Source: Nitrospira sp. (GTDB taxonomy: Bacteria > Nitrospirota > Nitrospiria > Nitrospirales > Nitrospiraceae). From it: a stretch of DNA of 64,000 nucleotides. The notes under the pieces were generated by a model, which searched no databases, was not told the origin of the DNA, and worked only from the letters and a program-made list of their open reading frames with translations. The translations under genes and the position numbers were made by a program. Numbering within the stretch: position 1 is the stretch's first letter; every line of letters begins with the position of its first letter. Positions 1 through 64,000 of this stretch are shown piece after piece. The stretch lies in NCBI GenBank assembly GCA_005116955.1, contig SWDI01000002.1, forward strand, positions 609,316 to 673,315. Direction: 5' to 3'.

Positions 1-1982
1 GATAATCGGTGAAACAGGTTCATCTTGACGGCGCCGGCGATCAACGCCGCCGTGTCCTTGCCCAAATGAAATCCGAACCGAGATTCAAATCGGATCGCCC
101 GAAATACGCGGGTCGGATCTTCAACGAAACTCAGCCCGTGCAAGACTCGGATCACCTTGTCATTGAGATCTCGCTGCCCACCATAGAAGTCCAGCACCTC
201 GCCGAAGCCTTTCCCATTCAACCGAACGGCCAAGGCATTCATCGTAAAATCCCGGCGATACAGGTCTTTCTTGATGGAACCCTGTTCGACCGTCGGTAAG
301 GCGGTGGGATACTCGTAATACTCCGTCCGTGCAGTGGCCACATCCAGCTTGAAACCATCCGGCAACATCAGAATTGCCGTGCCGAATCGCTCATGCACCT
401 TGACCTTCGCCTGCAGCATGTCACCAAGCTTTCGCGCGAAGGCGATGCCATCGCCTTCGACCACGAGATCCAAATCCAGATTCTTGATGCCCAGTAACAG
501 GTCTCGTACGCAGCCGCCCACGACAAAGAGCGAAACCTCGCAGCGGTCAGCCAAGTGACCCGCGTCTTCCAGCAAGGTCACCAGGCGATGTGGCAAGCGG
601 CTCTGCAAGAGTCCCATCACGTTGCGGCGCGGCCCTCCGATCTCAACATGAGCTTCGCCTGGACGCATCGTCCGCATTCGGGCAGCCTTCAATACATCGT
701 CGTGCAGGGTCCGCAGCAGATCCGTCCTCGTAATGACGCCGACAATCTTTGCGTCTGTGACAATCGGCACAAAACGCTGATTTCGCTCAATCATGGCCGT
801 TTCGATCTCATGAAATGGCGTGTCTGGATGCGCGAGATAGGCGTCGGTCTGCATGATGTCACGTACGGCCATCTTGCCCAGCCGATGAAACAAGGCTTTC
901 TGAATCGACTCCCGGCTGACGATCCCGATATACCGATCTTTTTCATCCAAGATGGGAAACACATTCAGCCCATAAGCCGTCATCCGCTGTCCTGCTTCGG
1001 TCACGCTGGTCTCGACCTCGATCGCTTTGATCGGGGTCGTCATAACATCCTGAGCCAGCAAAGTCGGGCGATACTGTGAGGTCAGCAGCTGAACGACTTT
1101 CTCCTTGACCGCCGTAAGGGTTTGCCCTTTGACCGTGGCGGCTGCTGCCACGGCGTGGCCTCCTCCTCCAAATTCCCGTGCGATCCAGCTGACGTCGATC
1201 TCAGGCTTGCGGCTTCGTCCGATCACTTGCACTCGGTCTGCCATCATCACTGCCACGACAACGGCATCGACTGCCTGCAATTCGGCGAGTCTATGCACCA
1301 CGCCGGCTGCCTCTCCGCGGCAGCGGTCGATCGTGCTCGTGGCCACCAGGACCTTGCGACCTTCCAGGTAATACACGTCGCTGTGCTCTAAAAAGTCGTT
1401 CAGCAGCGCGATGGCATCTGCATCGAGGGGACGGAGCAAGGTATCCGCCACCAGATTCAGGTCCGCGCCGGCTGCGGCGAGAAATGCCCCGGCCTCAAAA
1501 TCACGGCTGGTCGTAGAGGCGAAAACGAACGATCCGGTCTCTTCATAGAGGCCCAGGGCCATCACGGTCGCCTCGAACGGCGTCACGGGAATATGCCGCC
1601 GCCGAAGTTGTTCTATGAGAAGCGTCGTCGTGGCTCCAACCGATTCAATGACAGATTGCTTCGAACGGCCGGCGAGAGATGAGTCTGGTTCGGGGTGGTG
1701 ATCGAACACCACAACTTCGACCGTCGGATTCTCGATGCACGATTTGAGCGTTCCGATCCGGTCGGGCTCTTGCGTATCGACCAGTATTAGCCTTGTGATC
1801 TGCGAGAGATCGATGTCTTTGAGTTTGCTGATATCGAGGTCGTGTACGGCGAGGAAGTTACGGACGGCCTCCTGGCCTCCGGCCGGCAAGATCAGCTTCG
1901 CATCAGGGAAGAGCTTGTGCGCGGCAACCATGGAGGCCAGGCCATCGAAATCCGCGTTGCTGTGTGTGGCGATGACGTCCAT
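1..1982 (-). CDS. tRNA nucleotidyltransferase-type protein with DHH and CBS domains (C-terminus cut by window)
   Basis: The reading frame opens at an ATG (1982-1980) and runs off the left edge, so about 660 residues are visible and the C-terminus is missing. The N-terminal third is a DHH phosphoesterase: a DHH motif (FDHHPEPD) near residue 92 and a DHHA1 glycine motif (GGGGHAVA) near 265. A pair of CBS domains follows (about 305-425). Then comes a class II nucleotidyltransferase (poly(A) polymerase/CCA-adding) domain with the VVGGCVRDLLLG signature, a downstream D-x-D pair and the RRDFTMNALA motif. This DHH-CBS-PolyA_pol order is known in bacterial A-adding or CCA-adding enzymes that mature tRNA 3' ends; the CBS pair probably binds adenine nucleotides. 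It could be the A-adding member of a split CC/A pair. Family call is firm, exact specificity is not. Confidence 0.9.
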   Translation of the reverse strand, partial: MDVIATHSNADFDGLASMVAAHKLFPDAKLILPAGGQEAVRNFLAVHDLDISKLKDIDLSQITRLILVDTQEPDRIGTLKSCIENPTVEVVVFDHHPEPDSSLAGRSKQSVIESVGATTTLLIEQLRRRHIPVTPFEATVMALGLYEETGSFVFASTTSRDFEAGAFLAAAGADLNLVADTLLRPLDADAIALLNDFLEHSDVYYLEGRKVLVATSTIDRCRGEAAGVVHRLAELQAVDAVVVAVMMADRVQVIGRSRKPEIDVSWIAREFGGGGHAVAAAATVKGQTLTAVKEKVVQLLTSQYRPTLLAQDVMTTPIKAIEVETSVTEAGQRMTAYGLNVFPILDEKDRYIGIVSRESIQKALFHRLGKMAVRDIMQTDAYLAHPDTPFHEIETAMIERNQRFVPIVTDAKIVGVITRTDLLRTLHDDVLKAARMRTMRPGEAHVEIGGPRRNVMGLLQSRLPHRLVTLLEDAGHLADRCEVSLFVVGGCVRDLLLGIKNLDLDLVVEGDGIAFARKLGDMLQAKVKVHERFGTAILMLPDGFKLDVATARTEYYEYPTALPTVEQGSIKKDLYRRDFTMNALAVRLNGKGFGEVLDFYGGQRDLNDKVIRVLHGLSFVEDPTRVFRAIRFESRFGFHLGKDTAALIAGAVKMNLFHRL

Positions 1983-2389
1983 CTTCTAGAAATCTACCGA
2001 TCGAGATCGCTCCAATGAATCATTAGAAGTACAATCCATGAGTGTTCCATTGTAGCAGGCCCTGATCAATCATAAAACGACCGCAATAATCACTTCTTTC
2101 CAATCGGTAGGTCATTAATCCAGTGCAATAGCTTTCTGCCCACTGTTCATTTTTGGCCAGTGCTCGACTTGAGCTCTGTCAATTCTGTATAGATAGCAAA
2201 TCCGTTCCGGCGGTTCGGAAAGTGTTTGGTTACGAAATGAGCCGACCATCGTCTGATCACATGCGTGAGCGATTCCCATGGAGTTCACGTTGTGCTAGCT
2301 CTCGGCCACGATCGTAAAGGGTGTGCGGCGATGGACTGAGGTCATTTCCCAAGGAGCATGCTCGTGCGAGCCTGACAATTGGAGGGTGA
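1983..2389. other. Intergenic region, no gene seen
   Basis: About 400 bases lie between the leftward tRNA nucleotidyltransferase gene and the rightward lipoprotein-like gene. It should hold two divergent promoters, but I could not fix convincing -35/-10 pairs. No RNA gene or repeat is evident. A GGAGGG sequence at 2381-2386 acts as ribosome-binding site for the next gene. Confidence 0.5.
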
Positions 2390-2992
2390 TTGAAGCGCCT
2401 GGTCTTATCCAGAAGTGGTCTTGTAGCTGCTCTGTTCTTTCTCATTCTTTGCAGCGCACAGTCCTGCCAGACTCATCCCAAACTTGTCGTTTATCAAACC
2501 GACACACTCTCGGTCGTTCTCCGAGAAATGCCACCTGGGTACCCTTCGCTTGAGCCCTACAATCACTCGTACACAATCCAACCAGACGAGGTGCTCACCC
2601 TCCTAGAAAGTGTTCAGTATGACGCTCAATCGCTGATTCCGTTCTCAGGAAACCATTCACGCCATGTATTTACCAGGCAGCAGGGGGAACTATTAGCGCC
2701 TGCAATTTCCAACGCGGTACACCAAGCGGTACCACAGGAAGTGGTGGAATTCAGTTTAGCCGATCACGATAAACCTGATCGCCGTACGAAAGGCCTGGTA
2801 TTCGTTCTCCATGATGAGCTGCATTTGATCATCGAGGAATTGCGAAAACCGGTCTATCAGGGAGAGCACAACACCTATCAGCAACCAGTGCCTCAGTGGG
2901 AGTTGCTCCCAGGCGACAGGCAACGACATTATGCAAGCCGCCCAGGAGGAAAGGGCAAGATCATGAACTGGATTATTACCCCGCTTCGATAG
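2390..2992 (+). CDS. Exported lipoprotein-like protein, paralogue of the 12808 product
   Basis: A 200-residue protein of unknown function. The TTG start at 2390 is the first codon after an in-frame stop and has GGAGGG just upstream. The N-terminus is a signal peptide: MKR, a hydrophobic core, then CSAQSC, which could be a non-ideal lipoprotein acylation site. The remainder shows no known domain, but residues about 62-155 align by eye with residues about 50-150 of the protein encoded at 12808. Both have a VLxxVQ-like start, a block with 'L.P..S.A', then 'V.F.V' and a 'GL.F..G.LHL' strand. The two are therefore probably a small paralogous family of envelope proteins. It lies just upstream of the porin gene on the same strand and may be co-transcribed with it. 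Confidence 0.7.
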   Translation: MKRLVLSRSGLVAALFFLILCSAQSCQTHPKLVVYQTDTLSVVLREMPPGYPSLEPYNHSYTIQPDEVLTLLESVQYDAQSLIPFSGNHSRHVFTRQQGELLAPAISNAVHQAVPQEVVEFSLADHDKPDRRTKGLVFVLHDELHLIIEELRKPVYQGEHNTYQQPVPQWELLPGDRQRHYASRPGGKGKIMNWIITPLR

Positions 2993-3006
2993 GGAGCAAC
3001 AATGGC

Positions 3007-4281
3007 ATGAGAGAACAGATGTGGGCTCCCATCGTGCATCAAATCGGATTCGCACTCTTTCTCAGTTGCCTGCTCCTGCCCGGCACGCTGTTCGCTCAGA
3101 GTTCGAACAAACCGACTGGAACACATAAGGAGGATTCAGTCGAGCAACTGCGAGAGCAACTTCAGCGCATTGAGGAACAACATCAGCGAGAACTAGCCGA
3201 CCTGAAGGACCGTCTTGGGCTCGTGGAACAACGCCAGAGCAGCTTGTCGGATGAACTGGCCCAGAACATCAGGGTCGGTGCCTACGGCGCCGTGGCGTTC
3301 GAAAGTTTCAGTGACCGACGTACGACCCATGACGGCAACTTCGAGGTGTTGATTTCTGGAAATTTTCACGATCGGGTTCGAGTCTATACGGAAATCGACC
3401 TTGGCCTTCCGCATGGAACCGCCGATGCCGAACAGGCCTACGTCGACCTTCTGCTTGCTCAGCCATTTAATGTACGCGCCGGTGTGCTCTTAATTCCGTT
3501 CGGAAAGTTCAATCTTGATCACTTCGACCCTCGCCGAGACCTGACGCGCCCACCGTCCGTCGCGCGCCTCGTGACCCCCACCACCTGGTCTGATTTAGGA
3601 TTCGGCGCGTTTGGGTTTTTCCCGGTCTCGGATAACATCAAAGCCACGTACGAAATTCAGATGATCAACGGGCTGACGGATAAGTTTCTTGCAACACCCG
3701 GCACCATCCCCGATCCAGGGTTGCAAAGCGCACGAACAGGATTGCGCTCCGATAATAACGGCGATAAGGCGATCGTCGGCCGCGGGACATTGAAGTTCTT
3801 CGACCAGTATGAAATTGGATTCTCAGGATATCGCGGACAATACAAACCTGGTTCCAACGATCTGATTACTGGTATGGCCTTCGATGCCGAATTCAGGCCT
3901 CGAAACATAACGATCTTGGAAAATTTCGTCCTGAGGAGCGAATTCGCGCGCTTTGACATGCAAGGCTCGACGACGCCATCGAGCCTATGGGGCTACTATA
4001 TTCAGCTGACCTACCGTTTCTGGCCATCGGTCTTGAACTCGACCATCCTCGGCCGCCATTTCAACAACCCGACGTTCGCACTCGTCGGGCTCTATGGTCG
4101 TACCAAGATGAATACCACCGCCAGCCCGACGGGAAGTCAAACCGGAGAGCAATTCATTATCGGGTTCAACTATCGTCCTGTCGAAGACTATGTCTTCAAG
4201 GCGGAGTATCAATTCAACCACGGTCAGTTCAATCAGTTTCCCTCCGACGGATTTATTACATCCATCGCGTGGATTTTCTGA
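3007..4281 (+). CDS. Outer-membrane porin, phosphate-selective porin O/P-like
   Basis: A 424-residue protein with a signal peptide (hydrophobic stretch ending in LFAQ), then a coiled-coil segment (about residues 38-75, heptad-like EQLREQLQRIEEQ), then a long region of alternating aromatic/hydrophobic strands ending in a terminal phenylalanine (IAWIF), typical of a beta-barrel recognised by BAM. This coiled-coil plus barrel layout fits the OprO/OprP (porin_O_P) family of anion porins. I chose the ATG at 3007 because AGGGAGC lies about 10 bases upstream and the signal peptide follows; an in-frame ATG at 3019 is also possible. The next gene starts 10 bases after the stop and encodes a phosphate-binding-type protein, supporting a role in uptake of phosphate or another oxyanion. 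Confidence 0.8.
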   Translation: MREQMWAPIVHQIGFALFLSCLLLPGTLFAQSSNKPTGTHKEDSVEQLREQLQRIEEQHQRELADLKDRLGLVEQRQSSLSDELAQNIRVGAYGAVAFESFSDRRTTHDGNFEVLISGNFHDRVRVYTEIDLGLPHGTADAEQAYVDLLLAQPFNVRAGVLLIPFGKFNLDHFDPRRDLTRPPSVARLVTPTTWSDLGFGAFGFFPVSDNIKATYEIQMINGLTDKFLATPGTIPDPGLQSARTGLRSDNNGDKAIVGRGTLKFFDQYEIGFSGYRGQYKPGSNDLITGMAFDAEFRPRNITILENFVLRSEFARFDMQGSTTPSSLWGYYIQLTYRFWPSVLNSTILGRHFNNPTFALVGLYGRTKMNTTASPTGSQTGEQFIIGFNYRPVEDYVFKAEYQFNHGQFNQFPSDGFITSIAWIF

Positions 4282-4291
4282 TGGCCACCCC

Positions 4292-4750
4292 GTGAATCGC
4301 CTATCGCGTGAAAGAAAGCGTCCGCTGGTGCTGCTGACGGTCACGCTCGCCATCTGGTTGTGCGCGGCGCTGGCCTACGCCGAACCTCTTGCCGTAATCG
4401 TCAACAAGAACAATCCCAATGCCTCCTTGAGCACGACGACCGTCGCCAGCATGTATCGAGGCGAGACACTCCACTGGCCAGGCAGCGACCGAATTAAGCT
4501 CGTCAACCGTGAGATTTCAGCTGAAGCGAGAAAGACATTCTATCTGCAGGTACTGAATGCGAAACCAGATCAAGTCTTCTATCGCCAAGGCACGCCAATT
4601 CCTGTGCAAAGCGTGATTGAGCGGTCGGACGACGCCGTCGTACGCTTTGTCGGCTCCATAGAAGGGGCGATTGGCTATGTCAGCCTGTCACGGCTCAGAC
4701 AGATCAATGACGGTCTCGTCAAGGTAATGATGATCGTGGAGCAGCCATAA
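4292..4750 (+). CDS. Short periplasmic phosphate-binding (PstS-like) domain protein
   Basis: About 152 residues from a GTG start 10 bases after the porin stop. After a basic N-terminus (NRLSRERKR) there is one hydrophobic segment ending AYAEP, a signal peptide, so the mature part is periplasmic. Features such as AVIVNKNNP, the IYRGE-like MYRGE, and VxYVGxxxGAIGY-like VRFVGSIEGAIGY match the PBP-like domain (PstS family), but the protein is roughly half the length of a full solute-binding protein. Such short versions usually sit beside porins and sensor kinases rather than a Pst permease, as here. It may present a ligand to the sensor kinase encoded next (9-base gap). No transporter ATPase or permease is nearby. 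Confidence 0.75.
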   Translation: MNRLSRERKRPLVLLTVTLAIWLCAALAYAEPLAVIVNKNNPNASLSTTTVASMYRGETLHWPGSDRIKLVNREISAEARKTFYLQVLNAKPDQVFYRQGTPIPVQSVIERSDDAVVRFVGSIEGAIGYVSLSRLRQINDGLVKVMMIVEQP

Positions 4751-4759
4751 AGGCCTGCG

Positions 4760-6997
4760 ATGTTGATCCCGCAACTCCTACAACGGTCGTTGTCCTACAA
4801 GCTGATGGCCCTCTTTTTTACCGTGTTCTTGTGTGCTGTCTGCGGCTTGACCTATTTTGCATATACCTCGAGCCGGAATGCGATGTTTCAGGAATTCAAA
4901 ATACGCGGGCGGACCATTGTGAAGACCATCGCGTCACAAGCGCGATCGTATTTTCGCGAACACGATGTCGAAGAACTCACCTCTCTTCTTCAATCCCTCG
5001 GTGAGGGCGAGGATGTCGTGGCTATTCTGGCCTATCAGCCGTCAAAAACGCTGTGGCTCGAGTTCTCTGGAATTCAACTCACGGTCAAGGATCTTGATTT
5101 TGGAGAGACAGCGGAGGCATGGCAAACAGATCGGATGCTCACCAAGGGGTATCCTGTTTCAGAGTTCGGAAGCATTGTGGTCGACGTGGCGAATCCGATA
5201 ATGGACGACAACGGGTTCACCGTTCCACCGATCGGATGGGTCAGGCTCTTTCTCGATCGGCACGCGCTTGAACAACGGCTCAACACACTGATCATCCAAA
5301 CTCTGGTGACCAGCCTGCTCATCACCATGGTCGGAGGCGGCGCCTTTATCCTGCTGCTCCGACGATCGCTTCATGTGATTGGCCCTCTCACTCAAGCGAT
5401 AAAGAAAGTTGCGGAGGGAGATTTGCATACAACCGTTCCTGTATCCAGCAGTGATGAATTGGGCGAACTCGCGAACTGCTTCAACAGCATGACCGAGCAG
5501 TTATTACAGACGACCGTATCCAAGAACTACGTCGACAACGTTATTCGTTCCATGACCGACATTTTGGTCGTTTTTAATCCGGATTGCACCATACGAAGCG
5601 TCAACCACGCTGCCCTGAACCTCCTCGGCTATGAGGAACAGGAGCTGTTGGGCCAAGGCGCGACCGTCCTTTTTCCCCCACATGAAAACCCACTGAGTGG
5701 GGCGAAATATCACGAGATTCTCTCTCAGGGGTCGATTCACCAGATTACAACAATCTACCTCGCAAGAGATGGCCGTACGTTCCCAGTGTTTTTATCCGCT
5801 GCCGTGATGCGGGACGAGGACGGAAGCATTCAGGGTATCGCCTGTGTCGCCAAGGATATGACGGAGTTGAAGCAGCAGGAGGAACAACTTCGTTTGCAAG
5901 GCACGGCGCTTGAATCAGCCGCGAATGCGGTGATGATTGTGGATCGGATCGGGCGTATCACGTGGGTCAATCCTTCCTTTACTACATTGACCGGCTATTC
6001 CTTTAACGAAGTGGTTGGAAAAAACATCCGCACCCCGACATCCGATCAGCATGACCAGCCGTTCTACCAGAAACAGTGGCAGACGATCATGAACGGCAAA
6101 GTATGGCACGGCGAGAGCACCAATCGGAAGAAAGACGGCAGCCTCTATACGGAAGAAGAAACAATCACTCCCGTCCGCGACCGGAACGGTGAGATCAGCC
6201 ATTTCGTCAGCATCAAGCAAGATGTCACAAAACGGAAACGAGCGGTGGAGACGATGCAGGACGCCCACCAGAAGCTGAAAGCGCTCGACCAGTTACGATC
6301 ACAATTTTTTGCCGACATCAGCCATGAGCTCAGGACTCCCTTGACCGTCATCAGGGGCGAAGCGGAGGTGACACTGAGAGGAAAAGAGAAACCGATTGCG
6401 GAGTACAAGACCACGTTGGAACGGATCGTTCAATTATCGAAGCAAATGAACAAATTGGTCGGCGATATCTTGTTTTTGGCGCGGTCTGAGTCAGGGACCT
6501 TACAGGTAGATCCGAGGCCGACCTTGCTGCAGAGGATCCTGGACGACGTGCGTCAAGAGACAAACATCCTGGCCCAAGCGCGCGGCATAACGGTTACGCT
6601 TGAAGGCTGCTCACAGGATGTCACCATTCAAGGAGACCCGGAACGGCTGAAACAGTTATTCATGATTCTCACGGACAATGCCAGCAAATACGGACGGAGG
6701 GGTGGCACAATCGTGATGCGTCTGAAGACCACGGATACCGACGCGCAGGTGACTATCGCCGATGACGGGCTTGGAATTCCTGCGGATGATCTGCCGCATG
6801 TCTTCGAACGAGCCTATCGAGTCTGGCGGGGGCGCCCCTCGGCGATCGCCGGTGCGGGACTTGGTCTGCCGATCGCCAAATGGATTGCCGAAGCACACCG
6901 GGGAACCATCTCCATCGCAAGCGTCCTTGATCAGGGAACCACGGTCACCGTTGAACTTCCCCTGTGCGAATCCCAGGCTTCCCCAACCGACACATAA
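4760..6997 (+). CDS. Membrane sensor histidine kinase with HAMP and two PAS domains
   Basis: A 745-residue kinase. Order: TM1 about 14-33, a periplasmic sensor region about 34-178, TM2 about 179-200, HAMP about 201-252, PAS 1 about 262-375, PAS 2 about 380-500, HisKA with the phospho-acceptor H-box SHELRTP (His522), and a HATPase domain with N-box (TDNASKYG), G1 (DDGLGIP), F-box and G2 (GAGLGLPIAK). It autophosphorylates and should pass phosphate to the OmpR-type regulator encoded 99 bases downstream. The gene is in line with the porin and PstS-like genes, so an oxyanion or nutrient signal detected outside the inner membrane is likely. The actual ligand cannot be read from sequence. Confidence 0.92.
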   Translation: MLIPQLLQRSLSYKLMALFFTVFLCAVCGLTYFAYTSSRNAMFQEFKIRGRTIVKTIASQARSYFREHDVEELTSLLQSLGEGEDVVAILAYQPSKTLWLEFSGIQLTVKDLDFGETAEAWQTDRMLTKGYPVSEFGSIVVDVANPIMDDNGFTVPPIGWVRLFLDRHALEQRLNTLIIQTLVTSLLITMVGGGAFILLLRRSLHVIGPLTQAIKKVAEGDLHTTVPVSSSDELGELANCFNSMTEQLLQTTVSKNYVDNVIRSMTDILVVFNPDCTIRSVNHAALNLLGYEEQELLGQGATVLFPPHENPLSGAKYHEILSQGSIHQITTIYLARDGRTFPVFLSAAVMRDEDGSIQGIACVAKDMTELKQQEEQLRLQGTALESAANAVMIVDRIGRITWVNPSFTTLTGYSFNEVVGKNIRTPTSDQHDQPFYQKQWQTIMNGKVWHGESTNRKKDGSLYTEEETITPVRDRNGEISHFVSIKQDVTKRKRAVETMQDAHQKLKALDQLRSQFFADISHELRTPLTVIRGEAEVTLRGKEKPIAEYKTTLERIVQLSKQMNKLVGDILFLARSESGTLQVDPRPTLLQRILDDVRQETNILAQARGITVTLEGCSQDVTIQGDPERLKQLFMILTDNASKYGRRGGTIVMRLKTTDTDAQVTIADDGLGIPADDLPHVFERAYRVWRGRPSAIAGAGLGLPIAKWIAEAHRGTISIASVLDQGTTVTVELPLCESQASPTDT

Positions 6998-7096
6998 GAT
7001 TGCCATGACCTCTCAGAAAGAACGATCGTGTATTTACGAAATAAGACTGGATGTGTCTAAAGACTATCAACTCCTCTTTTAATAGAGAAAGCATCT

Positions 7097-7786
7097 ATGA
7101 GTACGCATATTCTCGTGATTGAAGACGACGAACGCATTTCCAGCTTCATTCGGCGCGGTTTGGAGGCAGAGGGGTATCTGGTGGATGTCGTTCAGGACGG
7201 CCATGAAGGCGTGCAAAAAGGCATGGCTCCGTATGATCTCATTATCCTTGACCTTCTGCTGCCTGACCAAAGTGGTTACAAAGTCTGTCAAGCCTTGCGC
7301 CGTGAACAGGTCCAAACCCCGATCTTGATCCTGACCGCCAAAGACGCGCTTGAGGACAAGCTGAGTGGCTTCGATCATGGAGCCGACGACTATCTCACGA
7401 AACCTTTTGCCTTCGAGGAGCTCCTCGCGCGAATCAAGGCGTTGCTTCGGCGGAAGCCGCTGTATGAAGAGACGACGACATTATTGCAGGTGGCTAATCT
7501 CACGCTCAATCGGGACTCCCGCGAAGTACGTCGTGGGTCCAAGCCTATTATGTTGACTCGGAAAGAATTCGATCTCCTGGAATTCCTCATGTCGAACGCC
7601 GACAAAGCACTCAGTCGCACATCGATCCTGGAACATGTCTGGGGCTATCATTACGACACACTGACTAATACCGTTGATGTGTACATAGGGTATCTGCGAA
7701 AAAAGGTGGATAGTGGCTCGAAGATAAAACTCATTCAGACGGTGCGAGATTTCGGATACAAGATCTCAGACCACCAACCCTCTTAG
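7097..7786 (+). CDS. OmpR/PhoB-family response regulator
   Basis: 229 residues: a receiver domain (acidic pair EDD at 9-11, phospho-acceptor Asp52 in ILDLLLP, Lys102 in TKPF) followed by a winged-helix DNA-binding domain (about 130-225, with LTRKEFDLLEFL and the TVDVYIGYLRKK recognition region). This is the cognate partner of the upstream PAS kinase. The 99-base gap before it contains GAGAAAGC as a ribosome-binding site, and it may have its own promoter. The likely targets are the porin operon itself and related uptake genes, by analogy with PhoB; this is inference. Its receiver is similar to the stand-alone receiver encoded at 15220. Confidence 0.93.
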   Translation: MSTHILVIEDDERISSFIRRGLEAEGYLVDVVQDGHEGVQKGMAPYDLIILDLLLPDQSGYKVCQALRREQVQTPILILTAKDALEDKLSGFDHGADDYLTKPFAFEELLARIKALLRRKPLYEETTTLLQVANLTLNRDSREVRRGSKPIMLTRKEFDLLEFLMSNADKALSRTSILEHVWGYHYDTLTNTVDVYIGYLRKKVDSGSKIKLIQTVRDFGYKISDHQPS

Positions 7787-7883
7787 CGCACATAATCCAT
7801 GACTCATGACAGAAAACCATCGAGGCTCCAAACTGTGCGATGATAAAGGCCTGGTGTTGATAGGCTTCGATGCAAAGATGGGC

Positions 7884-7912
7884 TTGGCATGCGGACAGGG
7901 AGAGGCTATAGT
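7884..7912 (+). promoter_or_regulatory. Sigma-70-like promoter for the DUF6502 gene
   Basis: TTGGCA (7884-7889), a 17-base spacer and TATAGT (7907-7912) form a strong match to a housekeeping promoter. The expected transcription start is about 7919, only some five bases before the ATG at 7924, so the mRNA may be leaderless or nearly so. Confidence 0.6.
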
Positions 7913-7923
7913 AGCGACCCACC

Positions 7924-8748
7924 ATGGCTCACGCCACACCCGTCCAGGCGCTGTCTGCTTCCACGCTTCAACTGCTACGGCCATTGGTCAGAATACTTCT
8001 TCGGAACAATGTGTCTCATCGAACGTTTGCCGAGTTGGCAAAGCAAGTCTATGTGGAGGTGGCGAACGCCGAGTTCGCAATCCCTGGCAAGAAGCAAACA
8101 GTGTCGAGGATTGCGATTCTCAGCGGATTGACGCGCAAGGAAGTACAACAGTTATTGACGCTCCCACCCAATTCTCACTCCAACGCGGATGAAGAATACC
8201 ATCGGGCGTCGCGAGTCATCACCGGTTGGCTGCGCGATCCCAAATATGGAGATGGGAAAGGGCATCCACGTCCGCTTTCCATGGAGGGGAAGGGAGGCTC
8301 ATTCAGTCAGTTGGTCAAGCGCTATAGTGGAGACATTCCTGTGCGAGCCTTGTTGGACGAGCTCGTGCGCGTCGGTGCCGTGAAACACTTGAAGGATGGA
8401 CGGATTGGCCTGGTCGCTCGTGGCTATGTCCCTCGAAACGGGTCGGTGCCAAAATTGCGAGTGCTGGGTGCAGACACTGCCGACCTCATTGCGACCATTG
8501 ATTATAATATCTATGGAACGCCCTCGAAGCCCCGGTACCAACGCAAGCTCATGTATGACAACGTCCCGCTCGAGGCTGCCACGGAATTTCGGACTCTCGC
8601 CGCCGCAGAGGGACAGGAGCTCCTCGAGAAGCTTGATCGTTGGCTCGCCCATCGAGATCGTGATGTGAATCCCGTCTCGAAGGGGACGGGCCGCGTGCGA
8701 GTGGGGCTCGGGATCTATCAGTTCGAAGAGCCAGAACCATCTGACTAA
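7924..8748 (+). CDS. DUF6502 family protein
   Basis: A 274-residue soluble protein without signal peptide or membrane segment. The N-terminal half looks like a helix-turn-helix-type domain (LAKQVYVEVANAEF, then SRIAILSGLTRKEVQQLL), where 'ILSGLTRKEV' resembles a winged-helix recognition region. The C-terminal half (about 150-274) is a mixed alpha/beta segment of unknown role. This matches DUF6502, which is often found beside a DUF5666 gene, as here (next gene 24 bases downstream). A transcriptional regulatory role is suggested by the HTH-like part but not shown. No ribosome-binding site precedes the ATG, and the promoter sits so close that initiation may be leaderless. Confidence 0.75.
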   Translation: MAHATPVQALSASTLQLLRPLVRILLRNNVSHRTFAELAKQVYVEVANAEFAIPGKKQTVSRIAILSGLTRKEVQQLLTLPPNSHSNADEEYHRASRVITGWLRDPKYGDGKGHPRPLSMEGKGGSFSQLVKRYSGDIPVRALLDELVRVGAVKHLKDGRIGLVARGYVPRNGSVPKLRVLGADTADLIATIDYNIYGTPSKPRYQRKLMYDNVPLEAATEFRTLAAAEGQELLEKLDRWLAHRDRDVNPVSKGTGRVRVGLGIYQFEEPEPSD

Positions 8749-8772
8749 TTCCAACCGGAACTATTTATCGTC

Positions 8773-10053
8773 ATGAGCGATATAAGATATCAGAATCTGT
8801 TGGCCGCGCTGACGTTGTTCGCCGTGCTGGCTTCGTGCAGCCCCGGTCCACAAGCCGGGGGTGGCATCGGCGGAACCGGTCGCCTGACGTCCGTCGCCTC
8901 CGGCCCGATCACTGGGTTCGGCAGCGTCTTTGTCTCCGGCACGGAGTATGAGACGACGAACACCTCCATGATGGTCGACGGGCAGCCAGGGAGCCAACGC
9001 GATCTCAAGAAGGGGATGCTGGTGCGTGTCAAGGCCACGGTGACGGAACGGTCCGACACGGACGCACCACTGCGGACGGCCGAGACCCTAGTGTATGAGG
9101 ATACGCTCGAAGGAGTCGTCCAGTCCATGACGCCGACGGGCTCGCATCTCGTGGTCCTCGGTCAGTCCGTCACGATCACGCCAGCCACGCTGATTGATGC
9201 CCGCATTTCGGGAGGCACTGTGTTGAACCTCGTGCCGGGTCGAGATCTCGTGGAAATCAGCGGGTTCGTTATGGGAGACGGGGTCATCAGGGCCACCTTG
9301 ATTGACCTGAAAACACTCGATGCCACCGCCACACCGGATTATCAGGTGAAGGGACTCATCGCCAATCACAGGGTGGATCAACGCACGTTCGAGATCGGCG
9401 GGCTGACGGTGGATTACCGGAATTCGCTCTTGCAGGATCTGCCGGGCCCGGCAGGTGGTGTTTGGGACGGGCTCTTAGTCGACGTCATTGGCACGCAGGT
9501 TTCATCAGAGACTGGGAGTTCTCCCCGTCTTCGTCTCACCGCGTCCCGCGTGCGACTCGAAGGATTGGGGTCTTCCGATAGTGAGGACGCCGTGGTGGAG
9601 GGATCTGTAACCCGGGTGCTCAGTCCAGGGAACTTCTTTCTCGGCAATCTCCAGGTCGTGTCGGATGCCAGGACGGTCTTTCAGGGGGGCACCAATGCCG
9701 ACATTCTGGTGGGCGTGCATCTCGAGGTCCACGGTCGTTTGGTCGGTGGGGTCATGACTGCAGCCGAGGTGGAACTGGAAGACGCGGATCTTCACGGCGC
9801 TGTGATGCAGGTCCTCAGCCTTGGTCATTTCTTTCTTGGAAACGTGCAGGTACTCACGAACGCCGAGACGATCTTCGAAGGAGGCACCATCAATGACATC
9901 GTGGTGGGTGTCCATCTCGAAGTGTACGGATCGGTCGTCGACGGCACCGTGAGCGCGACGAAAGTGGAGTTCGAACGCGTGACAAGCCTTTCTGAAATAA
10001 GCCATCCGGAAACAAGCCCTGCCACAAATTCTGCCGACCACACCGTGCCGTGA
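8773..10053 (+). CDS. DUF5666 lipoprotein with repeated beta-strand domains
   Basis: 426 residues. The N-terminus is a lipoprotein signal peptide with lipobox LASC (Cys about residue 22), followed by a glycine-rich linker. The rest is built of repeated DUF5666 units, small OB-like beta domains. The first has the family signature GPITGFGSVFVSGTEYET; later ones begin 'GVVQSM', 'GLIANH' and 'GSVTRVLSPGNFFLGNLQV'. The last is repeated as 'GAVMQVLSLGHFFLGNVQV', showing internal duplication. It is predicted to be anchored in the envelope; function is unknown. It follows the DUF6502 gene closely and is probably co-transcribed with it. A second DUF5666 lipoprotein lies at 40947 on the other strand, without a DUF6502 partner. 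Confidence 0.82.
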   Translation: MSDIRYQNLLAALTLFAVLASCSPGPQAGGGIGGTGRLTSVASGPITGFGSVFVSGTEYETTNTSMMVDGQPGSQRDLKKGMLVRVKATVTERSDTDAPLRTAETLVYEDTLEGVVQSMTPTGSHLVVLGQSVTITPATLIDARISGGTVLNLVPGRDLVEISGFVMGDGVIRATLIDLKTLDATATPDYQVKGLIANHRVDQRTFEIGGLTVDYRNSLLQDLPGPAGGVWDGLLVDVIGTQVSSETGSSPRLRLTASRVRLEGLGSSDSEDAVVEGSVTRVLSPGNFFLGNLQVVSDARTVFQGGTNADILVGVHLEVHGRLVGGVMTAAEVELEDADLHGAVMQVLSLGHFFLGNVQVLTNAETIFEGGTINDIVVGVHLEVYGSVVDGTVSATKVEFERVTSLSEISHPETSPATNSADHTVP

Positions 10054-10374
10054 CTGCTTCACCAGCCCGTATCAGCGGCTTCGACGGAACGACATCGCTT
10101 CGCTGAAATAAATATGTGGAACCTCCCTTGTCTTTAGGGAAGGTCATCAATAACAGCTACAGACCGTCTCTGGGCGTAAATCCGCTCTCACTCTTCCTGT
10201 GCCGCAAGAATCCCTCCCAACGCTCATCTGCTCCGACCGTGGTAAACCGTTTCCCGCTTCTGGCCCCAGAGCCGGATCGGAGCCGATTTCTTGAGAGGAA
10301 TCTGGTGCTCTCTGCGCATCGCTCACTTTACCGACGAGGCACCGCACATCGGTGTGAAATAGAACATTTTATGT

Positions 10375-10392
10375 GTGGGACAAATATCCCAC
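10375..10392. promoter_or_regulatory. Palindrome GTGGGA-N6-TCCCAC
   Basis: A perfect six-base inverted repeat with a six-base spacer. Its core TGGGA-N6-TCCCA recurs exactly at 10557-10574. Two copies of the same dyad in one intergenic region suggest operator or enhancer sites for a dimeric regulator. Confidence 0.5.
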
Positions 10393-10409
10393 TGCCTCAA
10401 AGTGAGGCA
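10393..10409. promoter_or_regulatory. Palindrome TGCCTCA-N3-TGAGGCA
   Basis: A perfect seven-base inverted repeat abutting the previous palindrome. It could form a hairpin or be a second protein-binding site. No T-run follows, so it is not a clear terminator. Confidence 0.45.
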
Positions 10410-10556
10410 CGTAGCAGAAAGGTACGGCACTTCCGACCGTCGCAGCATGACCGAGTGCATGACAGTAGGTATTCCCCTACATCTCAAGAACCGGCCTTTT
10501 ATCACGCGACTCCACCCGCAGAATAATTGCCGCCGCTCTAGACTAAGATCGTTGAG

Positions 10557-10574
10557 TTGGGATATATTTCCCAA
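10557..10574. promoter_or_regulatory. Palindrome TTGGGA-N6-TCCCAA
   Basis: Second copy of the TGGGA-N6-TCCCA dyad, 182 bases downstream of the first and about 230 bases upstream of the sigma-54-like promoter. That distance is within the range of enhancer sites for sigma-54 activators. Confidence 0.5.
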
Positions 10575-10801
10575 ACTGTGCACAGACCTCACTACTGTGC
10601 CCATTCTTCGCTCACTCACTGGAGACGCCTGATGTTGATGCAGTCATCTGCCTACAACCACTCTTCCGCGAATGGGAAGATGGATCGTCCGTCGCTCCGC
10701 CCATCAGTTCCTTCATCGAACGTTGTTCCCTCGCTCACAACGCCTACTTCATGTCGGTCCAGGTCTGGAATAGATATCTCCGGTTGGCATGTGGACGGCG
10801 C

Positions 10802-10816
10802 GGCACTGCACTTGCT
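10802..10816 (+). promoter_or_regulatory. Sigma-54-like promoter (GGCAC-N5-TTGCT)
   Basis: GGCAC, five bases, TTGCT gives the required GG-N10-GC spacing of -24/-12 promoters, with one mismatch in the preceding base of the TGGCAC consensus. Transcription would begin near 10827, leaving a leader of about 135 bases to the cytochrome ATG at 10964. A chance match is possible. Confidence 0.4.
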
Positions 10817-10963
10817 CCCACCTGATCCCAGGGATCAATCCTTATTTGAAGATTCTTACGAATTTCTCATCTCGTACTTAACCGATTCTCACGTCGTACC
10901 CGTAAGGTTATGGCCGCAACTCATGGTTATCCAGATACGTCTGTGGAAAGAAGGAGAGAATAC

Positions 10964-11383
10964 ATGAACACCATTCATGCAGGCATGGCGCTGCTCTTCA
11001 CGCTGCTCCTGGCGTGGCCCATGGCAACTTACGCCACGGAACATGAGACTCCTAAGGCGCCGGAACCATTCCTCAAGATGACCAATCCGGTGCCCCATAC
11101 TACCGACACGCTGCAAGAGGCCAAGAGCCTCTACGAGAACCGATGCAGCAAGTGCCACGGCTCCAATGGGGATGGCAAAGGATCCGCCACCAAGGACATG
11201 GACGTCAAACCAAGAAATTATACGGCCAAAGCCCTGATGGAAACGATACCGGACGGACAGTTGTTCTGGATCATCTGCTATGGCAGCGATCCGGACATCA
11301 CGGAAATGAAGGGATACAAGAAGAAGCTCTCGGACGAGCAGATGTGGAGTCTCGTGCACTATATTCGGTCTTTTGCACGGTAG
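10964..11383 (+). CDS. Periplasmic monoheme c-type cytochrome
   Basis: 139 residues from the ATG at 10964, preceded by AAGGAGA at 10951-10957. A signal peptide (about residues 1-25, ending ATYA) exports the protein. One heme-binding CSKCH motif lies at residues 61-65 (SLYENRCSKCHGSNGDGKG), the classic class I cytochrome c layout. A Met-rich C-terminal part (TEMKGYKKKLSDEQMWSLVHYIRS) provides the likely axial methionine and the conserved C-terminal helix. It is a small electron carrier. The next gene, 26 bases downstream, encodes a heme-bearing outer-membrane barrel, so this cytochrome is a natural periplasmic partner that would take or deliver electrons at the outer membrane. Confidence 0.9.
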   Translation: MNTIHAGMALLFTLLLAWPMATYATEHETPKAPEPFLKMTNPVPHTTDTLQEAKSLYENRCSKCHGSNGDGKGSATKDMDVKPRNYTAKALMETIPDGQLFWIICYGSDPDITEMKGYKKKLSDEQMWSLVHYIRSFAR

Positions 11384-11409
11384 CGTGCCTCAATCTAATG
11401 GGAGGAATC

Positions 11410-12684
11410 ATGCGTATTCGGGTGTTGATGTTGGCCGTTATACTCGGCAGTCTGGCCTCGGGGCTGGTAGCGATGCTCGCGCCTCAGGAGGCGGAGGCGA
11501 TTCCGGCGTTTAGTCGGCAAACCGGAGAATCGTGTTCGACGTGCCATACGGCGTTTCCCAAACTGAACCAAACGGGGCAAAACTTTCGCACCAATGGCTT
11601 TCGCTTTCCCGAAGACAAAGAGTGGCACGACATCCAAGATATGAAACATGTCCCGATTTCAGGCGAGGTCGAGGTTGAAGCGGAATTCACCAAGGAACGC
11701 GGTGTGGGCGCCGGGGGCCAGGAGACCTTGTTGAAGATTGATGAAGTCGCACTTCTCGCGGGGGCTCCCATTGGGAAAGAGGGCCGGGTGTCCGCGTATG
11801 GGGTGCTGGATTTCGCTCAAGGCAATGTCAATGTGGGGCAGGCCTACGGGCAAGTCAACGATCTCGCCGGGGCGACCGGCCAGGGATTGCTCAATGTCAA
11901 AGTCGGTCAGTTCGATGTTGCCCTCCCGTTTCTCTCACACTCGCAACGGGTGATTAAACAGCGCTACTTTGCGCAAGAAGCGCTCGGCATCCTGGGCGCG
12001 CGTCGGAACGGCGGCAGTACCGAGGCAGAGGCACCGGAAGTCTACAGTACCGGGGTGGAGCTCAATGGACACCTGATCCAGAAAGAGCTGCTGGGGGGCA
12101 TCACCCATCGCTATGCCATCGGGATCTTTCAACCAAAATCGCTCGGGGGGATTAACCATCTGGGCTTTCCAGGCCTCTATGCGACCTATTCCATTCACTT
12201 TCTGGAGCGCTTTACGCTAGGCGCCATTTACAAACGCGATGTAGTGAATTCGGAGCTCGATCCACTCATTCCGACTGGGAAGAAAGGCGTGGACAAATGG
12301 GGCATCGCGGGGGAAGTGAAGCTGGGCCCGTTTATCGCCACCGCCGGGTATTTTCGCTCTGATGGCCTCCCCGCAACCGGCAATGGGTCCTTGACGAGCG
12401 CCACCTACAACAGGGCCCTTCAAAACTATATGGCGGAAGTCTTATTTATTCCCCACGATATCCCGTTTATCCCCAACAAGAAATTCGTGCTAGGGGGCCG
12501 CTTCGATCATATCGATCAGGAGCTCGCACAATCGAGCAGTCGCACGACCGTGATGGGTCGGTACTATATTGCCCCCAGCGTGTACCTTCAGGGAGAATGG
12601 CGCGTCCATGACGGTGGCGGTGTGGCGGGCGCCTCATCGCAAGATTCCTATGCCGCCCGAGGCTTCCTCGTCGCGCTGTATTAG
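11410..12684 (+). CDS. Cyc2-like fused cytochrome-porin (outer-membrane monoheme barrel)
   Basis: 424 residues from the ATG at 11410, with GGAGGA at 11401. After a signal peptide ending AEA there is one heme motif, CSTCH (residues 42-46), in the context AFSRQTGESCSTCHTAFPKL, followed by 'GQNFRTNGFRF'. From memory of the Cyc2 family this matches its N-terminal consensus (F-x-R-Q-T-G-x-x-C-x-x-C-H-x-x-F-P-x-L, then G-x-x-F-x-x-N-G-Y/F). The remaining ~360 residues alternate polar and hydrophobic residues in strands and end in an aromatic residue (LVALY), fitting a beta-barrel. Cyc2 proteins pass electrons across the outer membrane, classically in Fe(II) oxidation. The neighbouring soluble cytochrome fits this. 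Whether the substrate is iron is not decidable; distant Cyc2 relatives occur in organisms not known to oxidise iron. Confidence 0.75.
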   Translation: MRIRVLMLAVILGSLASGLVAMLAPQEAEAIPAFSRQTGESCSTCHTAFPKLNQTGQNFRTNGFRFPEDKEWHDIQDMKHVPISGEVEVEAEFTKERGVGAGGQETLLKIDEVALLAGAPIGKEGRVSAYGVLDFAQGNVNVGQAYGQVNDLAGATGQGLLNVKVGQFDVALPFLSHSQRVIKQRYFAQEALGILGARRNGGSTEAEAPEVYSTGVELNGHLIQKELLGGITHRYAIGIFQPKSLGGINHLGFPGLYATYSIHFLERFTLGAIYKRDVVNSELDPLIPTGKKGVDKWGIAGEVKLGPFIATAGYFRSDGLPATGNGSLTSATYNRALQNYMAEVLFIPHDIPFIPNKKFVLGGRFDHIDQELAQSSSRTTVMGRYYIAPSVYLQGEWRVHDGGGVAGASSQDSYAARGFLVALY

Positions 12685-12807
12685 GGTGCCGTTTGACAGA
12701 GTCCGGTTCGTGATGGGGGGAGCAGGGGAAGGCCATTCCACCTGTATGAGATCCAGTAACCGTCTTGTACGGCACCGCACTGAATCGGTGGTGCAGGAGC
12801 TTCTCGA

Positions 12808-13740
12808 ATGAATAGCATAAGGGTCGGCGTTCCATTTCTGGCGAGCGTGGTGTGCCTGTTCATCAGTGCTTGTGCGACGTCTCGCACAGTCGAAGACACC
12901 GTCTTTGCGGATGGTCCTCGAGGCGCTGTGTTGCTCCAACGCGTGGACGATGCATGGTTCAGGACCGCCCACCCCGTCTCGGCGAGCCCTCTCCTGCTCA
13001 CCCACGTGTTGCGTGGCGTCCAGGTTCATCCAGCACCCGATGACCAGACCACGGCCGTGCGGGCTTTTTCTGACGAAGAGATCGCCTTTCTCAGCCCGTT
13101 GATGAGTACCGCCCTCTCCAAAGCGGCCACGAGCCAGCTCGTGGCCTTCCGCGTCACCCATGACTCTGGTCCCAACAGTGAAATGACGGGTGGGCTGCTG
13201 TTTACCAGGGGACGAATCCTGCATCTGTGGCTGACCCACTACCGGGCGAATGGGGCCAGTAACGACTCGGGCGCCACGCTGGATCGTCAGGCTCGTAATC
13301 CGCACGGACTGGCACCTCGTCAGCTGCGTTTTGTTCCAGAAACGGTTCAGCGGTCCAGTCGCAATCAACAACCGGACGTGATCGATCCTCCTCCCCTCGC
13401 CACGCTCATGATCGACTACACCATGCTTGCCACCGCGTTGAATCTACCGTCTGAGGCTGCGCCATCTCAGCCGCTCCATGGAGATGAGCCTCTGCTGAAC
13501 CATGCCGACACGCAGTCTGTTCGACCCGATCATGGCCTTCCCGCTTCTCAAGGCACACCACCGTCACCTGCCGAAGAGACGCGGGCGCTCAAAGCCGTGG
13601 TGAAGGAACAAGCCCTCGAACTCGATGCCCTCAAAGACGATGTGCGGGCGTTGCGTCAGCGGCTCTCCGAGATGGAGCCACACTCGCCACAGCTGACAGC
13701 ACCGCCGATGGCTCCAGCGCGACGCGAGAAGACCCCCTAA
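12808..13740 (+). CDS. Lipoprotein with C-terminal coiled coil, paralogue of the 2390 product
   Basis: 310 residues. The start ATG at 12808 has AGGAGC upstream. The N-terminus is a lipoprotein signal peptide with lipobox ISAC. Residues about 50-150 resemble the protein encoded at 2390 (shared 'SPLMSTALSKA', 'VAFRVTHDS', 'GGLLFTRGRILHLWL' pattern). The middle is proline-rich and probably disordered. Residues about 248-290 form a short coiled coil (ETRALKAVVKEQALELDAL, continuing 'DDVRALRQRLSEME'), which suggests oligomerisation. No enzymatic motif is visible. It follows the cytochrome-porin gene by 123 bases and may belong to the same transcription unit. Function unknown. Confidence 0.65.
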   Translation: MNSIRVGVPFLASVVCLFISACATSRTVEDTVFADGPRGAVLLQRVDDAWFRTAHPVSASPLLLTHVLRGVQVHPAPDDQTTAVRAFSDEEIAFLSPLMSTALSKAATSQLVAFRVTHDSGPNSEMTGGLLFTRGRILHLWLTHYRANGASNDSGATLDRQARNPHGLAPRQLRFVPETVQRSSRNQQPDVIDPPPLATLMIDYTMLATALNLPSEAAPSQPLHGDEPLLNHADTQSVRPDHGLPASQGTPPSPAEETRALKAVVKEQALELDALKDDVRALRQRLSEMEPHSPQLTAPPMAPARREKTP

Positions 13741-13881
13741 AAGAGTACTTCTTGGCTGACAAGGGAGTCTGATCGACAAACACCGACCATTGGATACAGA
13801 GCCCGCGCACTGACCGGTGACCCCCAGCGGGGTCGAGCCCGACCAACGATCCTATGGAAAGTCTCATGAGTGAGTCCGACA

Positions 13882-14241
13882 ATGGCTACGATTCTTCTGG
13901 TTGAAGATCATGCAGCCCTCCGGAAAGCGCTTCGACGTCAGTTAGAGGCAGACGGTTATCGGGTTGTGGAAGCTGCGGATGGGAACGAGGCGATTCACTG
14001 TTGGCGTATGCACGCGCCTGACGTGATCATTACCGACTTCCAGCTTCCTCACCTGAATGGGAGGGAGGTCATCCAGGTGGTGTCGGCCCAACAACCGGCC
14101 CTTCCAATCATTCTAATGTCAGGCGGAATGGACGAGCAATTGCGCGTGTGTATCCTGCACCAGTATCCATCAGTGCGCTATCTTGCAAAAGATGTCGTCA
14201 GCACTCAACTGTGCTCGTTTGTACGAGACGCCCTGATGTAA
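13882..14241 (+). CDS. Stand-alone response-regulator receiver
   Basis: 119 residues making up a single CheY-like receiver: acidic pair in LLVEDH, phospho-acceptor Asp52 in IITDFQLP, and a Ser in ILMSGG. The usual Lys-Pro pair is changed to LAKD, with the Lys kept and the Pro lost. There is no output domain. I chose the ATG at 13882; a GTG at 13870 in the same frame is possible. It may be a phosphorelay intermediate or act through protein contact. There is no kinase gene beside it; the closest functional context is the cytochrome cluster upstream. Confidence 0.8.
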   Translation: MATILLVEDHAALRKALRRQLEADGYRVVEAADGNEAIHCWRMHAPDVIITDFQLPHLNGREVIQVVSAQQPALPIILMSGGMDEQLRVCILHQYPSVRYLAKDVVSTQLCSFVRDALM

Positions 14242-14598
14242 CGCGTCTCGTTTCCGATCGACGTCCAGTGCCGGTGACCGCCGGCGAGCGAGGCAAGAGA
14301 TCGACTGGACGGTGTGGCGAAGTTCGTTCCTCGTGCAACTGACGAGACGTGCCTAGAGGCTGCTAACGGATGGAGGGGGACCTTGGCGCCCACCGAGGTT
14401 GTGCGTCTCATGTCCTCCCGGGAGAGACGCCCCTCCATCCCATCCCAGTCAACCCAGTTTCCATCACTCACAATGGTACGCGCTGAATTCAATCAGACAG
14501 ACGCTCTACAGGACTGATAGCAATGCAACAGCAATAGAAGGTGTACAATATCACCGGTGTGTCAGGGCCGCTCTTCACACAGGGCAACGAAATCGCTC
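14242..14598. other. Intergenic region, no gene seen
   Basis: About 350 bases between the receiver gene and the truncated cytochrome-porin copy. Short open frames here translate to nothing recognisable. No clear promoter or hairpin was identified. Confidence 0.4.
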
Positions 14599-15081
14599 AT
14601 GTATACACGAGCCGTTATACTCTTTGTGGGGGTGGTACTGTCAGGATTTGTGCTGGTCGCGGCTCCAAGAACGGCAATCGCGATTCCTGCCATGAGCCGA
14701 CAGACGGGTGAGCCCTGTTCCACGTGCCACGACGTCATTCCAAAACTGAACCCCACGGGTCAGAAGTTTCGCGCAAACGGACTCAGATTTCCAGGACACA
14801 CAGAGCGGGACACCACACCGAATGTGACGCCTGTGCCACGCTCGGAGGAGAAAGAGATCGATGCACACCTTCACCAGCGGAGAGCGGCCTCGAAACTGTT
14901 CCTGCAAAACGTGATAACTGATCTCACCGGGAGTGTGCCGATTTCTGATCTAGTCGAGCCCGGTTGTTGCGCACTATCGGCTGCAGCGCGCGCGTCGAGC
15001 ATAGCCATTACCGACTTCTCCTTATCTGAACACCGAACTAGGCGTCACATCTGCACACGCCTGCTTCCAAGTGTAAGCTAA
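14599..15081 (+). pseudogene. Truncated copy of the Cyc2-like cytochrome-porin gene
   Basis: 160 residues from the ATG at 14599. Its first ~70 residues closely parallel the intact protein at 11410: a signal peptide ending AIA, then IPAMSRQTGEPCSTCHDVIP with the heme motif at residues 40-44, and GQKFRANGLRFPG. The next ~50 residues still align loosely (VPRSEEKEIDAHLHQRR against VPISGEVEVEAEFTKER). After that the similarity stops and the frame ends where the other protein is only starting its barrel. The simplest reading is a duplicated gene that has decayed or been cut. It could still make a secreted monoheme peptide, since the signal and CxxCH remain intact. Confidence 0.7.
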
Positions 15082-15219
15082 GATCTCTTCTCTTCGAGTC
15101 TGTAGAAGGCGCTTCTCCAACTCAATCTCGTTTCTTACTAATTTCTCATCTTATGCTCATTCGCTTCTTATATTTTCCGAGTACGATCACTACCTAGGTC
15201 AGGTTGCGGGACTCCCCAT

Positions 15220-15636
15220 ATGCTCAAGAAAGGCAAGACTGTGCACATCTTGATCGTCGAAGACGATGAGCGAATTGTTGGTTTCATGAAGCGCGGGCTT
15301 GAAGCTGAAGACTTCAACATAGATGTTGCTTCAGGAATGTCTCAAGCCATCGATATGGTCAACGCCCGATTCTACGATCTTCTCATCATCGATATCTTTC
15401 TCGGGGCGGATGACGGACTCGACCTCTGCCAAACACTTCGCCGGCGACGAGTGGGATCTCCCATCCTGATCATGACCGCCAAAGGCACCCCAGAAACAGA
15501 ACGAGTGAGCAAGGCGGCGGGTGCGGATGCGTATCTTGCAAAACCATTTGCATTCGAAGATCTGGTTGCAACAATCGCAGGTCTTCGTAGGTCCTATTCT
15601 CCTTCTGACTTTCTAAAGGAAGTCCATGCAAAGTAA
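15220..15636 (+). CDS. Stand-alone receiver derived from an OmpR-type regulator
   Basis: 138 residues. A full receiver: acidic pair EDD at 14-16, phospho-acceptor Asp58 (LLIIDIFLG), a Thr in LIMTAKG, and Lys in LAKPFAFEDL. Its sequence is close to the receiver of the OmpR-type regulator at 7097 (shared VEDDERI, RGLEAE, KPFAFE), but the protein stops about 20 residues after the receiver, so the winged-helix domain is absent. A GTG at 15241 is an alternative start. It lies about 200 bases upstream of the polysaccharide locus in the same direction and could control it through protein contact, but no effector or kinase is adjacent. Confidence 0.8.
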   Translation: MLKKGKTVHILIVEDDERIVGFMKRGLEAEDFNIDVASGMSQAIDMVNARFYDLLIIDIFLGADDGLDLCQTLRRRRVGSPILIMTAKGTPETERVSKAAGADAYLAKPFAFEDLVATIAGLRRSYSPSDFLKEVHAK

Positions 15637-15802
15637 CTCTGTTCGTCAGAATCGCATCGGAGGCGTTTACGAAATCCACCTTGAGTCGTCCAACGATCAT
15701 GACATCAACAGAACCGGACACCAGGGAGTGCCTCAGCCTTTTACGTGAATCGACGCGAGAGGGGCCGCGAAGAGATCTGTTTGATACTCGCAAGACCTTC
15801 AT

Positions 15803-15820
15803 CCTCATGATGTCATGAGG
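15803..15820. promoter_or_regulatory. Palindrome CCTCATGA-TG-TCATGAGG at head of polysaccharide locus
   Basis: A perfect eight-base inverted repeat with a two-base centre, ending 23 bases before the ATG of the first gene of the locus. Its position over the leader or promoter makes it a candidate operator for the whole 15.8-36.1 kb operon. It could also fold as a hairpin at the 5' end of the mRNA. Confidence 0.5.
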
Positions 15821-15843
15821 TCAAGAAAGCTGGTACCACGCGT

Positions 15844-17118
15844 ATGTTGATTATGCTCTATTCACACGATAGCTATGGTCTCGGCCATATTCGTCGCAGC
15901 CTTGAAATCGCGACGCACCTATCCGAAAGCATCCCTGATGCATCGCTGATCATGCTGACCGGTTCCATGCAGGCTCACGCATACGCGTTGCCTGAACGCA
16001 TGGAATATATCAAACTGCCGGCGCTCACCAAGGATTCCGGCGGACAGTATTGTTCGCGACTGCTTCCGCATACGATCGATATCACTCTAAAGCTGCGTCA
16101 ACGAATCATTCTCGAGAGCGTTCGCAATCTGCGCCCCGACATCCTCTTGGTCGATAAGGCCCCGGCAGGCATACGCGGGGAACTCTTGCCCGCCCTCCAA
16201 TTTCTTAAAACCAAATCGCCTTCAACCAGAATTATATTAGGCATGCGGGACATTGAGGACCATCCCGACCATGTTCACGCGGAATGGGCCAAGTCCGGCA
16301 CTCTGCCGCTATTGAAGAATACGTACCATGCGATTTTGCTCTATGGTTCGCGCGCTATCTACGACCCAGTCAAGGAGTACGGGCTTTCATCCGGCATCGA
16401 GAAGAAACTCATTGCTTGCGGGTATGTGGGCAGAACTCAACCGGAGCTGTCTCGTGAGCGCATTCGGGAACACTTACAACTCCAGACCGACCGCTTGGTG
16501 TTGGTCACGCCTGGCGGCGGAGACGATGGTTATCCGCTCCTAAAGACCTATGTCTCAATGGTCAAAAAACGGTTTGGGTCGAAGCGCCCAGCCTTTGACA
16601 CCTTACTCGTCACCGGGCCGTTGATGGACGCCCGAAAGCGCCTCCGTCTGCAGCAAGCCGCGAATGCTGAACTGGCATTGACGGTCACTGATTTCACCCC
16701 ACGTTTGTACGAGTATCTGACCGCAGCCGATCTCGTCGTGTCCATGGGTGGATACAACACGATCGTGGAAATATTGGCAGCCAACCAACGAGGGATCATC
16801 GTGCCGCGCATCCATCCGCGTCTCGAACAATGTATCCGGGCGGAACGTCTTGCGGCCAAAGGCCTTCTCGACATGATTCACCCCACCAAGTTGAATCCTA
16901 ACAGCCTGTTCAGGGCGATCGAGCATTCCTTGCAACAGCCACGCCCTCCGCGTTCCCAGGATATCGGCATCGCGCTTGACGGTGCCGCCAATGTCTCCAG
17001 GGCCGTGAAACAATTGTTCTTGGGCGGGCAACGCGACAAGACAGGGCCTGCTCACCTTCGTCGCCCAGCAGGGTTTCATCTCGCGGCGAGTGTAGCCACA
17101 ACAGGATCGGCGGTGTAA
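15844..17118 (+). CDS. MurG-like (GT28-type) glycosyltransferase
   Basis: 424 residues, no signal peptide. The N-terminus has the GT-B nucleotide-sugar fold start, with SYGLGHIRRSLEIA as the glycine/His motif seen in MurG-like enzymes. The C-terminal half has the donor-binding region, with VTPGGGDDG and VSMGGYNT, the latter a hallmark of GT28-type C-terminal domains. It should transfer a sugar from a nucleotide donor to a growing glycan or lipid in the cytoplasm. It is the first gene of the polysaccharide locus; the next begins three bases after its stop. The same fold recurs in the N-terminal half of the fusion at 30779. Donor and acceptor are unknown. Confidence 0.82.
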   Translation: MLIMLYSHDSYGLGHIRRSLEIATHLSESIPDASLIMLTGSMQAHAYALPERMEYIKLPALTKDSGGQYCSRLLPHTIDITLKLRQRIILESVRNLRPDILLVDKAPAGIRGELLPALQFLKTKSPSTRIILGMRDIEDHPDHVHAEWAKSGTLPLLKNTYHAILLYGSRAIYDPVKEYGLSSGIEKKLIACGYVGRTQPELSRERIREHLQLQTDRLVLVTPGGGDDGYPLLKTYVSMVKKRFGSKRPAFDTLLVTGPLMDARKRLRLQQAANAELALTVTDFTPRLYEYLTAADLVVSMGGYNTIVEILAANQRGIIVPRIHPRLEQCIRAERLAAKGLLDMIHPTKLNPNSLFRAIEHSLQQPRPPRSQDIGIALDGAANVSRAVKQLFLGGQRDKTGPAHLRRPAGFHLAASVATTGSAV

Positions 17119-17121
17119 GTT

Positions 17122-19779
17122 ATGGCTCTTCAGCCATCGACCAGAAAAATCGGCTATCTCCTCAAAATCTTTCCAAAGGTTTCGGAGACGTTCATCCTGC
17201 AAGAGGTCTTGGACTTGGAAGCGTCGGGGGTGAACCTTACGATCTACGCGTTACAACACCCAACCGATCGCATCACCCATGGCCTAGCCGATCAGGTTCG
17301 AGCATCGGTCAGCTATCTACCTGACTCATTCTTGACCGTTCGACAAAGTCCCCTGTGGGCTCATGTGCGTCTATTCATTGCATCTCCTCGACGCTATCTG
17401 ACGACGGTACGGTTTTGGCTTCACACTGTAGGCCGACCATCGTGGTCGAAATTTGTCCAGGCAGGCTCATTAGCCACAGCACTTCAGGATCAGCACATCG
17501 GCCACCTCCACGTCCACTTCGCGAATGCCCCCACGAGCGTTGCAGAACTGACTCACCGCTTCACTGGAATCCCCTACAGCATGACAGGCCATGCCAAGGA
17601 CATCTTCTTGGCCGCTCCGTCGACACTCCGCCGAAAAATGCGCCATGCAGCATTCGTCGTCACGTGCACCGAACATAATCGTCGGTATCTCCAAGACGTA
17701 TCAGACAGCGACACGCCGATCCATTGTCTCTACCACGGCCTGAATCTAAATCGTTTCGATCAGCTAGGCACGAGTCACCCAGTGAGACGTGCGGCGAGTC
17801 CCACTATTGTGAGTGTGGGGCGTTTCCGAGACAAAAAAGGATTCCCCACGCTCCTCCGCGCCTGCCATCTGCTGGCCATCCGTGGCCATCACTTTTGCTG
17901 TCGCATTGTCGGATGCGGACCGCTTCAAGCCCAGCTGGAGGCCATGATTCGCGAGTTAGACCTCGAACAGGTCGTGACGTTGGTCGGACAAAAAACGCTC
18001 GAAGAAGTGGTGGAGATCTACCAAGAGGCTGACATCTTTGCCCTGCCCTGTCAGGTGTCTGAAGACGGCGATCGTGATGGCATTCCGAATGTCCTCATGG
18101 AGGCCATGGCCTGTCGGCTCCCGGTTGTGACCACAGAGGTATCCGGTATTCCTGAGCTTGTCCGGCATGATGACAATGGTTTCCTGGTCCCCCAACGAGA
18201 CCCAGAAGCGTTGGCCCTGGCCCTGGCCCCACTCATCGAGAATCCGGCGCTCCGCGAACGCCTCGGGCGAGCGGGACGCGAGACGATCGTGCAACGATTT
18301 TCGTCCAGCCAAGGCAGCCAAGGCCTCAAAGCGCTCCTTCTCAGGGAGACATCGACGGCCAACCGGGCGGACCTCTCACATGAGCTCACCCCGCTCGACC
18401 ATCCCGAGCACAGCTACGCACCCGTCTCTACGGCATCCACAGGACCAGCCAACACAATCGGCTATGTCTTGAAAGGATTCCCACGCCGATCGGAAGCGTT
18501 CATCACGAACGAGATTCTATTATTGGAACGGATGGGGCTTCAGCTTCAGCTCTTTTCTGCCTTTCAAGGCGAACCGGTTTTCACAGATGGCCGAACAAAG
18601 CCCTTGCAATCGCCGCTGACCTATCTGCCTGAAGATCATGAGCGAACGGATAGTGGATTTCCGGCATGGCTCCTCGGCAACCTTCCTCGGTATTTCCCCA
18701 GTCATCTTCGGCTGATCCGTACCGGACCGCGCCGATATCTTCGCACCGCATGGGAAGCCTGGACGCTCAGCCTACGCTGCCGAAGCACGTTTTTCTCCTG
18801 GCCGAAGAAAGTGTTCTACAAGGACTTTCTCCGTGCCGGTGCGATCGCCAGCTCCGTGCTCGATGCAGGCAACATCCGCCATCTGCACGCCCATTTTTGC
18901 CATGGGGCGACGACTATGGCCATGTTCGCCGGTCTATTGAGCGACCTCCCCTTTAGCTTTACCGCCCATGCGAAAGATATCTACTTGCCCAAACTTAATC
19001 CCGGCGATCTTCTGCACCTCAAATTGAGTCGGGCGAAGTTTGTGGTGACCTGCACTGGGGCGAACCACCATCACTTGCAGGAGGTTTCCTCACAGGGTGC
19101 ACCGATCCACACCATCTATCATGGCGTCGATACGGCTCGCTTCGCTCCCTCCGTTGATCGACAGGTTCCTCCGATTCCGACGATCCTCTCGGTCGGACGC
19201 TTTGTGGAGAAGAAAGGGTTTCCCTTCTTGATCGAGGCCTGCCGCATCATCAGAGAACATGGATTGCCGTTTTACTGCCGAATCGTCGGTGAGCCGGATG
19301 AACAGACGGATCTGGTCCAGGACCTGATTCGCCGGTATCACCTCGAACAAGAGGTTTCAATTGGCCCTGGCGTATCGCAAGAGGAACTCCGCGCGATCTA
19401 TCAGGGATCGACCATCTTTGTCCTTCCCTGTCATATCGTAGATAACGGTGATCGTGACGGGATTCCAAACGTCTTGGCGGAAGCCATGGCCTCCGGCGTC
19501 CCGGTCATTTCGACCGCAGTCTCCGGCATTCCCGAATTGATTGACGATCGATGCAACGGGCTTCTTGTCGCACCACGCGACCCAGTGGCCCTCGCCAAAG
19601 CCATCGAAGAACTGCTGGTCGACGCTGACTTCCGGAACAGTCTCGCCCAGGCAGGGCGCGAAACAATTTGCCGAATCTTCGACTCACGCGAGACAACGAG
19701 AAAACTCTTTGAGCTCTTTCAGGCAGAAACGGCTGAGGCTACCGCCCACCAGCAGGAGGCCCATGCTGCTTGCTACTAG
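17122..19779 (+). CDS. Tandem fusion of two GT4 glycosyltransferases
   Basis: 885 residues made of two complete GT-B (GT4, group 1) enzymes in one chain. Copy 1 spans about 8-415 and copy 2 about 438-870. The parallel motifs are IGYLLKIFPKVSETFI and IGYVLKGFPRRSEAFI at the starts; TGHAKDIFL and TAHAKDIYL in the N-domains; and GDRDGIPNVLMEAMA and GDRDGIPNVLAEAMA, the EX7E-type donor site, in the C-domains. A ~25-residue linker joins them. Both copies keep the donor-site motif, so both are probably active, perhaps adding two sugars in sequence. This looks like an in-frame gene duplication. It overlaps the next gene by 17 bases. Confidence 0.88.
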   Translation: MALQPSTRKIGYLLKIFPKVSETFILQEVLDLEASGVNLTIYALQHPTDRITHGLADQVRASVSYLPDSFLTVRQSPLWAHVRLFIASPRRYLTTVRFWLHTVGRPSWSKFVQAGSLATALQDQHIGHLHVHFANAPTSVAELTHRFTGIPYSMTGHAKDIFLAAPSTLRRKMRHAAFVVTCTEHNRRYLQDVSDSDTPIHCLYHGLNLNRFDQLGTSHPVRRAASPTIVSVGRFRDKKGFPTLLRACHLLAIRGHHFCCRIVGCGPLQAQLEAMIRELDLEQVVTLVGQKTLEEVVEIYQEADIFALPCQVSEDGDRDGIPNVLMEAMACRLPVVTTEVSGIPELVRHDDNGFLVPQRDPEALALALAPLIENPALRERLGRAGRETIVQRFSSSQGSQGLKALLLRETSTANRADLSHELTPLDHPEHSYAPVSTASTGPANTIGYVLKGFPRRSEAFITNEILLLERMGLQLQLFSAFQGEPVFTDGRTKPLQSPLTYLPEDHERTDSGFPAWLLGNLPRYFPSHLRLIRTGPRRYLRTAWEAWTLSLRCRSTFFSWPKKVFYKDFLRAGAIASSVLDAGNIRHLHAHFCHGATTMAMFAGLLSDLPFSFTAHAKDIYLPKLNPGDLLHLKLSRAKFVVTCTGANHHHLQEVSSQGAPIHTIYHGVDTARFAPSVDRQVPPIPTILSVGRFVEKKGFPFLIEACRIIREHGLPFYCRIVGEPDEQTDLVQDLIRRYHLEQEVSIGPGVSQEELRAIYQGSTIFVLPCHIVDNGDRDGIPNVLAEAMASGVPVISTAVSGIPELIDDRCNGLLVAPRDPVALAKAIEELLVDADFRNSLAQAGRETICRIFDSRETTRKLFELFQAETAEATAHQQEAHAACY

Positions 19780-21760
19780 TCAGCATCAGCCGTCTGCGAA
19801 GATGGATAGCCGGCATATTTTCACGACACCCTTTCGAAGGTTGACCGCAGAAGCCCTACTGCAGCATTTCCAAACCAGGCCGACGGTCCACTATTTCGCG
19901 GTTCCAGACGTGGTCGAGACGGCTCGCCCCAAAATCGATAACATCCTGGACAACCAATTTGAGTTCAACGGCGAACGACACCAGTTACCCTCATCGATCC
20001 AGTGGCTCACTAACCCCAGCAGCGACCAGGAATGGCTGATCTTGCTGCATAAGTTCTATTACGCCGTCGGGCTCGGCATGGCCTATCATGAGACAAACGA
20101 CCTTCGATATGCCGAGAAATGGGTTGCGCTGACGAGTTCGTGGATTCGCACTGTTCCTCACGACTTTCTCCCGAGCGATGTTTCCGGACGACGTATCCAG
20201 AATTGGATTTTCGCCCACTACTATTTCCTGAGCACCGGACAGTCGGGCTGCATCACGCCCGAGTTCTATCGTTCTTTCTTGGAGTCTCTGCACCACCAGG
20301 TTTCGTACCTTCGAGACCATGTCACCCCGGCTCGAAATCACCGAACATTGGAACTCTGCGCGATCTTCTTGGCAGCCGTCGTGTTTCCAGAATTCGTCGA
20401 ATCTTCAGAATGGCTGAGTTGGTCTAAAGACGAACTGGTGAAAAATATTCACTCCGATCTCCTGCCCGACGGGGTCCACTGCGAACAATCCACCGACTAC
20501 CACCATCTGGTGCTCAAGAATTACCTCTGGATCAAGAAGCTTGCCCTCCTCAACCAGATCGAAATGCCGGCGGAGTTTGATCTGCTCGTGAAGAAGGCCT
20601 TGGAGTTTTCACTCTATTCCCACAGGCCTGACGGTATCATCCCCGCGCTCAGTGACGGCGATAGCCGCTGCTTCTTGGATCTCTTACAGCAAGGCTACGA
20701 ACTGTATGGCGGAGAGGACCTCCTCTATGTCGCATCACGAGGGGCACAGGGGCAGCCTCCGGTCAGCCGCTCAAAAGGATTTCCCCACGCGGGTTACTAC
20801 GTGTTGCGAAGCGGCTGGGGCGACCAGACCGAAGCGTATCAGGACGAACGCTACTTGATCTTCGACTGCGGCCCGTTGGGCGTTGGGAATCATGGGCATT
20901 TGGATCTGCTCAACTTCGAAGCCTATGCCTACGGCACACCGCTCATCATGGATCCAGGGCGCTACATCTATGATGAATCAGGACCGGTCAATTGGCGTGT
21001 CCGCTTTCGCGGCACTGCGGCTCACAACACCGTGCTGGTGAATGGACGGAATCAAACTCGGTATGAATGGAAAAAGAATCGGTTCAAGATTTCCGGCCCT
21101 GAGCCGGACCGAGAGATCAAGGCGTTCATCCATAAGCCCGGGCTCGACTATCTGCATGGGGTCGCCCGGAGTCATGAATACCCCGTGGTTCACGAGCGGA
21201 AGGTGCTGTTCATCAACAGGGAATACTGGGTGATTGTTGACCTCTTGAGAGCCACCGAGTCCCATACCTACGACCTGTTGTTCCACCTGTCGCCTCCGGC
21301 GCAGGATCGGGTCTCGGTCATGGTGTCGGACGACACACTGTCGATCCATTCGCCGCAACTTATTCTCGCTCAGCCTCTCATTCCGAACGTGCGCCCTTCT
21401 ATTCAAGAAGGCTTTGTGTCCCGCATGTATGGTGAAAAACAGTGCGCGCCGATCGTGCGGCTGACTCAACACGACTCAAGCACATGCTTCCTCACCGTAC
21501 TGTATCCCTACAAGGGCGACGAACCGTTCATCTCCGTTGAGACGCCGGAACCTGATCGAGGGCCTCAGGCTCTCTTCTTGGGCGACCGAGCGTCGGCGCG
21601 CATCACGATTGCGCAGAATGGACGACAGTATCGTGATGAGCTTTTGTTCGCTGACCAGACCGACTTGGAGCACGGAATGTCTGGAGCCTCCCCCACCAGT
21701 CATGTGCGCATTTTGCGCAAGGACCTGGACGGTCGCCTCTTATTTCAGTATCAGGCCTGA
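19763..21760 (+). CDS. Heparinase II/III family protein (polysaccharide lyase type), copy 1
   Basis: 665 residues from the ATG at 19763, preceded by CAGGAGG; the start overlaps the end of the GT fusion. The N-terminal half is the alpha-toroid domain with NHRTLE (His193), then TDYHHLVLKNY; the C-terminal half is the heparinase II/III beta-sandwich with GNHGHLD (His377/His379) and DPGRYIYDE. These His and Tyr residues correspond to catalytic or metal sites of heparinase II and alginate lyase relatives. There is no signal peptide, unlike secreted degradative lyases, so it probably acts in the cytoplasm during synthesis. The adjacent gene is a divergent copy. Activity could be lyase or epimerase-like; the uronate-containing substrate is inference. 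Confidence 0.85.
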   Translation: MLLATSQHQPSAKMDSRHIFTTPFRRLTAEALLQHFQTRPTVHYFAVPDVVETARPKIDNILDNQFEFNGERHQLPSSIQWLTNPSSDQEWLILLHKFYYAVGLGMAYHETNDLRYAEKWVALTSSWIRTVPHDFLPSDVSGRRIQNWIFAHYYFLSTGQSGCITPEFYRSFLESLHHQVSYLRDHVTPARNHRTLELCAIFLAAVVFPEFVESSEWLSWSKDELVKNIHSDLLPDGVHCEQSTDYHHLVLKNYLWIKKLALLNQIEMPAEFDLLVKKALEFSLYSHRPDGIIPALSDGDSRCFLDLLQQGYELYGGEDLLYVASRGAQGQPPVSRSKGFPHAGYYVLRSGWGDQTEAYQDERYLIFDCGPLGVGNHGHLDLLNFEAYAYGTPLIMDPGRYIYDESGPVNWRVRFRGTAAHNTVLVNGRNQTRYEWKKNRFKISGPEPDREIKAFIHKPGLDYLHGVARSHEYPVVHERKVLFINREYWVIVDLLRATESHTYDLLFHLSPPAQDRVSVMVSDDTLSIHSPQLILAQPLIPNVRPSIQEGFVSRMYGEKQCAPIVRLTQHDSSTCFLTVLYPYKGDEPFISVETPEPDRGPQALFLGDRASARITIAQNGRQYRDELLFADQTDLEHGMSGASPTSHVRILRKDLDGRLLFQYQA

Positions 21761-21763
21761 ATC

Positions 21764-23959
21764 ATGATGGACCCTACTGCAACCGAGAGAACTCCGTTTG
21801 TTCCCCATTACAACCTCCCCGTGTTGTCTCGCGCTCCAACGTGGGCCCCGCGTTCCTTCTTGCAAGAGCCCTATGCTTCTCTGTCACCAGATCTATTGCT
21901 CAAGTACTTCCAAACACGGAACAGTCCCCTGTATTTCCCTCTATCACACGGCAACTCCGAACATGTGAAGCGCGCCGATAATATCTTGAGGAACGAGTTT
22001 GCTTTTAATAACGAGACCCACCAGTTGCCCGATCCTTTCGACTGGAAAGTGAACCCCAGTCGAGACGTCGAGTGGCTGATTCTTCTGCATAAATTTTATT
22101 ACGTTAGAGATCTTGCTCTTGCGTATGAGTATACGAGAGAGGAACGATATACCCACAAATGGGTGGCGTTGGTCTCGACATGGATCAGCGAAGTGCCCGA
22201 CGGTTTCATCGACAGCCAAGTGACCGGCAGACGATTGCAGCAATGGCTGCTCGCCTATCATTACTTTATCCCTGCCCGGCAGTCCGCTGCGATCACCTCG
22301 CAGTTTGTTGTTGAGTTTCTCCGATCAATTCATGCGCAGACTCGCTACTTGTGCGACCATCTGACCACCGAGGGGAATCACCGCACCATCGAGCTGTACG
22401 CTATTTTCTTAGTGGCAGTGGTCTTTCCCGAATTGCGCGATGCCATGTGGTTCCTGGACTTTGCAAAACAGGAACTACTCAAGAACATGGAGCAAGACCT
22501 CCTGGAGGATGGTGTCCAGCGCGAATTATCCACCGACTACCACCATACCGTACTCAAAAACTATTTGCGCGTGAAGGAACTCGCAGTTCTGAACCAGGTC
22601 ACGCTACCGCCGCGATTCGATGAGCTGGTCGAGAGAGCATTGAACTTCTCCATGTATGTCCATAAGCCGGATGGGTTGATCCCAGCCATCAACGATGGAG
22701 ACAGCAACAGTTATCTCTCTCTCCTGACAAAAGCCCACTCATACTACCCCAATGAACATCGACTGTATGTCGTTTCAAAAGGCAAGAAAGGAACACCCCC
22801 GCCTGAACGGTATAAGGCGTTTCCAACAAGCGGCTACTATGTACTCCGTGGGAGCTGGGTCAATGAACCGTACGAAAATGGGTTGTATCTGTTGTTCGAC
22901 TGCGGACCTCTCGGATTCGGCAGTCATGGACACTATGACCTGCTGAGTTTCGAAATGGCTGCCTTCGGCCGTTCGCTCATTGTCGACCCGGGAAGGTATA
23001 CGTACAGCGAAGACAGCGCGGATGGAATCAACTGGCGCCGGATCTTCAAAGGTACGGCCTACCACAATACCGTCGTCGTGGATGGTAAAGACCAGAGCCC
23101 CTATCGAAAAGGACAGCCGATTGGTCATGAGCCGGAGCCAGCCGTCAAAACATTCGCTACTGCGGATGGGTTTGCTTTCATTCATGCGCAAGTCGTCAGC
23201 CCTGAATACCCGGTTGTTCATGAGCGCATCCTCATATTCGCTTTGTCAGAGTATTGGATCATCACGGACGTGTTACGGGCCGACGAAGAACATCAATATG
23301 ACCTTCATTTTCACTTGCCCCCAAGAGCAATGGGCCAAACCACACTTTCTAAGGAGGAGAACACCACATGCGTGTCTTCTCCCAATCTCGTCATCGCTCA
23401 GCCGACATCATCTGAGATTCACATCGATCTGTTAGAGGGGTTCGTCTCTTCGCAGTATGGAGAAAAACAGCCGGCGCCGATTCTTCGCTCTTCAAAGAAA
23501 GCCGCCGGCTCGACCTGCTTTCATACCGTATTGTACCCCTTCCACGCGACGCAGCCAGACCTCACCGTCCAGCAGCTGTTAGTCAGCGACCAGTATGGCC
23601 GGTGCTCTCCTGAAGGAGCCACAGCACTTCAAATTACGATTCGCTCGGAGTCGACTACATACTCTGACCATCTGTTCATCGCGCACCAGCACTCCCAACA
23701 CATGTATCAGTTTGAGGACATCGCGTGTAGGAGCCAGATGCTGTTCCTACGAAGAGACGGTGCCGGCCATATCATCAACTTGCAAGCCGAAGGCTTGGAG
23801 TATCTTCGGATCGGGTCCAACCAACTGATGAATGGGACTCGACCGCCGAGGCGAGTGAGTTATGGAGCGAAGCGCGTTCTGCACGACACGTTGGATAAAT
23901 CAGAGGAGAGATTCACCGATCCAGTCGACGCATTAACCCACTTGCTCAACGAGCCCTGA
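21764..23959 (+). CDS. Heparinase II/III family protein, copy 2
   Basis: 731 residues; starts three bases after copy 1. Same architecture: alpha-toroid domain with NHRTIE (His206) and TDYHHTVLKNYL, then the beta-sandwich with GSHGHYD (His388/His390) and DPGRYTYSE. An extra ~50-residue C-terminal tail distinguishes it from copy 1. No signal peptide is present. Its close co-linearity with copy 1 shows tandem duplication followed by divergence, which suggests the two act on different linkages or form a heteromer. The following gene begins directly after its stop codon, so the pair is embedded in one operon with transferases and kinases. Confidence 0.85.
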   Translation: MMDPTATERTPFVPHYNLPVLSRAPTWAPRSFLQEPYASLSPDLLLKYFQTRNSPLYFPLSHGNSEHVKRADNILRNEFAFNNETHQLPDPFDWKVNPSRDVEWLILLHKFYYVRDLALAYEYTREERYTHKWVALVSTWISEVPDGFIDSQVTGRRLQQWLLAYHYFIPARQSAAITSQFVVEFLRSIHAQTRYLCDHLTTEGNHRTIELYAIFLVAVVFPELRDAMWFLDFAKQELLKNMEQDLLEDGVQRELSTDYHHTVLKNYLRVKELAVLNQVTLPPRFDELVERALNFSMYVHKPDGLIPAINDGDSNSYLSLLTKAHSYYPNEHRLYVVSKGKKGTPPPERYKAFPTSGYYVLRGSWVNEPYENGLYLLFDCGPLGFGSHGHYDLLSFEMAAFGRSLIVDPGRYTYSEDSADGINWRRIFKGTAYHNTVVVDGKDQSPYRKGQPIGHEPEPAVKTFATADGFAFIHAQVVSPEYPVVHERILIFALSEYWIITDVLRADEEHQYDLHFHLPPRAMGQTTLSKEENTTCVSSPNLVIAQPTSSEIHIDLLEGFVSSQYGEKQPAPILRSSKKAAGSTCFHTVLYPFHATQPDLTVQQLLVSDQYGRCSPEGATALQITIRSESTTYSDHLFIAHQHSQHMYQFEDIACRSQMLFLRRDGAGHIINLQAEGLEYLRIGSNQLMNGTRPPRRVSYGAKRVLHDTLDKSEERFTDPVDALTHLLNEP

Positions 23960-25333
23960 GTGACCAACGCAAATACGAAGATGATGAACGATCCACAATT
24001 CCCCCATCTCGAGGCGGCCTTAGAACCTGCACGGATACAGAACTTGCTGCAGCTCGCGCTGCTGAGTCCACACAGCAACGATCGCCAAGAATACGTCGTC
24101 GATGCGTGCCTCATTGGGGAGAAACGCTATAAACCTGGAAAGAGCTGCGTTCTCTCGTATGATCTGCACTTGCGCAATAAAGGGACTGGCTCCTCCCGCG
24201 TGCAGGTCGTCTCAGCGCGGCTCTGTCGGCCAACGGAGGGTCTGCCGGAATTTCATCAAGCAAACCGGCGGAAGCTGTCACTCACCCCAGGGCTTGAGCC
24301 ACTAGGCTATCTGCCCGAGACGGAAATGGTCGTATGGACGTTTCCCAATGATCGTAAGCTGACCGCTCTTCCACAGTTGTTGGATGCTCAGTATCTTACC
24401 GCCTATCTCGCTCCCAAACTGGAGGCAATGGGCCTGGATCATTCCTGCAAGATCATAGCCATCGATCCGGAAATCTTGCACTACCTACCCGAACGATCAT
24501 GCATGATCCGCTATCACGTGACGATACAGTTCTACTCGACCGGAGTTCGTTCGGTGGTGATCATCTACGGGAAGACCTATCGCGATGATAGCGGTGCCGA
24601 GACCTATTCGGTTATGCGCCAATTGGCGAAGCAGTTTCCAGGAACCGCGATTCCCCTTGCATATGACCAGGAATTGAGGACCCTTTGGCAATCACATGTG
24701 CCCGGAGAATCGCTCGTTTGGGAGATGCTGGAGCCAGATGGGCCTCTGAGTGTTCTCCACGCAATGGGACAGTGTCTTGCAGAATTTCATAGCTGCCACG
24801 TACAGACCTCCAGTCGATTTGGACTGCCAGATATCGAAGGATCTCTTCGAGAGACGATCGAAGTGGCTCGCCGAACCTATCCTGGAATGACAAACCGAAT
24901 CCAATCCATCGTCAACAGGCTGCTGACACGGCGCAACTCCATCGGTTGGTCGAATCAGCCGGTCACACCGATTCATCGTGATCTAAAAATGAGCAATTTT
25001 CTGATCGACAGTGAGAAACTCCGACTGATCGACATGGACTGCGTCTCCACCGGCGACCCCCTGACGGACATCGCCAGCCTCATCACCAACCTTCATCTCA
25101 ATGGAATCCGTGCAGGAAATAGCAACCGGAGCACCAGCGCAATCGTAGAGGCTTTTCGTTCGGCCTATACAGAAGCGGTTTCTCATGCCGTGTCCGTACC
25201 ACATCTCAACTGGTACACGGCTGCAGCCTTTATCCACGAGAGCACACGCAGGAGCATACGGCAGTTGGACACCGAGCGATTGAAGCACGTTGGCGAATAT
25301 CTAGAGTTAAGTGAATACTATTTGTCTGTTTAA
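23960..25333 (+). CDS. Aminoglycoside-phosphotransferase-like kinase, copy 1
   Basis: 457 residues. The GTG at 23960 follows the previous stop directly; an ATG at 23981 is an alternative. The C-terminal domain (about 255-420) has the APH/choline-kinase signature: IHRDLKMSNF with catalytic Asp341, then LRLIDMDCV as the metal-binding Asp motif. The N-terminal ~200 residues include a beta-rich region with 'KPGKSCVLSYDL', unusual for a plain APH fold. In a glycan locus such kinases most likely phosphorylate a sugar or a glycan end (maltokinase and sugar 1-kinases share the fold), rather than an antibiotic. A second copy is encoded at 29376. The substrate cannot be read from sequence. Confidence 0.8.
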   Translation: MTNANTKMMNDPQFPHLEAALEPARIQNLLQLALLSPHSNDRQEYVVDACLIGEKRYKPGKSCVLSYDLHLRNKGTGSSRVQVVSARLCRPTEGLPEFHQANRRKLSLTPGLEPLGYLPETEMVVWTFPNDRKLTALPQLLDAQYLTAYLAPKLEAMGLDHSCKIIAIDPEILHYLPERSCMIRYHVTIQFYSTGVRSVVIIYGKTYRDDSGAETYSVMRQLAKQFPGTAIPLAYDQELRTLWQSHVPGESLVWEMLEPDGPLSVLHAMGQCLAEFHSCHVQTSSRFGLPDIEGSLRETIEVARRTYPGMTNRIQSIVNRLLTRRNSIGWSNQPVTPIHRDLKMSNFLIDSEKLRLIDMDCVSTGDPLTDIASLITNLHLNGIRAGNSNRSTSAIVEAFRSAYTEAVSHAVSVPHLNWYTAAAFIHESTRRSIRQLDTERLKHVGEYLELSEYYLSV

Positions 25334-25344
25334 CAAGTCGCTTC

Positions 25345-26073
25345 ATGATGGACACGCAACAGACTATGATTTCTCAGACAATCAGGCCCGAGCACCATCC
25401 ACATCGAGTGTTTCTCGCTAGACACGGACAGAGTGCGTCAAATTGCGAAGGGCGTATTGCAGGGCAGATGAATCCCCCGTTAACCGAGAAGGGGCAACGG
25501 CAAGCACTCCGTTTATCAACGGTTCTCCAGGACATACGTCTGACTAAAATAGTGACCAGCTCTTTGAGTAGGTCGATTGAAACGGCGAAGCCAACAGCTG
25601 AGCGACAGGGGCTCACGGTCTGTTCTCTGGCGGGGATCAACGAGATCTCTTTCGGCATTCTAGAAGGCCGATTACGTCACGATCTCGATCACGATTCCCA
25701 GAACCTCTTAGACCAATGGACGAGGGACAAGGCCAACTTCAGGATTCCAAGTGGTGAAAACCTGATCGATGTTCGAAGACGCGCCATCCCGGCTTTGTCG
25801 AGAGTGTTTAGGGAGAACCCGGGTGACAACATCCTTATCGTGGGACATCGCCACACGAATCTTGTGATACTCAGCGCCTTGCTCGGGTGGAACCTCCACT
25901 CCATCAAGGACACCACAATTCAAAGTAAGTACGTATACGAGCTTCACCTCGTCCCAACTCCACGCATCTATACCATCTGCCTGACAGGAGAGGCACGCGG
26001 TAGGCGGCTTGAAGGGTTTCTCAGTGGGGATGCCGCGATGAGTTCTTACAAAGAGCGCGGCCTAGGATCATGA
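25345..26073 (+). CDS. Histidine phosphatase (phosphoglycerate-mutase-like)
   Basis: 242 residues with the RHG motif (LARHGQSASN, catalytic His27), the second-site GINEISFGILEGR region, and the VGHRHTN motif carrying the second conserved His. The middle shows the usual LTEKGQRQAL start. It should remove phosphate from a small phospho-ester. Placed between two APH-like kinases in a glycan locus, a sugar-phosphate is a reasonable guess. It starts 12 bases after the preceding kinase gene. The C-terminal ~35 residues extend past the usual family end. No signal peptide, so cytoplasmic. Confidence 0.85.
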   Translation: MMDTQQTMISQTIRPEHHPHRVFLARHGQSASNCEGRIAGQMNPPLTEKGQRQALRLSTVLQDIRLTKIVTSSLSRSIETAKPTAERQGLTVCSLAGINEISFGILEGRLRHDLDHDSQNLLDQWTRDKANFRIPSGENLIDVRRRAIPALSRVFRENPGDNILIVGHRHTNLVILSALLGWNLHSIKDTTIQSKYVYELHLVPTPRIYTICLTGEARGRRLEGFLSGDAAMSSYKERGLGS

Positions 26074-26213
26074 CGTCCGAATCACACGTCTTGCCGTATG
26101 GCGGATTTATGTAGGTGACGGATCAGCGAGCATTACGGCATTTCGACGTAGGCTCAATCCGATCAGGAACTAGACTATGAGTGATCCATTGTTTCGGACC
26201 ATCTGAACAGAAT

Positions 26214-27146
26214 ATGACGGGAGCGCTTACAAGAGACATGGAAAACCATACGAGCCGTACGCCTCACAAAACCTATGTCTTAACGATCGATGTCGAGATT
26301 GATGCAGGTCCAAAGTGGAAGACCTCAAATCCGGCAACGTATGAGGGAGTCTATCGGGGTATTCCTCTCTTGCAACGGCTGTGCGAATCCTATGGAGTGA
26401 AGCCAGTGTACCTGATTAGTCCGGCAGTCCTGGTGGATCCACGCTCGGTTGATTTACTCAAGTCGCTCGATCGCGAGACGTGCGAATTGGGTGCGCACCT
26501 GCACGGCGAATATATTGGCCCGATGGCAACGTTTCCGGGCCCAGACTTCAGCGGCTGCGACCCACAAGAGATGCAATGCGAGTACGACAAGGACATCGAG
26601 TTTGGGAAACTTCAGAATCTCACTCGGAAGTTCACTGATTTATTCGGCTATGCCCCAACATCATTTCGTGCTGGTCGATTCGGCGCCAGGGGATGGACCG
26701 TGGAATGCCTCGAACAACTCGGTTACACGCATGACACCAGCGTCACTCCATTTCGCAATTGGAACAACATCGCTGACTTTTCCACCGCGACCACCTTATC
26801 GCCCTACCATCCTTCCAAGGAGAACATCTGCGCACAAGGCGATTCGCAAGTGGTGGAAGTGCCGGTATCCATCACACCCGAACTCGAGTGGCTCCGGCCC
26901 ACGGTGAGGAAATTCTCCGATTTTACCCAATGCCAAAAGGTGATCGATTGGTACGAGACCCACGTAACGCCGACGGTCCTCTGCAGTATGTTTCACAATG
27001 TTGAATTGACCCCCAATACAAGTCCCTATTGTAAAACGGAGGAGGACTGCCAGGAATTGCTCAATCGCGTTGAGCAGACCTTCCAACTCCTGAACGAACG
27101 GGGCTATGTTTTCAAGACACTCAGCCAAGTGACAATCGATGGATAA
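26214..27146 (+). CDS. Polysaccharide deacetylase-like protein
   Basis: About 310 residues of the NodB/CE4-like fold. YVLTIDVEID near the N-terminus supplies the conserved Asp region, GAHLHGE the His-x-x-x-His type metal site, and FRAGRFGARGW the next family motif. FHNVEL near residue 260 provides the late His. The pattern is close to WalW-like and other polysaccharide deacetylases encoded in glycan loci. No signal peptide or TM segment is seen, so it probably works on a cytoplasmic glycan intermediate. Start is uncertain: GTG 26181, ATG 26214 and ATG 26238 are all in frame with weak ribosome-binding sites. A 140-base gap precedes it, enough for a separate promoter. Confidence 0.8.
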   Translation: MTGALTRDMENHTSRTPHKTYVLTIDVEIDAGPKWKTSNPATYEGVYRGIPLLQRLCESYGVKPVYLISPAVLVDPRSVDLLKSLDRETCELGAHLHGEYIGPMATFPGPDFSGCDPQEMQCEYDKDIEFGKLQNLTRKFTDLFGYAPTSFRAGRFGARGWTVECLEQLGYTHDTSVTPFRNWNNIADFSTATTLSPYHPSKENICAQGDSQVVEVPVSITPELEWLRPTVRKFSDFTQCQKVIDWYETHVTPTVLCSMFHNVELTPNTSPYCKTEEDCQELLNRVEQTFQLLNERGYVFKTLSQVTIDG

Positions 27147-27221
27147 TGGCAACCATGCGTGTGCGATCAATGAAAATGCAACACGAACAACGTTCCATCA
27201 CCAGTGTGACGGAGTAGGCCG

Positions 27222-28214
27222 ATGTACCGAGTCCTGATCATCGTGGATAAATTGGGCTGGTCCTATGATGCGATTGCCAGAGGACTGGTCAACTCCACGC
27301 GTCGTGACGATCTCTCATTCACCATCGTTCCTCTCGAAGGGGGACTCGAGGACATTGAACGCGAACACGACACATACGATCTCGTCGTGGCCATGGGTTG
27401 GACCCTCGTCATGTCCAAGAAACCTAAGCATCGGTACCGGCATGAGTTGACATTCCTGGATCGGAAAAAACTCGTCACGGGCATCCATTCTCACCGATCG
27501 TGGGACGGGTATACGTCGCTTCCCAATACCTGCCCTGCTCCCCCGACAGAATTGATTGAGCAACTGTCTTGTTTGCGAAGCGTCAACGCTATTAGTCGTC
27601 GACTATTCAATCTCTTTCGCAAGGCGGGGCTAACAAACGTGGTCTTAACGGAAAACGGCGTGGATGCCGATCTCTTTTCACCTGCGCGCCCTATTTCCGT
27701 TGATCGACAACGCCCGCTGGTTGTCGGATTTTGTGGCAGCACCAACATCGACAAGCACGACTATTTGAAAGGATATTCGGAATTCATCGCGCCGCTTCAA
27801 GATCTTCCGAATGTCGAAGTCAAGGTACTGGGCGGCAAGGGAGACCAGCGGGTGAGTCGAGTGGAGATGCCGAACTTGTACAGTCAAATTGATCTGTACA
27901 TCTGTGCCTCAACGTCTGAAGGTTTTTCCCAGAGCGTTCTGGAGGCCTCTTCATGTGGTCGCGGAGTGATTTCTACACGAGTCGGCGGCTGCGAAGATCT
28001 CATCACGGAAGGGCATAACGGGGTTTTTATCGATCGTGATCTTTCGGCCATCAAGCGCCTAGTCACCAAGTTAGAAGCAGATCGGGTGCTCGTACGCCAA
28101 CTAGGGGAGCACAATCGGCAACGAATCTTGGAACGCTACGCCTGGACCATCCAGGGACCGGTCTGGTTGGAATTCATCGAGTCCAATCTCAAGGGATGTA
28201 TCAGCTTGGTGTGA
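27222..28214 (+). CDS. GT4 glycosyltransferase
   Basis: 330 residues, GT-B fold, no signal peptide. The C-terminal domain has the donor site CASTSEGFSQSVLEASSCGR (EX7E type), GRGVISTRVGGCEDL, and a typical trailing segment of helix residues. The N-terminal domain is shorter than usual for the family (KLGWSYDAIARGL at the start). It starts 75 bases after the deacetylase and is followed one base later by the next gene, so the two are translationally linked. Donor and acceptor unknown. Confidence 0.82.
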   Translation: MYRVLIIVDKLGWSYDAIARGLVNSTRRDDLSFTIVPLEGGLEDIEREHDTYDLVVAMGWTLVMSKKPKHRYRHELTFLDRKKLVTGIHSHRSWDGYTSLPNTCPAPPTELIEQLSCLRSVNAISRRLFNLFRKAGLTNVVLTENGVDADLFSPARPISVDRQRPLVVGFCGSTNIDKHDYLKGYSEFIAPLQDLPNVEVKVLGGKGDQRVSRVEMPNLYSQIDLYICASTSEGFSQSVLEASSCGRGVISTRVGGCEDLITEGHNGVFIDRDLSAIKRLVTKLEADRVLVRQLGEHNRQRILERYAWTIQGPVWLEFIESNLKGCISLV

Positions 28215-28215
28215 A

Positions 28216-29379
28216 ATGGAGAAATTGACCATTATCTGCTCGGGACAGACGGCCAAGACTACCGTCGGCCACATTGACCATGTGATGGCCTATCCAGTTG
28301 GTCTGCAACGGCTCGGTCATGACGTCTATGTGATGGAGCGGGTCGGCTCGAATCGATGCGTCGATGCCTCCGGCACCAGCGTGCCCTTCGACCAATGGGA
28401 TGGTCGGCGGCATTTCGAAACCGTCATGAAGGAGTATGGGATCTGGCCACGATGTTGTTTGATCTACAAGCAGGGAGAAGCGACCCATGGCATGACCTAT
28501 ACCGATGCGGTGGCGGTTGCCAAGCGTAGTCAGCTACTCCTGACGCGAAGCGGACAGATCAGCAAAGTCCCAGAAATTTTTGAATCTCCCCGGCAACGCG
28601 CCTATTTTGATGGAAACCCCGGTAATACCCAGGTGTGCCTGGAACAACAGGGACCGGAGTACGAGTCGCTCCGCCAGTATGACCACCTCTTTACACTAGG
28701 TTTGAATATCGGCACGGCCCGCTGCCCTCTCGCCACGGGAGGTCGGCAATGGTATCCGATGGTCCGCCCTGTAGTATTGCCAATGTGGCCTGCCCAGTCT
28801 GCGCATGATACAAAACGATTCACCACCATTTCCACCTGGAAGGGACGAGCGACCTTCAACTGGAACGGACAGCACTCCGGAGAAAAATCAGATAATTGGA
28901 TGAAATTCATCGAACTCCCACAGCACACCGATCAGGAGCTCGAAATCGCCTTGCGAATCAGCCAGCCTGAGCATGAGACAGACTCGACGGTCTTTCGCCA
29001 GAACGGATGGTCTCTCTCAGACCCGGCACATCTGCATACCTTTCAAGATTACGCGACCTACATCAGGCAGTCCCGCGCCGAATTCAGCGTGGCTCATAAC
29101 CGATATGTTGAATTTGTCACCGGCTGGGTTAGCGACCGAACTCCCCTCTACCTGGCATCGGGGAAACCGATCCTTGTCCAATCAACCGGCATTGAATCGC
29201 ACCTGCCGACAGGCAAGGGGCTGCTCACATTCCGCACGATGGATGAGGCACTTACGGGCATCGAGGACATCAACAGGGATTATCTGGGCCATTGTCGTGC
29301 GGCGCGAGACATCGCTGAAACCTATTTCGATGCCGATCGCGTACTCACAAACATCCTGGCGCGCGTGGGGCATGGATGA
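28216..29379 (+). CDS. GT-B glycosyltransferase-like protein
   Basis: 387 residues. The start (TIICSGQTAKTTVGHIDHVM) and the C-terminal part (VTGWVSDRTPLYLASGKPIL, then STGIESHLPTGKGLLTFRTM) resemble GT-B glycosyltransferases, where 'YLASGKPIL' is in the donor-binding region. The EX7E motif is not obvious, so it is a divergent member or may have a changed activity. The gene begins right after the GT4 gene and overlaps the following kinase gene by four bases, so it is clearly in the operon. Confidence 0.65.
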   Translation: MEKLTIICSGQTAKTTVGHIDHVMAYPVGLQRLGHDVYVMERVGSNRCVDASGTSVPFDQWDGRRHFETVMKEYGIWPRCCLIYKQGEATHGMTYTDAVAVAKRSQLLLTRSGQISKVPEIFESPRQRAYFDGNPGNTQVCLEQQGPEYESLRQYDHLFTLGLNIGTARCPLATGGRQWYPMVRPVVLPMWPAQSAHDTKRFTTISTWKGRATFNWNGQHSGEKSDNWMKFIELPQHTDQELEIALRISQPEHETDSTVFRQNGWSLSDPAHLHTFQDYATYIRQSRAEFSVAHNRYVEFVTGWVSDRTPLYLASGKPILVQSTGIESHLPTGKGLLTFRTMDEALTGIEDINRDYLGHCRAARDIAETYFDADRVLTNILARVGHG

Positions 29380-30782
29380 TGTCGACCACCCACAGTCCGT
29401 TGAATATTGACCAGGTTTCCCAACCATCGGCCGCCACCGATTGGGCGACCATGCGTCGAACCTTCCAACGGTTCACGACTTCCATGGGCGCTGTTCAAAT
29501 CCTTCGCTCCTGTGTCCCAGAGCTCTCCACTGGTACGTATGAAATCAGCGACTGCGTCATCCTCGATGCAAAACTGAAAACGTATCTCAAGCCGACGAGC
29601 AAGAGTAAATCCACACTGTCCGCCTGCTATCAGCTCACGCTGAGAGAAGGATCAACTGATCCCTCGTTCCAGCGCATCATCTACGTGAAGGTGTTTCTCG
29701 GCGGTCGCAGCAGGGAAGCCTTTCGTCTGCTCACTCAAGGAGGAATGTCAGACTCCGAGTTTCACGATGCGGTGAGCCATGTGCCGGAGTACGATCTGAT
29801 TCTCTGGAAATTCCCCCATGACCCAGCCCTTCCTCATTTACGCCAACTTGTCGATCTTCTAGCCGTCGAGCAACACCTCCCTGTAGAAGGCCTGAGGCAG
29901 ATCGGCATACAGGGAACCGCTCAGGTCTTGGCGCAGCACGTCGTGAATTATCGGCCCGAGATTCGCTGCACCAATCGGTACAACCTTTACGATTCAACTT
30001 ACGATCGAACCGACCAATTGTTTGGGAAAACGTTCGGCAACTCACAGGGGCAAACCCTCCATGAGCGCCTGCAATACTTCTGGGACCGGTCCCTTGCCGA
30101 CCAGGAGGCGATGACCATTGCGCAGCCTCTTGGCTACAGCCCTGAGATCAATACCGTGTGGCAGTATGGAGTGCCTGGCACGCCGCTTCTCCAAGTACTG
30201 GACACCTCCAATTACAAACACTACATGGCAGCCGTCGCCAAAGGCCTCTCCTCACTACACACCAGCAACGTCGCTGGCCTCGCAACCCATTCGCCGGACG
30301 ACCATCTGGTCGAGATCCGCAAGAAACTGACGAAACTCTCCGATGCACTTCCACAGCTCTCGGAGATGTTTGAGAATATCGCGAATGATATCGAACAGAC
30401 CACGCCCCATTCATCGACGATGCCATTTCGCCCCATCCATTGGGACTTTCATGTTGATCAACTGCTTGCCGACAACAGGACACTCGTCTTCTGTGATCTC
30501 GATGAACTTATCATCGGCGATCCCGTACAGGACCTGGCAAACTTCGTGGTGGATCTCCAGTTCCGCCATGCAGATCAGGAATTTGTGCGTCTCATCACAA
30601 CCGAACTGTGTCATCAATACCAGAGGTTGGTGGACTGGACGGTCTCAGTCGAGCGGTTCGCTTGGCATGTTCGCCTCCAATTGGTGAACAAGGCCTACCG
30701 CCATTACTTACGGTTTGCACCGGCTTTCGACCAGACTGTCGAGCGAATTATGAGATTGGCCCAGAGAGGAATACTCCAATGA
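29376..30782 (+). CDS. Aminoglycoside-phosphotransferase-like kinase, copy 2
   Basis: 468 residues. The catalytic region reads IHWDFHVDQLL (Asp357), a W replacing the common R, followed by LVFCDLDELIIGDP as the metal motif. An N-terminal segment (LKTYLKPTSKSKSTLSACYQL) parallels 'YKPGKSCVLSYDL' of the 23960 kinase, showing that the two are paralogues with the same two-part layout. It overlaps the preceding gene by four bases and the next by four (ATGA). Two related kinases in one locus suggest phosphorylation of two different sugars or glycan ends. Cytoplasmic. Confidence 0.78.
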   Translation: MMSTTHSPLNIDQVSQPSAATDWATMRRTFQRFTTSMGAVQILRSCVPELSTGTYEISDCVILDAKLKTYLKPTSKSKSTLSACYQLTLREGSTDPSFQRIIYVKVFLGGRSREAFRLLTQGGMSDSEFHDAVSHVPEYDLILWKFPHDPALPHLRQLVDLLAVEQHLPVEGLRQIGIQGTAQVLAQHVVNYRPEIRCTNRYNLYDSTYDRTDQLFGKTFGNSQGQTLHERLQYFWDRSLADQEAMTIAQPLGYSPEINTVWQYGVPGTPLLQVLDTSNYKHYMAAVAKGLSSLHTSNVAGLATHSPDDHLVEIRKKLTKLSDALPQLSEMFENIANDIEQTTPHSSTMPFRPIHWDFHVDQLLADNRTLVFCDLDELIIGDPVQDLANFVVDLQFRHADQEFVRLITTELCHQYQRLVDWTVSVERFAWHVRLQLVNKAYRHYLRFAPAFDQTVERIMRLAQRGILQ

Positions 30783-32818
30783 GAGACGAGTTGTCTGACA
30801 AGACAGCTGTGGCTGAGAAACCGCGAGTGCTCATCTATTGTCAACACGTCTTGGGAATGGGCCATCTCATCCGAAGCATGACCATCGCACGAGCATTAAA
30901 TGGCTGCACCGTCGTGTTTGTGAATGGAGGCGAATCCATCTCCGGCATGGACATTCCATCGTGGGTCACGATCGTCAACTTGCCACCGATTACCTCTGAC
31001 AGTGAATTCCAAGGGTTGAACATTCACAGCAAGGACACCACGCTTGAACAGGTTCAACGAGCCAGAAAGAACATGCTGTTCGAACTCGTCGATCATTTCC
31101 GTCCCGACGTCATGATTATTGAGCTCTTCCCCTTTGGGAGAAAGCGATTTGCGTTCGAATTGCTGCCGTTACTGGCACACATCCGTCTTTCCGCCTCTTC
31201 GACAAAAGTCGTCTGCAGTCTGCGGGATATCCTGGTCACCAAACCGGATCAGACTCGCCACGAAGATTGGGTGGTCAGCCTCATGAACCGGTACTTCGAC
31301 TTGCTGCTGATCCATTCGGATCCGACGTTCCAGACCCTGGATGAGACCTTTTCACGCTGCCGAGATCTTCGATGCGACGTCCAATACACTGGCTTCGTCA
31401 CGCAGGACTCCGACATGTCGATGAATGTCCAGACAATAGACGGCCAACCAACCTCCGATGGCGTACCGCTGATTCTTGTTAGCGTCGGTGGGGGCCGCGT
31501 GGGACATGAGCTGCTCGACAGTGCCATTCGCGCCTCTGTTCTGCTTGTGCCGACCGTCCCTCATCGAACGTTGCTGTTCGCGGGCCCCTACATGCCGGAT
31601 CATCAGTATGAACCACTCCATGCACTTGCGATTCAACACCCACATATTGAAGTCCGCCGCTTCACCGCATCGTTCCAGTCGCTGATGCGACAAGCTGCAC
31701 TGTCCATCTCAATGGCCGGCTATAACACCTGTATGAATCTGTTGAATACCGGCACTCGCGCCCTGGTGTGGCCTTTTACCGGCAACAAGAATGACGAACA
31801 AACCATTCGTGCCAGAAAACTGGAACAACGCGGGCTGCTGACCCTATTGGAACCACCCGATCTCAGGCCAGAGCGGTTGGCAGAAAAGATTGCGGCCTCC
31901 CTGAATCATTCTCAGGTTCTCTCTGGTCATTCCATCAATACCCATGGCGGACGAGCGACGGCCATGGCAATTGAACGGCTTGTCGCGCAGCCACACAATC
32001 GGACCACTCACACGACAGTGGCTTCAGTATCCAGGAGTCAGCCTGACCACTGGCTCACCGGGTTCAAACAGTTCCTTGATGCAAAAGAAGCCGCGGGACG
32101 GACCCTCCACCTGTTTCTTCGCGATGATGATGTCGATGAGGACGAAGACTCGTTGAAGCACCTGCTCGACTTGGCGCTCGCCCGAGGCGTGCCGATGAAT
32201 CTTGAAATTATCCCCGGACGGCTCACGCCAGCCTGTACGGCCGCCCTCAAGAATGCCCTACGAGCCGATCATGCCCTATTGAGCCTCAACCAACATGGGT
32301 GGATGCACAGTAACCACGAGATGGAAGGACGCAAGTGCGAGTTTGGCTCTTCCCGTTCATTCACACAACAGCTGAATGACATTGCGCAGGGGAAAGCGAT
32401 CCTTGAAGGGACGTTTGACGAGTTGTTCTTCCCCGCCTTTACACCACCGTGGAACCGCTGCACGACAGACACCTATCGAGTGCTTGATGAACTCGGCTTT
32501 CAGGTCTTCTCGAAGGACCGTGGGAAGGACCGTCTGACCGAGTACCGTTTCTCAGAGATTTCCACAACACTGGATCTCTACACCTGGAAAGCAGGGGCTC
32601 GCATGAAATCTGCGCGCGAGATTGTTCGTGACCTGATGGTTCAGTTGGATACGCTCCCCTTCGTGGGACTGCTGTTACATCATAAGGTCATGGCCGAGGA
32701 TGCCTTCAAGTTTCTGGATCAGATACTCTGCGAGCTTCGCTGCTCCTCCGTGGTGAGATTCCATACGTTTCAAACACTGTTTCCACTCGTGGCAGGATCA
32801 CAGATGGTGCATCGATGA
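30779..32818 (+). CDS. Fusion of MurG-like glycosyltransferase and polysaccharide deacetylase
   Basis: 679 residues from the ATG at 30779, overlapping the previous stop. Residues about 15-430 are a GT28-type GT-B enzyme: HVLGMGHLIRSMTIA at the N-terminus and SISMAGYNTCMNL near 320, parallel to 'SMGGYNT' of the 15844 protein. Residues about 440-679 are a deacetylase-like domain with LFLRDDDVDEDE, LNQHGWMHSNHE and FFPAFTPPWNR, the usual Asp/His set of the NodB-like superfamily (DUF2334-type). The fusion would allow sugar addition and N-deacetylation on the same intermediate. No membrane segment. Four-base overlap with the ABC exporter gene. Confidence 0.82.
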   Translation: MRDELSDKTAVAEKPRVLIYCQHVLGMGHLIRSMTIARALNGCTVVFVNGGESISGMDIPSWVTIVNLPPITSDSEFQGLNIHSKDTTLEQVQRARKNMLFELVDHFRPDVMIIELFPFGRKRFAFELLPLLAHIRLSASSTKVVCSLRDILVTKPDQTRHEDWVVSLMNRYFDLLLIHSDPTFQTLDETFSRCRDLRCDVQYTGFVTQDSDMSMNVQTIDGQPTSDGVPLILVSVGGGRVGHELLDSAIRASVLLVPTVPHRTLLFAGPYMPDHQYEPLHALAIQHPHIEVRRFTASFQSLMRQAALSISMAGYNTCMNLLNTGTRALVWPFTGNKNDEQTIRARKLEQRGLLTLLEPPDLRPERLAEKIAASLNHSQVLSGHSINTHGGRATAMAIERLVAQPHNRTTHTTVASVSRSQPDHWLTGFKQFLDAKEAAGRTLHLFLRDDDVDEDEDSLKHLLDLALARGVPMNLEIIPGRLTPACTAALKNALRADHALLSLNQHGWMHSNHEMEGRKCEFGSSRSFTQQLNDIAQGKAILEGTFDELFFPAFTPPWNRCTTDTYRVLDELGFQVFSKDRGKDRLTEYRFSEISTTLDLYTWKAGARMKSAREIVRDLMVQLDTLPFVGLLLHHKVMAEDAFKFLDQILCELRCSSVVRFHTFQTLFPLVAGSQMVHR

Positions 32819-34647
32819 CGGTTTCTGATACGGCGCTGCGGGGACGCACACGATTCCGAGAAATCGTGGTCTCCCACTTGTGGTCGGCAAAAAGGCACAT
32901 TGGTGTGGCCGTTGGCTGCCTATTGGGCATGACATGCATGGAGCTTTTGGCGCCATGGCCGTTCAAAATCATTTTCGACTATATCCTCTTGCAGAAGCCG
33001 ATGCCGCCGTCGCTGTCCTTCCTTGATGCACTGTATCAAGCTTGGCCTCTGCTGATATTGATCGGTCTTGCCGCCTCGACGGCCGTCATCGCGGTTCTCA
33101 GCGGAGCACTGTCCTACGGGCAGTCTTTTGTCGTCAGCAAGATCGGCCATCGCTTGGTCCATGCCATCCGCCAAGCCTTGTTTTTTCACGTCCAACGCCT
33201 ATCGCTGTCCTTTCACACGCAGGCCCGGTCGGGAGAGCTGCTGGCCAAATTGGCCGGCGACACCAAAACATTGCGGAACGCCTACACGGATATCCCCCTC
33301 TCCGTCGCAGGCCATGCGGTCACGTTTCTAGGCATGTTTGTCGTCATGTTTGTCATCAACTGGCAACTGAGTCTTATCATTCTGGCCACCATGCCGATCG
33401 TCGTCACTGCATTGTTTACCTTGAGTCGAAAGATTCTGACGTCTACCCAAGCTCAACGGAAGCAGGAAGGTCAGATCACCTCACGTCTGAACGAAGTGCT
33501 CTCCTCCATCTCGCTCGTCCAAGCGTTTGGCCGGGAGCGATTCGAACAGCGTCGGTTCGAACAGGAAAGCGCGGGCAATGTGCACACCGGAATTCAGACG
33601 GCCAGAACGACCGCTGCCGTGACACGAGTGGTGTCCGCCATCGAAGCACTGGGAACGGCAGCGACCGTGTGCTTCGGAGCCTGGCAAGTGCTCAAGTCGC
33701 GTATGACACCCGGCGACCTGTTGATCTTTCTAAGCTACGTCAAGAGCTTTTACGGACCGGTGAAAAACCTATCGAAACTGTCGACTCAATTTTCACAGGC
33801 AACGGTCAGCGCCGACCGCATCGCAGATTTACTCGACATCGAGCCCGACATCCAGGACCGTCCCGACGCGGTCAAGGCGACACACCTTCGAGGTGATATC
33901 AGGTTTGAGCACGTGTCGTTCGGATATCTTGAAGGCTGCCCGGTACTACGTGATCTTTCTTTCCAGATATTGCCGGGCCAACGTGTTGCCTTAGTCGGTC
34001 CGTCGGGATCCGGGAAGTCGACCTTAGTCAGCTTGCTCCTCCGACTCTATCAGCCTTCCGGAGGCTCGATCACGTTCGATGGACGAGACCTCGCCGAGTA
34101 TGAGCGCGAATCGCTTCGCCATGAAATCGGTGTGGTGCTGCAAGACACGCTGTTGTTCCGAGCCAGCATCGCCGACAACATTTCGTACGGCGCGGAACAC
34201 GCTGCCCTCGAACAGATCGTGGAGGCCGCTCGAGAGGCAAACGCGCATGATTTCATATTGAGACTGCCTAACGGCTACGAGACCATAATTGGAGAGCGTG
34301 GCAGCACCCTGTCCGGCGGACAACGACAACGAATCTGCCTTGCGCGGGCACTCGTGAAACAACCGTCCATTCTGGTCTTAGACGAACCAACCGCCTCGCT
34401 CGACCAGGAATCAGCCGCCTATATTCGAGAAGCCATCACGCGTATCCACGCCAATCGAACGACGATCGTCATTACCCATCACTTGGTCAGAATGGAGCTG
34501 TTCGACCACATCCTCGTCTTGGATCAAGGCTGCTTAGTCGAACAGGGAACCCACCGAGCGTTACTGGAACGCCACGGACTCTATACCAATCTCTATGCAA
34601 GACAATCGGATGATCTAGTCCCTCTTCAATCGAGCAACCTGACATAA
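32815..34647 (+). CDS. MsbA-type ABC exporter (fused membrane and ATPase domains)
   Basis: 610 residues. Six TM helices in residues about 20-310, then an ATPase domain: Walker A GPSGSGKST (395-403), signature LSGGQRQR, Walker B ILVLDEPTASL and H-loop TITHH-type (IVITHH). It works as a homodimer in the inner membrane. The half-transporter layout matches exporters of lipid-linked or amphipathic molecules (MsbA, HlyB-like without peptidase). In this locus it is the only inner-membrane transport protein, so it presumably moves the glycan or glycolipid made by the upstream enzymes across the inner membrane. The gene overlaps the upstream stop by four bases and is followed 16 bases later by an outer-membrane channel gene. 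Confidence 0.9.
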   Translation: MTVSDTALRGRTRFREIVVSHLWSAKRHIGVAVGCLLGMTCMELLAPWPFKIIFDYILLQKPMPPSLSFLDALYQAWPLLILIGLAASTAVIAVLSGALSYGQSFVVSKIGHRLVHAIRQALFFHVQRLSLSFHTQARSGELLAKLAGDTKTLRNAYTDIPLSVAGHAVTFLGMFVVMFVINWQLSLIILATMPIVVTALFTLSRKILTSTQAQRKQEGQITSRLNEVLSSISLVQAFGRERFEQRRFEQESAGNVHTGIQTARTTAAVTRVVSAIEALGTAATVCFGAWQVLKSRMTPGDLLIFLSYVKSFYGPVKNLSKLSTQFSQATVSADRIADLLDIEPDIQDRPDAVKATHLRGDIRFEHVSFGYLEGCPVLRDLSFQILPGQRVALVGPSGSGKSTLVSLLLRLYQPSGGSITFDGRDLAEYERESLRHEIGVVLQDTLLFRASIADNISYGAEHAALEQIVEAAREANAHDFILRLPNGYETIIGERGSTLSGGQRQRICLARALVKQPSILVLDEPTASLDQESAAYIREAITRIHANRTTIVITHHLVRMELFDHILVLDQGCLVEQGTHRALLERHGLYTNLYARQSDDLVPLQSSNLT

Positions 34648-34663
34648 GCACCAACATGTTTTT

Positions 34664-36148
34664 GTGATGACGGACACCAATAGAGTAACGCCAGCTCGTG
34701 CGTTGCGTCTAACCAACATGAACCGCAAACCCACAATACAACTTATCCACATAGCGGCAGCCTGCACGTTCTGGTTGACCACTGTCGCATATGCTGCTGA
34801 GAAGGCAGTTGAGAAGGCTATCCAAGCTTCAACACCGTCAGTAAACGAACCCTCACCAAGTAACGGTCCAATCCTTCCGACCTACAGCCATTCAAACGGT
34901 CACCCAACTGGTCCACTCATAGAACCGTTTGATCCGAACGCACCACCACGAGCGACTATCCCTATCGGCCCGAATTTGTTTTGGGGTGGCTACGCATCAC
35001 TTGAGGGAGAAAGCAATCGCAACTATAGCCTGAGGTCTCACTTGAGCGAGGCCGATAGTATCCTGACGCCAATCCTTGCCCCCGCGTTCTCCTATGAGCC
35101 CAATCAATACCTGCAGCTCTATGTGAATCCTGTACTCGAAATACCGATTGCGTTCGAGGAGATCGAAGAACGGTCGCAGACCACCGCATTGAACATGAAC
35201 CTGGCTTTTCTCACGGTGAAAAATGTTGTGCCCGGAGCTAGAATGCAAGTAGGCAGGCAGCGCTTTATCGACTCCCGACGGTGGCTGTTCAACGAAAACA
35301 TGGATGCAATTCGGTTCGGGTACCAGTACGAACAATTTTCCCTGGAGCTGTCAGTCAGCCAGCTGAACCTGGTTCAGCGTAATTTATTGAGACGAGAGGC
35401 AGAAGAGGACGAAGAAGGGTTCGTCAATTACTACATGCATGCCGACTACAAGTTCGGCAAGAAAAACCATATTGGCCTGTTCGCGCTCTATCAGGATCAG
35501 CAACGGCTTGGTACGGCCCAACCTATCACGGTCGGTCTCCAATCTGGGGGACGACTCTTCGGCGACTTGAAATACTGGCTGCAAACCGCTGCCGTGCGCG
35601 GCTCAGACGGCGGCCAGCGTATTCGAGGTGAGGCCATCGATGTGGGGCTGACTCAACGCTTTGATGGAGCGTGGGAACCGTCCATCACCATTGGGTACGC
35701 CTATGGCACCGGAGACAGTAATCCCAACGACAATGTCGATGCGCGATTTCGACAGAGCGGCTTTCAAGGTAATTCCGATAAATTCAATGGCGTAGCACGG
35801 TTTAAGTATTATGGCGAAGTGCTTGATCCCAGATTGACGAACCTCATGGTCTTCACCGGGGGATTCGGCGTCCGGCCATTTGAAAAAACCTCATTCGATC
35901 TGGTCTATCATTATTACCTGCAAGACCATGTGTCGACGCGCATTCGTGGATCAAACCTGGACACTGACCCAACCGGGCTGAGCAAACATGTCGGGAGCGA
36001 AGTTGACCTTGTGGTGGGGTATCAGGGAATACCCCACCTGCAAACCAAGTTTGTCCTCGGCTACTTCTTCCCCGGTAAGGCCTTTGCCGACACGTGGCAC
36101 GACGGCGCGTTTCTCGCCAGCATCCTCTTACGGTACAACTTCTACTAA
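34664..36148 (+). CDS. AlgE-like outer-membrane polysaccharide channel
   Basis: Up to 494 residues; start codons in frame are GTG 34664, ATG 34667 and ATG 34718, and the signal peptide (ending AYAAE) fits best with 34718. The mature protein has a proline-rich linker, then a barrel region: NLFWGGYASLEGESNRNYSL at its start, MQVGRQRFIDSRRWLFNENM in the middle and, at the end, VGSEVDLVVGY, a 'FFPGKAF' loop and the terminal RYNFY. These fit the alginate export (AlgE) family. AlgE passes polysaccharide out through an 18-stranded barrel. Its place as the last gene of the locus, right after the ABC exporter, suggests it is the exit channel for the glycan. Confidence 0.85.
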   Translation: MMTDTNRVTPARALRLTNMNRKPTIQLIHIAAACTFWLTTVAYAAEKAVEKAIQASTPSVNEPSPSNGPILPTYSHSNGHPTGPLIEPFDPNAPPRATIPIGPNLFWGGYASLEGESNRNYSLRSHLSEADSILTPILAPAFSYEPNQYLQLYVNPVLEIPIAFEEIEERSQTTALNMNLAFLTVKNVVPGARMQVGRQRFIDSRRWLFNENMDAIRFGYQYEQFSLELSVSQLNLVQRNLLRREAEEDEEGFVNYYMHADYKFGKKNHIGLFALYQDQQRLGTAQPITVGLQSGGRLFGDLKYWLQTAAVRGSDGGQRIRGEAIDVGLTQRFDGAWEPSITIGYAYGTGDSNPNDNVDARFRQSGFQGNSDKFNGVARFKYYGEVLDPRLTNLMVFTGGFGVRPFEKTSFDLVYHYYLQDHVSTRIRGSNLDTDPTGLSKHVGSEVDLVVGYQGIPHLQTKFVLGYFFPGKAFADTWHDGAFLASILLRYNFY

Positions 36149-36354
36149 CGTGCGTCCTTCCAGTGGTACGGATAATCGAGGTCTTGGTAAGGAAAGAGGT
36201 TGCTTCTACAAGCACAATGCCGTGCTGAATTCTGGGCCACCGACACGATCAAGATCTTAAGTTGCAACGAGTACCAGCCTGGTAGCCTGGGCAAGGTCGA
36301 TATCTTTGAGTTTAGTAATGGCGAAACGTGCTGGCTGAAAGAGCTTCTGATATA

Positions 36355-37293
36355 TCAATCGCGCCCACGGCCGGAATGGTCCGATCGCTCAGGGCGATCC
36401 CTACTATCCTGACGTTCAGGGCGTTCAACTCGATCCACTTTATCAGGACGGTCAATTCGCTCGGATCGGTCTCGGCTACCGGACTGTTCCTGTCGGTCAG
36501 ATCGATCTCTGTCGGAATCATCTCGACTCCCCTTGCCTCCCCGATCCCCACGGTCTCTCCGATCCCGATCACCTCCGGAGTCGCTATGATCATCACGAAA
36601 GAGCCGGTCACTTCGTTCGCCTTTACTGACCTTGTCACGAAGTGTTTGAAGACTGGCACGGCCGTCTTCAAAGTCGGATCCTCGCCGCTTCACTTCTCGA
36701 CTGAGATCCATGAGTTCAGATGAACGATACCCCTGCTTGATCCCCTCGCCGACCAAAGCCGTTCCATCTTTCGACGGAATTCTGCCCTCTTTCATCACGG
36801 CCAAGCCTTTTGCGCCAGCCGCGAGCTCTTCCTGAGTCGCCTTATGGCGGCCTTCTTGCGACAATCGGCTCAGCTCCCGCACCTCATCGACAGTCGTTCC
36901 ACGGGAAAGGGCTTCAGCCATCGTTTCGATGGCGCGTTGGCGATTCCCCTCGGACAGGCCTCGGCTTTTTGCCTCTTCCAGCACTTCGTGAGCGGATTCG
37001 AGTCGTGACGTCATCTGTCGCAGCACCGGATCGATCCGCTTGGGTTCAACTCCTTTCGCCAGACCTTCTCTCATCTTATTCAGCAACGACTCGGTGGGAA
37101 GCCCCCTCTCGCCGGCCTTGCTGACGTGATCGAGCAAGGGAGTGATCTCGTTCTCCGAACGGCCCTGTGCCGAACCAAGCCGAGTGATTGCTTCTCGATC
37201 CTGAACCGAGAGGGGTTCCGCCCAGACGGAGGCGGTGGTCAACGCCACCATCAAGCTCAACACCCCCATCTCTATGACGATTCGCTTTCTCAT
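36355..37293 (-). CDS. Secreted protein with helical repeats and Arg/Asp-rich tail
   Basis: 312 residues. A signal peptide (ending VWAEP) precedes a helix-rich part (about 30-215) with repeated short helices such as EARELSRLSQEG-type and MAEALSRGTTVDEV. From about 220 the chain is low-complexity, dominated by Arg, Asp, Ser and Gly (DRDRRDRGDRGG, then RDRPERSDHSGRGRD). The tail is highly charged and probably disordered. It lies in a minus-strand group that also includes the CBM48 lipoprotein and the ECF/anti-sigma pair, four bases after the lipoprotein gene. A similar Arg/Asp-rich tail occurs in the protein at 40286. Function unknown; binding of an acidic polymer or ions is speculation. Confidence 0.7.
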   Translation of the reverse strand: MRKRIVIEMGVLSLMVALTTASVWAEPLSVQDREAITRLGSAQGRSENEITPLLDHVSKAGERGLPTESLLNKMREGLAKGVEPKRIDPVLRQMTSRLESAHEVLEEAKSRGLSEGNRQRAIETMAEALSRGTTVDEVRELSRLSQEGRHKATQEELAAGAKGLAVMKEGRIPSKDGTALVGEGIKQGYRSSELMDLSREVKRRGSDFEDGRASLQTLRDKVSKGERSDRLFRDDHSDSGGDRDRRDRGDRGGKGSRDDSDRDRSDRQEQSGSRDRSERIDRPDKVDRVERPERQDSRDRPERSDHSGRGRD

Positions 37294-37297
37294 CGTT

Positions 37298-37684
37298 TTA
37301 CCGTACGATCACCACTCCGTTGGTTTGCCCGAACCCATCGGTGACGAAATCCTCAGCTTGGGGAGGCGTCATCCATCTGATTCCATCGATCACATACATG
37401 AACGTATGTTCTCCTTCTGCCAGCGGCACATCGACCAACCAGACCGAAGAACCATCCACGATCTTCATCGGCGTCGCATCCTTGGTCCAACCATTGAAAG
37501 ACCCCACGAGAACGACCTGTTTGGCGCCAGGCGCGAGCACCGTGAAACGCACGGCCCCGGCCAGTGGCTTGGGCATGTTCGGCTTCAACACCGAGGGCTT
37601 GGCACAGGCCAAGAAACCACATAGCAGCATGATTGCGATGAGGCTTTTGGATAGGCGTCCGAGCCTCGTCAGTCTCATTCCCAT
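37298..37684 (-). CDS. Lipoprotein with CBM48 (AMPK-beta type) glycogen-binding domain
   Basis: 128 residues: a lipoprotein signal peptide with lipobox GFLAC, then one CBM48/AMPK-beta domain: VRFTVLAPGAKQVVLVGSFN with the signature 'GSFNGW', GEHTFMYVIDG and WMTPP, ending FGQTNGVVIV. This is the family of alpha-glucan (glycogen/starch) binding modules. It is a close relative of the domain in the anti-sigma factor encoded directly upstream, which it follows by 53 bases. The likely location is the periplasmic face of a membrane. It may bind alpha-glucan or serve as ligand or partner for the anti-sigma factor; that is inference. Confidence 0.85.
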   Translation of the reverse strand: MGMRLTRLGRLSKSLIAIMLLCGFLACAKPSVLKPNMPKPLAGAVRFTVLAPGAKQVVLVGSFNGWTKDATPMKIVDGSSVWLVDVPLAEGEHTFMYVIDGIRWMTPPQAEDFVTDGFGQTNGVVIVR

Positions 37685-37737
37685 GTGCGGGAGAGTACAG
37701 ACAGACTAGACCCGTTGCAAGAGATTCCGGGGACAAT

Positions 37738-38421
37738 TTAAATCGCCACATCAAGCACCGCATTCTGTGCGCCGAACCCATCGGTCGTTTCTTCGGGAGC
37801 AAGTGGATCGGCAATCCACTGTTTGCCGTCAATGACGAACATGTATTGATACCGACCGGGCTTCAATGGGATGGTCGCGGTCCACGCACCGCCATCCGAT
37901 CGCTCCAGTTTGGTCTGAGCTGGATCCCACCCATTGAAGTCTCCTGCCACTGATACCGATTGTGCTCCCGGTTGCAGCAGGACCAGCCGGACGAATATCT
38001 TCGGTTCTTCCTGCTTCGTGCTGGTCGCGATTGTCTGGGCTGGAGTAGCCGGAACCTGTAGCTCTACGACTCGCGGGGATATCACTGCGAACAAGCCCGC
38101 CACCGATACGATTGCAACACAAGCCGCTGCGACTGCACCGGCAAGGTTCCATTCAAACGTCCGCGTCGTCGTCACGGTAGCCCACAACTGTGCCCACCAA
38201 CTGAGCGGGGGCGGAGTGACTTTGGCCTTCAACTCACTCAGAAATCTGGCGGACGGAGTCATTCTCGGCAATTGGGCCGCCTCTGCAACCACCATCTCAA
38301 GATTAAGCCAGCGTCGACGCAATGTTGGATCGGCATCCACAGCCTGCAAGAACTCGACTCGCTCTTCAGGCGTCAAGTCCTGATCCAAGAATCGTTGAAC
38401 CAGAAGTTCTTGTTCATCCAT
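37738..38421 (-). CDS. Membrane anti-sigma factor with periplasmic CBM48 domain
   Basis: 227 residues. Residues 1-70 are acidic helices (MDEQELLVQRFLDQDLTPEE) of the type found in anti-sigma factors, without the His/Cys zinc motif. One TM helix (about 93-116) places the C-terminal part outside. Residues about 141-227 are a CBM48/AMPK-beta module: FVRLVLLQPGAQSVSVAG, DFNGWD, GRYQYMFVIDGKQWIADP, FGAQNAVLDV. It follows the sigma gene by 30 bases. The layout suggests a sensor: binding of a glucan or a protein to the external module would release the sigma factor. No other CBM48 anti-sigma is known to me for certain, though RsgI-like anti-sigma factors of clostridia use carbohydrate modules in the same way. 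Confidence 0.85.
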   Translation of the reverse strand: MDEQELLVQRFLDQDLTPEERVEFLQAVDADPTLRRRWLNLEMVVAEAAQLPRMTPSARFLSELKAKVTPPPLSWWAQLWATVTTTRTFEWNLAGAVAAACVAIVSVAGLFAVISPRVVELQVPATPAQTIATSTKQEEPKIFVRLVLLQPGAQSVSVAGDFNGWDPAQTKLERSDGGAWTATIPLKPGRYQYMFVIDGKQWIADPLAPEETTDGFGAQNAVLDVAI

Positions 38422-38451
38422 AGATCACCACCACTGATACAGAACGTCCTC

Positions 38452-39030
38452 TCAAGCAGGGTTGAGCGATGCCAACTCACGGCTGAGTTGCAGCCGTCCT
38501 TTATACACTCTCATTTTTAACGTGTCGCCATTCACACCGAGAATCTCCTCCATCTCCTCGTAGCTCAATCCTTCGACATGTTTCAGCACAAACGCCTCAC
38601 GATACAGAGGGGGCAATCGTTGGATCGCCTGTTCTAACTCCAGTGCGACCTGTTGCTGAGAGAGCAGGCGCTCAGGAGTCCGCTCTTCAGCGACATGGCT
38701 ATCGAGCACCTCGTCGATGTCGACATCCTGTTGGCCCATTCCCGGCCGCTTGGCCCGCAACCAGTCTTTGCACTTATTCGAGGCGATTCGGTACAACCAG
38801 GTCGAAAACTTTGAGTCTGCACGGAATGTTGACAGCGCCTTGAACGCCGTGAGGAACGCTTCCTGTGCCAAGTCTTCGGCCTCCGCGTGATTCCCAACCA
38901 TCCGATAGGCTAGATTGATGATCACGGACGCATGTCGATCGATCAGTTGCCCGAAGGCCTCGTGATCCTGCTTGAGGCTGCGAGCAACCAGTTGGGCATC
39001 ATCAGGTGCTACATCATGATCCGGTGGCAT
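38452..39030 (-). CDS. ECF (RpoE-like) sigma factor
   Basis: 192 residues with region 2 (about 20-95: AEDLAQEAFLTAFKAL and FSTWLYRIASNKCKDWLR) and region 4 (about 130-185: LPPLYREAFVLKHVEGLSYE and the HTH TLKMRVYKGRLQLSREL). This is the standard group IV sigma factor size and layout. It directs RNA polymerase to its own promoter set, and is normally held inactive by the anti-sigma factor. Here the anti-sigma gene is the next gene downstream, then the CBM48 lipoprotein and the Arg/Asp-rich secreted protein. The 118 bases upstream (39031-39148) should contain the autoregulated promoter, but I could not identify it. Confidence 0.92.
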   Translation of the reverse strand: MPPDHDVAPDDAQLVARSLKQDHEAFGQLIDRHASVIINLAYRMVGNHAEAEDLAQEAFLTAFKALSTFRADSKFSTWLYRIASNKCKDWLRAKRPGMGQQDVDIDEVLDSHVAEERTPERLLSQQQVALELEQAIQRLPPLYREAFVLKHVEGLSYEEMEEILGVNGDTLKMRVYKGRLQLSRELASLNPA

Positions 39031-39148
39031 AGGATGTGCTCGTCAGCTTCGTATCCTGCCACAAGACCGTTTGCCGTGCCGTACCTGTCTCATTGTTAGA
39101 CGATTCATTGCGAGGCGCGTAAATAGCCTCCAAAGTAGGATGGCAGAG

Positions 39149-40096
39149 TTAGAAGCGGTAACTGGTGCCGAGTGAGACGACATAGTCCGGTGCTCCATTC
39201 GACAGACCGACCGCCACGCCGCCATTCAGGCGCCAAGCAGCCGACAGGCGGTAATTCGATGAGAAAAAGACGTCTCTCGCGTTCGGTAAACCTGGTCGAA
39301 GAGCTCGATATTCCTCGAAATACACACTCGTCAACAGGTCCTTTGTCACGTAGTATCCGGCCCCCACGTCATACCAGTATTGGTTGCGCAAACCTAATGT
39401 GCCGGAGCCATCCGCTCGATCCGGATCGCCGATAAAGTTGTACCCACCATCAAAAAATACCAACCAGCTGGCCCCAATCAGCTTAGAGACCTCAACCCCA
39501 TACCCATGATCGAACTCGCCGGTTCCTAACCCCTGGCTCGCATTCGCCGTGGGGAACTTCAACCGAGCTGTCACTGCAATCAGTGGCACATACTCCTGTT
39601 CTTCAACGAGATAGTAGCGTCCCCGCAGAATCACATCGCCGATTCCTGTGGTCGTCACCTTTTGACCGGCGACACGCGTAGTGGTACCGCAAGGCACATC
39701 ATTATTATTCCCGGGGCCACTGTTATCCTTACGACAATTGTCATCCGATCCACCACCGCCCCCACTACCAGACCCGCTTTTGTCGTCGACACGGAATGCT
39801 GTATTTCCAACCACAGTCGTGCGCCCGTCGGTGATTGCCGTCACTGAAGGGATGACCAGCGAAATATCACCTTTGGGGAACAACCGCCTGATTGACAGCG
39901 GTGCATAAATAAACTCGCTTGTCGTATTGGTTCCAAAATTCCCGTGGCTATAGCTTGGCGTGAAGCTGATCTGCCAGTTTCGTTCTGTCGTCTGTTGTGG
40001 TCGCTTATCGGTCGGATCAGCGGCAAAGCCTTCGTTTCCACAGAATCCAACGACTGTGACGAGCACCATCATCCACAGGACCATCCGTCTCTGCAT
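39149..40096 (-). CDS. Outer-membrane beta-barrel protein (phenol-pathway MetA-like)
   Basis: About 315 residues from the ATG at 40096; a GTG at 40135 in frame would add 13 residues before the signal peptide. Signal peptide about 1-26 (ending FAAD). Strand-rich region with alternating residues (WQISFTPSYSHGNFG, GDVILRGRYYLVEEQEYVPL, VVSLGTSYRF) and a terminal Phe, typical for barrels. A glycine/serine-rich loop (SGSGSGGGGGSDDN) with two Cys (C, then GPGNNNDVPC) is inserted at about residues 110-140. It fits the 'MetA-pathway of phenol degradation' outer-membrane family. The substrate is unknown. It lies between the sigma operon and the low-complexity protein genes on the same strand. Confidence 0.7.
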   Translation of the reverse strand: MQRRMVLWMMVLVTVVGFCGNEGFAADPTDKRPQQTTERNWQISFTPSYSHGNFGTNTTSEFIYAPLSIRRLFPKGDISLVIPSVTAITDGRTTVVGNTAFRVDDKSGSGSGGGGGSDDNCRKDNSGPGNNNDVPCGTTTRVAGQKVTTTGIGDVILRGRYYLVEEQEYVPLIAVTARLKFPTANASQGLGTGEFDHGYGVEVSKLIGASWLVFFDGGYNFIGDPDRADGSGTLGLRNQYWYDVGAGYYVTKDLLTSVYFEEYRALRPGLPNARDVFFSSNYRLSAAWRLNGGVAVGLSNGAPDYVVSLGTSYRF

Positions 40097-40218
40097 CGTT
40101 CTCGGCCAACCCTTTCTGCATAGGAGTCTGTACACTATGCGGTCTCGTAATAAAACCTAACGGTGCTACCTTAGCGATAAATAAATTGTAGCGCAACGAT
40201 TCATAGGGCAAAATAGGA

Positions 40219-40257
40219 ACACCGGCGCTGGAGTATGAGTGGTTCCGGCACCGGTGT
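40219..40257 (-). terminator. Hairpin, probable terminator for the 40286 gene
   Basis: A stem of about 13 bases with one mismatch and one wobble pair (ACACCGG...CCGGTGT outer arms) and a 13-base loop. On the minus strand it is followed by TTCCTATTTT, a moderate T-rich tail. It lies about 30 bases past the stop of the gene at 40286. Confidence 0.55.
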
Positions 40258-40285
40258 CGGTGGATGACTTAATGCCAATAGCTGG

Positions 40286-40888
40286 TTAGTGTCGCTCTCC
40301 CCGCTCCGGTCTTTCAGCACGATCAGGTCTATCCTGATGGTCTGGGCGCTCAGGTCGTTCTGATCGCTCCATTCGTTCCGGTCTGTTTGGTCGTTCCATG
40401 TGCATCATACGAGCATTGTCTCGCCCGTCTCGGCCGTGTTCTCCCGCGACATGGTCGGCTCGGTCAAGACCGCGGAGTTCATCACCGGCATTTGATCGAT
40501 GATCCTCTCGACGATCTTGGCGCCTGTTCATCTGCCGGTCTTCTCTCCTGTCCTCTCTCCGATCGAGTTGTCGATCTTCACGACGATCTTCCCTTCGATC
40601 GATCTGTCGATCTTCTCTGCGGTCTGCGCGTCGATCTTCCTGGCGGACATCATTGGCCTGAGCCACCGCCATAGGGTCTCTCCCATGTCTCCCACTCTGA
40701 TTTTCTACATCTCGACCACTATTCAATGATCCTGGTCCACTGTTGAGTGAGCCAGGCCCCCGATTGTCGACCCGTATCTCCGGCCCTTCCATGGAGCCAC
40801 TCATCTTGCCTATGGCTGGTGAGGTCAACACTGAGAGTCCTGCGAGAGTTCCCACAATGATTTCTTTCCAACTGGTGCGGTTCATCAT
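40286..40888 (-). CDS. Secreted low-complexity Arg/Asp/Glu-rich protein
   Basis: 200 residues; the start at 40888 has AAAAGGAGATGA upstream. Signal peptide about 1-27. The mature protein is composed of charged repeats: DRREDRRADRREDRQIDRRE-like units of seven to eight residues in the middle, then RPERMERSERPERPD in the C-terminal part. No cysteine. The chain should be disordered and highly hydrophilic. The similar tail of the 36355 protein and closeness in the map suggest a shared role, perhaps in holding a charged extracellular layer. This is speculation; there is no known domain. Confidence 0.6.
   Translation of the reverse strand: MMNRTSWKEIIVGTLAGLSVLTSPAIGKMSGSMEGPEIRVDNRGPGSLNSGPGSLNSGRDVENQSGRHGRDPMAVAQANDVRQEDRRADRREDRQIDRREDRREDRQLDRREDRREDRQMNRRQDRREDHRSNAGDELRGLDRADHVAGEHGRDGRDNARMMHMERPNRPERMERSERPERPDHQDRPDRAERPERGERH
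40495..40660. repeat. Short tandem repeats coding for DRREDRQ-type units
   Basis: The DNA here is built of imperfect units around GATCTTC/TCGATC (for example TCGATCTGTCGATCTTC), coding for the Arg/Asp/Glu repeats of the overlapping minus-strand gene. Copy number could vary between strains. Confidence 0.6.
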
Positions 40889-40946
40889 TCATCTCCTTTT
40901 GAAGTTATATGGTCGCAGTCTAACCAGCCTGCTGGCATCCACCTAG

Positions 40947-42398
40947 TTAATCTTCTAATTCTGCCTCTTCCCATACGACCGTCGTACCGCTCAACTCACC
41001 CTTCACTTTCACCAGTGAGTTGACGCTCACCGCAGCCAAGAAGCCCGCACGACTCATGGATGTCCCGCTCACGCTCTCAAACTGATTGATGACGCTTGTA
41101 TCAACCGACACTCCCAGGATCGTTATGACATTTCCGGCAATCGATTGAACCGGTCCTTGGAGATCCACATCATTATCGGATGAGCGAACCTGGATATGGG
41201 TCGCAAGCACAGTATTGGGACCAATGACCCGACCACGCACCCTCACATGATTGCCCTGCAGATCATTCACAGTAATTATGTTTCCACTATCCTTCAACTC
41301 CGTCTGGCTGTTCACGGTAATCGTCACACCAGAAAGCCCCGTCAGTGATAGTGTGCTGCCGGTGATTGTTGCATCTCCTTCAAGCCGTACACTTTCATGG
41401 AACTTCACATGCTTGGCAATGAGCGTACTGCCGTCAAACCGGCCTTCGGCGGACATCTTGGCCCCAACTACGATCTCATCGACGGTTCCGCCACGAAACT
41501 TCGTGCTTGCCACCGTCCTCACTGGAGTAGTTCCAATGGTGAAATCGATGACGCTGCCATTAGGCGTGCCGGCTTGTGTCACGAAGCCTTCGACTTCGAG
41601 TTCATCGATGGCATTCCCGAGGCCCTGGTTCTCTGGTTCGACTTTCGTCGCAATAAGCGTCGTTGTTGCACTGGAAAAGTTTGTCCCTTTGACCTCAACG
41701 AAACGACCGTCCCAGTTGTTCCCATTGGGGACCGGCATGTCACTGATGTCCGCTCCACTGTAGTTCACCGTGAGGGTGCCGATCCGGAATGTTGCAGATC
41801 CAGAAGCATGGTTGTTCACAAATCCCCGCACCTCGGGCGTCACCCCCACTAATTTCTTTTCGATGAATGTCGCCTGAATGATTCCGTTGGGACGAATATG
41901 GCCGTTGACTTCAACATTGTCCGTCCCAGCCACAAGATTCACGATGTTTCGCCCAGGAATGTTGTCGTCGATCAATGTCGTATTGTCGATGAACACTGTT
42001 TGCCCCATCACCACCAGACTCAAACCATCCCCTGCCACCGACTGCACAAGCCCTTCCACCGCATCCTTTTGCTGAACGGAACTGGCCGTATGCTGACTGC
42101 CGTTGAATGAGCCATTAACCGTCACTACCATTCCCTTTTTGAATCCACAGGTCGTCACGGGATTAATGGTGCATCGCTCCGTGACACCATCTCTCCGCAC
42201 TTCCACATTTTCAGCCTCGAACTTCTTTCCATTCACAAACACGCTGCCAAAGTCCGTGACAGTTCCGGATGCTGATGCCGACCCGCTTCCTGATCCGCTC
42301 GCCGATACAGACGGTGCTCCCTCGCTACCACAGGCTGCAAGTATTCCGGCCACTCCGATCACGCCGATTAAACGGACGACACAAAACGAGGTTCTCAT
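40947..42398 (-). CDS. DUF5666 lipoprotein
   Basis: 483 residues with a lipoprotein signal peptide (lipobox LAAC, Cys about residue 23), then a Ser/Gly-rich linker (SASGSGSGSASASG) and serial DUF5666 domains: GTVTDFGSVFVNGKKFEAEN, GLVQSVAGDGLSLVVMGQTV, and later units such as 'GFVTQAG' and 'GDATITGSTLSLTG'. AGGAGT precedes the start. It is homologous in plan to the 8773 protein, though longer. Predicted envelope lipoprotein of unknown role. It is followed on the minus strand by the 40286 gene 58 bases later, so the two may share a transcript. Confidence 0.82.
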   Translation of the reverse strand: MRTSFCVVRLIGVIGVAGILAACGSEGAPSVSASGSGSGSASASGTVTDFGSVFVNGKKFEAENVEVRRDGVTERCTINPVTTCGFKKGMVVTVNGSFNGSQHTASSVQQKDAVEGLVQSVAGDGLSLVVMGQTVFIDNTTLIDDNIPGRNIVNLVAGTDNVEVNGHIRPNGIIQATFIEKKLVGVTPEVRGFVNNHASGSATFRIGTLTVNYSGADISDMPVPNGNNWDGRFVEVKGTNFSSATTTLIATKVEPENQGLGNAIDELEVEGFVTQAGTPNGSVIDFTIGTTPVRTVASTKFRGGTVDEIVVGAKMSAEGRFDGSTLIAKHVKFHESVRLEGDATITGSTLSLTGLSGVTITVNSQTELKDSGNIITVNDLQGNHVRVRGRVIGPNTVLATHIQVRSSDNDVDLQGPVQSIAGNVITILGVSVDTSVINQFESVSGTSMSRAGFLAAVSVNSLVKVKGELSGTTVVWEEAELED

Positions 42399-42427
42399 GT
42401 GATACTCCTGGTTAAAACAAACGGTTG

Positions 42428-42868
42428 TTATGACTTGTGGTTTTTAGAGTCATTAGTCGACACAGGCGCTGGTCGCGGCATATCGGCCAGCACATCCGCC
42501 GACCAGGTGACATGCGCCGGACACCATTGCCAAACGCCGAGGGTGATGATGCGCGTGAGTCCAGCAGGCATGCAGGCAAGTCGGTTGACGGACACCTCCC
42601 GATTGACCACCCTAGTCGAGGCTCCGCATCGATTCAGATATGGCTCACTGGAGACATCGCGAAGATCGATATGAGGGGTGAGAAAGGCCACGATCGGGAC
42701 AGGCAGCACAGCAATCGATGAATCATCCACCCACTCGCTCCCAGAACAATGGCCCTCGACCCCAACCATGCGCTTCACATCGTCGCGGACTAATGTGGAA
42801 GTACAACTCGACAGCAGCAGTGTTACTGAAAGCAGATACGCGATCACTTTTGAACTGAATGGTTGCAT
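42428..42868 (-). CDS. Hypothetical lipoprotein
   Basis: 146 residues. The start has AGGAGGGGGTT upstream. A lipoprotein signal peptide with lipobox LLSSC (Cys about residue 22). The rest contains five further Cys (HCSGSE, NRCGAST, ACMPAG, WCPAHV) and no recognised domain. It starts 29 bases upstream (on the minus strand) of the DUF5666 gene, so the two are probably co-transcribed. Function unknown. Confidence 0.6.
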   Translation of the reverse strand: MQPFSSKVIAYLLSVTLLLSSCTSTLVRDDVKRMVGVEGHCSGSEWVDDSSIAVLPVPIVAFLTPHIDLRDVSSEPYLNRCGASTRVVNREVSVNRLACMPAGLTRIITLGVWQWCPAHVTWSADVLADMPRPAPVSTNDSKNHKS

Positions 42869-42967
42869 AACCCCCTCCTTCCAACCTTGTCTGATGGGTT
42901 AGACGGAGGGGTGAGGGAAAAGTAAACAGGTGACTTGGGAAGGTTTGGTCCTGCGAAGGTAGGGGTG

Positions 42968-43002
42968 CCAGCCCAGCCTGAGCGAAGCTCAGGCTGGGCT
43001 GG
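42968..43002. terminator. Perfect 16-bp hairpin with GAA loop
   Basis: Arms CCAGCCCAGCCTGAGC and its exact complement flank a three-base GAA loop closed by C-G pairs (GCGAAGC type, very stable). It lies nine bases past the stop of the copper/propeller gene (minus strand) and before the lipoprotein gene. No T-run follows on either strand, so it may be an mRNA-stabilising or partial terminator hairpin. Confidence 0.7.
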
Positions 43003-43010
43003 ACGATCTG

Positions 43011-44831
43011 TTACTGGATTGGATTACGCTGAGCAGGAGTCAACAGATCTTTCCAGGTCTGAGGAAGATTCTGGACCCACCCGTTGTACACGACAGGGAT
43101 GGTGAGGAGCCCCTGACCGCCCATGCCGCGATTGCCGGTGATGGTGTCATCCGATGCAGTCCCGACTGTCGAAGTCAGCAAGATTCTGCCGACGATCTCG
43201 GCATCAGCCGGATTGCCGTCGTTGTTTGGGTCCGGATCGACCACGATCAAGCTGTTCGAGAACTTACTCGAGACGTAGGCATAGTACCCACCACCCTGCT
43301 TCGCCCCATACTGCACGCCATGGCAGCCTGGATCGCAAGGCAACATCGCCACGACTGTATCGGTGACTGGATCGACGACCGTAATCGTGGCCGTGAGCGT
43401 GTTGGCTGTGACCATATTCTTCCCGTTCGGACTGACCGGCGTTTGAATCGGTAACGCACCAACTGGGCCTGTAATTACCCCAGTAATGGCATTGTAATTT
43501 TCGAGCAGGTTGATCGTCTTCGTCACGACCTTCGCCTGCGTGTCGATCACTGTAATCGTGCTATTGAGCAGACTCGCCACGTAGGTTTTTTTTGAGTCTG
43601 GGGTCATGCCAGTTGCGATCGGCAAGGCGCCGGCCGGCAAGATGGCATCAATGGAATCATTTGCAAAGTTGTACTGCGTGCTGTCCGATGAAAAGGCGTT
43701 CGGTGTCACCATCTTCTTGCCATCGTGGCTCATCCAATGGGCATGGGGGTTCCCACGTCCGATGTTGATGCGCCGCTGTACACCGTTTGCCATAGGTGCC
43801 AATTCAACCACAGAATCATTGTTCGGCGAGCCATTCAACGTCACATGCAGCTGATCGGTGTCGGTTCTGGTCATCACATGGGCCGGCGATTCTCCCACGG
43901 AGATATTATTCAAGAATTGTCCAGACGTTCGATTGAAGACGGTCAGTTTGCTGTCGAACCATTGCGTCTGATAGATCAGATTCTGGTTCTTATCCGTCCA
44001 CATGTTGTGGGGATTGTTCATGTTGATCTGCGGGAGCGCAACCTTGCGTCTTGCTTGCCAGGTCTGGCCATTAATGGCCGTGGCCGTACCGGGTTTGCTC
44101 TTCCCCGCAGTCTTCTCAAACTGGGTATCGACCCAGATTTCTCCCACCGCTGCCGTCGTGGGATTGTTCAATGCTGCTTTGGCGATGTCGTTTCCATACC
44201 GAGTGCTCAGTACCGCATCGAGATTAGCAACCGCGCCACCTGTGATGCGGACATCGACATTGGGATACGTGATGTGCCAGGGAGCGGAGGAACTATAGTC
44301 CTCCCAGTTCGCGGGATGGGTCGCAATGAAGAAGGTGCGGAGTAGCCTGGTCGCAAGATCGCTGCTGGTTGGAACCGTGATGCCGTTGACCAGCGAGATG
44401 GTTTCGCCGAGATCCAGCCCGGTCGTGGCCGGATTGTCCACGATCACCGCACCGAACATGTACGGATGGATCTTGCAGGTAAACACATAGAGGCCCGGCG
44501 TATGGAGCACAACTTGATCTGATCCCTTACGGGGCGCCGTATCAAACGGCATATTGATCGCCCCGGTCGGGAAGATCAAACTGGTGCGCGTGTGTACCGT
44601 GTTGGATTTCCCGGTGAATACGACTTCGGTTCCCGGCGTTGCCACCGCGAGCGAACCAAAACCTGCAACCGGCCCTGCTGCATTTCTAAACCAGGCGCCA
44701 GGCTCGTCAGTAATTTCAAACGTGACACGTGGACCGTCCGCCTGGACGGTGCTCGCCATAGGACTCAATGCAGCAAATGCGAAAATCCCAGCTACCCACA
44801 CAGACACACCTAAACGGACACGTCTTCTCAT
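43011..44831 (-). CDS. Amicyanin-like blue-copper domain fused to a YVTN-type beta-propeller
   Basis: 606 residues from the ATG at 44831 (AGGAAGTGGGC upstream; 46 extra codons further up are unlikely). Signal peptide about 1-32. Residues about 35-135 form a cupredoxin with a type 1 copper set His80, Cys119, His122, Met125 (TCKIHPYMFGAVIV), the C-x2-H-x2-M spacing of amicyanin. A linker region (about 140-270) is followed by a beta-propeller of YncE/YVTN type (repeats such as KKMVTPNAFSSD, KTYVASLLNSTITVIDTQ, GKNMVTANTLTATITVVDP). A CDPGCH sequence near residue 500 is a CX3CH, not the canonical heme motif. It is a secreted electron-transfer-type protein; substrate unknown. Confidence 0.85.
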   Translation of the reverse strand: MRRRVRLGVSVWVAGIFAFAALSPMASTVQADGPRVTFEITDEPGAWFRNAAGPVAGFGSLAVATPGTEVVFTGKSNTVHTRTSLIFPTGAINMPFDTAPRKGSDQVVLHTPGLYVFTCKIHPYMFGAVIVDNPATTGLDLGETISLVNGITVPTSSDLATRLLRTFFIATHPANWEDYSSSAPWHITYPNVDVRITGGAVANLDAVLSTRYGNDIAKAALNNPTTAAVGEIWVDTQFEKTAGKSKPGTATAINGQTWQARRKVALPQINMNNPHNMWTDKNQNLIYQTQWFDSKLTVFNRTSGQFLNNISVGESPAHVMTRTDTDQLHVTLNGSPNNDSVVELAPMANGVQRRINIGRGNPHAHWMSHDGKKMVTPNAFSSDSTQYNFANDSIDAILPAGALPIATGMTPDSKKTYVASLLNSTITVIDTQAKVVTKTINLLENYNAITGVITGPVGALPIQTPVSPNGKNMVTANTLTATITVVDPVTDTVVAMLPCDPGCHGVQYGAKQGGGYYAYVSSKFSNSLIVVDPDPNNDGNPADAEIVGRILLTSTVGTASDDTITGNRGMGGQGLLTIPVVYNGWVQNLPQTWKDLLTPAQRNPIQ

Positions 44832-45026
44832 GCCCACTTCCTGTGATGATGTGAAATGTAAAAGAACTGCTTGCCGAACTTTGCAGCGTCGGAGGTCATG
44901 GCCTCCGTCTTGACCAGGACCGGTGCGGTGCAAGTTGGCCACTGCGGTTAGACGAATCGGCAAGTACAATGTAAACGAGTAACAGAAAAGTTCAAGGAAT
45001 AATTTTAAGATTGAGTTTATGGAACC

Positions 45027-45731
45027 TTATCGAACATCTTGAAAAAATACCCGAGGGAGAACCGGCAAACGGTATTCGACGTGGAGGATGATGAGGAGCA
45101 CACGGATAAAGCTTCTCCAGACGCCCATGGTGAGAAACTTTCGGGCATCGGTAATCACGGGTGGGAATAGGAGCACGGGGTTTGTGCGTTTGATAAGTTT
45201 CTCACAGAACGCGACATCTTCCAGAATGGGCTGGTTCGGGAATCCGCCAAGTCGTTCGAATAATGTTCGACGGACGAAGAGGGCTTGATCGCCGTAGATA
45301 ATGCGGCTGCGAGTGCAGCGGAAATTGTCCAGGAACGAAATGAGACGCAGTCGCCAGTCGTCACCGGAGAACTGGTGCATGAAGCCACCGGCCTGAATCG
45401 TGGAATCGTTCTCCATTTCATTCAGTCGTTGGAGCGCCCCAGCCGGTAGAACGGTATCGGCATGGAGGAAGAGCAGCCATTCGCCTTGTGCCTGCTTGGC
45501 GCCGGCATTCATCTGGGAGGCGCGACCCTTCGGTGCAGTGAGAAGACGAACAGCGCCGAGGACTGAGGACTGAGGACTGATCGCTAACCCTGAGACAAAC
45601 GCGCATGTCCGATCGGTGCTGCCACCGTCCACCACGATCGCCTCGAATGTGCCTGGCTGCGCGAACAGCGCTTGCAGCGTGCCTGGTAACACCTTCTCTT
45701 CGTTGTAGGTAGGCATGATGACGCTGATCAT
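45027..45731 (-). CDS. TIGR04283-type family 2 glycosyltransferase
   Basis: 234 residues from the ATG at 45731 (start overlaps the upstream stop: ATGA). GT-A fold: ISVIMPTYNEE at the start, VVDGGSTDRT, then 'GRASQMNAGA', HADTVLP (DXD-type metal site) and GGFMHQFSG. These fit the TIGR04283 family, whose members are known from arsenosugar-type and other small biosynthetic clusters. A ~10-residue insertion (AISPQSSVLG) after the DGGSTDRT strand is encoded by a heptanucleotide repeat (45558-45580). It is the last gene of the radical-SAM/DUF547/ferritin-like operon. No membrane anchor apart from a possible C-terminal hydrophobic helix (FIRVLLIILHV). Confidence 0.85.
   Translation of the reverse strand: MISVIMPTYNEEKVLPGTLQALFAQPGTFEAIVVDGGSTDRTCAFVSGLAISPQSSVLGAVRLLTAPKGRASQMNAGAKQAQGEWLLFLHADTVLPAGALQRLNEMENDSTIQAGGFMHQFSGDDWRLRLISFLDNFRCTRSRIIYGDQALFVRRTLFERLGGFPNQPILEDVAFCEKLIKRTNPVLLFPPVITDARKFLTMGVWRSFIRVLLIILHVEYRLPVLPRVFFQDVR
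45558..45580. repeat. Heptanucleotide tandem repeat (GAGGACT x3.3) inside the glycosyltransferase gene
   Basis: Three full copies of GAGGACT plus two bases. The unit is not a multiple of three, so gain or loss of one copy would shift the frame of the overlapping gene. Confidence 0.85.
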
Positions 45732-46363
45732 GCCGAACACCAGTCCGGCAAGAATGTCCGTACATCCTGTGCCCAAGCCGTGGCATCTTCGTCGATGCTC
45801 TCAAATAAGTCACAGAGCGTGAAGACCATGGCATCGGTCAGCGCAAGGTACCGCTGCGCCCGTTGTCTGAGATCCGGCACATCGGTCTCACCACGCTCGA
45901 TCGCTTGTTCGATCTGGCGACGCCCAAACACATGATGGGCTTCTTCCTGGTGAAACAAAATCCGGCGGAGCCGCCCGAACGGTGCCGCCCGCTTCACCAA
46001 CCCCTGTTCGATACGCGTGAGGACGGCTTCACCCAAGCCTTCGAGGACCACTTGCTCGGCCAGGAAGGTCTCCGTGAGATCGCGGCGTGCCAGCGCATCG
46101 TCCAGAATCCTTCGATATTCTTCCAGGGCAGGAAGGAACGGCGTGTCACAGAGGTATTTCGGCGCAAGCCAGGCAATGGCTCCCTGAAAGACCCGCGCAT
46201 GCATCGCTTCTTGTTTGGCCTGACTCAGCAGAAATCGCCGTGTCCCGGAATCGTCGGACAAAGCGGCTTGAGCCTTGGCACACTCATGGGCCATCCGTTC
46301 GCCGTGCTCTAAGAACGTCAACAGCCTGGCGATGGGCTCTTTCTCATCAGGACCGACCAGCAT
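45728..46363 (-). CDS. Ferritin-like di-iron domain protein
   Basis: 211 residues, all-helical. Helices carry spaced Glu and Glu-x-x-His pairs of the ferritin-like fold: EHGERMAHE at 20-27, SQAKQEAMHARVF (E-x-x-H), AEQVVLEGLGE, and HQEEAHHVFGRRQIE (E-x-x-H). These give a candidate di-iron site. No signal peptide. The gene overlaps the DUF547 gene upstream by 17 bases and the glycosyltransferase downstream by four, so they are translationally coupled. Role could be oxygenase-like modification or oxidative protection of the pathway; function not decidable from sequence. Confidence 0.8.
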   Translation of the reverse strand: MLVGPDEKEPIARLLTFLEHGERMAHECAKAQAALSDDSGTRRFLLSQAKQEAMHARVFQGAIAWLAPKYLCDTPFLPALEEYRRILDDALARRDLTETFLAEQVVLEGLGEAVLTRIEQGLVKRAAPFGRLRRILFHQEEAHHVFGRRQIEQAIERGETDVPDLRQRAQRYLALTDAMVFTLCDLFESIDEDATAWAQDVRTFLPDWCSA

Positions 46364-47141
46364 CGCTTATCTCCTTTGGTGGTGTCCCGTTTAAGCTCCA
46401 GTCGTAGTCGAGATACTCGATACGATAGTCCGATTGCATCAGGTCCTGGACCAGTTCGGGATCGCTCACGTAGCGGGCGATGTAGGACAAAACAGATCCG
46501 GCGGATGTCGTAAAGTCTTTCTCAAACCATTTGAAGATCATCGAGAGCGACGCAACTTTGTTCTTGCGGTCGAAACGATTGCGCGTGGGATCATTGATGA
46601 AGTCTCTGGCCACGCGATCCAATTGGATATTGAGTCGATCCGGCTCATAGGTCCAGGGCTGAAGCTTGGGACAGGAGGCGGAGGCGCACACAATAGCAAA
46701 ATGGATCAATGGTTCCTGAAACTGCTTGATCAACACGTGCCGCTCCAGATCATAGAGATTGATGGCGGCTCCTCCGACCCGATAGTCCCGTCCAATGAAG
46801 TAGCGATAGCGTCCGACATAGCTCGTCGGTGAATAATGATCCAGGATGCCTTTGACGGCAAAAGCGTTATAGGCATTGATCCAAAAAGCCAGCCGTTCAT
46901 TGCGTGTAGCCAACGCGTTTGGATCTACTCGGTCGACCTGTGCAAGATAGGCTGGCAATCGATCGTCTAGCTGAATCGCCGGATAATCGACGACGCCCTG
47001 ACTCACATGTGTCTCCAACACGCGACTCAACAGTCTGTGAGAGAATTCACCGGCGGGAATAGGTTCGGCAGGTGTGAATGTTGTTGGAACGGTTGAACAA
47101 CCTCCAGCCAGGAAGACCAAACTCAGCAGGATCCACCTCAT
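46347..47141 (-). CDS. DUF547 lipoprotein
   Basis: 264 residues from the ATG at 47141 (GAGGG five bases upstream; a further ATG at 47165 is less likely). A lipoprotein signal peptide with lipobox LAGGC. The mature part has the DUF547 core: LAFWINAYNAFAVKGIL, then 'INLYDLER', HFAIVCASASCPKL (two Cys), FINDPTRN and SMIFKWFEKDF. DUF547 resembles a papain-like or transglutaminase fold by the family's description, though I cannot confirm catalytic residues here. Located in the envelope. It sits between radical SAM and ferritin-like genes with overlaps, part of the same operon. Confidence 0.85.
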   Translation of the reverse strand: MRWILLSLVFLAGGCSTVPTTFTPAEPIPAGEFSHRLLSRVLETHVSQGVVDYPAIQLDDRLPAYLAQVDRVDPNALATRNERLAFWINAYNAFAVKGILDHYSPTSYVGRYRYFIGRDYRVGGAAINLYDLERHVLIKQFQEPLIHFAIVCASASCPKLQPWTYEPDRLNIQLDRVARDFINDPTRNRFDRKNKVASLSMIFKWFEKDFTTSAGSVLSYIARYVSDPELVQDLMQSDYRIEYLDYDWSLNGTPPKEISDAGRS

Positions 47142-47158
47142 CACAACCCTCTTTTGAC

Positions 47159-48217
47159 TTACCATGTCACTGGTGTTTGCCAGGCTGCCATGGGATGTCG
47201 CAGAACCGACCCAATGACCCGCCCATCCAGTCTGTTACAGGACGACCGATCGGAACAATGCTGAATCTCTCGTCGATCGAACCCCTCAAGTATCTCACTG
47301 AGCGATGAATGGAGGAGATTCCCGGCTTCGGGAAGCGACAAACAGGGTGAGACGTTCCCGGAGGCATCGATCGCAATACTATACCGTCCTGCATCGCAAG
47401 GCTTCAGGGTTTCTCCACCTAGCCATGTCACATTGTCCTTCGCATATTGCCGAAGATAGCCAGGAGGCAGTGCCTCCTCCTCAAGCAATCGTTGGAAGAC
47501 TAGCCTGGCCTGTTGACGGTCATACATCAACGTCCCATCCTGCTTGCCATATAGTCCTACATCCCAATGGTATGCACCGACGACTGGCAAGAAACCTTGT
47601 TGCCTGGCAAACGCAACTACCTCGGTCACCTCATCCCGATTGATCTCGCTCACGATACAGGTGAGGAATTTTGGACGGCGATAGCGCTGGAGAAGATCCA
47701 GACCGGCAAGAACCGCGGGAAGTTGATCGGCACCCCGGATACGTTCGTACGTGTTGCGATTCAGGGTGTCGAGGCTGATCGAGAGGGACACCGAGAGATT
47801 GTCGAATTGCTGCACGAGGCGCGAGGTCAGCTTCGTTCCGTTCGTAATCAGCGTGAGGCGAAATCCTATCTCAACTAAATCTTGAAGAATGTCAGGCAAG
47901 TCGCGTCGCAAGAGCGGCTCACCGCCCTGCACGAACACAAAGCGTAGACCGTCTTTGTAGAGGCCGGCAAAGACGGTCCGGATCTCCTCTCGTGACATCT
48001 CATACCGACCTTCATTCAACGGAAGGTTGCAGTAGCCACAGGAAGAATTGCATCGAAGGTTCACTTGAAACACGGCCAACAGCGGACGTCTCAGCACCAG
48101 ATTGGCCAGTCCACCCCATAGTGCTTGAGGAAGGCTGGGTTTCCCATTCCTCTCCGTAGAATGCCTATCGACTTGTGGATTTGCCTGAGGCTGTGATCGT
48201 TCGATGTGTATCAGCAT
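47159..48217 (-). CDS. Radical SAM protein with SPASM-like C-terminus
   Basis: 352 residues from the ATG at 48217 (in-frame 48256 is possible). The CxxxCxxC cluster motif is RCNSSCGYC with Cys56, Cys60, Cys63. A GGEPLLR motif follows (SAM binding), then NGTKL and a SISLD-type strand. The C-terminus has a SPASM/twitch-like Cys arrangement: CDAGRYSIAIDASGNVSPC, then HCSDRSSCNR, for auxiliary iron-sulfur clusters. It is the first gene of the overlapping operon with DUF547, ferritin-like and glycosyltransferase genes. SPASM-type enzymes modify peptides or small molecules by radical chemistry. The product is unknown; there is no precursor peptide gene visible. Confidence 0.88.
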   Translation of the reverse strand: MLIHIERSQPQANPQVDRHSTERNGKPSLPQALWGGLANLVLRRPLLAVFQVNLRCNSSCGYCNLPLNEGRYEMSREEIRTVFAGLYKDGLRFVFVQGGEPLLRRDLPDILQDLVEIGFRLTLITNGTKLTSRLVQQFDNLSVSLSISLDTLNRNTYERIRGADQLPAVLAGLDLLQRYRRPKFLTCIVSEINRDEVTEVVAFARQQGFLPVVGAYHWDVGLYGKQDGTLMYDRQQARLVFQRLLEEEALPPGYLRQYAKDNVTWLGGETLKPCDAGRYSIAIDASGNVSPCLSLPEAGNLLHSSLSEILEGFDRREIQHCSDRSSCNRLDGRVIGSVLRHPMAAWQTPVTW

Positions 48218-48421
48218 GACTGGTCCGTCTGGTGGTCGCTGTGCAGTTCTGCCCAATGACGTGCCACTTTTTCCCCTGGGCTTCTCATCATTTTATGTGC
48301 TCAATCAGCCCTGTTTAGTAACCTATTGAGAGTCTTGTGGGTATTGCGAGTCTCGAGCGGCATACCCTTTGCTGAGCGAACAATGGTTCAGCATCCACGG
48401 CTTTCTACCAGGAGGTATAAG

Positions 48422-48817
48422 ATGAACATCGCTCGCAGAAACATCCTTCCGGTTATCCTTGGAGGTATCGCGATTCTCTTCGTGGTAACACCTCTTACTG
48501 CAACCGCACGCTCACAAGATGGGAAGAGTCATGCTTCTGCACCGGCCGCTGCAAGGGGCGATGGCTCGGTATCGGAACCCGTCTCATTGTCTTCTTCAGC
48601 GGTCCAACCTGACCGTAAGTCTGGTCCAGCCTGGAAGACCATCGGCGGAACAGTCACGCACATCAAAGTCGATGTCTACACGGTCGAAGACTACGAAGGA
48701 AATCAGGTTCAGCTTTACATCAGCCGGGAAACCAAGCAACTGCGCGGCAGTAAGAAGGTTGGGGACCGCGTACGCGCTGAAATCACCCACGGTCGTTTCG
48801 CCAACTCTATTCAATGA
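48422..48817 (+). CDS. Small secreted protein of unknown function
   Basis: 131 residues from the ATG at 48422, with AGGAGG at 48410. A signal peptide (about 1-32, ending ATARS) precedes an Ala/Ser-rich linker and a C-terminal beta-rich domain (about 75-131: GGTVTHIKVDVYTVEDYEG, 'QVQLYISRETKQL', GDRVRAEITHG), of OB-like appearance and faintly similar to DUF5666 units. It is followed by a clear terminator, so it is a monocistronic gene. Role unknown. Confidence 0.7.
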   Translation: MNIARRNILPVILGGIAILFVVTPLTATARSQDGKSHASAPAAARGDGSVSEPVSLSSSAVQPDRKSGPAWKTIGGTVTHIKVDVYTVEDYEGNQVQLYISRETKQLRGSKKVGDRVRAEITHGRFANSIQ

Positions 48818-48826
48818 TCGACTCCT

Positions 48827-48858
48827 GAGCAGCCCGCCTCGATTGAAGCGGGCTGCTC
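48827..48858 (+). terminator. Hairpin terminator of the 48422 gene
   Basis: An 11-base perfect stem (GAGCAGCCCGC and its complement) with a ten-base loop starts nine bases after the stop codon. The tail (TGTCTCC) is only weakly T-rich. Confidence 0.7.
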
Positions 48859-49101
48859 TGTCTCCGAACATTTGTCGGATACCCGTTCAATTTCTTACAG
48901 TCTGGGACGCAATGACCATAAATTATCATAATAGAGGCTGAAGCGCCGGCGTTGACACGATACTCTGATTCTCAGCTTCACCATCGTACGTACCACTATG
49001 CGTTGTTCATTGTCCATGCAAGTCAGGCTGCGATGTCATCCCATTCACTCTCTTCAAGCAAGGTGTGGCCTCTACACTGACGTCTGAGGTCAGACCTCAT
49101 C

Positions 49102-49812
49102 TCATCCCAGCGCAGCCTCGACCGCCACTTTCACGCGTTCTCGAGCACGATGTAACCGTACATAGAAGTTCGTTTCAGAAATCTTCAGTTGCCGACACAC
49201 TTCTTTGGTATGTACGCCCTGCACATCGCGCAGAATCAGGACTTCCTTCTGATGTGTGGGCAGGGTCTCGATCGCGTGCCTCATGCAGACTGTAGCCTCT
49301 CTTGATGCCAACAGTTTCTCAGGCGTTCGATCGTCCCAAAGATGCTGTGAGAATTCCGCAGACCCTGGCCACTCTTTGCACGGACGAAACCGGGATAGGT
49401 TGATGTCGCCACTCCAGTTATCGGTTTCCAATTTAAAGTCTGAGAAGACTTTCTGCCGTTTCTCTCGAACACCTCGATCCTTCGCCTTGTGGATGAGAAT
49501 CGCACAGATCCACGCATAGAGGGACGACCGGCCTTCAAACCGATTCAGCCCGCTCATCACCGCCATCCAGGTCTCCTGCACAACATCCTCTGCCGTTGCT
49601 CGAATGACTACATATCGCATAGCCATTCGGATGAGTGTTTCCTGGTAGTGGGTGACGACGGCCGCAAATGCTTCTTCCTCCCCTGCCCGCAGTTGTGACA
49701 GAAGCTGTACCTCATCGTTCATCAAACGGGAGACGTTGTTCATAGGCGATGTCCTGCTCGTCGGTACTGCAAAAGGAATCGAGCCTGTATCCCTGGTCAC
49801 GTGTGTACTCAT
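49102..49812 (-). CDS. ECF sigma factor
   Basis: 236 residues from the ATG at 49812, which has GGAGGAAGAGT right upstream. Region 2 is seen in AEEEAFAAVVTHYQETLIRM-type sequence and DVVQETWMAVMSGLNRF; region 4 in LPTHQKEVLILRDVQGVHT and the HTH ISETNFYVRLHRARERVK. A long linker (about 125-165) with Trp residues separates the regions. No anti-sigma gene lies next to it: the neighbours are a divergent small secreted protein and a sensor kinase. So it may be regulated by transcription or by a distant partner. Confidence 0.9.
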   Translation of the reverse strand: MSTHVTRDTGSIPFAVPTSRTSPMNNVSRLMNDEVQLLSQLRAGEEEAFAAVVTHYQETLIRMAMRYVVIRATAEDVVQETWMAVMSGLNRFEGRSSLYAWICAILIHKAKDRGVREKRQKVFSDFKLETDNWSGDINLSRFRPCKEWPGSAEFSQHLWDDRTPEKLLASREATVCMRHAIETLPTHQKEVLILRDVQGVHTKEVCRQLKISETNFYVRLHRARERVKVAVEAALG

Positions 49813-50103
49813 ACTCTTCCTCCGGTCTACGGTCGCCTTCGACGCCAGTGTTCCAATACGGATGTTCCGAACCAATCGAGATTTTCAGCATTCATCTGTG
49901 AAGGCTGATGATGGACTCATCGGCATATTCCCAAAGAATGATCAAAAAACCTTCACGAAATCATGACGTCTTCGTCACAGACTGATCGTTTTTTGGATAC
50001 ATGGCCCTGCGATTACGCCATGGCTAAGCAGAAGGCGAGGCTTGTCCGTGTCAGATGAGTGAACAGGACCAGGACGGGAAGATGTGATATGTGACCGGAA
50101 ACT

Positions 50104-51648
50104 CTACCTGTGGGATGAGTATTCTGTTGTTACTCTAGCTGCCGGCAGGACGCTCGGCTGGGCAACTGCGAGGTGAAAGGAAAAGGTCGTCCCTTGATTG
50201 ACGGCACTCTGCACCTCAATAGCGCTTCCGTGCAGCTCTAGAATTCGCTTCGTGATTGCGAGCCCAAGCCCGGCCCCTTTGTCATGACTTTGATATTTCT
50301 TCCCGACTTGATAGTACCGGTCAAAAACATGCGGCAGGTCTTCCGGTGGAATGCCGCAGCCGGTATCCGTGACCCGTGTCATGATGTTCTCGCCCATGCG
50401 GTTCAGGATCACCGTGATCCGCCCCCCTTGCGGCGTGTATCTGAGAGCATTCTCAATCAGGTTTTCGAGCACCCGTTCGATCAGTCCGATATCAGCCGAG
50501 ACAAACGGGAGATCCTCACCCAGCTTGGCCTGAAGTATCATCTGTTTGGCTTCAACAACCAACCGAAACTTTTGAACGACGTCCTGCACCAGTTCACTTA
50601 GTGAAAACGACTCGATACGAGGCTTCATTTCCTGTGAATTCAACTTGGCGAGTTCAAATAGTTCTGCAATCAGCTCTCCGAGCCGTTTGCTCTGTGCCGT
50701 GGCGATTTCCAGATACCGCTGTCGCTCTTGAGCCGAGAGCACGCCTTCCTTCAGCACCAAGGTTTCAAGATATCCCTGGAGACTGGTGACAGGCGTGCGC
50801 AGATCATGCGAGACATTAGCGATCAATTCCCTCCGCAACTGATCGGTCTCTTCCAACTGGTGCACTTGTTGACGAATAAGCTCAGCCATGTGTGCAAAGG
50901 TCGTCTCTAGCTGATCAATCTCATCCCCTCGCCCGGCTGCAGATGGTTGAGCATCAGAATGAGACGAGACGTCCACTTGTGCGGAGAGTTCGCCGTGCCT
51001 GAAGGTGTCCATCGCCAAGGCCAGGGAGTTGAGTCTTCGCGTCAAGAGTTTCAGACAGAGCAGCCCGGCCAGAAGAGTCAGTACCAGGATGGCCCCGACG
51101 GTCCATATACTCAACCGAAGAATGTAACTCTCTTTAAGCATCTGCATGACCGAATCGAACTCTTCTCCGCCCAGGATGATATACAGATAGCCCTCGATGG
51201 AACCGCCTAGGGTTTCAATCGGAAAAACTGAAAACACCTTCTGACGCGTGAGATCACGTGGGTCATCCCCAAGAATAGGGAAGTCCTCGGCACCAGACAG
51301 GAAACGCCGGAGTGGCTCAAGGGAGATGTGCTGTCGTTTGACTTTCTCAGGAGGAGCGGAAAAGGTCAGAATTGTACCCTGAGGATCAAGCAGATACAGT
51401 TCAATACTGGGATTAATCACCATGAGCTCATGAAAGATTTCCTTCAGCACCTCGTCATTGGCTTGCCCCTCCTTCATCAGGACCTTGTCGGACACTATCC
51501 GCTCGGCTAAGGTCCGGTTCAGCTTCTGGCTGACTTCTTGGAAGTATAATTGGGTGGCATAGAATGTGAGTACAATAGCCACGGCGCCGATTACACAAAA
51601 GAGCCCGAAGAGAAGGGCCGCTACCTTTCCATACAGCGTGTTGAACAT
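50104..51648 (-). CDS. Sensor histidine kinase with HAMP
   Basis: 514 residues. TM1 about 8-30, a periplasmic region about 31-177, TM2 about 178-200, HAMP about 201-262, HisKA with H-box SHDLRTP (His281), HATPase with N-box (NLIENALRYTP), G1 (DTGCGIP) and G2 (GAGLGLAITKR). Its gene starts three bases after the stop of the response-regulator gene (51652-52368), so regulator and kinase are co-transcribed, regulator first. No PAS domain; the signal is sensed in the periplasmic domain. The ligand is unknown. Confidence 0.92.
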   Translation of the reverse strand: MFNTLYGKVAALLFGLFCVIGAVAIVLTFYATQLYFQEVSQKLNRTLAERIVSDKVLMKEGQANDEVLKEIFHELMVINPSIELYLLDPQGTILTFSAPPEKVKRQHISLEPLRRFLSGAEDFPILGDDPRDLTRQKVFSVFPIETLGGSIEGYLYIILGGEEFDSVMQMLKESYILRLSIWTVGAILVLTLLAGLLCLKLLTRRLNSLALAMDTFRHGELSAQVDVSSHSDAQPSAAGRGDEIDQLETTFAHMAELIRQQVHQLEETDQLRRELIANVSHDLRTPVTSLQGYLETLVLKEGVLSAQERQRYLEIATAQSKRLGELIAELFELAKLNSQEMKPRIESFSLSELVQDVVQKFRLVVEAKQMILQAKLGEDLPFVSADIGLIERVLENLIENALRYTPQGGRITVILNRMGENIMTRVTDTGCGIPPEDLPHVFDRYYQVGKKYQSHDKGAGLGLAITKRILELHGSAIEVQSAVNQGTTFSFHLAVAQPSVLPAARVTTEYSSHR

Positions 51649-51651
51649 GCC

Positions 51652-52368
51652 CTACCGCTCCGGCCATTCTTCAGAAAAGCTATAGCCAACTCCCCACACC
51701 GTTAAAATATACCGAGGCCGACTGCTATCATCTTCGATTTTAGCCCGCACCCGATTGATGTGGGAATTTACGGTATGCTCATATCCTTCATGTGAGTACC
51801 CCCACACGGCATCTAAGAGTGTGGCACGGGTATAGACCTGGCCAGGGTGTTGGGCAAAGTGGAGCAAGAGGTCAAATTCTTTGGCCGTCAACTCGATCGA
51901 TCGACCACGCAGCTGGACCTTTCGTTTATCGACCTCGATCACGAGGTCGCCTGCGCGAATGGTCAGGGGCTTGGGGAGAGGAGCCTGTGCGCGAAGCGCG
52001 TCCATACGCCGAAACAAGGCTTTCACTCGTGCGAGGAGTTCCAAAATGCTGAATGGCTTGGTGAGGTAGTCGTCTGCGCCTACTTCCAGGCCCAACACCC
52101 GATCCAGTTCCGTCGACTTGGCTGTGAGCATCAGGACCAGACTATACTTCGATGAGGCGCGCAGTTTCCGGCACACTTCCAAACCATTCATTCCAGGAAG
52201 CATCAGATCGAGAATGATCAAGTCATAGGAGTTGGCAAGGGCCTGCTGAAGTCCTGCTGGACCATCCTGTGCCAGATCAACTTCATATCCAGTATCGCGC
52301 AGATGCAGCTGCACCAGCTGGGCGATATCAGGATCATCTTCAACTACAAGAATCGTACGAGACGCCAT
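51652..52368 (-). CDS. OmpR/PhoB-family response regulator
   Basis: 238 residues from the ATG at 52368 (GGAGAAAAC upstream). Receiver domain with acidic residues in VVEDDPD, phospho-acceptor Asp54 in ILDLMLPGM, and KPF (LTKPFSILELLARVK). The winged-helix output domain has LTAKEFDLLLHFA and the recognition region HTVNSHINRVRAKIE. It is the partner of the kinase encoded immediately downstream. The gene upstream encodes a secreted beta-propeller protein on the same strand, a possible target. Confidence 0.93.
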   Translation of the reverse strand: MASRTILVVEDDPDIAQLVQLHLRDTGYEVDLAQDGPAGLQQALANSYDLIILDLMLPGMNGLEVCRKLRASSKYSLVLMLTAKSTELDRVLGLEVGADDYLTKPFSILELLARVKALFRRMDALRAQAPLPKPLTIRAGDLVIEVDKRKVQLRGRSIELTAKEFDLLLHFAQHPGQVYTRATLLDAVWGYSHEGYEHTVNSHINRVRAKIEDDSSRPRYILTVWGVGYSFSEEWPER

Positions 52369-52534
52369 GTTTTCTCCAGCTTGTCCACCGCCAAGCAATT
52401 GACCATGACCTGACCAGCGCCAGTGCGAGTGATCCAGTACTCGCACCGACTCGACCGTCCTCAGATACTCAGAAGCCTCGCCGACGCGAGACTTCTGAGT
52501 GGTCCTGAGACTAGGGACCTGACCTCGGCGGCGG

Positions 52535-53638
52535 TTATCGCGCAACAAGTCCATTGGCCCCATTAGGGAGGCCTGAAACGCCAGTCACTTGGGTCAAGTG
52601 CCCATTGGCTCGATTGACCTGAAAGGCCTCGATCGAATGGGCCCCTGCATTGAGCACATACAGAAACCGGCTATTTCGATTCAAGGCCATGTCAATGGGA
52701 CCGGCCCCTGTGGGCGTTGCCACCGCTTCCTGTAATGTTAACCTCCCCGCACTTCTCACTCGATAACTGGAAATGTTGTTACTGCCGGTATTACTGGCAT
52801 ACGCAAACTTTCCGTTCTTGGTAATCACGATCCAGCACGCGGCCGTTTGTGTGGTGGAGACCGACCCGCTCCGGACGGTCAATTGTCCATCGCGTAGGCT
52901 GTACGAAGATACCGCCGACGCATTCGGTGTGCCTCCGAAGGCCTCACTGACAACCAACACCCCTCGCGGAGTAAAGGAAAAGCCGAACGGGGTTTGGCCG
53001 TTGGATCGCTGCGAAACTGGCGCAGATGCCACACCGTCTTCATCCACCGCATAGGTGTCGATAATCTGCGTGGCTTTTTCAGTCACGACCAGCGTATCTC
53101 CCGAGAGATTGAACGAGATTTGCGCCGGCGCGGTGTTGGCCCCACTGAGCGGCTGAATCGATCCAGCAATAGGCTTCAATTTGTTGTGCTGCGTCAGTTC
53201 GAACCCCGCAATGTTACCTTGCCCCCCTGCGTTCAATACATAGACATAATCCTCATGCGTGGCAATGCTGATGGGGCTGGTTCCCCCGGAAGGCACTTGA
53301 TCTACCAGCTTCAGGTGACGTCCATTGATTTCGAACACCGAGATATCATGACTGCCTGGGTTCACGACTAAGAGGGCCTCGCCATCATTGCTGAGAGCAA
53401 GAGCGCCTTGATTGCCCAGGCCGCCTCCTGACCCCTTTCCCCCTGTTGGAAACGATCCAGCAGGAACCAGCGTGTCTCCATGCTGCCGGAATGCCAAGAC
53501 CGCATTGCCGTCTGTCTCATTCGACATCGTGTAGACTGTTGGCCATTGCCATTCCTCGTTGGCAAATACCGAACTGGCCACCCACCCAGAAAGAGTGATC
53601 GCCGTTACCAGCGCACCCATGATCAATTTACGTATCAT
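52535..53638 (-). CDS. Secreted beta-propeller (lactonase-like) protein
   Basis: 367 residues; AAGGAGGATGGG directly before the ATG at 53638. Signal peptide about 1-27. The mature protein shows repeated propeller blades: ALALSNDGEALLVVNPGSHD, YVYVLNAGGQGNIAGFEL, QISFNLSGDTLVVTEK, FGFSFTPRGVLVVSE, KFAYASNTGSNNISSYRV, FLYVLNAGAHSIEAFQVN. This is the seven-bladed lactonase/YVTN-type fold. The catalytic residues of 6-phosphogluconolactonase cannot be assigned, so a role in binding or scaffolding is as likely as enzymatic. It lies upstream of the kinase/regulator pair. Confidence 0.82.
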   Translation of the reverse strand: MIRKLIMGALVTAITLSGWVASSVFANEEWQWPTVYTMSNETDGNAVLAFRQHGDTLVPAGSFPTGGKGSGGGLGNQGALALSNDGEALLVVNPGSHDISVFEINGRHLKLVDQVPSGGTSPISIATHEDYVYVLNAGGQGNIAGFELTQHNKLKPIAGSIQPLSGANTAPAQISFNLSGDTLVVTEKATQIIDTYAVDEDGVASAPVSQRSNGQTPFGFSFTPRGVLVVSEAFGGTPNASAVSSYSLRDGQLTVRSGSVSTTQTAACWIVITKNGKFAYASNTGSNNISSYRVRSAGRLTLQEAVATPTGAGPIDMALNRNSRFLYVLNAGAHSIEAFQVNRANGHLTQVTGVSGLPNGANGLVAR

Positions 53639-53904
53639 CCCATCCTCCTTAGTTTATGGACAAATTGCAAGAAATCGACCCTTCCACGATAGCGTCGCCA
53701 TCTCACGCCGGTCTCGCAAAAGCATCACATTTTTGTCACAGAGCTGAGGCTTGGGACGTCGGCCTCCAGCCCCCAAGAGGATTCAATAGCCAGGAAACAG
53801 AAGGATGATGGAATGTGTGGGATTCGACTATGGGTGTGTTTGAACGTAGTTTGTTCAACGAGCAGAGGGTTGGAACGAGATCGAGGCGTGTTGCGTGGCT
53901 CTTC

Positions 53905-54648
53905 TTAATGCGTTTTCATAAACACAATATCGCCGTAGTAGGCGGTGGCTCGTTCCTTCGTGTTGTCTGTATCGCTCATAATGGCGACACCATTAATCAT
54001 CGGCGGTTCTTCCCCAAAAGCCTTCTTGTAATCTTCATAGATGTTCTGTTCTTCATCGACCCAGAGACCGATATTGCTCGGACCACTTTCCACGACGACC
54101 ATTTTGACAAAATCCGTATAGGCATTGTCGATGATGGCCCCAACCGGAGCCTTTGTTTCCCACACGTAGCTGATGGCTCCGATCGGAATATCCCCAAACA
54201 GTGCCTGGCCCGCCTTATACTTGATCTTCTTTCCAAAACTCACCTTATCAGGGTCGTATTCAAACGTGATATAGAGTCGGGCCGGATAGTCATCCCCGTC
54301 TTTTCTGGTGGCATTGCTTTTCTGAAGCAGATTCTCGACCTTCCACCGCCATCGCACGATTGGAAATTCTTTCGGATTGATTCGGACCTCTTTAGTCAAG
54401 CCTGATGCCGATGAATCGCTCATGGCTTTGACGACGACTTGGGCCCCGTCTTTCACCAGTTCATACGTCGTCAGTTTGGGGATCTTCTTGAAGGTCAGCG
54501 GTTTCCACCCGTCCGGCAGACTCGCTCCCGGTTCGCTTATGGAAAATTGCGCAACCTCCACCGTGGTTGGACTTTGCGCCTGCACTGATACCGCCGGCAA
54601 CGCCGCGCAGATCATGAGGACAAGATTGATGATGGGATTCCTCCTCAT
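53905..54648 (-). CDS. DUF3047 family secreted protein
   Basis: 247 residues with a signal peptide (ending VQAQ). The mature part has the DUF3047 features: WKPLTFKKIPKLTTYELV, RWRWKVENLLQ, DDYPARLYITFEY, SYVWETKAPVGAIIDN, ending with YYGDIVFMK. It is probably a beta-sandwich-type protein in the periplasm. It is the last gene of a three-gene minus-strand group after the TVP38-family and FAD-oxidoreductase genes (16-base gap). Function unknown. The 266 bases between it and the next gene (53638) hold no gene I can support. Confidence 0.82.
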   Translation of the reverse strand: MRRNPIINLVLMICAALPAVSVQAQSPTTVEVAQFSISEPGASLPDGWKPLTFKKIPKLTTYELVKDGAQVVVKAMSDSSASGLTKEVRINPKEFPIVRWRWKVENLLQKSNATRKDGDDYPARLYITFEYDPDKVSFGKKIKYKAGQALFGDIPIGAISYVWETKAPVGAIIDNAYTDFVKMVVVESGPSNIGLWVDEEQNIYEDYKKAFGEEPPMINGVAIMSDTDNTKERATAYYGDIVFMKTH

Positions 54649-54664
54649 TTCGCCTCCCCGCCCC

Positions 54665-56251
54665 TCATCTCCTCATCCAAGCAAACAGCTTCACCAGGAT
54701 ATTTTTCGTGCCTTGTGAAAAATGTGCTTTCCGCCAGAGATTCACAACCTTCTTATTCACTTCTGATTGGGTCGGATAGGGATGGATGGTTCCGGCGATC
54801 GTTTTGGCTCCTCCGCCCGCTTTCATCGCAACGGAGAATTCACTGATCATCTCGCCGGCATGGGCAGCCACGATCGTCGCACCCAGGATCTTGTCCGTCC
54901 CCTTTTGAATATGAACTCGCGCAAACCCCTCTTCTTCTCCATCCAGAATTGCTCGATCAACCTCATCCAATTTATATGTATAGGTTTCCACTTCGAAGCC
55001 TTTTTGCTTCGCCTCTTTTTCGTACATCCCGACATGGGCGACTTCCGGCTCGGTAAAGGTGCACCACGGCATCACCAATGCCTCGACATTGGCATAGCCC
55101 AAACTCAACGGATGTGGGAACAGCGCGTTCTGGATGACAATTTGAGCCATCGCATCAGCGGCATGTGTGAACTTATAGCGAGAGCAGACGTCGCCCGCCG
55201 AGTAGATATTGGGATTCGATGTCTGTAATCTGGCATTGACCTTGATTCCGCTCTTGTCATAGTGAACTCCCGCAACCTCCAATCCGACTTTCTCCACATT
55301 CGGTGTCCGTCCGACTCCGACAAGAATTTCATCGACTGTCACGTCATGCCGCCGGTCATGTGACTCGACGGTCAGCTGTTTGCCGTTATCTGTCTTGTGT
55401 ACCGTCAGCTCCTTCCCGCAACAAAGCAGCGTCACACCGTCGCGCAACATCTGGCGTTCGACGATATCGGCTGCGTCGCGATCCTCGTTCGGCATGATGC
55501 CGTGCCCAGCTTCGATCAGATAGACCTGGCTTCCGAATCGGGCAAAGGACTGCGCCAACTCGCATCCGATCGGCCCTGCCCCGATGACGCCGATACGCGG
55601 CGGCAGTTCGGTCAAAGAGAACACAGTTTCATTGGTGAGATACCCGGCCTCCTTCAAGCCAGGCGTCGGGAGCGTTGCGGCACGGGCTCCTGTGCAAATA
55701 GCTGCTTTTGCAAAGGTCAGGGTTCGATGTCCTGCCGGACCTTCGACCTGGATCGTGTCAGAACCGGTAAATCGACCGCTGCCGATGTACACATCCACAC
55801 CCAATTTCGTGTAGCGATGGACCGAATCGTTGTGACTGATTCGGGCACGCAGCTTGCGCATCCGATCCATGACCGTACCGAAGTCATACGTCACCCCGGC
55901 GGGAATATGGATGCCGTATTCCGTGGCCTTCCGTAGATCGGCCCAGGCCCTCGCTGCTCGGATCACGCCTTTCGACGGGACGCATCCGACATTGAGGCAG
56001 TCCCCACCCATCAGATGTTTTTCGATCAACGCGACTTTTGCTCCGAGACTCGCCGCCACGACCGCCGTGATCAATCCGGCAGTTCCCGCTCCAACCACCA
56101 CGATGTTGTAGCGGCCGGTTGGCTCGGGATTGACCCAGTCAGAAGGATGCACATTGGCAATAAGTTGCTGATTATGCTCGTCGTTCGGAAGGATCAGAGA
56201 CTGATCGTGCTCATTCATTCCAGCGATCCTTAGTAGAGGTTCGGCCATCAT
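54665..56251 (-). CDS. FAD-dependent pyridine nucleotide-disulfide oxidoreductase
   Basis: 528 residues from the ATG at 56251; further in-frame starts lie at 56248 and upstream at 56281. The FAD-binding GAGTAG (about residues 54-59) is followed by the redox-active pair CLNVGC (Cys85, Cys90) in GGDCLNVGCVPSKG. A second Rossmann motif (GAGPIGCELAQ) binds NAD(P)H, and HPYPTQSEVNK near the end carries the conserved His-Glu pair of the dimer interface. The layout equals mercuric or lipoamide-type reductases. It lacks the N-terminal heavy-metal domain and the C-terminal Cys pair of MerA, so mercury reduction is unlikely. Its partner genes are a TVP38 membrane protein and DUF3047. Confidence 0.9.
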   Translation of the reverse strand: MMAEPLLRIAGMNEHDQSLILPNDEHNQQLIANVHPSDWVNPEPTGRYNIVVVGAGTAGLITAVVAASLGAKVALIEKHLMGGDCLNVGCVPSKGVIRAARAWADLRKATEYGIHIPAGVTYDFGTVMDRMRKLRARISHNDSVHRYTKLGVDVYIGSGRFTGSDTIQVEGPAGHRTLTFAKAAICTGARAATLPTPGLKEAGYLTNETVFSLTELPPRIGVIGAGPIGCELAQSFARFGSQVYLIEAGHGIMPNEDRDAADIVERQMLRDGVTLLCCGKELTVHKTDNGKQLTVESHDRRHDVTVDEILVGVGRTPNVEKVGLEVAGVHYDKSGIKVNARLQTSNPNIYSAGDVCSRYKFTHAADAMAQIVIQNALFPHPLSLGYANVEALVMPWCTFTEPEVAHVGMYEKEAKQKGFEVETYTYKLDEVDRAILDGEEEGFARVHIQKGTDKILGATIVAAHAGEMISEFSVAMKAGGGAKTIAGTIHPYPTQSEVNKKVVNLWRKAHFSQGTKNILVKLFAWMRR

Positions 56252-56296
56252 AGTGAGACACCCTTCGTTGTGGATTGTCACTCGAGGGATGGTTCA

Positions 56297-57034
56297 TCAC
56301 GCTCGTTTGGCCGTCACTCTCTTATAGATGACAGGCACCAACGCCAGGAGTCCCAGCAGTACAAAGGCACCAATCACATTCGGTGACGCAATTTCCTGTA
56401 ATGAATTGATCGTCCCAAGTTGGCGTCCCGCATAGGCATAGACGAACGAACCGGGGATGATGCCGAGTGCCGTCGCGGCGACATAGGTCCCCACGTTCAC
56501 GCGCGTGAGTCCGGACACAAGGTTCACCACGAAGAAGGGAAAGAGTGGGATGAGTCGCAAGGTCAACAGGTAGCTGAACGCATTCTTGGCAAATCCCTCT
56601 TGGAATGGCCCGAGCCACTTGCCAAACTTCTGTTCAACCGTATCCCGTAATAGATGCCGAGCGGTCAGAAATGCCAGCGTTGCACCTGTAGTCGCCCCGA
56701 TATTAATAAACAGCGCCGCCATGGTGGCACCGAATAAGAACCCACCGGCCAAAGTCAAGATGACTGCGCCCGGCAGCGACAACCCGGCCACGATCACATA
56801 CGCAGCGATGAAGATCCCCACCGCTGAGACAAAGTTGGCATCAGTGAATGCCAGCAAACTGTCTCGATTTTCTTTCAACGCGGTCAACGACAAGAACTGT
56901 CCGAAATCGAAATAGAAAAACGCACCGATGGCCAGCGCGATCGCCAGCGCAATAACGATCTTGCCAGTGCTAGGCTTCTTAGATTCAGCGTGAGATGAAT
57001 TCTGGGTGGTCATAATGGCATCCTGGCGTATCAT
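56297..57034 (-). CDS. TVP38/TMEM64 (DedA-like) membrane protein
   Basis: 245 residues from the ATG at 57034 (AAGGGGAG upstream); a start at 57013 is also possible. About six hydrophobic helices in residues 30-240. The family core is seen in LPGAVILTLAGGFLFG, then ATLAFLTARHLLRD, and YLLTLRLIPLFPFFVVNLVSG, 'GIIPGSFVYAYAG'. These match TVP38/TMEM64 (SNARE-associated, DedA-related) proteins, implicated in lipid scrambling and membrane homeostasis. It is the first gene of the three-gene group with the FAD oxidoreductase 45 bases downstream, a pairing seen in many bacteria. Confidence 0.9.
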   Translation of the reverse strand: MIRQDAIMTTQNSSHAESKKPSTGKIVIALAIALAIGAFFYFDFGQFLSLTALKENRDSLLAFTDANFVSAVGIFIAAYVIVAGLSLPGAVILTLAGGFLFGATMAALFINIGATTGATLAFLTARHLLRDTVEQKFGKWLGPFQEGFAKNAFSYLLTLRLIPLFPFFVVNLVSGLTRVNVGTYVAATALGIIPGSFVYAYAGRQLGTINSLQEIASPNVIGAFVLLGLLALVPVIYKRVTAKRA

Positions 57035-57287
57035 GGTGGCTCCCCTTGATTCTGTCAACGAGATAACTGGTCGGCTTGATCGTATGTCGGAGAAGCGTCC
57101 AGAATCTTACAGGATGCCGACCGCAGTGGAAATCTTAGAACACTGGCCAGATGGTGACTATCGATTCTCCCAGGAAATCACAACAGAGGTTATCGGCAAA
57201 GGCTTGAGGTATTCATCCCCTCCGCGCAGCCAGAAAGATGTTGTCACGCCTGCCTCTCGTCTCGTACTCTATCGTTAGGAGGCCGTC

Positions 57288-57932
57288 ATGGACGAATCAA
57301 GCAAATTGACCAGGACCAAAGAACAATGGGCCAAGGCTCGTCGAGGTGGAGAAGAACGCGAAGTGTTCTATGAAGGAGATGAGCGCCTCCCTCCTGGCCA
57401 ACACCTCGTTGACAACTTTCCCGTGCTGGACCTCGGCTTCAAGCCCGAGATTCCTTTAGGCGAATGGAGACTCAGCATCAACGGATTTGTCGCCACCCCT
57501 CTTACCTGGACATGGGAACAATTCTTGGCACAACCCCAATTCAAAGACCGGTCGGATTTCCATTGCGTCACTTCATGGAGCCGTTATGACAACGACTGGG
57601 AGGGCGTGAGCTTCAAGCACATCATGTCCGTGGTGAAACCGCTGTCACTTGCCCGATTTGTCCTATTCAAGTCTTACGACGATTACACCACGAACCTCCC
57701 GCTTGAAGCCTGTGACGATGACGATGTGCTGATCGCCCATAGCTGGAATAGCAAACCTCTCTCCCGAGACCATGGTGGTCCGGTCCGTGTGATCGTCCCC
57801 AAACGGTATGCCTGGAAGGGAGCGAAGTGGGTGAAGGAAATTACGTTTTCAGATAAAGATGAGAAAGGGTTTTGGGAAGTCCGCGGGTATTCGAACACCG
57901 GGTTTCCGTGGAAGAACGATCGCTATGGGTAG
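57288..57932 (+). CDS. Sulfite-oxidase-type molybdopterin oxidoreductase
   Basis: 214 residues; AGGAGG sits upstream of the ATG at 57288. The Moco domain of the sulfite oxidase family: LPPGQHLVDNFPVLDLG, then RLSINGFV, FHCVTSWSRYDNDWEGV with molybdenum-ligand Cys93, NLPLEACDDDDVLIAH, and 'PVRVIVPKRYAWKGAKWV'. It is close to the YedY-like single-domain subgroup but lacks a Tat signal peptide, so it is likely cytoplasmic. No heme-binding partner gene (YedZ-like) is adjacent. The substrate is not decidable. It is followed convergently by the ydbL gene with a three-base gap. Confidence 0.88.
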   Translation: MDESSKLTRTKEQWAKARRGGEEREVFYEGDERLPPGQHLVDNFPVLDLGFKPEIPLGEWRLSINGFVATPLTWTWEQFLAQPQFKDRSDFHCVTSWSRYDNDWEGVSFKHIMSVVKPLSLARFVLFKSYDDYTTNLPLEACDDDDVLIAHSWNSKPLSRDHGGPVRVIVPKRYAWKGAKWVKEITFSDKDEKGFWEVRGYSNTGFPWKNDRYG

Positions 57933-57935
57933 CGG

Positions 57936-58274
57936 TTATTTCTTGCTCCACCCACCCGGACCTTCGACGAAGTTTCCTGGTTTGGTATTCTGAACGGCTT
58001 TTTCTCCGGCGAGCGTTTCGACGGCTCGAATATTGGTGCTGTTTCGCTTTGCAATATCTTCATAGGCCTGCCGCCGCTTTCGATTCACGTCTTCGATCAA
58101 TGCTTGGGCTTCGGCATTGGACGGGTTCACTGCCCCCAGGTAGCCATTGGCCTTTTCTCCGACCAACCCGTTTGCTTTCGCTTCATCCAATGAGAGTGCG
58201 AACGCAGACGAAGTGACTACTGCCCATATGATCGTCACACACACCGCGATGGTCAGCCGTGCAATGAACATCAT
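57936..58274 (-). CDS. ydbL: YdbL family (DUF1318) periplasmic protein
   Basis: 112 residues with a signal peptide (ending SAFAL). The mature part has DEAKANGLVGEKANGYLGAV and 'ALIEDVNRKRRQAYEDIA', the YdbL/DUF1318 signature. It is the third gene of the ydbH-ynbE-ydbL cluster, 12 bases after ynbE, the same order as in Escherichia coli. YdbL is reported as a periplasmic factor that assists assembly of YdbH-YnbE, which tether the inner and outer membranes for phospholipid transport. Confidence 0.9.
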   Translation of the reverse strand: MMFIARLTIAVCVTIIWAVVTSSAFALSLDEAKANGLVGEKANGYLGAVNPSNAEAQALIEDVNRKRRQAYEDIAKRNSTNIRAVETLAGEKAVQNTKPGNFVEGPGGWSKK

Positions 58275-58286
58275 GCCCTCCAGTAG

Positions 58287-58508
58287 CTAGAATAGTCCGC
58301 TGTCATTCGACAGAACCTGCTCCAAGTCCTTGTCGACTTTCAGCCGAATCTCGTGATCGATCTTCACATTGAGATTAATCGTAATCGGTTTGTCTGGCGC
58401 AGTCACCTCGACTCGCGGGGTGCAGGCACCCACGCTCAGGAGCAGAGAGAGCCACGCCAGTACTCCGGCACCTATCCGAATGGTTTCGCTCTGCATGGTC
58501 CGCCTCAT
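58287..58508 (-). CDS. ynbE: YnbE family outer-membrane lipoprotein
   Basis: 73 residues. Lipoprotein signal peptide with lipobox VGAC. The mature part PRVEVTAPDKPITINLNVKI matches YnbE, a small lipoprotein that stacks on the C-terminus of YdbH by beta-augmentation. The start ATG (58508) overlaps the ydbH stop codon (ATGA), which fixes the start and shows translational coupling. Preceding it is ydbH, following it ydbL. Confidence 0.9.
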   Translation of the reverse strand: MRRTMQSETIRIGAGVLAWLSLLLSVGACTPRVEVTAPDKPITINLNVKIDHEIRLKVDKDLEQVLSNDSGLF

Positions 58509-61303
58509 AATGGTCCTACTCGTTTATACTTTCGTTCGATGGTCCCCTGGATATCTTCGACCAAGCGAAGGCTTTTGAGAAGCGTTGGGATGTGCTCCTG
58601 CACGGTCAGGTTGAAGTGAATCGGAGGGACACTTCGGAGGTCCGGATTCTTGCCTTCTAACCGAGCATTTAGATCCAACATTCCGGTTTCTCCGTATTTC
58701 ACACCGACGCGCAAGTGCGAGTACTGAAAGTTGTTGAGCGCTTCTGCAACAAGCTGGACTGGCCGATCTGACTCTGTAAAGACCTTCGATGAATCGGACG
58801 TCGAGACGTACCGTATGACCCCTCCTGGAGGCTGTGCCTCGATCACTCCCTCTTTCACAATGACCCCACCCGACGTGATGGTGACGGGAAGCGTCCCATT
58901 GAGTGTGCCGGTTCCTTGAAGCCCCTTGTGTTGTTCCACGTTAAGAATTTTCGCAAGATCAAGATTCCGCAGAGAAAACGTTGTGGTGACCGGTGGTCTG
59001 GCTAAGTCTACCACAGGACCAGGATTACTGACTGTTCCTCCAAATGCTTCGCACTGGAAGTCTCTCACATCTATCAGTGGCAGATCATCCGCCAATCTCC
59101 ATTTTATTTGATAGGAGGCCATGAGATTGGTGATGTCAACACCACTCTGTACTGTCGCAACGGCGAGTGAGGCTGGTTGGGTCATGACAATTGATTCAAG
59201 CCCCTGTGTGTGTACCACCATCGTGGTGCTCAACCCTTTCACAATATAATCGGTGTAGTGGCCGGATAGTTTCTCGGCCACAATCTTCGTGGTTGCTGCG
59301 ACGCTATTCATCATATTAATCCGGTCTCGGAAGCTGCTCGACCAGGAGGCATCAACAATGGCCGTAAACATTCCATCGGTCAGATCGGATGAAGAAGGAA
59401 GTCCCATGATCATCTTGCTGAGACGCTGGTCCGTGCCATTAAACGTCAGCGGGCCGATGACACCATGCATGACTCCTTGCGCCCTCTGCAGGGGTTGCTC
59501 GATCCTCGCGGTCAGGAATCCTTCGTGTGTCGGGATATCGACTCGCAGGTCGGCCTTAAGGCCAACCTGATCTGCCGAGAATTGGACTATCCAATCACTC
59601 GTGTTAGGCGCCAAAAAACCAGTCTCCGGCCTGACCCCCTGGACCGACAACGTTCCGTGTGTGGCCCATGCGGTCCTGGTAGTTTCTGTCCCCTGGAGCC
59701 TCAAGATACCTCGCGTGAGACGAATGTTCCGACCGCTTAGTTTCATGGTCGGAGCTCCAATCGTCAAGATCATCTCTCCCCCGCTGCAGTGGACCGCTGT
59801 CAGGTCGCATTCAACAGTCAACGGCTCTGACAAATTTAGCGTCACGCTGGAAATAAGCGCGGGGCCCTGTCCGATCTGTTTCGCCGTCACTGAAGATGGA
59901 GGTAACAGTATGCCACGCAGGTGTGTCCGATCCAGCTTCACTGTCCCTTGAACTTTTCCTGTCGCCTCCTTCGCTGACAGCCTTTCAGTAATGGCCTTCG
60001 GAAGAATACCATCCAGGTGATAGGCCCCTTCGGCCAATACCAACTCATAGCCAAGGCCCTCGGCACGGGTGGTTTCGAACTGTGCCACCAACGGCCCTGG
60101 TGTCCGACCGTAGGTCACATGCAATGGTCCTTGCGCCACCGTACGTATCGGCGTTTCTTTCCAATAGAGAGTCCCCTGCACAGGCTGGCTATTCTCAATC
60201 CGCACCGGCTGATCCCCATGAGGAAGGATCAATCGGACCGCTTCGGGAATAATGCGAGGTTGGGCATTGATCGTCGCGGTCAGCAAGACACCGGGGCTCA
60301 TGGCCCACTCCGCCTGAGTGGCATTCCCTCCGAATCTCCCCTCGTAGGCGATGGCAATATCCTTTGCCACGCCTTTCAGAGCCGGCAGCGTGACATTGAC
60401 TCGCATCGTGCCGTCCAGATGTGTGCGTTCGTCTTCCCACAACGAGGTGAGTGCGGCCTCTGCGGCAGCATTCCCCGCCCAATCTATTGCCACCGCTCCC
60501 GTGACTTTTTCCAGTTCGGGACCGATCGGGACAAGAAGTGCGATGAATGGAGCCAGCTCTTGCACATTGATCTGGAGGCGCCCATTGACCTGAATTTGTG
60601 AATCATTCGGCTGCGATTGCGACTGCCAGGAAACGATCGGCGCCGCTTGCGGTCGCTGCGATGCCAAGATCACCGACCAGGTACTGGCAGAATGCCCAAT
60701 TACGGCTAGGCCATAGGATGCGGTATCGCGTCCGCGAAAGACGAGGTGACCACCGACCTCTCGGCCGCTATAGGTCAGATTCCCGTCAATTGTCACTCTG
60801 CGCAGTGGACCCGTTGCCTGTTCACGAAAGATGGTGAGATGATCCAGTTGCAACTCATCGAACGGGAGGATCGGAAGACTGCGTAAGAGATCTCCTGCCG
60901 TCAGTAATCGCCATGGTGATTGCTCATCATCAGTCTGATCCGTATCTCGTCCATCTTGCGCGGTGGGCTCCGTAGGCTGCACGTTCAGCACATGGATGGC
61001 CGCGTCTCGCAATAAGATGCGACTGACACGTCCTTGAAGCAGTTTGGCCAGATCATATCGTATTTCCGCATCTATCAGTGAGACCATCAATCGTTCTTCG
61101 CCCAAATCCTGTTGAAACGAAACCACGGGAATGCGCATATCCGTCCAGCCTGGATAGCTGAGCTGGAGGATCACGTTGCTGTAGCCATAGTCACGCAGCC
61201 TATTCGCTAAGAGATAGGAAGCACTCAGCGGCAACAGTAAATAGCAGCTAAAGAGAGCTACCAATCCAAGGAGAAGGACTATCTGGTACCGTTGGGCCAA
61301 CAT
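58505..61303 (-). CDS. ydbH: YdbH family AsmA-like intermembrane lipid-transport protein
   Basis: 932 residues. One N-terminal TM helix (about 8-30) anchors it in the inner membrane; the rest is a long series of beta strands, the groove-type repeat of AsmA-like proteins (for example RVTIDGNLTYSGREVGGHLV, LNLSEPLTVECDLTAVHCSG). The C-terminal region (about 800-920: LRVGVKYGETGMLDLNARLEG) is the YdbH-type domain. In E. coli YdbH acts with TamB and YhdP in phospholipid transport to the outer membrane. The gene order with ynbE and ydbL supports the call. The sequence is highly divergent from enterobacterial YdbH, so the function is by family. Confidence 0.88.
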   Translation of the reverse strand: MLAQRYQIVLLLGLVALFSCYLLLPLSASYLLANRLRDYGYSNVILQLSYPGWTDMRIPVVSFQQDLGEERLMVSLIDAEIRYDLAKLLQGRVSRILLRDAAIHVLNVQPTEPTAQDGRDTDQTDDEQSPWRLLTAGDLLRSLPILPFDELQLDHLTIFREQATGPLRRVTIDGNLTYSGREVGGHLVFRGRDTASYGLAVIGHSASTWSVILASQRPQAAPIVSWQSQSQPNDSQIQVNGRLQINVQELAPFIALLVPIGPELEKVTGAVAIDWAGNAAAEAALTSLWEDERTHLDGTMRVNVTLPALKGVAKDIAIAYEGRFGGNATQAEWAMSPGVLLTATINAQPRIIPEAVRLILPHGDQPVRIENSQPVQGTLYWKETPIRTVAQGPLHVTYGRTPGPLVAQFETTRAEGLGYELVLAEGAYHLDGILPKAITERLSAKEATGKVQGTVKLDRTHLRGILLPPSSVTAKQIGQGPALISSVTLNLSEPLTVECDLTAVHCSGGEMILTIGAPTMKLSGRNIRLTRGILRLQGTETTRTAWATHGTLSVQGVRPETGFLAPNTSDWIVQFSADQVGLKADLRVDIPTHEGFLTARIEQPLQRAQGVMHGVIGPLTFNGTDQRLSKMIMGLPSSSDLTDGMFTAIVDASWSSSFRDRINMMNSVAATTKIVAEKLSGHYTDYIVKGLSTTMVVHTQGLESIVMTQPASLAVATVQSGVDITNLMASYQIKWRLADDLPLIDVRDFQCEAFGGTVSNPGPVVDLARPPVTTTFSLRNLDLAKILNVEQHKGLQGTGTLNGTLPVTITSGGVIVKEGVIEAQPPGGVIRYVSTSDSSKVFTESDRPVQLVAEALNNFQYSHLRVGVKYGETGMLDLNARLEGKNPDLRSVPPIHFNLTVQEHIPTLLKSLRLVEDIQGTIERKYKRVGPL

Positions 61304-61359
61304 CGTTTGCCTGATCCACCTCGATCACTTGCAATGGTTGTCAAATAAATCCATAAGCC

Positions 61360-61374
61360 CTGTCAAGAGATCCA
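61360..61374. repeat. 15-base repeat CTGTCAAGAGATCCA (copy 1)
   Basis: Identical to 62843-62857. On the minus strand it reads TGGATCTCTTGACAG, containing a consensus TTGACA -35 box. Copy 1 lies about 60 bases upstream of the ydbH start, but no good -10 follows, so its role there is uncertain. Confidence 0.5.
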
Positions 61375-61467
61375 AACGGCTCTGCTATCGGACAGGATCC
61401 GATCGGACGCTCTTTGGAACCGTGGACAGGCAGCGTTCGTGAAGGAAGAGAACGGACGGTGTAGAGC

Positions 61468-61683
61468 TTATCCTGAAGTCGGAGGGGATTCAGCAGCCGG
61501 TTCTTCGCATTTCTTGCAGCCCAGATGGGTGCCCAGATGCTGCTCGCGCCCTGCGACGGTGAGTACCCAGGGGCGATTGATGAAGGGGGGCTGATGCCGT
61601 ACGTGCTGCCCATGGCCACAGGTCAGATCGGCCACCCAATCGCCGTGTTCGTCCTGGTGATACCCAATGATCGGCTGTTGCAT
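61468..61683 (-). CDS. DUF3565 family protein
   Basis: 71 residues. It opens with MQQPIIGYHQDEHGDWVADL, then CGHGQHVRHQPPFINRPWVL, and ends with 'LGCKKCEEP', a pattern typical of DUF3565. The two Cys near the end and the CGHGQH motif suggest a small metal-binding protein, possibly zinc. Soluble. It is a single gene between ydbH and the lipoprotein/HbpS pair. Function unknown. Confidence 0.85.
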   Translation of the reverse strand: MQQPIIGYHQDEHGDWVADLTCGHGQHVRHQPPFINRPWVLTVAGREQHLGTHLGCKKCEEPAAESPPTSG

Positions 61684-61786
61684 AGTACAACGATGCTCGT
61701 CTTGCAGATGGAGAGCGGATGAAGATCAGGGCAGCGAACAAGTCACGGCATTTTCTCCGCAGTGATCCGTTTAGTACAGCGTCAGG

Positions 61787-62242
61787 TTACCGTTTCTCGA
61801 ATGGTAGTTCCGGCCGCTGGGCAGCGGGGAAATACCGCCAGTGCTTTGCCTCATCTTGATCAAAGCTTCCGACAAAGATGACATCTCGATCGAGAGATCG
61901 AAATTCCGAGAGACTCGTGCGACAGTTCTGTGAATCGATGACTCGTGCATCGTACTGCCCAACCACATACACCTTTTCCTTTGCTGCCTGATAAATGTTC
62001 CGTCGACCGGCATACCCGGTATCGGGAAACAATTCGGTAGAGGAAGAACAACCGCTCATACTATTGACGTGCATGGTGAGAGTAAATCGCTGAAGGAATG
62101 GGTCTGTCGCCATTCTCGTGATAGTCAGCCGAAGTCCTGTTGACGAGATCTCAGCCGAAACCGGCTCGGGAGTGTTACTGTTGCATCCGATGCAGAGGAG
62201 CACCGCACTTCCAGCGAGAGTGGACCATGAGCGCGTATTCAC
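61787..62242 (-). CDS. Hypothetical lipoprotein
   Basis: 151 residues with a lipoprotein signal peptide (lipobox CIGC). The mature part has no recognised domain; two further Cys (GCSSST and NCRTSL) could form a disulfide. The start overlaps the stop of the upstream HbpS-like gene by four bases (ATGA), so the two are translationally coupled. Function unknown. Confidence 0.65.
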   Translation of the reverse strand: MNTRSWSTLAGSAVLLCIGCNSNTPEPVSAEISSTGLRLTITRMATDPFLQRFTLTMHVNSMSGCSSSTELFPDTGYAGRRNIYQAAKEKVYVVGQYDARVIDSQNCRTSLSEFRSLDRDVIFVGSFDQDEAKHWRYFPAAQRPELPFEKR

Positions 62243-62787
62243 TTGGACGCCGGAACCTTTGGGGCCGCACCGATGGCATCAAGCCCCTCCTGAGCGCAAG
62301 CATCATCCAGATGGGCACCCGGTGCTCCACCGACACCGATTCCCCCGATCACTTCTCCGCTGATTTCGATGGGTAGTCCTCCGCCCAGGATAAGCATCTC
62401 GCCGTTAATGTCTCGGAGCGCCTGCAGCGTAGGGACTTTCATGATGAGATCGGCTAACTCGCTGGTCGGGCGTCGCAGACTGGCTGCCGTGTAGGCTTTC
62501 TTCCGGCTACTATCGACCGTGTGTGATCCGGCACCATCGGCACGCCCCATTGCACGCAGGACGCCAGCTCGATCAACTACGGACACGCTCACTCGATAGC
62601 CGTCTTTCTTGCAGGCGTCCAATGCCGCCTGAATTGCCTTATTCGCTGTCCCAAGCGGTAAGATAGATTCTTTTGGGAGATCGTCTGCAGATGTTGACTG
62701 TGGCGTGGGTAACCCTGCCAGAGACAGGACTATCGTTGCAGCAACGACTAGGCGACTAGTTGGTTCCTGCACGAACGGAGGCATCAT
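62239..62787 (-). CDS. HbpS/GlcG-like heme-binding family protein
   Basis: 182 residues with a signal peptide (ending STSADD). The mature domain fits the GlcG/HbpS family: ANKAIQAALDACKKDGYRVS, VVDRAGVLRAMGRADGAGSH, 'KKAYTAASLRRPTSELA', and the GGGLPIEISGEVIGGIGVGG segment near the end. Family members bind heme or cobalamin-like ligands, or are of unknown role. A signal peptide places it in the periplasm. A consensus-like promoter (62821-62849) stands upstream. Confidence 0.85.
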   Translation of the reverse strand: MMPPFVQEPTSRLVVAATIVLSLAGLPTPQSTSADDLPKESILPLGTANKAIQAALDACKKDGYRVSVSVVDRAGVLRAMGRADGAGSHTVDSSRKKAYTAASLRRPTSELADLIMKVPTLQALRDINGEMLILGGGLPIEISGEVIGGIGVGGAPGAHLDDACAQEGLDAIGAAPKVPASK

Positions 62788-62820
62788 AGTCTCACCTACC
62801 CTTTCCTCTACTGCGTACTG

Positions 62821-62849
62821 AGACTACGGATGCCCAAAGACGCTGTCAA
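62821..62849 (-). promoter_or_regulatory. Sigma-70-like promoter for the HbpS-like gene
   Basis: On the minus strand: TTGACA (62849-62844), a 17-base spacer and TAGTCT (62826-62821). The start point would be near 62814, giving a leader of about 27 bases. The -35 lies inside the 15-base repeat shared with the ydbH upstream region. Confidence 0.55.
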
Positions 62850-62857
62850 GAGATCCA
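62843..62857. repeat. 15-base repeat CTGTCAAGAGATCCA (copy 2)
   Basis: Identical to 61360-61374. Here its TTGACA core (minus strand) serves as the -35 box of the HbpS-like gene promoter. Confidence 0.5.
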
Positions 62858-63078
62858 GTAACTCCCTAATCTCCGGCTAAGTCGGGCTGAGGGCCAGGAT
62901 ATTGGCTCGTGCCAGGGCCATGAGGGCCTGCTGCGCTGCCGTGGTGAGGCGTAACAGCGTCCGATCAAGCAATGTGGATGCCATGCCGGTTCCCGCTCCG
63001 CATACGATCGGACACCATCGTGGACGTTGCCAGTCCCGTACTTAGCCGGAGAATAGGGTAACTGTCGGGGGGATGCAG

Positions 63079-64000
63079 TTAGAGTTCGGCTGCCCGTTTA
63101 TGGGTCCTTGATCGAGCCTTGGTTGTCGAAATCGGCGCTCCCAGCTCTTCGACCATGGCACGTAGCGGCTCCGCGATTGACCAGGCCTGCGCCGGACAGC
63201 CTCGTGGCTGGTGTGGTGGGTCCCCGTCGAAAATCTCCGACACGTGTCCGAGACAGGCCTCTTGTAAGTGGGTCTCTATTCCATTGAGGAAGGCTCGCGC
63301 CTCAGTCCTTGTTTCGGCCGTATCTCCAAACGTTTTCACCCAGGCCGTCACAAAAGGACCCAAGAGGAATGGCCAGACAGTCCCCTGATGATAGGCGCTA
63401 TCTCGTTCCATAGGGCCACCCTCGTACCGTGGGCGATACCGACTGTCTTGTGGTGACAACGTTCTCAGCCCAACTGGCGTGAGGAGATGGTCTTTGATCG
63501 TACGGAGAACCTGCTTGGCCTGCTCCTTCGTCAGCAGATCATCACAGAGGGAGATGGCATACACTTGGTTAGGACGGACTGATGGGTCATCTCCCTCCGG
63601 ACCATCGATGGTATCGTACAAGTACTGTCCGTCTTCGTGCCAGAATTTCTTACGGAAAGACTCCATCGCTCGTATCCGATTTTTCAGACAGTCAAGGGCA
63701 TATTCTGATTCGCCAAATTCCGCAGCCAGACGTGCACCGACGTCCAGCGCCCTAATCCACAGGGCCTGAATTTCTACCGGCTTTCCGGACCGAGGTGTGA
63801 CGACCCAGTCACCGATTTTGGCATCCATCCACGTGAGTTGAGTACCGAGCGTTCCACCAGCGATGAGCCCATCCCCTTCATCCATATGGATATTGTATCG
63901 AGTGCCGCGACGGTAGCCATCGAGAATCTGCTTAACCGCAGGCCATGCGACGGATCTGATGCTCATCGTATGACCACTGTACGCAAGATACCGGTCGACG
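63079..64000 (-). CDS. Glycogen-debranching enzyme (amylo-alpha-1,6-glucosidase), C-terminal part
   Basis: The frame is open to the right edge of the window, so only the last ~306 residues are seen. It has the (alpha/alpha)6 toroid features of the GDE C-terminal domain: NIHMDEGDGLIAGG, QLTWMDAKIGDWVVTPRSGK with EIQALW as a likely catalytic region, RPNQVYAISL, HQGTVWPFLLGPF and PRGCPAQAWSIAE. This domain removes alpha-1,6-linked glucose from glycogen. There is an internal ATG at 63966, but the preceding residues (DRYLAYSGH) still fit the family, so the true start is outside. It links to the CBM48 glycan theme at 37-38 kb only by topic. Confidence 0.88.
   Translation of the reverse strand, partial: VDRYLAYSGHTMSIRSVAWPAVKQILDGYRRGTRYNIHMDEGDGLIAGGTLGTQLTWMDAKIGDWVVTPRSGKPVEIQALWIRALDVGARLAAEFGESEYALDCLKNRIRAMESFRKKFWHEDGQYLYDTIDGPEGDDPSVRPNQVYAISLCDDLLTKEQAKQVLRTIKDHLLTPVGLRTLSPQDSRYRPRYEGGPMERDSAYHQGTVWPFLLGPFVTAWVKTFGDTAETRTEARAFLNGIETHLQEACLGHVSEIFDGDPPHQPRGCPAQAWSIAEPLRAMVEELGAPISTTKARSRTHKRAAEL

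Follow-up and report, generated by a model that had tools for sequence, protein, structure and literature searches.

The AlgU (RpoE)-MucA-MucB system of Pseudomonas couples an ECF sigma factor to a single-pass anti-sigma factor and a periplasmic partner, and controls an exopolysaccharide locus with an alginate-export-type outer membrane (OM) protein. Rsi24C of Clostridium thermocellum is reportedly a carbohydrate-sensing anti-sigma factor. Membrane anti-sigma factors with external carbohydrate modules are also known from the RsgI/SigI systems of the same species (PMC10766802, PMC6056542), while the glycan loci of Bacteroides have ECF/FecR-type anti-sigma systems, and ECF52 and ECF53 carry membrane domains and predicted carbohydrate-binding or hydrolase domains fused to the sigma factor itself (PMC10766802).

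The window analyzed here, a 64,000-nucleotide stretch of a Nitrospira genome (closest named relatives RSF1, RSF5, and CG24B), contains an ECF sigma factor gene followed by genes for a predicted single-pass anti-sigma factor with a C-terminal CBM48/AMPK-beta domain, a lipoprotein with the same type of domain, and a secreted helical protein (Table 1). As in RsgI/SigI and Rsi24C, a membrane anti-sigma factor with an external carbohydrate module would control a sigma factor. SigI, however, belongs to a different sigma family, the Nitrospira anti-sigma factor is without the RsgI N-terminal domain, and RsgI systems serve polysaccharide degradation in Gram-positives, whereas the Nitrospira system, with its CBM48 domain and extra lipoprotein and helical partners, is predicted to serve exopolysaccharide synthesis and export in Gram-negatives. 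The likeness to AlgU-MucA-MucB covers the ECF sigma factor, the single-pass anti-sigma factor, the periplasmic partner, and (here predicted) the exopolysaccharide locus with an alginate-export-type OM protein, but MucA has no carbohydrate module and the Nitrospira partner is helical with no known relative. With the Bacteroides systems the locus shares an ECF sigma factor tied to glycan loci through the envelope, though no FecR domain and no SusC/D were found at the locus and its predicted role is in synthesis and export, not uptake. With ECF52/ECF53 it shares carbohydrate modules within an ECF pathway, which there are fused to the sigma factor and here reside on a separate anti-sigma factor and lipoprotein. 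Literature searches on ECF combined with CBM48, glycogen-binding, AMPK1_CBM, or isoamylase early set, and on Nitrospira ECF, returned no such system, and the standard ECF reclassification may list one. So far as the searched literature goes, the CBM48/AMPK-type sensor on an ECF anti-sigma factor, its cross-phylum conservation, the apparently obligatory helical partner, and the predicted exopolysaccharide regulon are new.

Locus layout and the sigma/anti-sigma pair

The operon is read from the minus strand in the order sigma, anti-sigma, lipoprotein, and helical protein, with intergenic gaps of 30, 53, and 4 bp. The first three open reading frames had been called in the first-pass annotation, an initial reading of the DNA by a model that made no database searches, and were recovered at the same positions, all with Pfam matches. 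The gene order is constant in nearly all of ~49 Nitrospira loci, the wider neighborhood of the operon is also conserved in the genus, and the system is present in the cultured N. moscoviensis and N. defluvii. Misread frames and chance were ruled out because the arrangement is the same in the ~49 Nitrospira loci and recurs across phyla, with the CBM domain conserved.

The sigma factor has the ECF composition of sigma-70 regions 2 and 4 only (Sigma70_r2, 1.1e-22; Sigma70_r4_2, 3.1e-14; Pfam), scores 119 bits against the NCBIfam sigma70-ECF model (cut-off, 42.9), and has orthologues of 78–91% identity. Directly 3' of it and co-oriented in nearly all loci, as for class I anti-sigma domains (ASDIs), lies the anti-sigma gene. 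An AF2 model of its product (mean pLDDT, 85) consisted of N-terminal helices spanning residues 3–68 (3–12, 18–30, 32–49, and 58–68, in keeping with the three or four helices of class I), a transmembrane helix, a low-confidence linker, and a beta-sandwich at residues 142–225, and hydropathy gave a single hydrophobic segment. A motif check found no Hx3Cx2C zinc motif in the Nitrospira anti-sigma sequence, as first read; the motif is optional in ASDIs, ~44% of which are without it (PMC7406223), and is present in the Atribacteria relatives. The direct NCBIfam antisigma match was weak (25 bits; cut-off, 100), but the assignment is supported because relatives in other phyla, namely those of the Atribacteria, match zf-HC2 (E = 6.8e-8) or RseA_N at the same N-terminal place. 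Judged by these helices and relatives, the N-terminal part belongs to the class I anti-sigma domains and has lost its zinc motif, and it would bind and inhibit its sigma factor. The CBM48 domain is placed outside the cytoplasm because the anti-sigma domain would be cytoplasmic and is followed by one transmembrane helix. The sigma/anti-sigma pairing and this topology, both proposed in the first-pass annotation, are supported at the level of prediction, and its description of the system as analogous but unrelated to RsgI was borne out. Neither an RsgI nor a FecR domain was found in the anti-sigma factor or in the relatives searched (Pfam and NCBIfam), and the partner is an ECF sigma factor and not SigI, so membership of either family was rejected.

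The C-terminal parts of class I anti-sigma factors are very diverse and the sigma factor resembles SigW and RpoE by NCBIfam score (below their cut-offs), which would fit a vestigial or generic periplasmic CBM48 domain and a sigma factor that answers general envelope stress, like many ECFs. Such a reading is very improbable given that no other part of the anti-sigma factor is conserved as well as the CBM (48 of 85 columns invariant among the orthologues of 15 genomes, compared to 32 of 142 in the N-terminal part) and that the CBM is kept across phyla with the same partner gene.

Table 1. Features of the window discussed in the text, in order of position.
Feature	Position	Strand	Evidence
Predicted ECF promoter of the 20-kb exopolysaccharide locus, GTTTAC-N16-CGTCCAA	15665..15693	+	exact match
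Exopolysaccharide locus, predicted target	15844..36148	+	Pfam, NCBIfam
Secreted all-helical protein with R/D-rich tail, apparently obligatory third component	36355..37293	-	
Lipoprotein, signal plus one CBM48 domain, 128 aa	37298..37684	-	AMPK1_CBM 2.5e-9 (Pfam)
Predicted single-pass anti-sigma factor, C-terminal CBM48/AMPK-beta domain, 227 aa	37738..38421	-	Pfam, AF2 model, homologues, synteny
Predicted extracytoplasmic CBM48/AMPK glycogen-binding-type domain (residues 143–227)	37741..37995	-	Pfam, Foldseek
Predicted transmembrane helix of the anti-sigma factor (residues 92–113)	38083..38148	-	hydropathy peak 2.66 at residue 96; AF2 helix 92–113
ECF sigma factor, 192 aa	38452..39030	-	Pfam, NCBIfam, orthologues
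Predicted ECF promoter of the sigma operon, ATTTAC-N16-CGTCTAA	39096..39124	-	conserved upstream of sigma, 50 Nitrospira loci
OM beta-barrel-type protein, upstream neighbor of sigma	39149..40135	-	Phenol_MetA_deg 8.6e-8 (Pfam); synteny
Secreted R/D-rich repeat protein, predicted target	40286..40888	-	synteny
DUF5666 lipoprotein, predicted target	40947..42398	-	DUF5666 3.8e-25 (Pfam); synteny
Small lipoprotein, 146 aa, predicted target	42428..42868	-	exact motif upstream
Predicted ECF promoter of the 146-aa lipoprotein, DUF5666, and R/D-rich genes, GTTTAC-N16-CGTCTAA	42899..42927	-	exact match; same position in relatives
Beta-propeller protein, predicted target	43011..44969	-	YNCE 3.8e-7 (Pfam); exact motif at 5' end
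Predicted ECF promoter before the beta-propeller gene	44948..44976	-	exact match
GDE_C debranching gene, at window edge	63079..63999		real gene, no exact motif

Promoter motif and predicted target genes

Alignment of 50 Nitrospira loci identified a near-ungapped motif upstream of the sigma gene at near-constant spacing, GTTTAC-N16-CGTC(T/C)AA (i.e., GTTTAC-N16-CGTCYAA), which is predicted to be a promoter with an ECF-type -35/-10 pair. The retention of GTTTAC-N16-CGTC upstream of the sigma gene itself points to the autoregulation expected of an ECF sigma factor, a prediction from sequence alone. The core TTTAC-N16-CGTC occurs at four sites in the window (0.21 expected), namely those ahead of the sigma gene, the 146-aa lipoprotein/DUF5666/R/D-rich genes, the beta-propeller gene, and the 20-kb glycan locus. 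As a genome-wide regulon finder this core was rejected (22 matches compared to 22 in the reversed control), as was a one-mismatch search, for which the noise equaled the control. The sites used were exact matches to the extended motif plus the one-mismatch site of the sigma gene, and weight is given only to the extended motif, to how well it is conserved, and to its occurrence together with the system. Exact extended motifs were present in all 39 Nitrospira genomes with the system (115 sites), compared to 5 of the 40 without it, while a reversed-pattern control gave ~8 matches in all 79 genomes. The corresponding Fisher test (p = 2e-17) overstates the evidence, because genomes of one genus are not independent.

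Outside the genus, where site counts in the Acidobacteriota, Fodinibius, and other Nitrospirota were near those of the control, the evidence is the position of sites and not their number. In the Acidobacteriota, GTTTAC-N16-CGTCTAA lies ahead of an operon that opens with the genes of an R/D-rich protein and an OM protein and continues with the sigma genes, and the counterpart of the OM barrel gene next to sigma in the window lies in the same operon as sigma. Ahead of the sigma operon, other Nitrospirota and Fodinibius have a variant, TGTAAC-N16-CGTCTTA, which in Fodinibius also lies before the gene of an envelope lipoprotein. Analogues of the R/D-rich protein are found behind the motif in both the Acidobacteriota and other Nitrospirota.

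Very probably, as predicted from these sites, the regulon consists of the sigma operon, envelope lipoproteins, secreted R/D-rich proteins, OM barrels, and a 20-kb exopolysaccharide locus. Exact sites outside the sigma operon precede the glycan locus, paralogues of the 146-aa lipoprotein (four loci), a 199-aa OM barrel, a DUF5666/R/D-rich pair, and an R/D-rich/OM pair. The exopolysaccharide locus encodes GT28- and GT4-type glycosyltransferases (one GT4 close to EpsE; NCBIfam, 1.2e-118, just under cut-off), two heparinase II/III proteins, kinase-like proteins, and a deacetylase-like domain (Pfam), along with an ABC exporter and an alginate-export-type OM protein, and by this gene content its product resembles a modified exopolysaccharide destined for secretion more than it does glycogen. 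The exact motif lies 152–179 bp upstream of the first gene of the locus in all 15 copies from 14 species, is kept even where the locus does not adjoin the sigma operon, and has the same arrangement with the locus in Nitrospirales OFTM76. Close orthologues of the first gene place the locus in 14 of 39 Nitrospira genomes with the system and in none of 40 without it. The initial hunch that this locus was linked to the system has been strengthened, because the locus carries the promoter motif of the sigma factor.

The site at positions 44948–44976 overlaps the TTG start of the longest beta-propeller reading frame, so the true start of that gene is probably further in. A few exact sites, at two of the loci, seem intragenic or unrelated.

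Partner proteins and their distribution

The gene at the 3' end of the operon, which the first-pass annotation had passed over, encodes a protein with a signal peptide, ~210 helical residues, and an R/D-rich tail. It has no family in Pfam or NCBIfam, its AF2 model is all-alpha (pLDDT, 80), and the model had no PDB match at E < 0.1 (best, E = 0.11). Across 246 Nitrospirota genomes, this protein occurred in all 42 with a full anti-sigma factor and in 1 of the 204 without one, the sole exception being a decayed locus where sigma is gone and the anti-sigma factor is a broken remnant. In 32 same-contig pairs the anti-sigma and helical-protein genes were at most 670 bp apart. By these counts, the helical protein is apparently an obligatory partner of the system.

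The lipoprotein matches its initial description, with a signal, the same CBM48-type domain as the anti-sigma factor, and a lipobox cysteine that is invariant in 16 orthologues. Its gene is 3' of the anti-sigma gene in Nitrospira and the Acidobacteria and 5' of sigma in four loci from other Nitrospirota and in one unclassified bacterium, and the association has therefore survived rearrangement. At first reading the lipoprotein was proposed to compete for the ligand or present it; it looks accessory, because it was not found in the sequenced flanks of the pair in several other phyla. Short CBM48 proteins of the ‘QYKF’ type in sigma-less Nitrospira were set aside as a different group, having no signal peptide and no synteny with the locus.

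The search for anti-sigma/CBM48 combinations suggested at first reading found the pair recurring in many bacterial phyla. Beyond the genus it occurs in the Vicinamibacterales/Acidobacteria, other Nitrospirota, Fodinibius (Balneolota), the Elusimicrobia, the Atribacteria, a Gemmatimonadaceae bacterium (Gemmatimonadota), a Deltaproteobacterium, and the Spirochaetes. Using a profile built from the Nitrospira orthologues, a homologue of the helical protein was found beside the pair in the Acidobacteriota, Nitrospirota, Balneolota, Atribacteria, Elusimicrobia, Deltaproteobacteria, and Gemmatimonadota, with weak scores for Fodinibius, one Elusimicrobium, the Gemmatimonadaceae locus, and a Spirochaete. 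These homologues have a common motif, GLPxxPLxNKxxEGLAKGV.

The CBM48 module, its candidate ligands, and a proposed mechanism

Residues 150–226 of the anti-sigma factor match AMPK1_CBM (3.2e-11) and CBM_48 (1.7e-10; Pfam, above gathering score). The closest folds to the sandwich are the glucan-binding domains of AMPK beta and SEX4, with the glycogen-binding domain of AMPK beta1 (1z0m_C) aligned at a Foldseek E of 6.6e-8 and a TM-score of 0.82 on the target. Glycogen binding by AMPK needs W100, K126, W133, L146, and T148 (PMC2642990), of which two of five (W100 and W133) are identical in the anti-sigma factor, where N150 is also kept (W165, W202, and N220). Unlike the AMPK beta domain, the nearest relative in both fold and sequence, the module is bacterial, predicted to be extracytoplasmic and to regulate a sigma factor, and has K126, L146, and T148 replaced (M194, F216, and A218). 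Across phyla, the residues equivalent to W100, W133, and N150 hardly vary in either module, that of the anti-sigma factor or that of the lipoprotein, with few exceptions. The K126 equivalent is Met (or Gln, Ser, Asn, Arg, or Leu), that of L146 is mostly Phe, and that of T148 is Ala, Ser, or another residue. Both carbohydrate-stacking tryptophans are thus retained, and the module likely carries a carbohydrate site whose specificity may differ from glycogen. Conservation of FNGW and of the second tryptophan could partly reflect the CBM48 fold. On this residue pattern the ligand is probably a glycan, and sugar binding by the CBM48 domain is the weakest step of the whole argument.

Sensing of a storage-type alpha-glucan (glycogen or maltodextrin) with control of alpha-glucan metabolism, as the first-pass annotation supposed, would fit the AMPK beta and SEX4 folds, the presence of a debranching gene at the edge of the window, and a GH13 gene found after a regulon lipoprotein in one relative. 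Against this, glycogen is cytoplasmic and the CBM48 domain lies outside by prediction, the controlled locus, with its heparinase-like and alginate-export-type genes, is unlike an alpha-glucan pathway, and no GH13 neighbor was seen at the seven other loci inspected. No glycogen gene of this genome, the debranching gene included, has the exact motif, which together with the replaced contacts leaves the alpha-glucan ligand unsupported and only one candidate, and a storage-glucan system is improbable. Of the first-pass annotation as a whole, the pairing, topology, tryptophans, and glycan-locus link are supported, the alpha-glucan is not, and the third component was missed.

The main rival is protein sensing, in which the CBM48, an early-set domain, makes protein–protein contacts and senses OM or matrix proteins, as in RseA/RseB and MucA/MucB, with no sugar involved. 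Its candidate partners would be the helical protein, the CBM48 lipoprotein, or an OM barrel. The obligatory partner is a helical protein and not a glucan enzyme, many members of the predicted regulon are OM or secreted proteins, K126, L146, and T148 are not retained, and in Fodinibius an adjoining gene encodes a product that is OM-barrel-like by sequence and bears a CBM48 at its C-terminus, all of which favor such contacts. The near-invariance of the stacking tryptophans and N150 in both modules in several phyla is nevertheless hard to explain without a ligand, and the predicted regulon includes a glycan locus, so that this rival is rather unlikely, if a serious one.

Glycan-controlled release of the sigma factor onto a matrix/envelope regulon is favored as the best and a reasonably probable reading; its parts, their conservation, the predicted topology, the promoter motif, and the targets come from sequence, and from them it is inferred that the anti-sigma factor binds sigma, that a glycan is the signal, that release is proteolytic, and what the lipoprotein and helical protein do. 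In the cytoplasm, the helical domain of the anti-sigma factor would hold the ECF sigma factor at the inner membrane, with the CBM48 domain in the periplasm. There, a glycan that either resembles alpha-glucan or arises as an intermediate or product of the exopolysaccharide made by the cell itself, and that the anti-sigma CBM48 perhaps shares with the lipoprotein and the helical protein, would alter the state of the CBM48 domain and lead to sigma release, probably via regulated proteolysis. Free sigma would then transcribe its own operon and genes for envelope lipoproteins, R/D-rich secreted proteins, OM barrels, and the exopolysaccharide/export locus from GTTTAC-N16-CGTCYAA, adjusting production of the matrix to the condition of the envelope or of the matrix itself.

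The broader proposal, of an envelope-glycan sensing system that spans phyla and in which an external AMPK-type fold gates a matrix-building ECF sigma factor together with an obligatory secreted helical protein that matches no known family or fold, is plausible but more tentative. If true, the system would be a candidate regulator of exopolysaccharide and of the floc and biofilm matrix in nitrifying Nitrospira, among them N. moscoviensis and N. defluvii, and its promoter motif and target genes, both now named, are open to immediate testing. The AMPK/CBM48 glucan-binding fold would serve as an extracytoplasmic signaling domain across many bacterial phyla, and a transcription-control pathway would gain an obligatory secreted protein family without a known fold. 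Homologues of site-2 proteases (Peptidase_M50), a universal family, are present in the genome.

Genes behind the promoter motif

The predicted promoter motif conserved upstream of the sigma factor repeatedly precedes genes for a family of ~130-aa lipoproteins, present in the window and in related genomes (loci L208, L217, L218, L220, L222, and L300–L302), with DUF6502 and DUF5666 genes sometimes adjoining. Members share the motif HCSGS..VDDSSxAVLPVPxVAF and have no Pfam match; some genomes encode several of them. In one Nitrospira (L217), the lipoprotein gene is directly followed by a CBM48-GH13 alpha-amylase-family gene, the only direct link to alpha-glucan seen. The motif also recurs, in several lineages, ahead of secreted polyampholytes with R/D-rich (or PERPDRP) repeats (window; L261, L263, L266, and L267), which are possibly matrix proteins.

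Decayed loci and other CBM48 proteins

Two loci (L035 and L036; genomes G030 and G033) form a series of natural decay, in which the sigma factor is gone and the anti-sigma factor is reduced to a CBM48 remnant containing a stop, while the CBM48 lipoprotein and the helical protein are intact. A short CBM48 protein (~115–125 aa; L037–L046, with L042 and L043 more distant relatives) occurs in Nitrospira without the sigma/anti-sigma system and in some genomes that possess it (L044–L046). It lacks a signal peptide, carries ‘QYKF’, retains the glycogen-contact residue K126, and is possibly a cytoplasmic glycogen-binding protein. In a Cloacimonadota protein (L121), two CBM48 domains precede an apparent beta-barrel, which again connects CBM48 with the outer membrane.

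A second sigma factor

The window encodes another ECF-type sigma factor, longer than the first; a histidine kinase/response regulator pair and a lactonase-type propeller are encoded nearby.

Coordinates of the features (L, locus)
Feature	Source	Position
Second sigma factor (257 aa)	Window	49102-49875
~130-aa lipoprotein	Window	42428-42868
R/D-rich proteins	Window	40286-40888; 36355-36600
Lipoprotein and CBM48-GH13 genes	L217	996-2984
Decayed system	L035	9771-10500
Decayed system	L036	4606-5177
CBM48/beta-barrel protein	L121	1828-3875

Follow-up and report, generated by a model that had tools for sequence, protein, structure and literature searches.

A co-inherited cassette of radical SAM, DUF547, ferritin-like and glycosyltransferase genes in Nitrospira and its possible role in metal(loid) handling

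Gene layout of the locus

The window, that is, the whole stretch of DNA analysed (64,000 nt of Nitrospira sp. assembly GCA_005116955.1, contig SWDI01000002.1, positions 609,316 to 673,315 of the forward strand), contains a set of four genes encoding a radical SAM/SPASM enzyme (RSAM), a DUF547 lipoprotein, a ferritin-like protein (FER) and a glycosyltransferase (GT), with a small divergent gene beside them and a trio of genes further upstream:

45027..45731, minus strand: GT, glycosyltransferase family 2 (TIGR04283 model; separate clade)
45728..46363, minus strand: FER, ferritin-like protein, 211 aa (outside the Pfam and NCBIfam families; invariant residues, model fold)
46347..47141, minus strand: DUF547 lipoprotein, 264 aa (PF04784; start kept across relatives)
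47159..48217, minus strand: RSAM, radical SAM/SPASM enzyme, 352 aa (PF04055 and PF13186; structure model, fold comparison)
48326..48817, plus strand: small divergent gene with the listed start TTG, presumed exported, no family (beside the set in relatives)
53905..54648, minus strand: DUF3047 protein (homologue in locus L064)
54665..56281, minus strand: FADmer, MerA-like FAD oxidoreductase, 538 aa (homologue in L064; NF004991, 768.9 bits)
56297..57058, minus strand: TVP38/VTT-domain membrane protein (homologue in L064)

The coordinates bear out the preliminary description of four minus-strand genes, the last three of them overlapping, by 17 bases between DUF547 and FER and by 4 bases (ATGA) between FER and GT, while the distance from the RSAM stop to the DUF547 ATG, earlier counted as 18 bases, is 17. 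An alternative open ATG for DUF547 lies at 47165, and the start used (47141) is the one conserved in relatives. All four genes are under purifying selection, with dN/dS of 0.09-0.21 in every one of the 12 comparisons made (each of the 4 genes with 3 relatives). No promoter motif upstream of RSAM was common to all 10 aligned sequences. The small divergent gene is kept next to the set at 19 of 33 loci.

Recurrence, co-inheritance and loss of the set

The preliminary description had named the absence of the four-gene set from other genomes as the finding that would speak against a common pathway; the set recurs, both in a comparison of 20 loci, where RSAM, DUF547 and FER are found at every locus and GT at 19 (the one without it, L017, being on a contig that ends inside FER), and across the phylum, with FER present in 46 of 295 Nitrospirota genomes. 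Within these 46 genomes the matching GT is found in 45, DUF547 in 44 and RSAM in 37, and at the thresholds used the GT, DUF547 and RSAM subfamilies of the set occur in none of the 249 genomes without FER (Fisher p 7e-39 to 1e-52 for co-occurrence over the 295 genomes, kinship ignored). FER and GT are thus the core of the set, with RSAM being optional. The set tends to be retained or lost largely as a unit, and fragments of it, taken as scars of its loss, remain in two (L156, L158) of the eight set-lacking relatives that were fetched around FADmer from the 38 set-lacking genomes of family f1. The searches for FER beyond Nitrospirota covered the plasmid and viral collections: no plasmid record matched FER, the viral contigs held no relative of FER or RSAM, and 54 plasmid records matched GT, all of them at less than 60% identity. 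No earlier description of the cassette was found in the open-licence papers, to which the literature search was confined.

The grouping of the four genes is not a matter of chance. Overlapping genes are common in compact genomes and the overlaps here are of just 17 and 4 bases, but the joint inheritance and loss, and the absence of the subfamily members outside the FER genomes, make a fortuitous neighbourhood of unrelated housekeeping genes hardly credible.

Encoded proteins

RSAM contains the radical SAM domain PF04055 (79.4 bits) and the SPASM domain PF13186 (27.8 bits, cut-off 21.5), with an invariant CX3CX2C motif at C56/C60/C63 and four further invariant cysteines (274, 292, 321, 327). 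It has in common with such SPASM radical SAM enzymes as SkfB, SuiB, BlsE, MoaA and PqqE the core fold, the CX3CX2C motif and a SPASM-like C-terminus, and differs from them in scoring below every NCBIfam cut-off shown and in its four invariant auxiliary cysteines, typical SPASM domains carrying more. The solved structures closest to the RSAM model include both peptide maturases (SkfB, Z 23.7; SuiB, Z 22.6) and enzymes of the nucleotide type (viperin, Z 21.3; BlsE, Z 21.1), so that the fold favours neither class of substrate.

No model of Pfam or NCBIfam recognises FER with a score above its cut-off. The predicted structure of FER (pLDDT 85.7) has as the top fold match the cyanobacterial aldehyde-deformylating oxygenase (ADO; 5ux2_B, Z 24.2, rmsd 2.3, 202 of the 211 residues aligned), followed by the R2-like oxidase fold (Z 21.0). 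The six residues E22, E52xxH55, E108 and E140xxH143 are invariant in 36 sequences and fit a putative diiron site, and their order E, ExxH, E, ExxH may correspond to that of the diiron ligands of ADO. FER is like ADO in predicted fold and in length, and perhaps in its putative ligand pattern, but differs in sequence (14-18% identity), in family assignment (none of the 36 members matches the ADO models of Pfam or NCBIfam at 0.01) and in gene context.

GT scores 213.5 bits against TIGR04283 (cut-off 182). In a tree of 84 sequences all 52 cassette GTs form one clade, containing no canonical TIGR04283 member (support 0.718), which sets the cassette enzyme apart from the canonical arsenosugar glycosyltransferase. 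The DUF547 protein scores 94.9 bits against PF04784 (cut-off 27), with an invariant lipobox Cys15 and an HFAIVCASxSCPxL motif; the solved structures offered nothing useful for it. To judge by their titles, most of the open-licence papers listed for DUF547 deal with plant transcriptomics.

Genomic neighbourhood

The TVP38/FADmer/DUF3047 trio is located 5-9 kb upstream of the set, from which it is separated in the window by an apparently unrelated block of an ECF sigma factor, a two-component system and a beta-propeller gene. Among 33 FER loci of at least 9 kb, DUF3047 is a neighbour at 22, FADmer at 14 and TVP38 at 12. FADmer is also present in 36 of the 38 set-lacking genomes; since almost the whole family has the trio regardless of the set, the shared neighbourhood may lack a shared function. 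DUF547 homologues that do not belong to the cassette are found close to FADmer/TVP38 at 9 and to ArsS at 3 of the 15 loci fetched, a hand-picked sample of 23 listed places. In relatives this neighbourhood additionally holds ArsM-ArsS (L164) or genes of the bufferin type (L058, L165). Eight loci were picked for a contig that has at least two of four features (the set, ArsS, BufB, FADmer) and, being so selected, show the existence of the arrangement and not its frequency.

Relation to arsenosugar, bufferin and lipid pathways

The cassette shares with the arsenosugar genes (ArsM, ArsS, TIGR04283, TIGR04282) a radical SAM enzyme and a TIGR04283-type glycosyltransferase, and ArsS has homologues of DUF547, TVP38 and FADmer near it in other Nitrospirota and TVP38/FAD genes in Burkholderia glumae, but in the window ArsM, ArsS and TIGR04282 are replaced by a SPASM-type radical SAM enzyme and a diiron-type protein. 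The link to arsenosugars is suggestive: a cassette acting as a side branch to the biosynthesis of arsenosugars (or arsenolipids), tailoring the ArsM-ArsS product made from another locus, would agree with the TIGR04283 score of GT and with the arrangement of two loci. In L164, ArsM-ArsS are placed between FADmer-DUF3047 and the set, some 3.4 kb upstream of the latter; in L141 a DUF547 gene adjoins ArsS, and TIGR04283-TIGR04282 follow after a further 11 kb or so. ArsS occurs in all 46 FER genomes, but equally in 35 of the 38 set-lacking f1 genomes, and was rejected as a discriminating partner of the set because of being near-universal in the family; by the listed places it is near the set in one (G280) of the 46 genomes, the place of ArsS in G232 being unlisted. 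The earlier statement that no ArsM- or ArsS-like partner is present holds for the window, where the ArsM and ArsS queries from the same genome gave no tblastn match at 1e-6, but misleads as a guide to the genome, which carries ArsM-ArsS at another locus on contig C1. TIGR04282 has no match in the window either, and its own-genome copy belongs to a canonical TIGR04283-TIGR04282 pair on contig C5; the presence of this pair elsewhere in the genome, together with the separate clade of GT, argues against the side branch, which we consider rather unlikely.

It has also been considered that RSAM, FER and GT take part in the maturation of a ribosomal peptide metallophore of the bufferin or a similar type, bufferins being copper-binding RiPPs whose genes share the neighbourhood with the set in some relatives. 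In two order-level relatives BufA2, an MNIO (BufB) and an HvfC-like gene stand beside the set (L057) or are interleaved with it (L058), MNIO and HvfC-like genes precede it in L059 and a BufB-type MNIO lies beside it in L165 (BufA2 69.4 and 69.0 bits, BufB 340.7 bits in these neighbourhoods); in family f2, BufB is found in 4 of 5 set-bearing versus 0 of 13 set-lacking genomes (Fisher p 0.0016, kinship ignored), and the peptide maturases SkfB and SuiB are among the best fold matches of RSAM. However, in family f1 BufB shows no association with the set (10 of 41 set-bearing versus 6 of 38 set-lacking genomes, p 0.41, kinship ignored) and was rejected there as an obligate partner, and for the genome under study the bufferin link fails: BufB is missing from it, the MNIO homologue that it has at another place is divergent (50.2 bits), and the bufferin query from L058 found no tblastn match in the window. 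The region from 40000 to 53500 contains 35 intergenic ORFs with a length of 20-90 aa, none of which was kept in all relatives searched; the best-conserved one (48204-48329, beside the RSAM start) matches 10 relatives, as is expected of alignable DNA. In the RSAM model residues 1 to 25 lack structure, so that little space would be left there for a peptide-recognition domain. The peptide conjugate envisaged in the preliminary description is accordingly unsupported for this genome, and a peptide metallophore is improbable. A lipid or hydrocarbon modification, in which a fatty aldehyde would be the substrate of an ADO-like FER and a lipid that of RSAM, would be in keeping with the predicted ADO fold of FER, with the membrane nature of TVP38/VTT proteins and with the best sequence match of RSAM among solved chains, the tetraether lipid synthase 7tol (E 5e-14). 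This match spans about 200 core residues, as many other matches do, the R2-like fold is close behind ADO for FER, and by sequence FER is no nearer to ADO than to ribonucleotide reductase R2, its best match among solved structures (E 0.0042); the lipid pathway is thus given a rather poor chance.

Proposed pathway and its significance

The view put forward in the preliminary description, in which the set is a small biosynthetic pathway that includes an envelope lipoprotein, is well supported by the recurrence of the set, its tendency to be retained or lost as a unit and the invariant lipobox cysteine of DUF547. As to the product, our preferred reading, to which we assign a probability of roughly 0.4, is an accessory biosynthetic cassette for a glycosylated, oxidatively tailored small molecule used for metal(loid) handling at the cell envelope. 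RSAM would generate the 5'-deoxyadenosyl radical and functionalise a small substrate, for which a nucleotide or sugar type is our guess; FER, as a presumed O2-using diiron oxidase of the ADO fold, would next oxidise or cleave the product of RSAM; GT would attach the oxidised intermediate to a sugar; and the final product may act at the envelope, the site of the DUF547 lipoprotein, with the TVP38/FADmer/DUF3047 trio proposed to serve the same neighbourhood.

FER represents a family of diiron-type proteins that is absent from Pfam and NCBIfam and whose partners are fixed by co-inheritance, so that the product can be sought by comparing Nitrospira strains that have the set with those that lack it. 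In Nitrospirales, the genes for arsenosugars and bufferins and the MerA-like/TVP38 trio can occupy one neighbourhood, and this shared neighbourhood provides a concrete metal(loid) hypothesis for the DUF547, DUF3047 and TVP38 proteins. It is a bolder and doubtful proposition that, among glycoconjugate pathways, the set represents a new, metal(loid)-linked class, in which the aglycone built by a SPASM radical SAM enzyme together with an ADO-fold diiron oxygenase of a new family would be glycosylated by a TIGR04283-type transferase. Nitrospirales would then have three options at one genomic address: arsenosugars, bufferins and the product of this pathway.

Composition and conservation of the gene set

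The four minus-strand genes lie where the preliminary description had placed them, with its coordinates and its overlaps of 17 (DUF547/FER) and 4 bases (FER/GT) borne out, and the gap between RSAM and DUF547 is 17 bases:

48217-47159, minus: RSAM, radical SAM enzyme matching Radical_SAM and SPASM
47141-46347, minus: DUF547 lipoprotein, over the family cut-off
46363-45728, minus: FER, ferritin-like protein, no family model above cut-off
45731-45027, minus: GT, TIGR04283-type glycosyltransferase, over the family cut-off

All four are under purifying selection (dN/dS 0.09-0.21 in 12/12 comparisons). The set, for which a neighbourhood search had been proposed, recurs: RSAM and DUF547 are present on 20/20 contigs found via FER, and GT on 19/20, the contig without it (L017) stopping within FER. 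FER was matched at E 0.001 in 48 of the 295 Nitrospirota genomes, and 46 were counted after two weak matches (G034, 2e-7; G220, 8e-4) had been discarded, including one with a split copy (G018); they comprise 41/79 genomes of the family including the window's genome (f1; 20/40 in the genus) and 5/18 of the order-level relatives' family (f2). Of these 46, 45 carry the cassette GT (E no worse than 1e-80; absent from G151), 44 the cassette DUF547 (>400 bits; absent from G151 and G123) and 37 RSAM (E no worse than 1e-60), and none of the three was found at these thresholds in the 249 remaining genomes; Fisher p values for co-occurrence ignore kinship. FER and GT therefore form the core, with RSAM being optional. 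A second FER type, 57-58% identical, is found without GT, DUF547 or RSAM adjoining, as a second, lone copy at L065 (G081:C8:218414-219040) and at L066 (G151), where the contig ends at the gene.

Around the MerA-like FAD oxidoreductase (FADmer) of eight set-lacking relatives, remnants were detected in two: 114 bases matching the 3' part of GT (window 45037-45150), with flanks alignable on both sides (L156), and a 224-base internal RSAM piece (47619-47842) adjoining a copy of the small divergent gene 48326-48817 (L158). Thus, relatives can do without the set, which was lost on more than one occasion.

The ferritin-like and radical SAM proteins

Among the matches listed, the nearest FER outside its own genome is 91% identical and comes from a Nitrospira MAG, in keeping with the genome being that of a Nitrospira. 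Residues E22, E52, H55, E108, E140 and H143 are invariant in 36 FER sequences, and this E / ExxH / E / ExxH pattern resembles that of diiron carboxylate enzymes. When the predicted model (pLDDT 85.7) was compared with solved structures by Foldseek, aldehyde-deformylating oxygenase (ADO) ranked first at E 1.1e-3, with nothing at or below 0.001, while VIA-align gave Z 24.2 (rmsd 2.3, 202 residues, 14% identity) for cyanobacterial ADO 5ux2_B, followed by R2-like ligand-binding oxidases (Z 21.0). By sequence, FER is nearer to ribonucleotide reductase R2 (E 0.0042 against solved chains), and PF00268 is matched by 5/36 members (best 6.6e-4). FER is best regarded as an unnamed family of proteins with the ADO fold that are probably diiron proteins.

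Eighteen RSAM sequences share C56/C60/C63 and C274/C292/C321/C327 without exception; the RSAM model is moderate (pLDDT 76.0, residues 1-25 unstructured), and the solved folds closest to it are SkfB (Z 23.7), SuiB (22.6), viperins (about 21), BlsE (21.1) and MoaA (20.7). The peptide conjugate envisaged earlier gained nothing from the search for a precursor, as no peptide gene among the intergenic ORFs around the set is kept throughout the relatives.

Relation to arsenosugar, metal(loid) and bufferin genes

A passage of PMC12159101 describes a radical SAM enzyme adenosylating arsenic in oxo-arsenosugar biosynthesis. The same genome holds a better TIGR04283 match (263.5 bits, C5:39139-39813), immediately preceding a TIGR04282 gene (209.4 bits), and, on C1, ArsS (443.5 bits) adjoined by a gene similar to arsenite methyltransferases (232.7 bits, below the cut-off of 263). 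When 84 GT sequences were placed in a tree, the 52 cassette GTs grouped in one clade with no canonical members (support 0.718). The window GT thus represents a second, divergent TIGR04283 protein rather than this cell's canonical arsenosugar-type enzyme. ArsS is present in 46/46 FER genomes, yet also in 35/38 set-lacking f1 genomes, which counts against a simple link with the set. Many ArsS genes outside Nitrospirales (e.g., G032, G112, G182) contain a single in-frame TGA that is read through, which is what selenoprotein forms would show. Downstream of GT lies a beta-propeller gene (43011-44969), with a 38% identical paralogue (L056:13891-15975) near ArsM-ArsS on C1.

Upstream of the set lies a trio:

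57058-56297, minus: TVP38
56281-54665, minus: FADmer
54648-53905, minus: DUF3047

Among the 33 FER loci of at least 9 kb, DUF3047 accompanies the set in at least 22, FADmer in at least 14, TVP38 in at least 12 and the divergent gene in at least 19, these being lower bounds because several loci end early. FADmer is also present in 36/38 set-lacking genomes, so the trio is independent of the set. ArsM-ArsS sits between DUF3047 and the set at L164, and distant DUF547 genes outside the set have FADmer and/or TVP38 nearby in 9/15 fetched loci and ArsS in 3/15. An ORF resembling, by eye, molybdopterin oxidoreductases (57288-57932, divergent) adjoins TVP38 and is retained there in set-lacking L156 and L157.

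At L165, a BufB-type MNIO bufferin maturase (365.6 bits) between two FADmer-DUF3047 copies adjoins the set, and in f2 the set adjoins (L057) or is interleaved with (L058; BufB 340.7 bits) a bufferin gene of the BufA2 type (69.4 and 69.0 bits against a cut-off of 60), MNIO and an HvfC-like gene below its own cut-off. BufB is associated with the set in f2 only (4/5 set-bearing vs 0/13 set-lacking genomes, p 0.0016; in f1, 10/41 vs 6/38, p 0.41; Fisher, kinship ignored), and its lack of association in f1 counts against a simple set-BufB link. No BufB was found in the window's genome, where one divergent MNIO homologue (L109, G000:C1:396631-397299; 50.2 bits, 503 aa ORF) is without a BufB-type match. 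On the Burkholderia glumae plasmid NC_012718.1 (L110), ArsS, TIGR04283, TIGR04282, an MTA phosphorylase, a fused TVP38/FAD gene and DUF692-DUF2282 genes of the bufferin type share about 16 kb. The MNIO survey PMC12452194 describes bufferins as copper-chelating peptides, and its text contains none of the terms Nitrospir, ferritin, glycosyltransferase, TVP38 or arsen.

Significance of the cassette

The set is a real accessory cassette: it combines a SPASM radical SAM enzyme with a lipoprotein, a diverged TIGR04283 transferase and a new diiron-type protein of the ADO fold. It stands in a neighbourhood of metal(loid) handling and, as far as searches of the open-licence literature reach, is undescribed. 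Most likely, it would make a small molecule that is glycosylated and oxidatively tailored.
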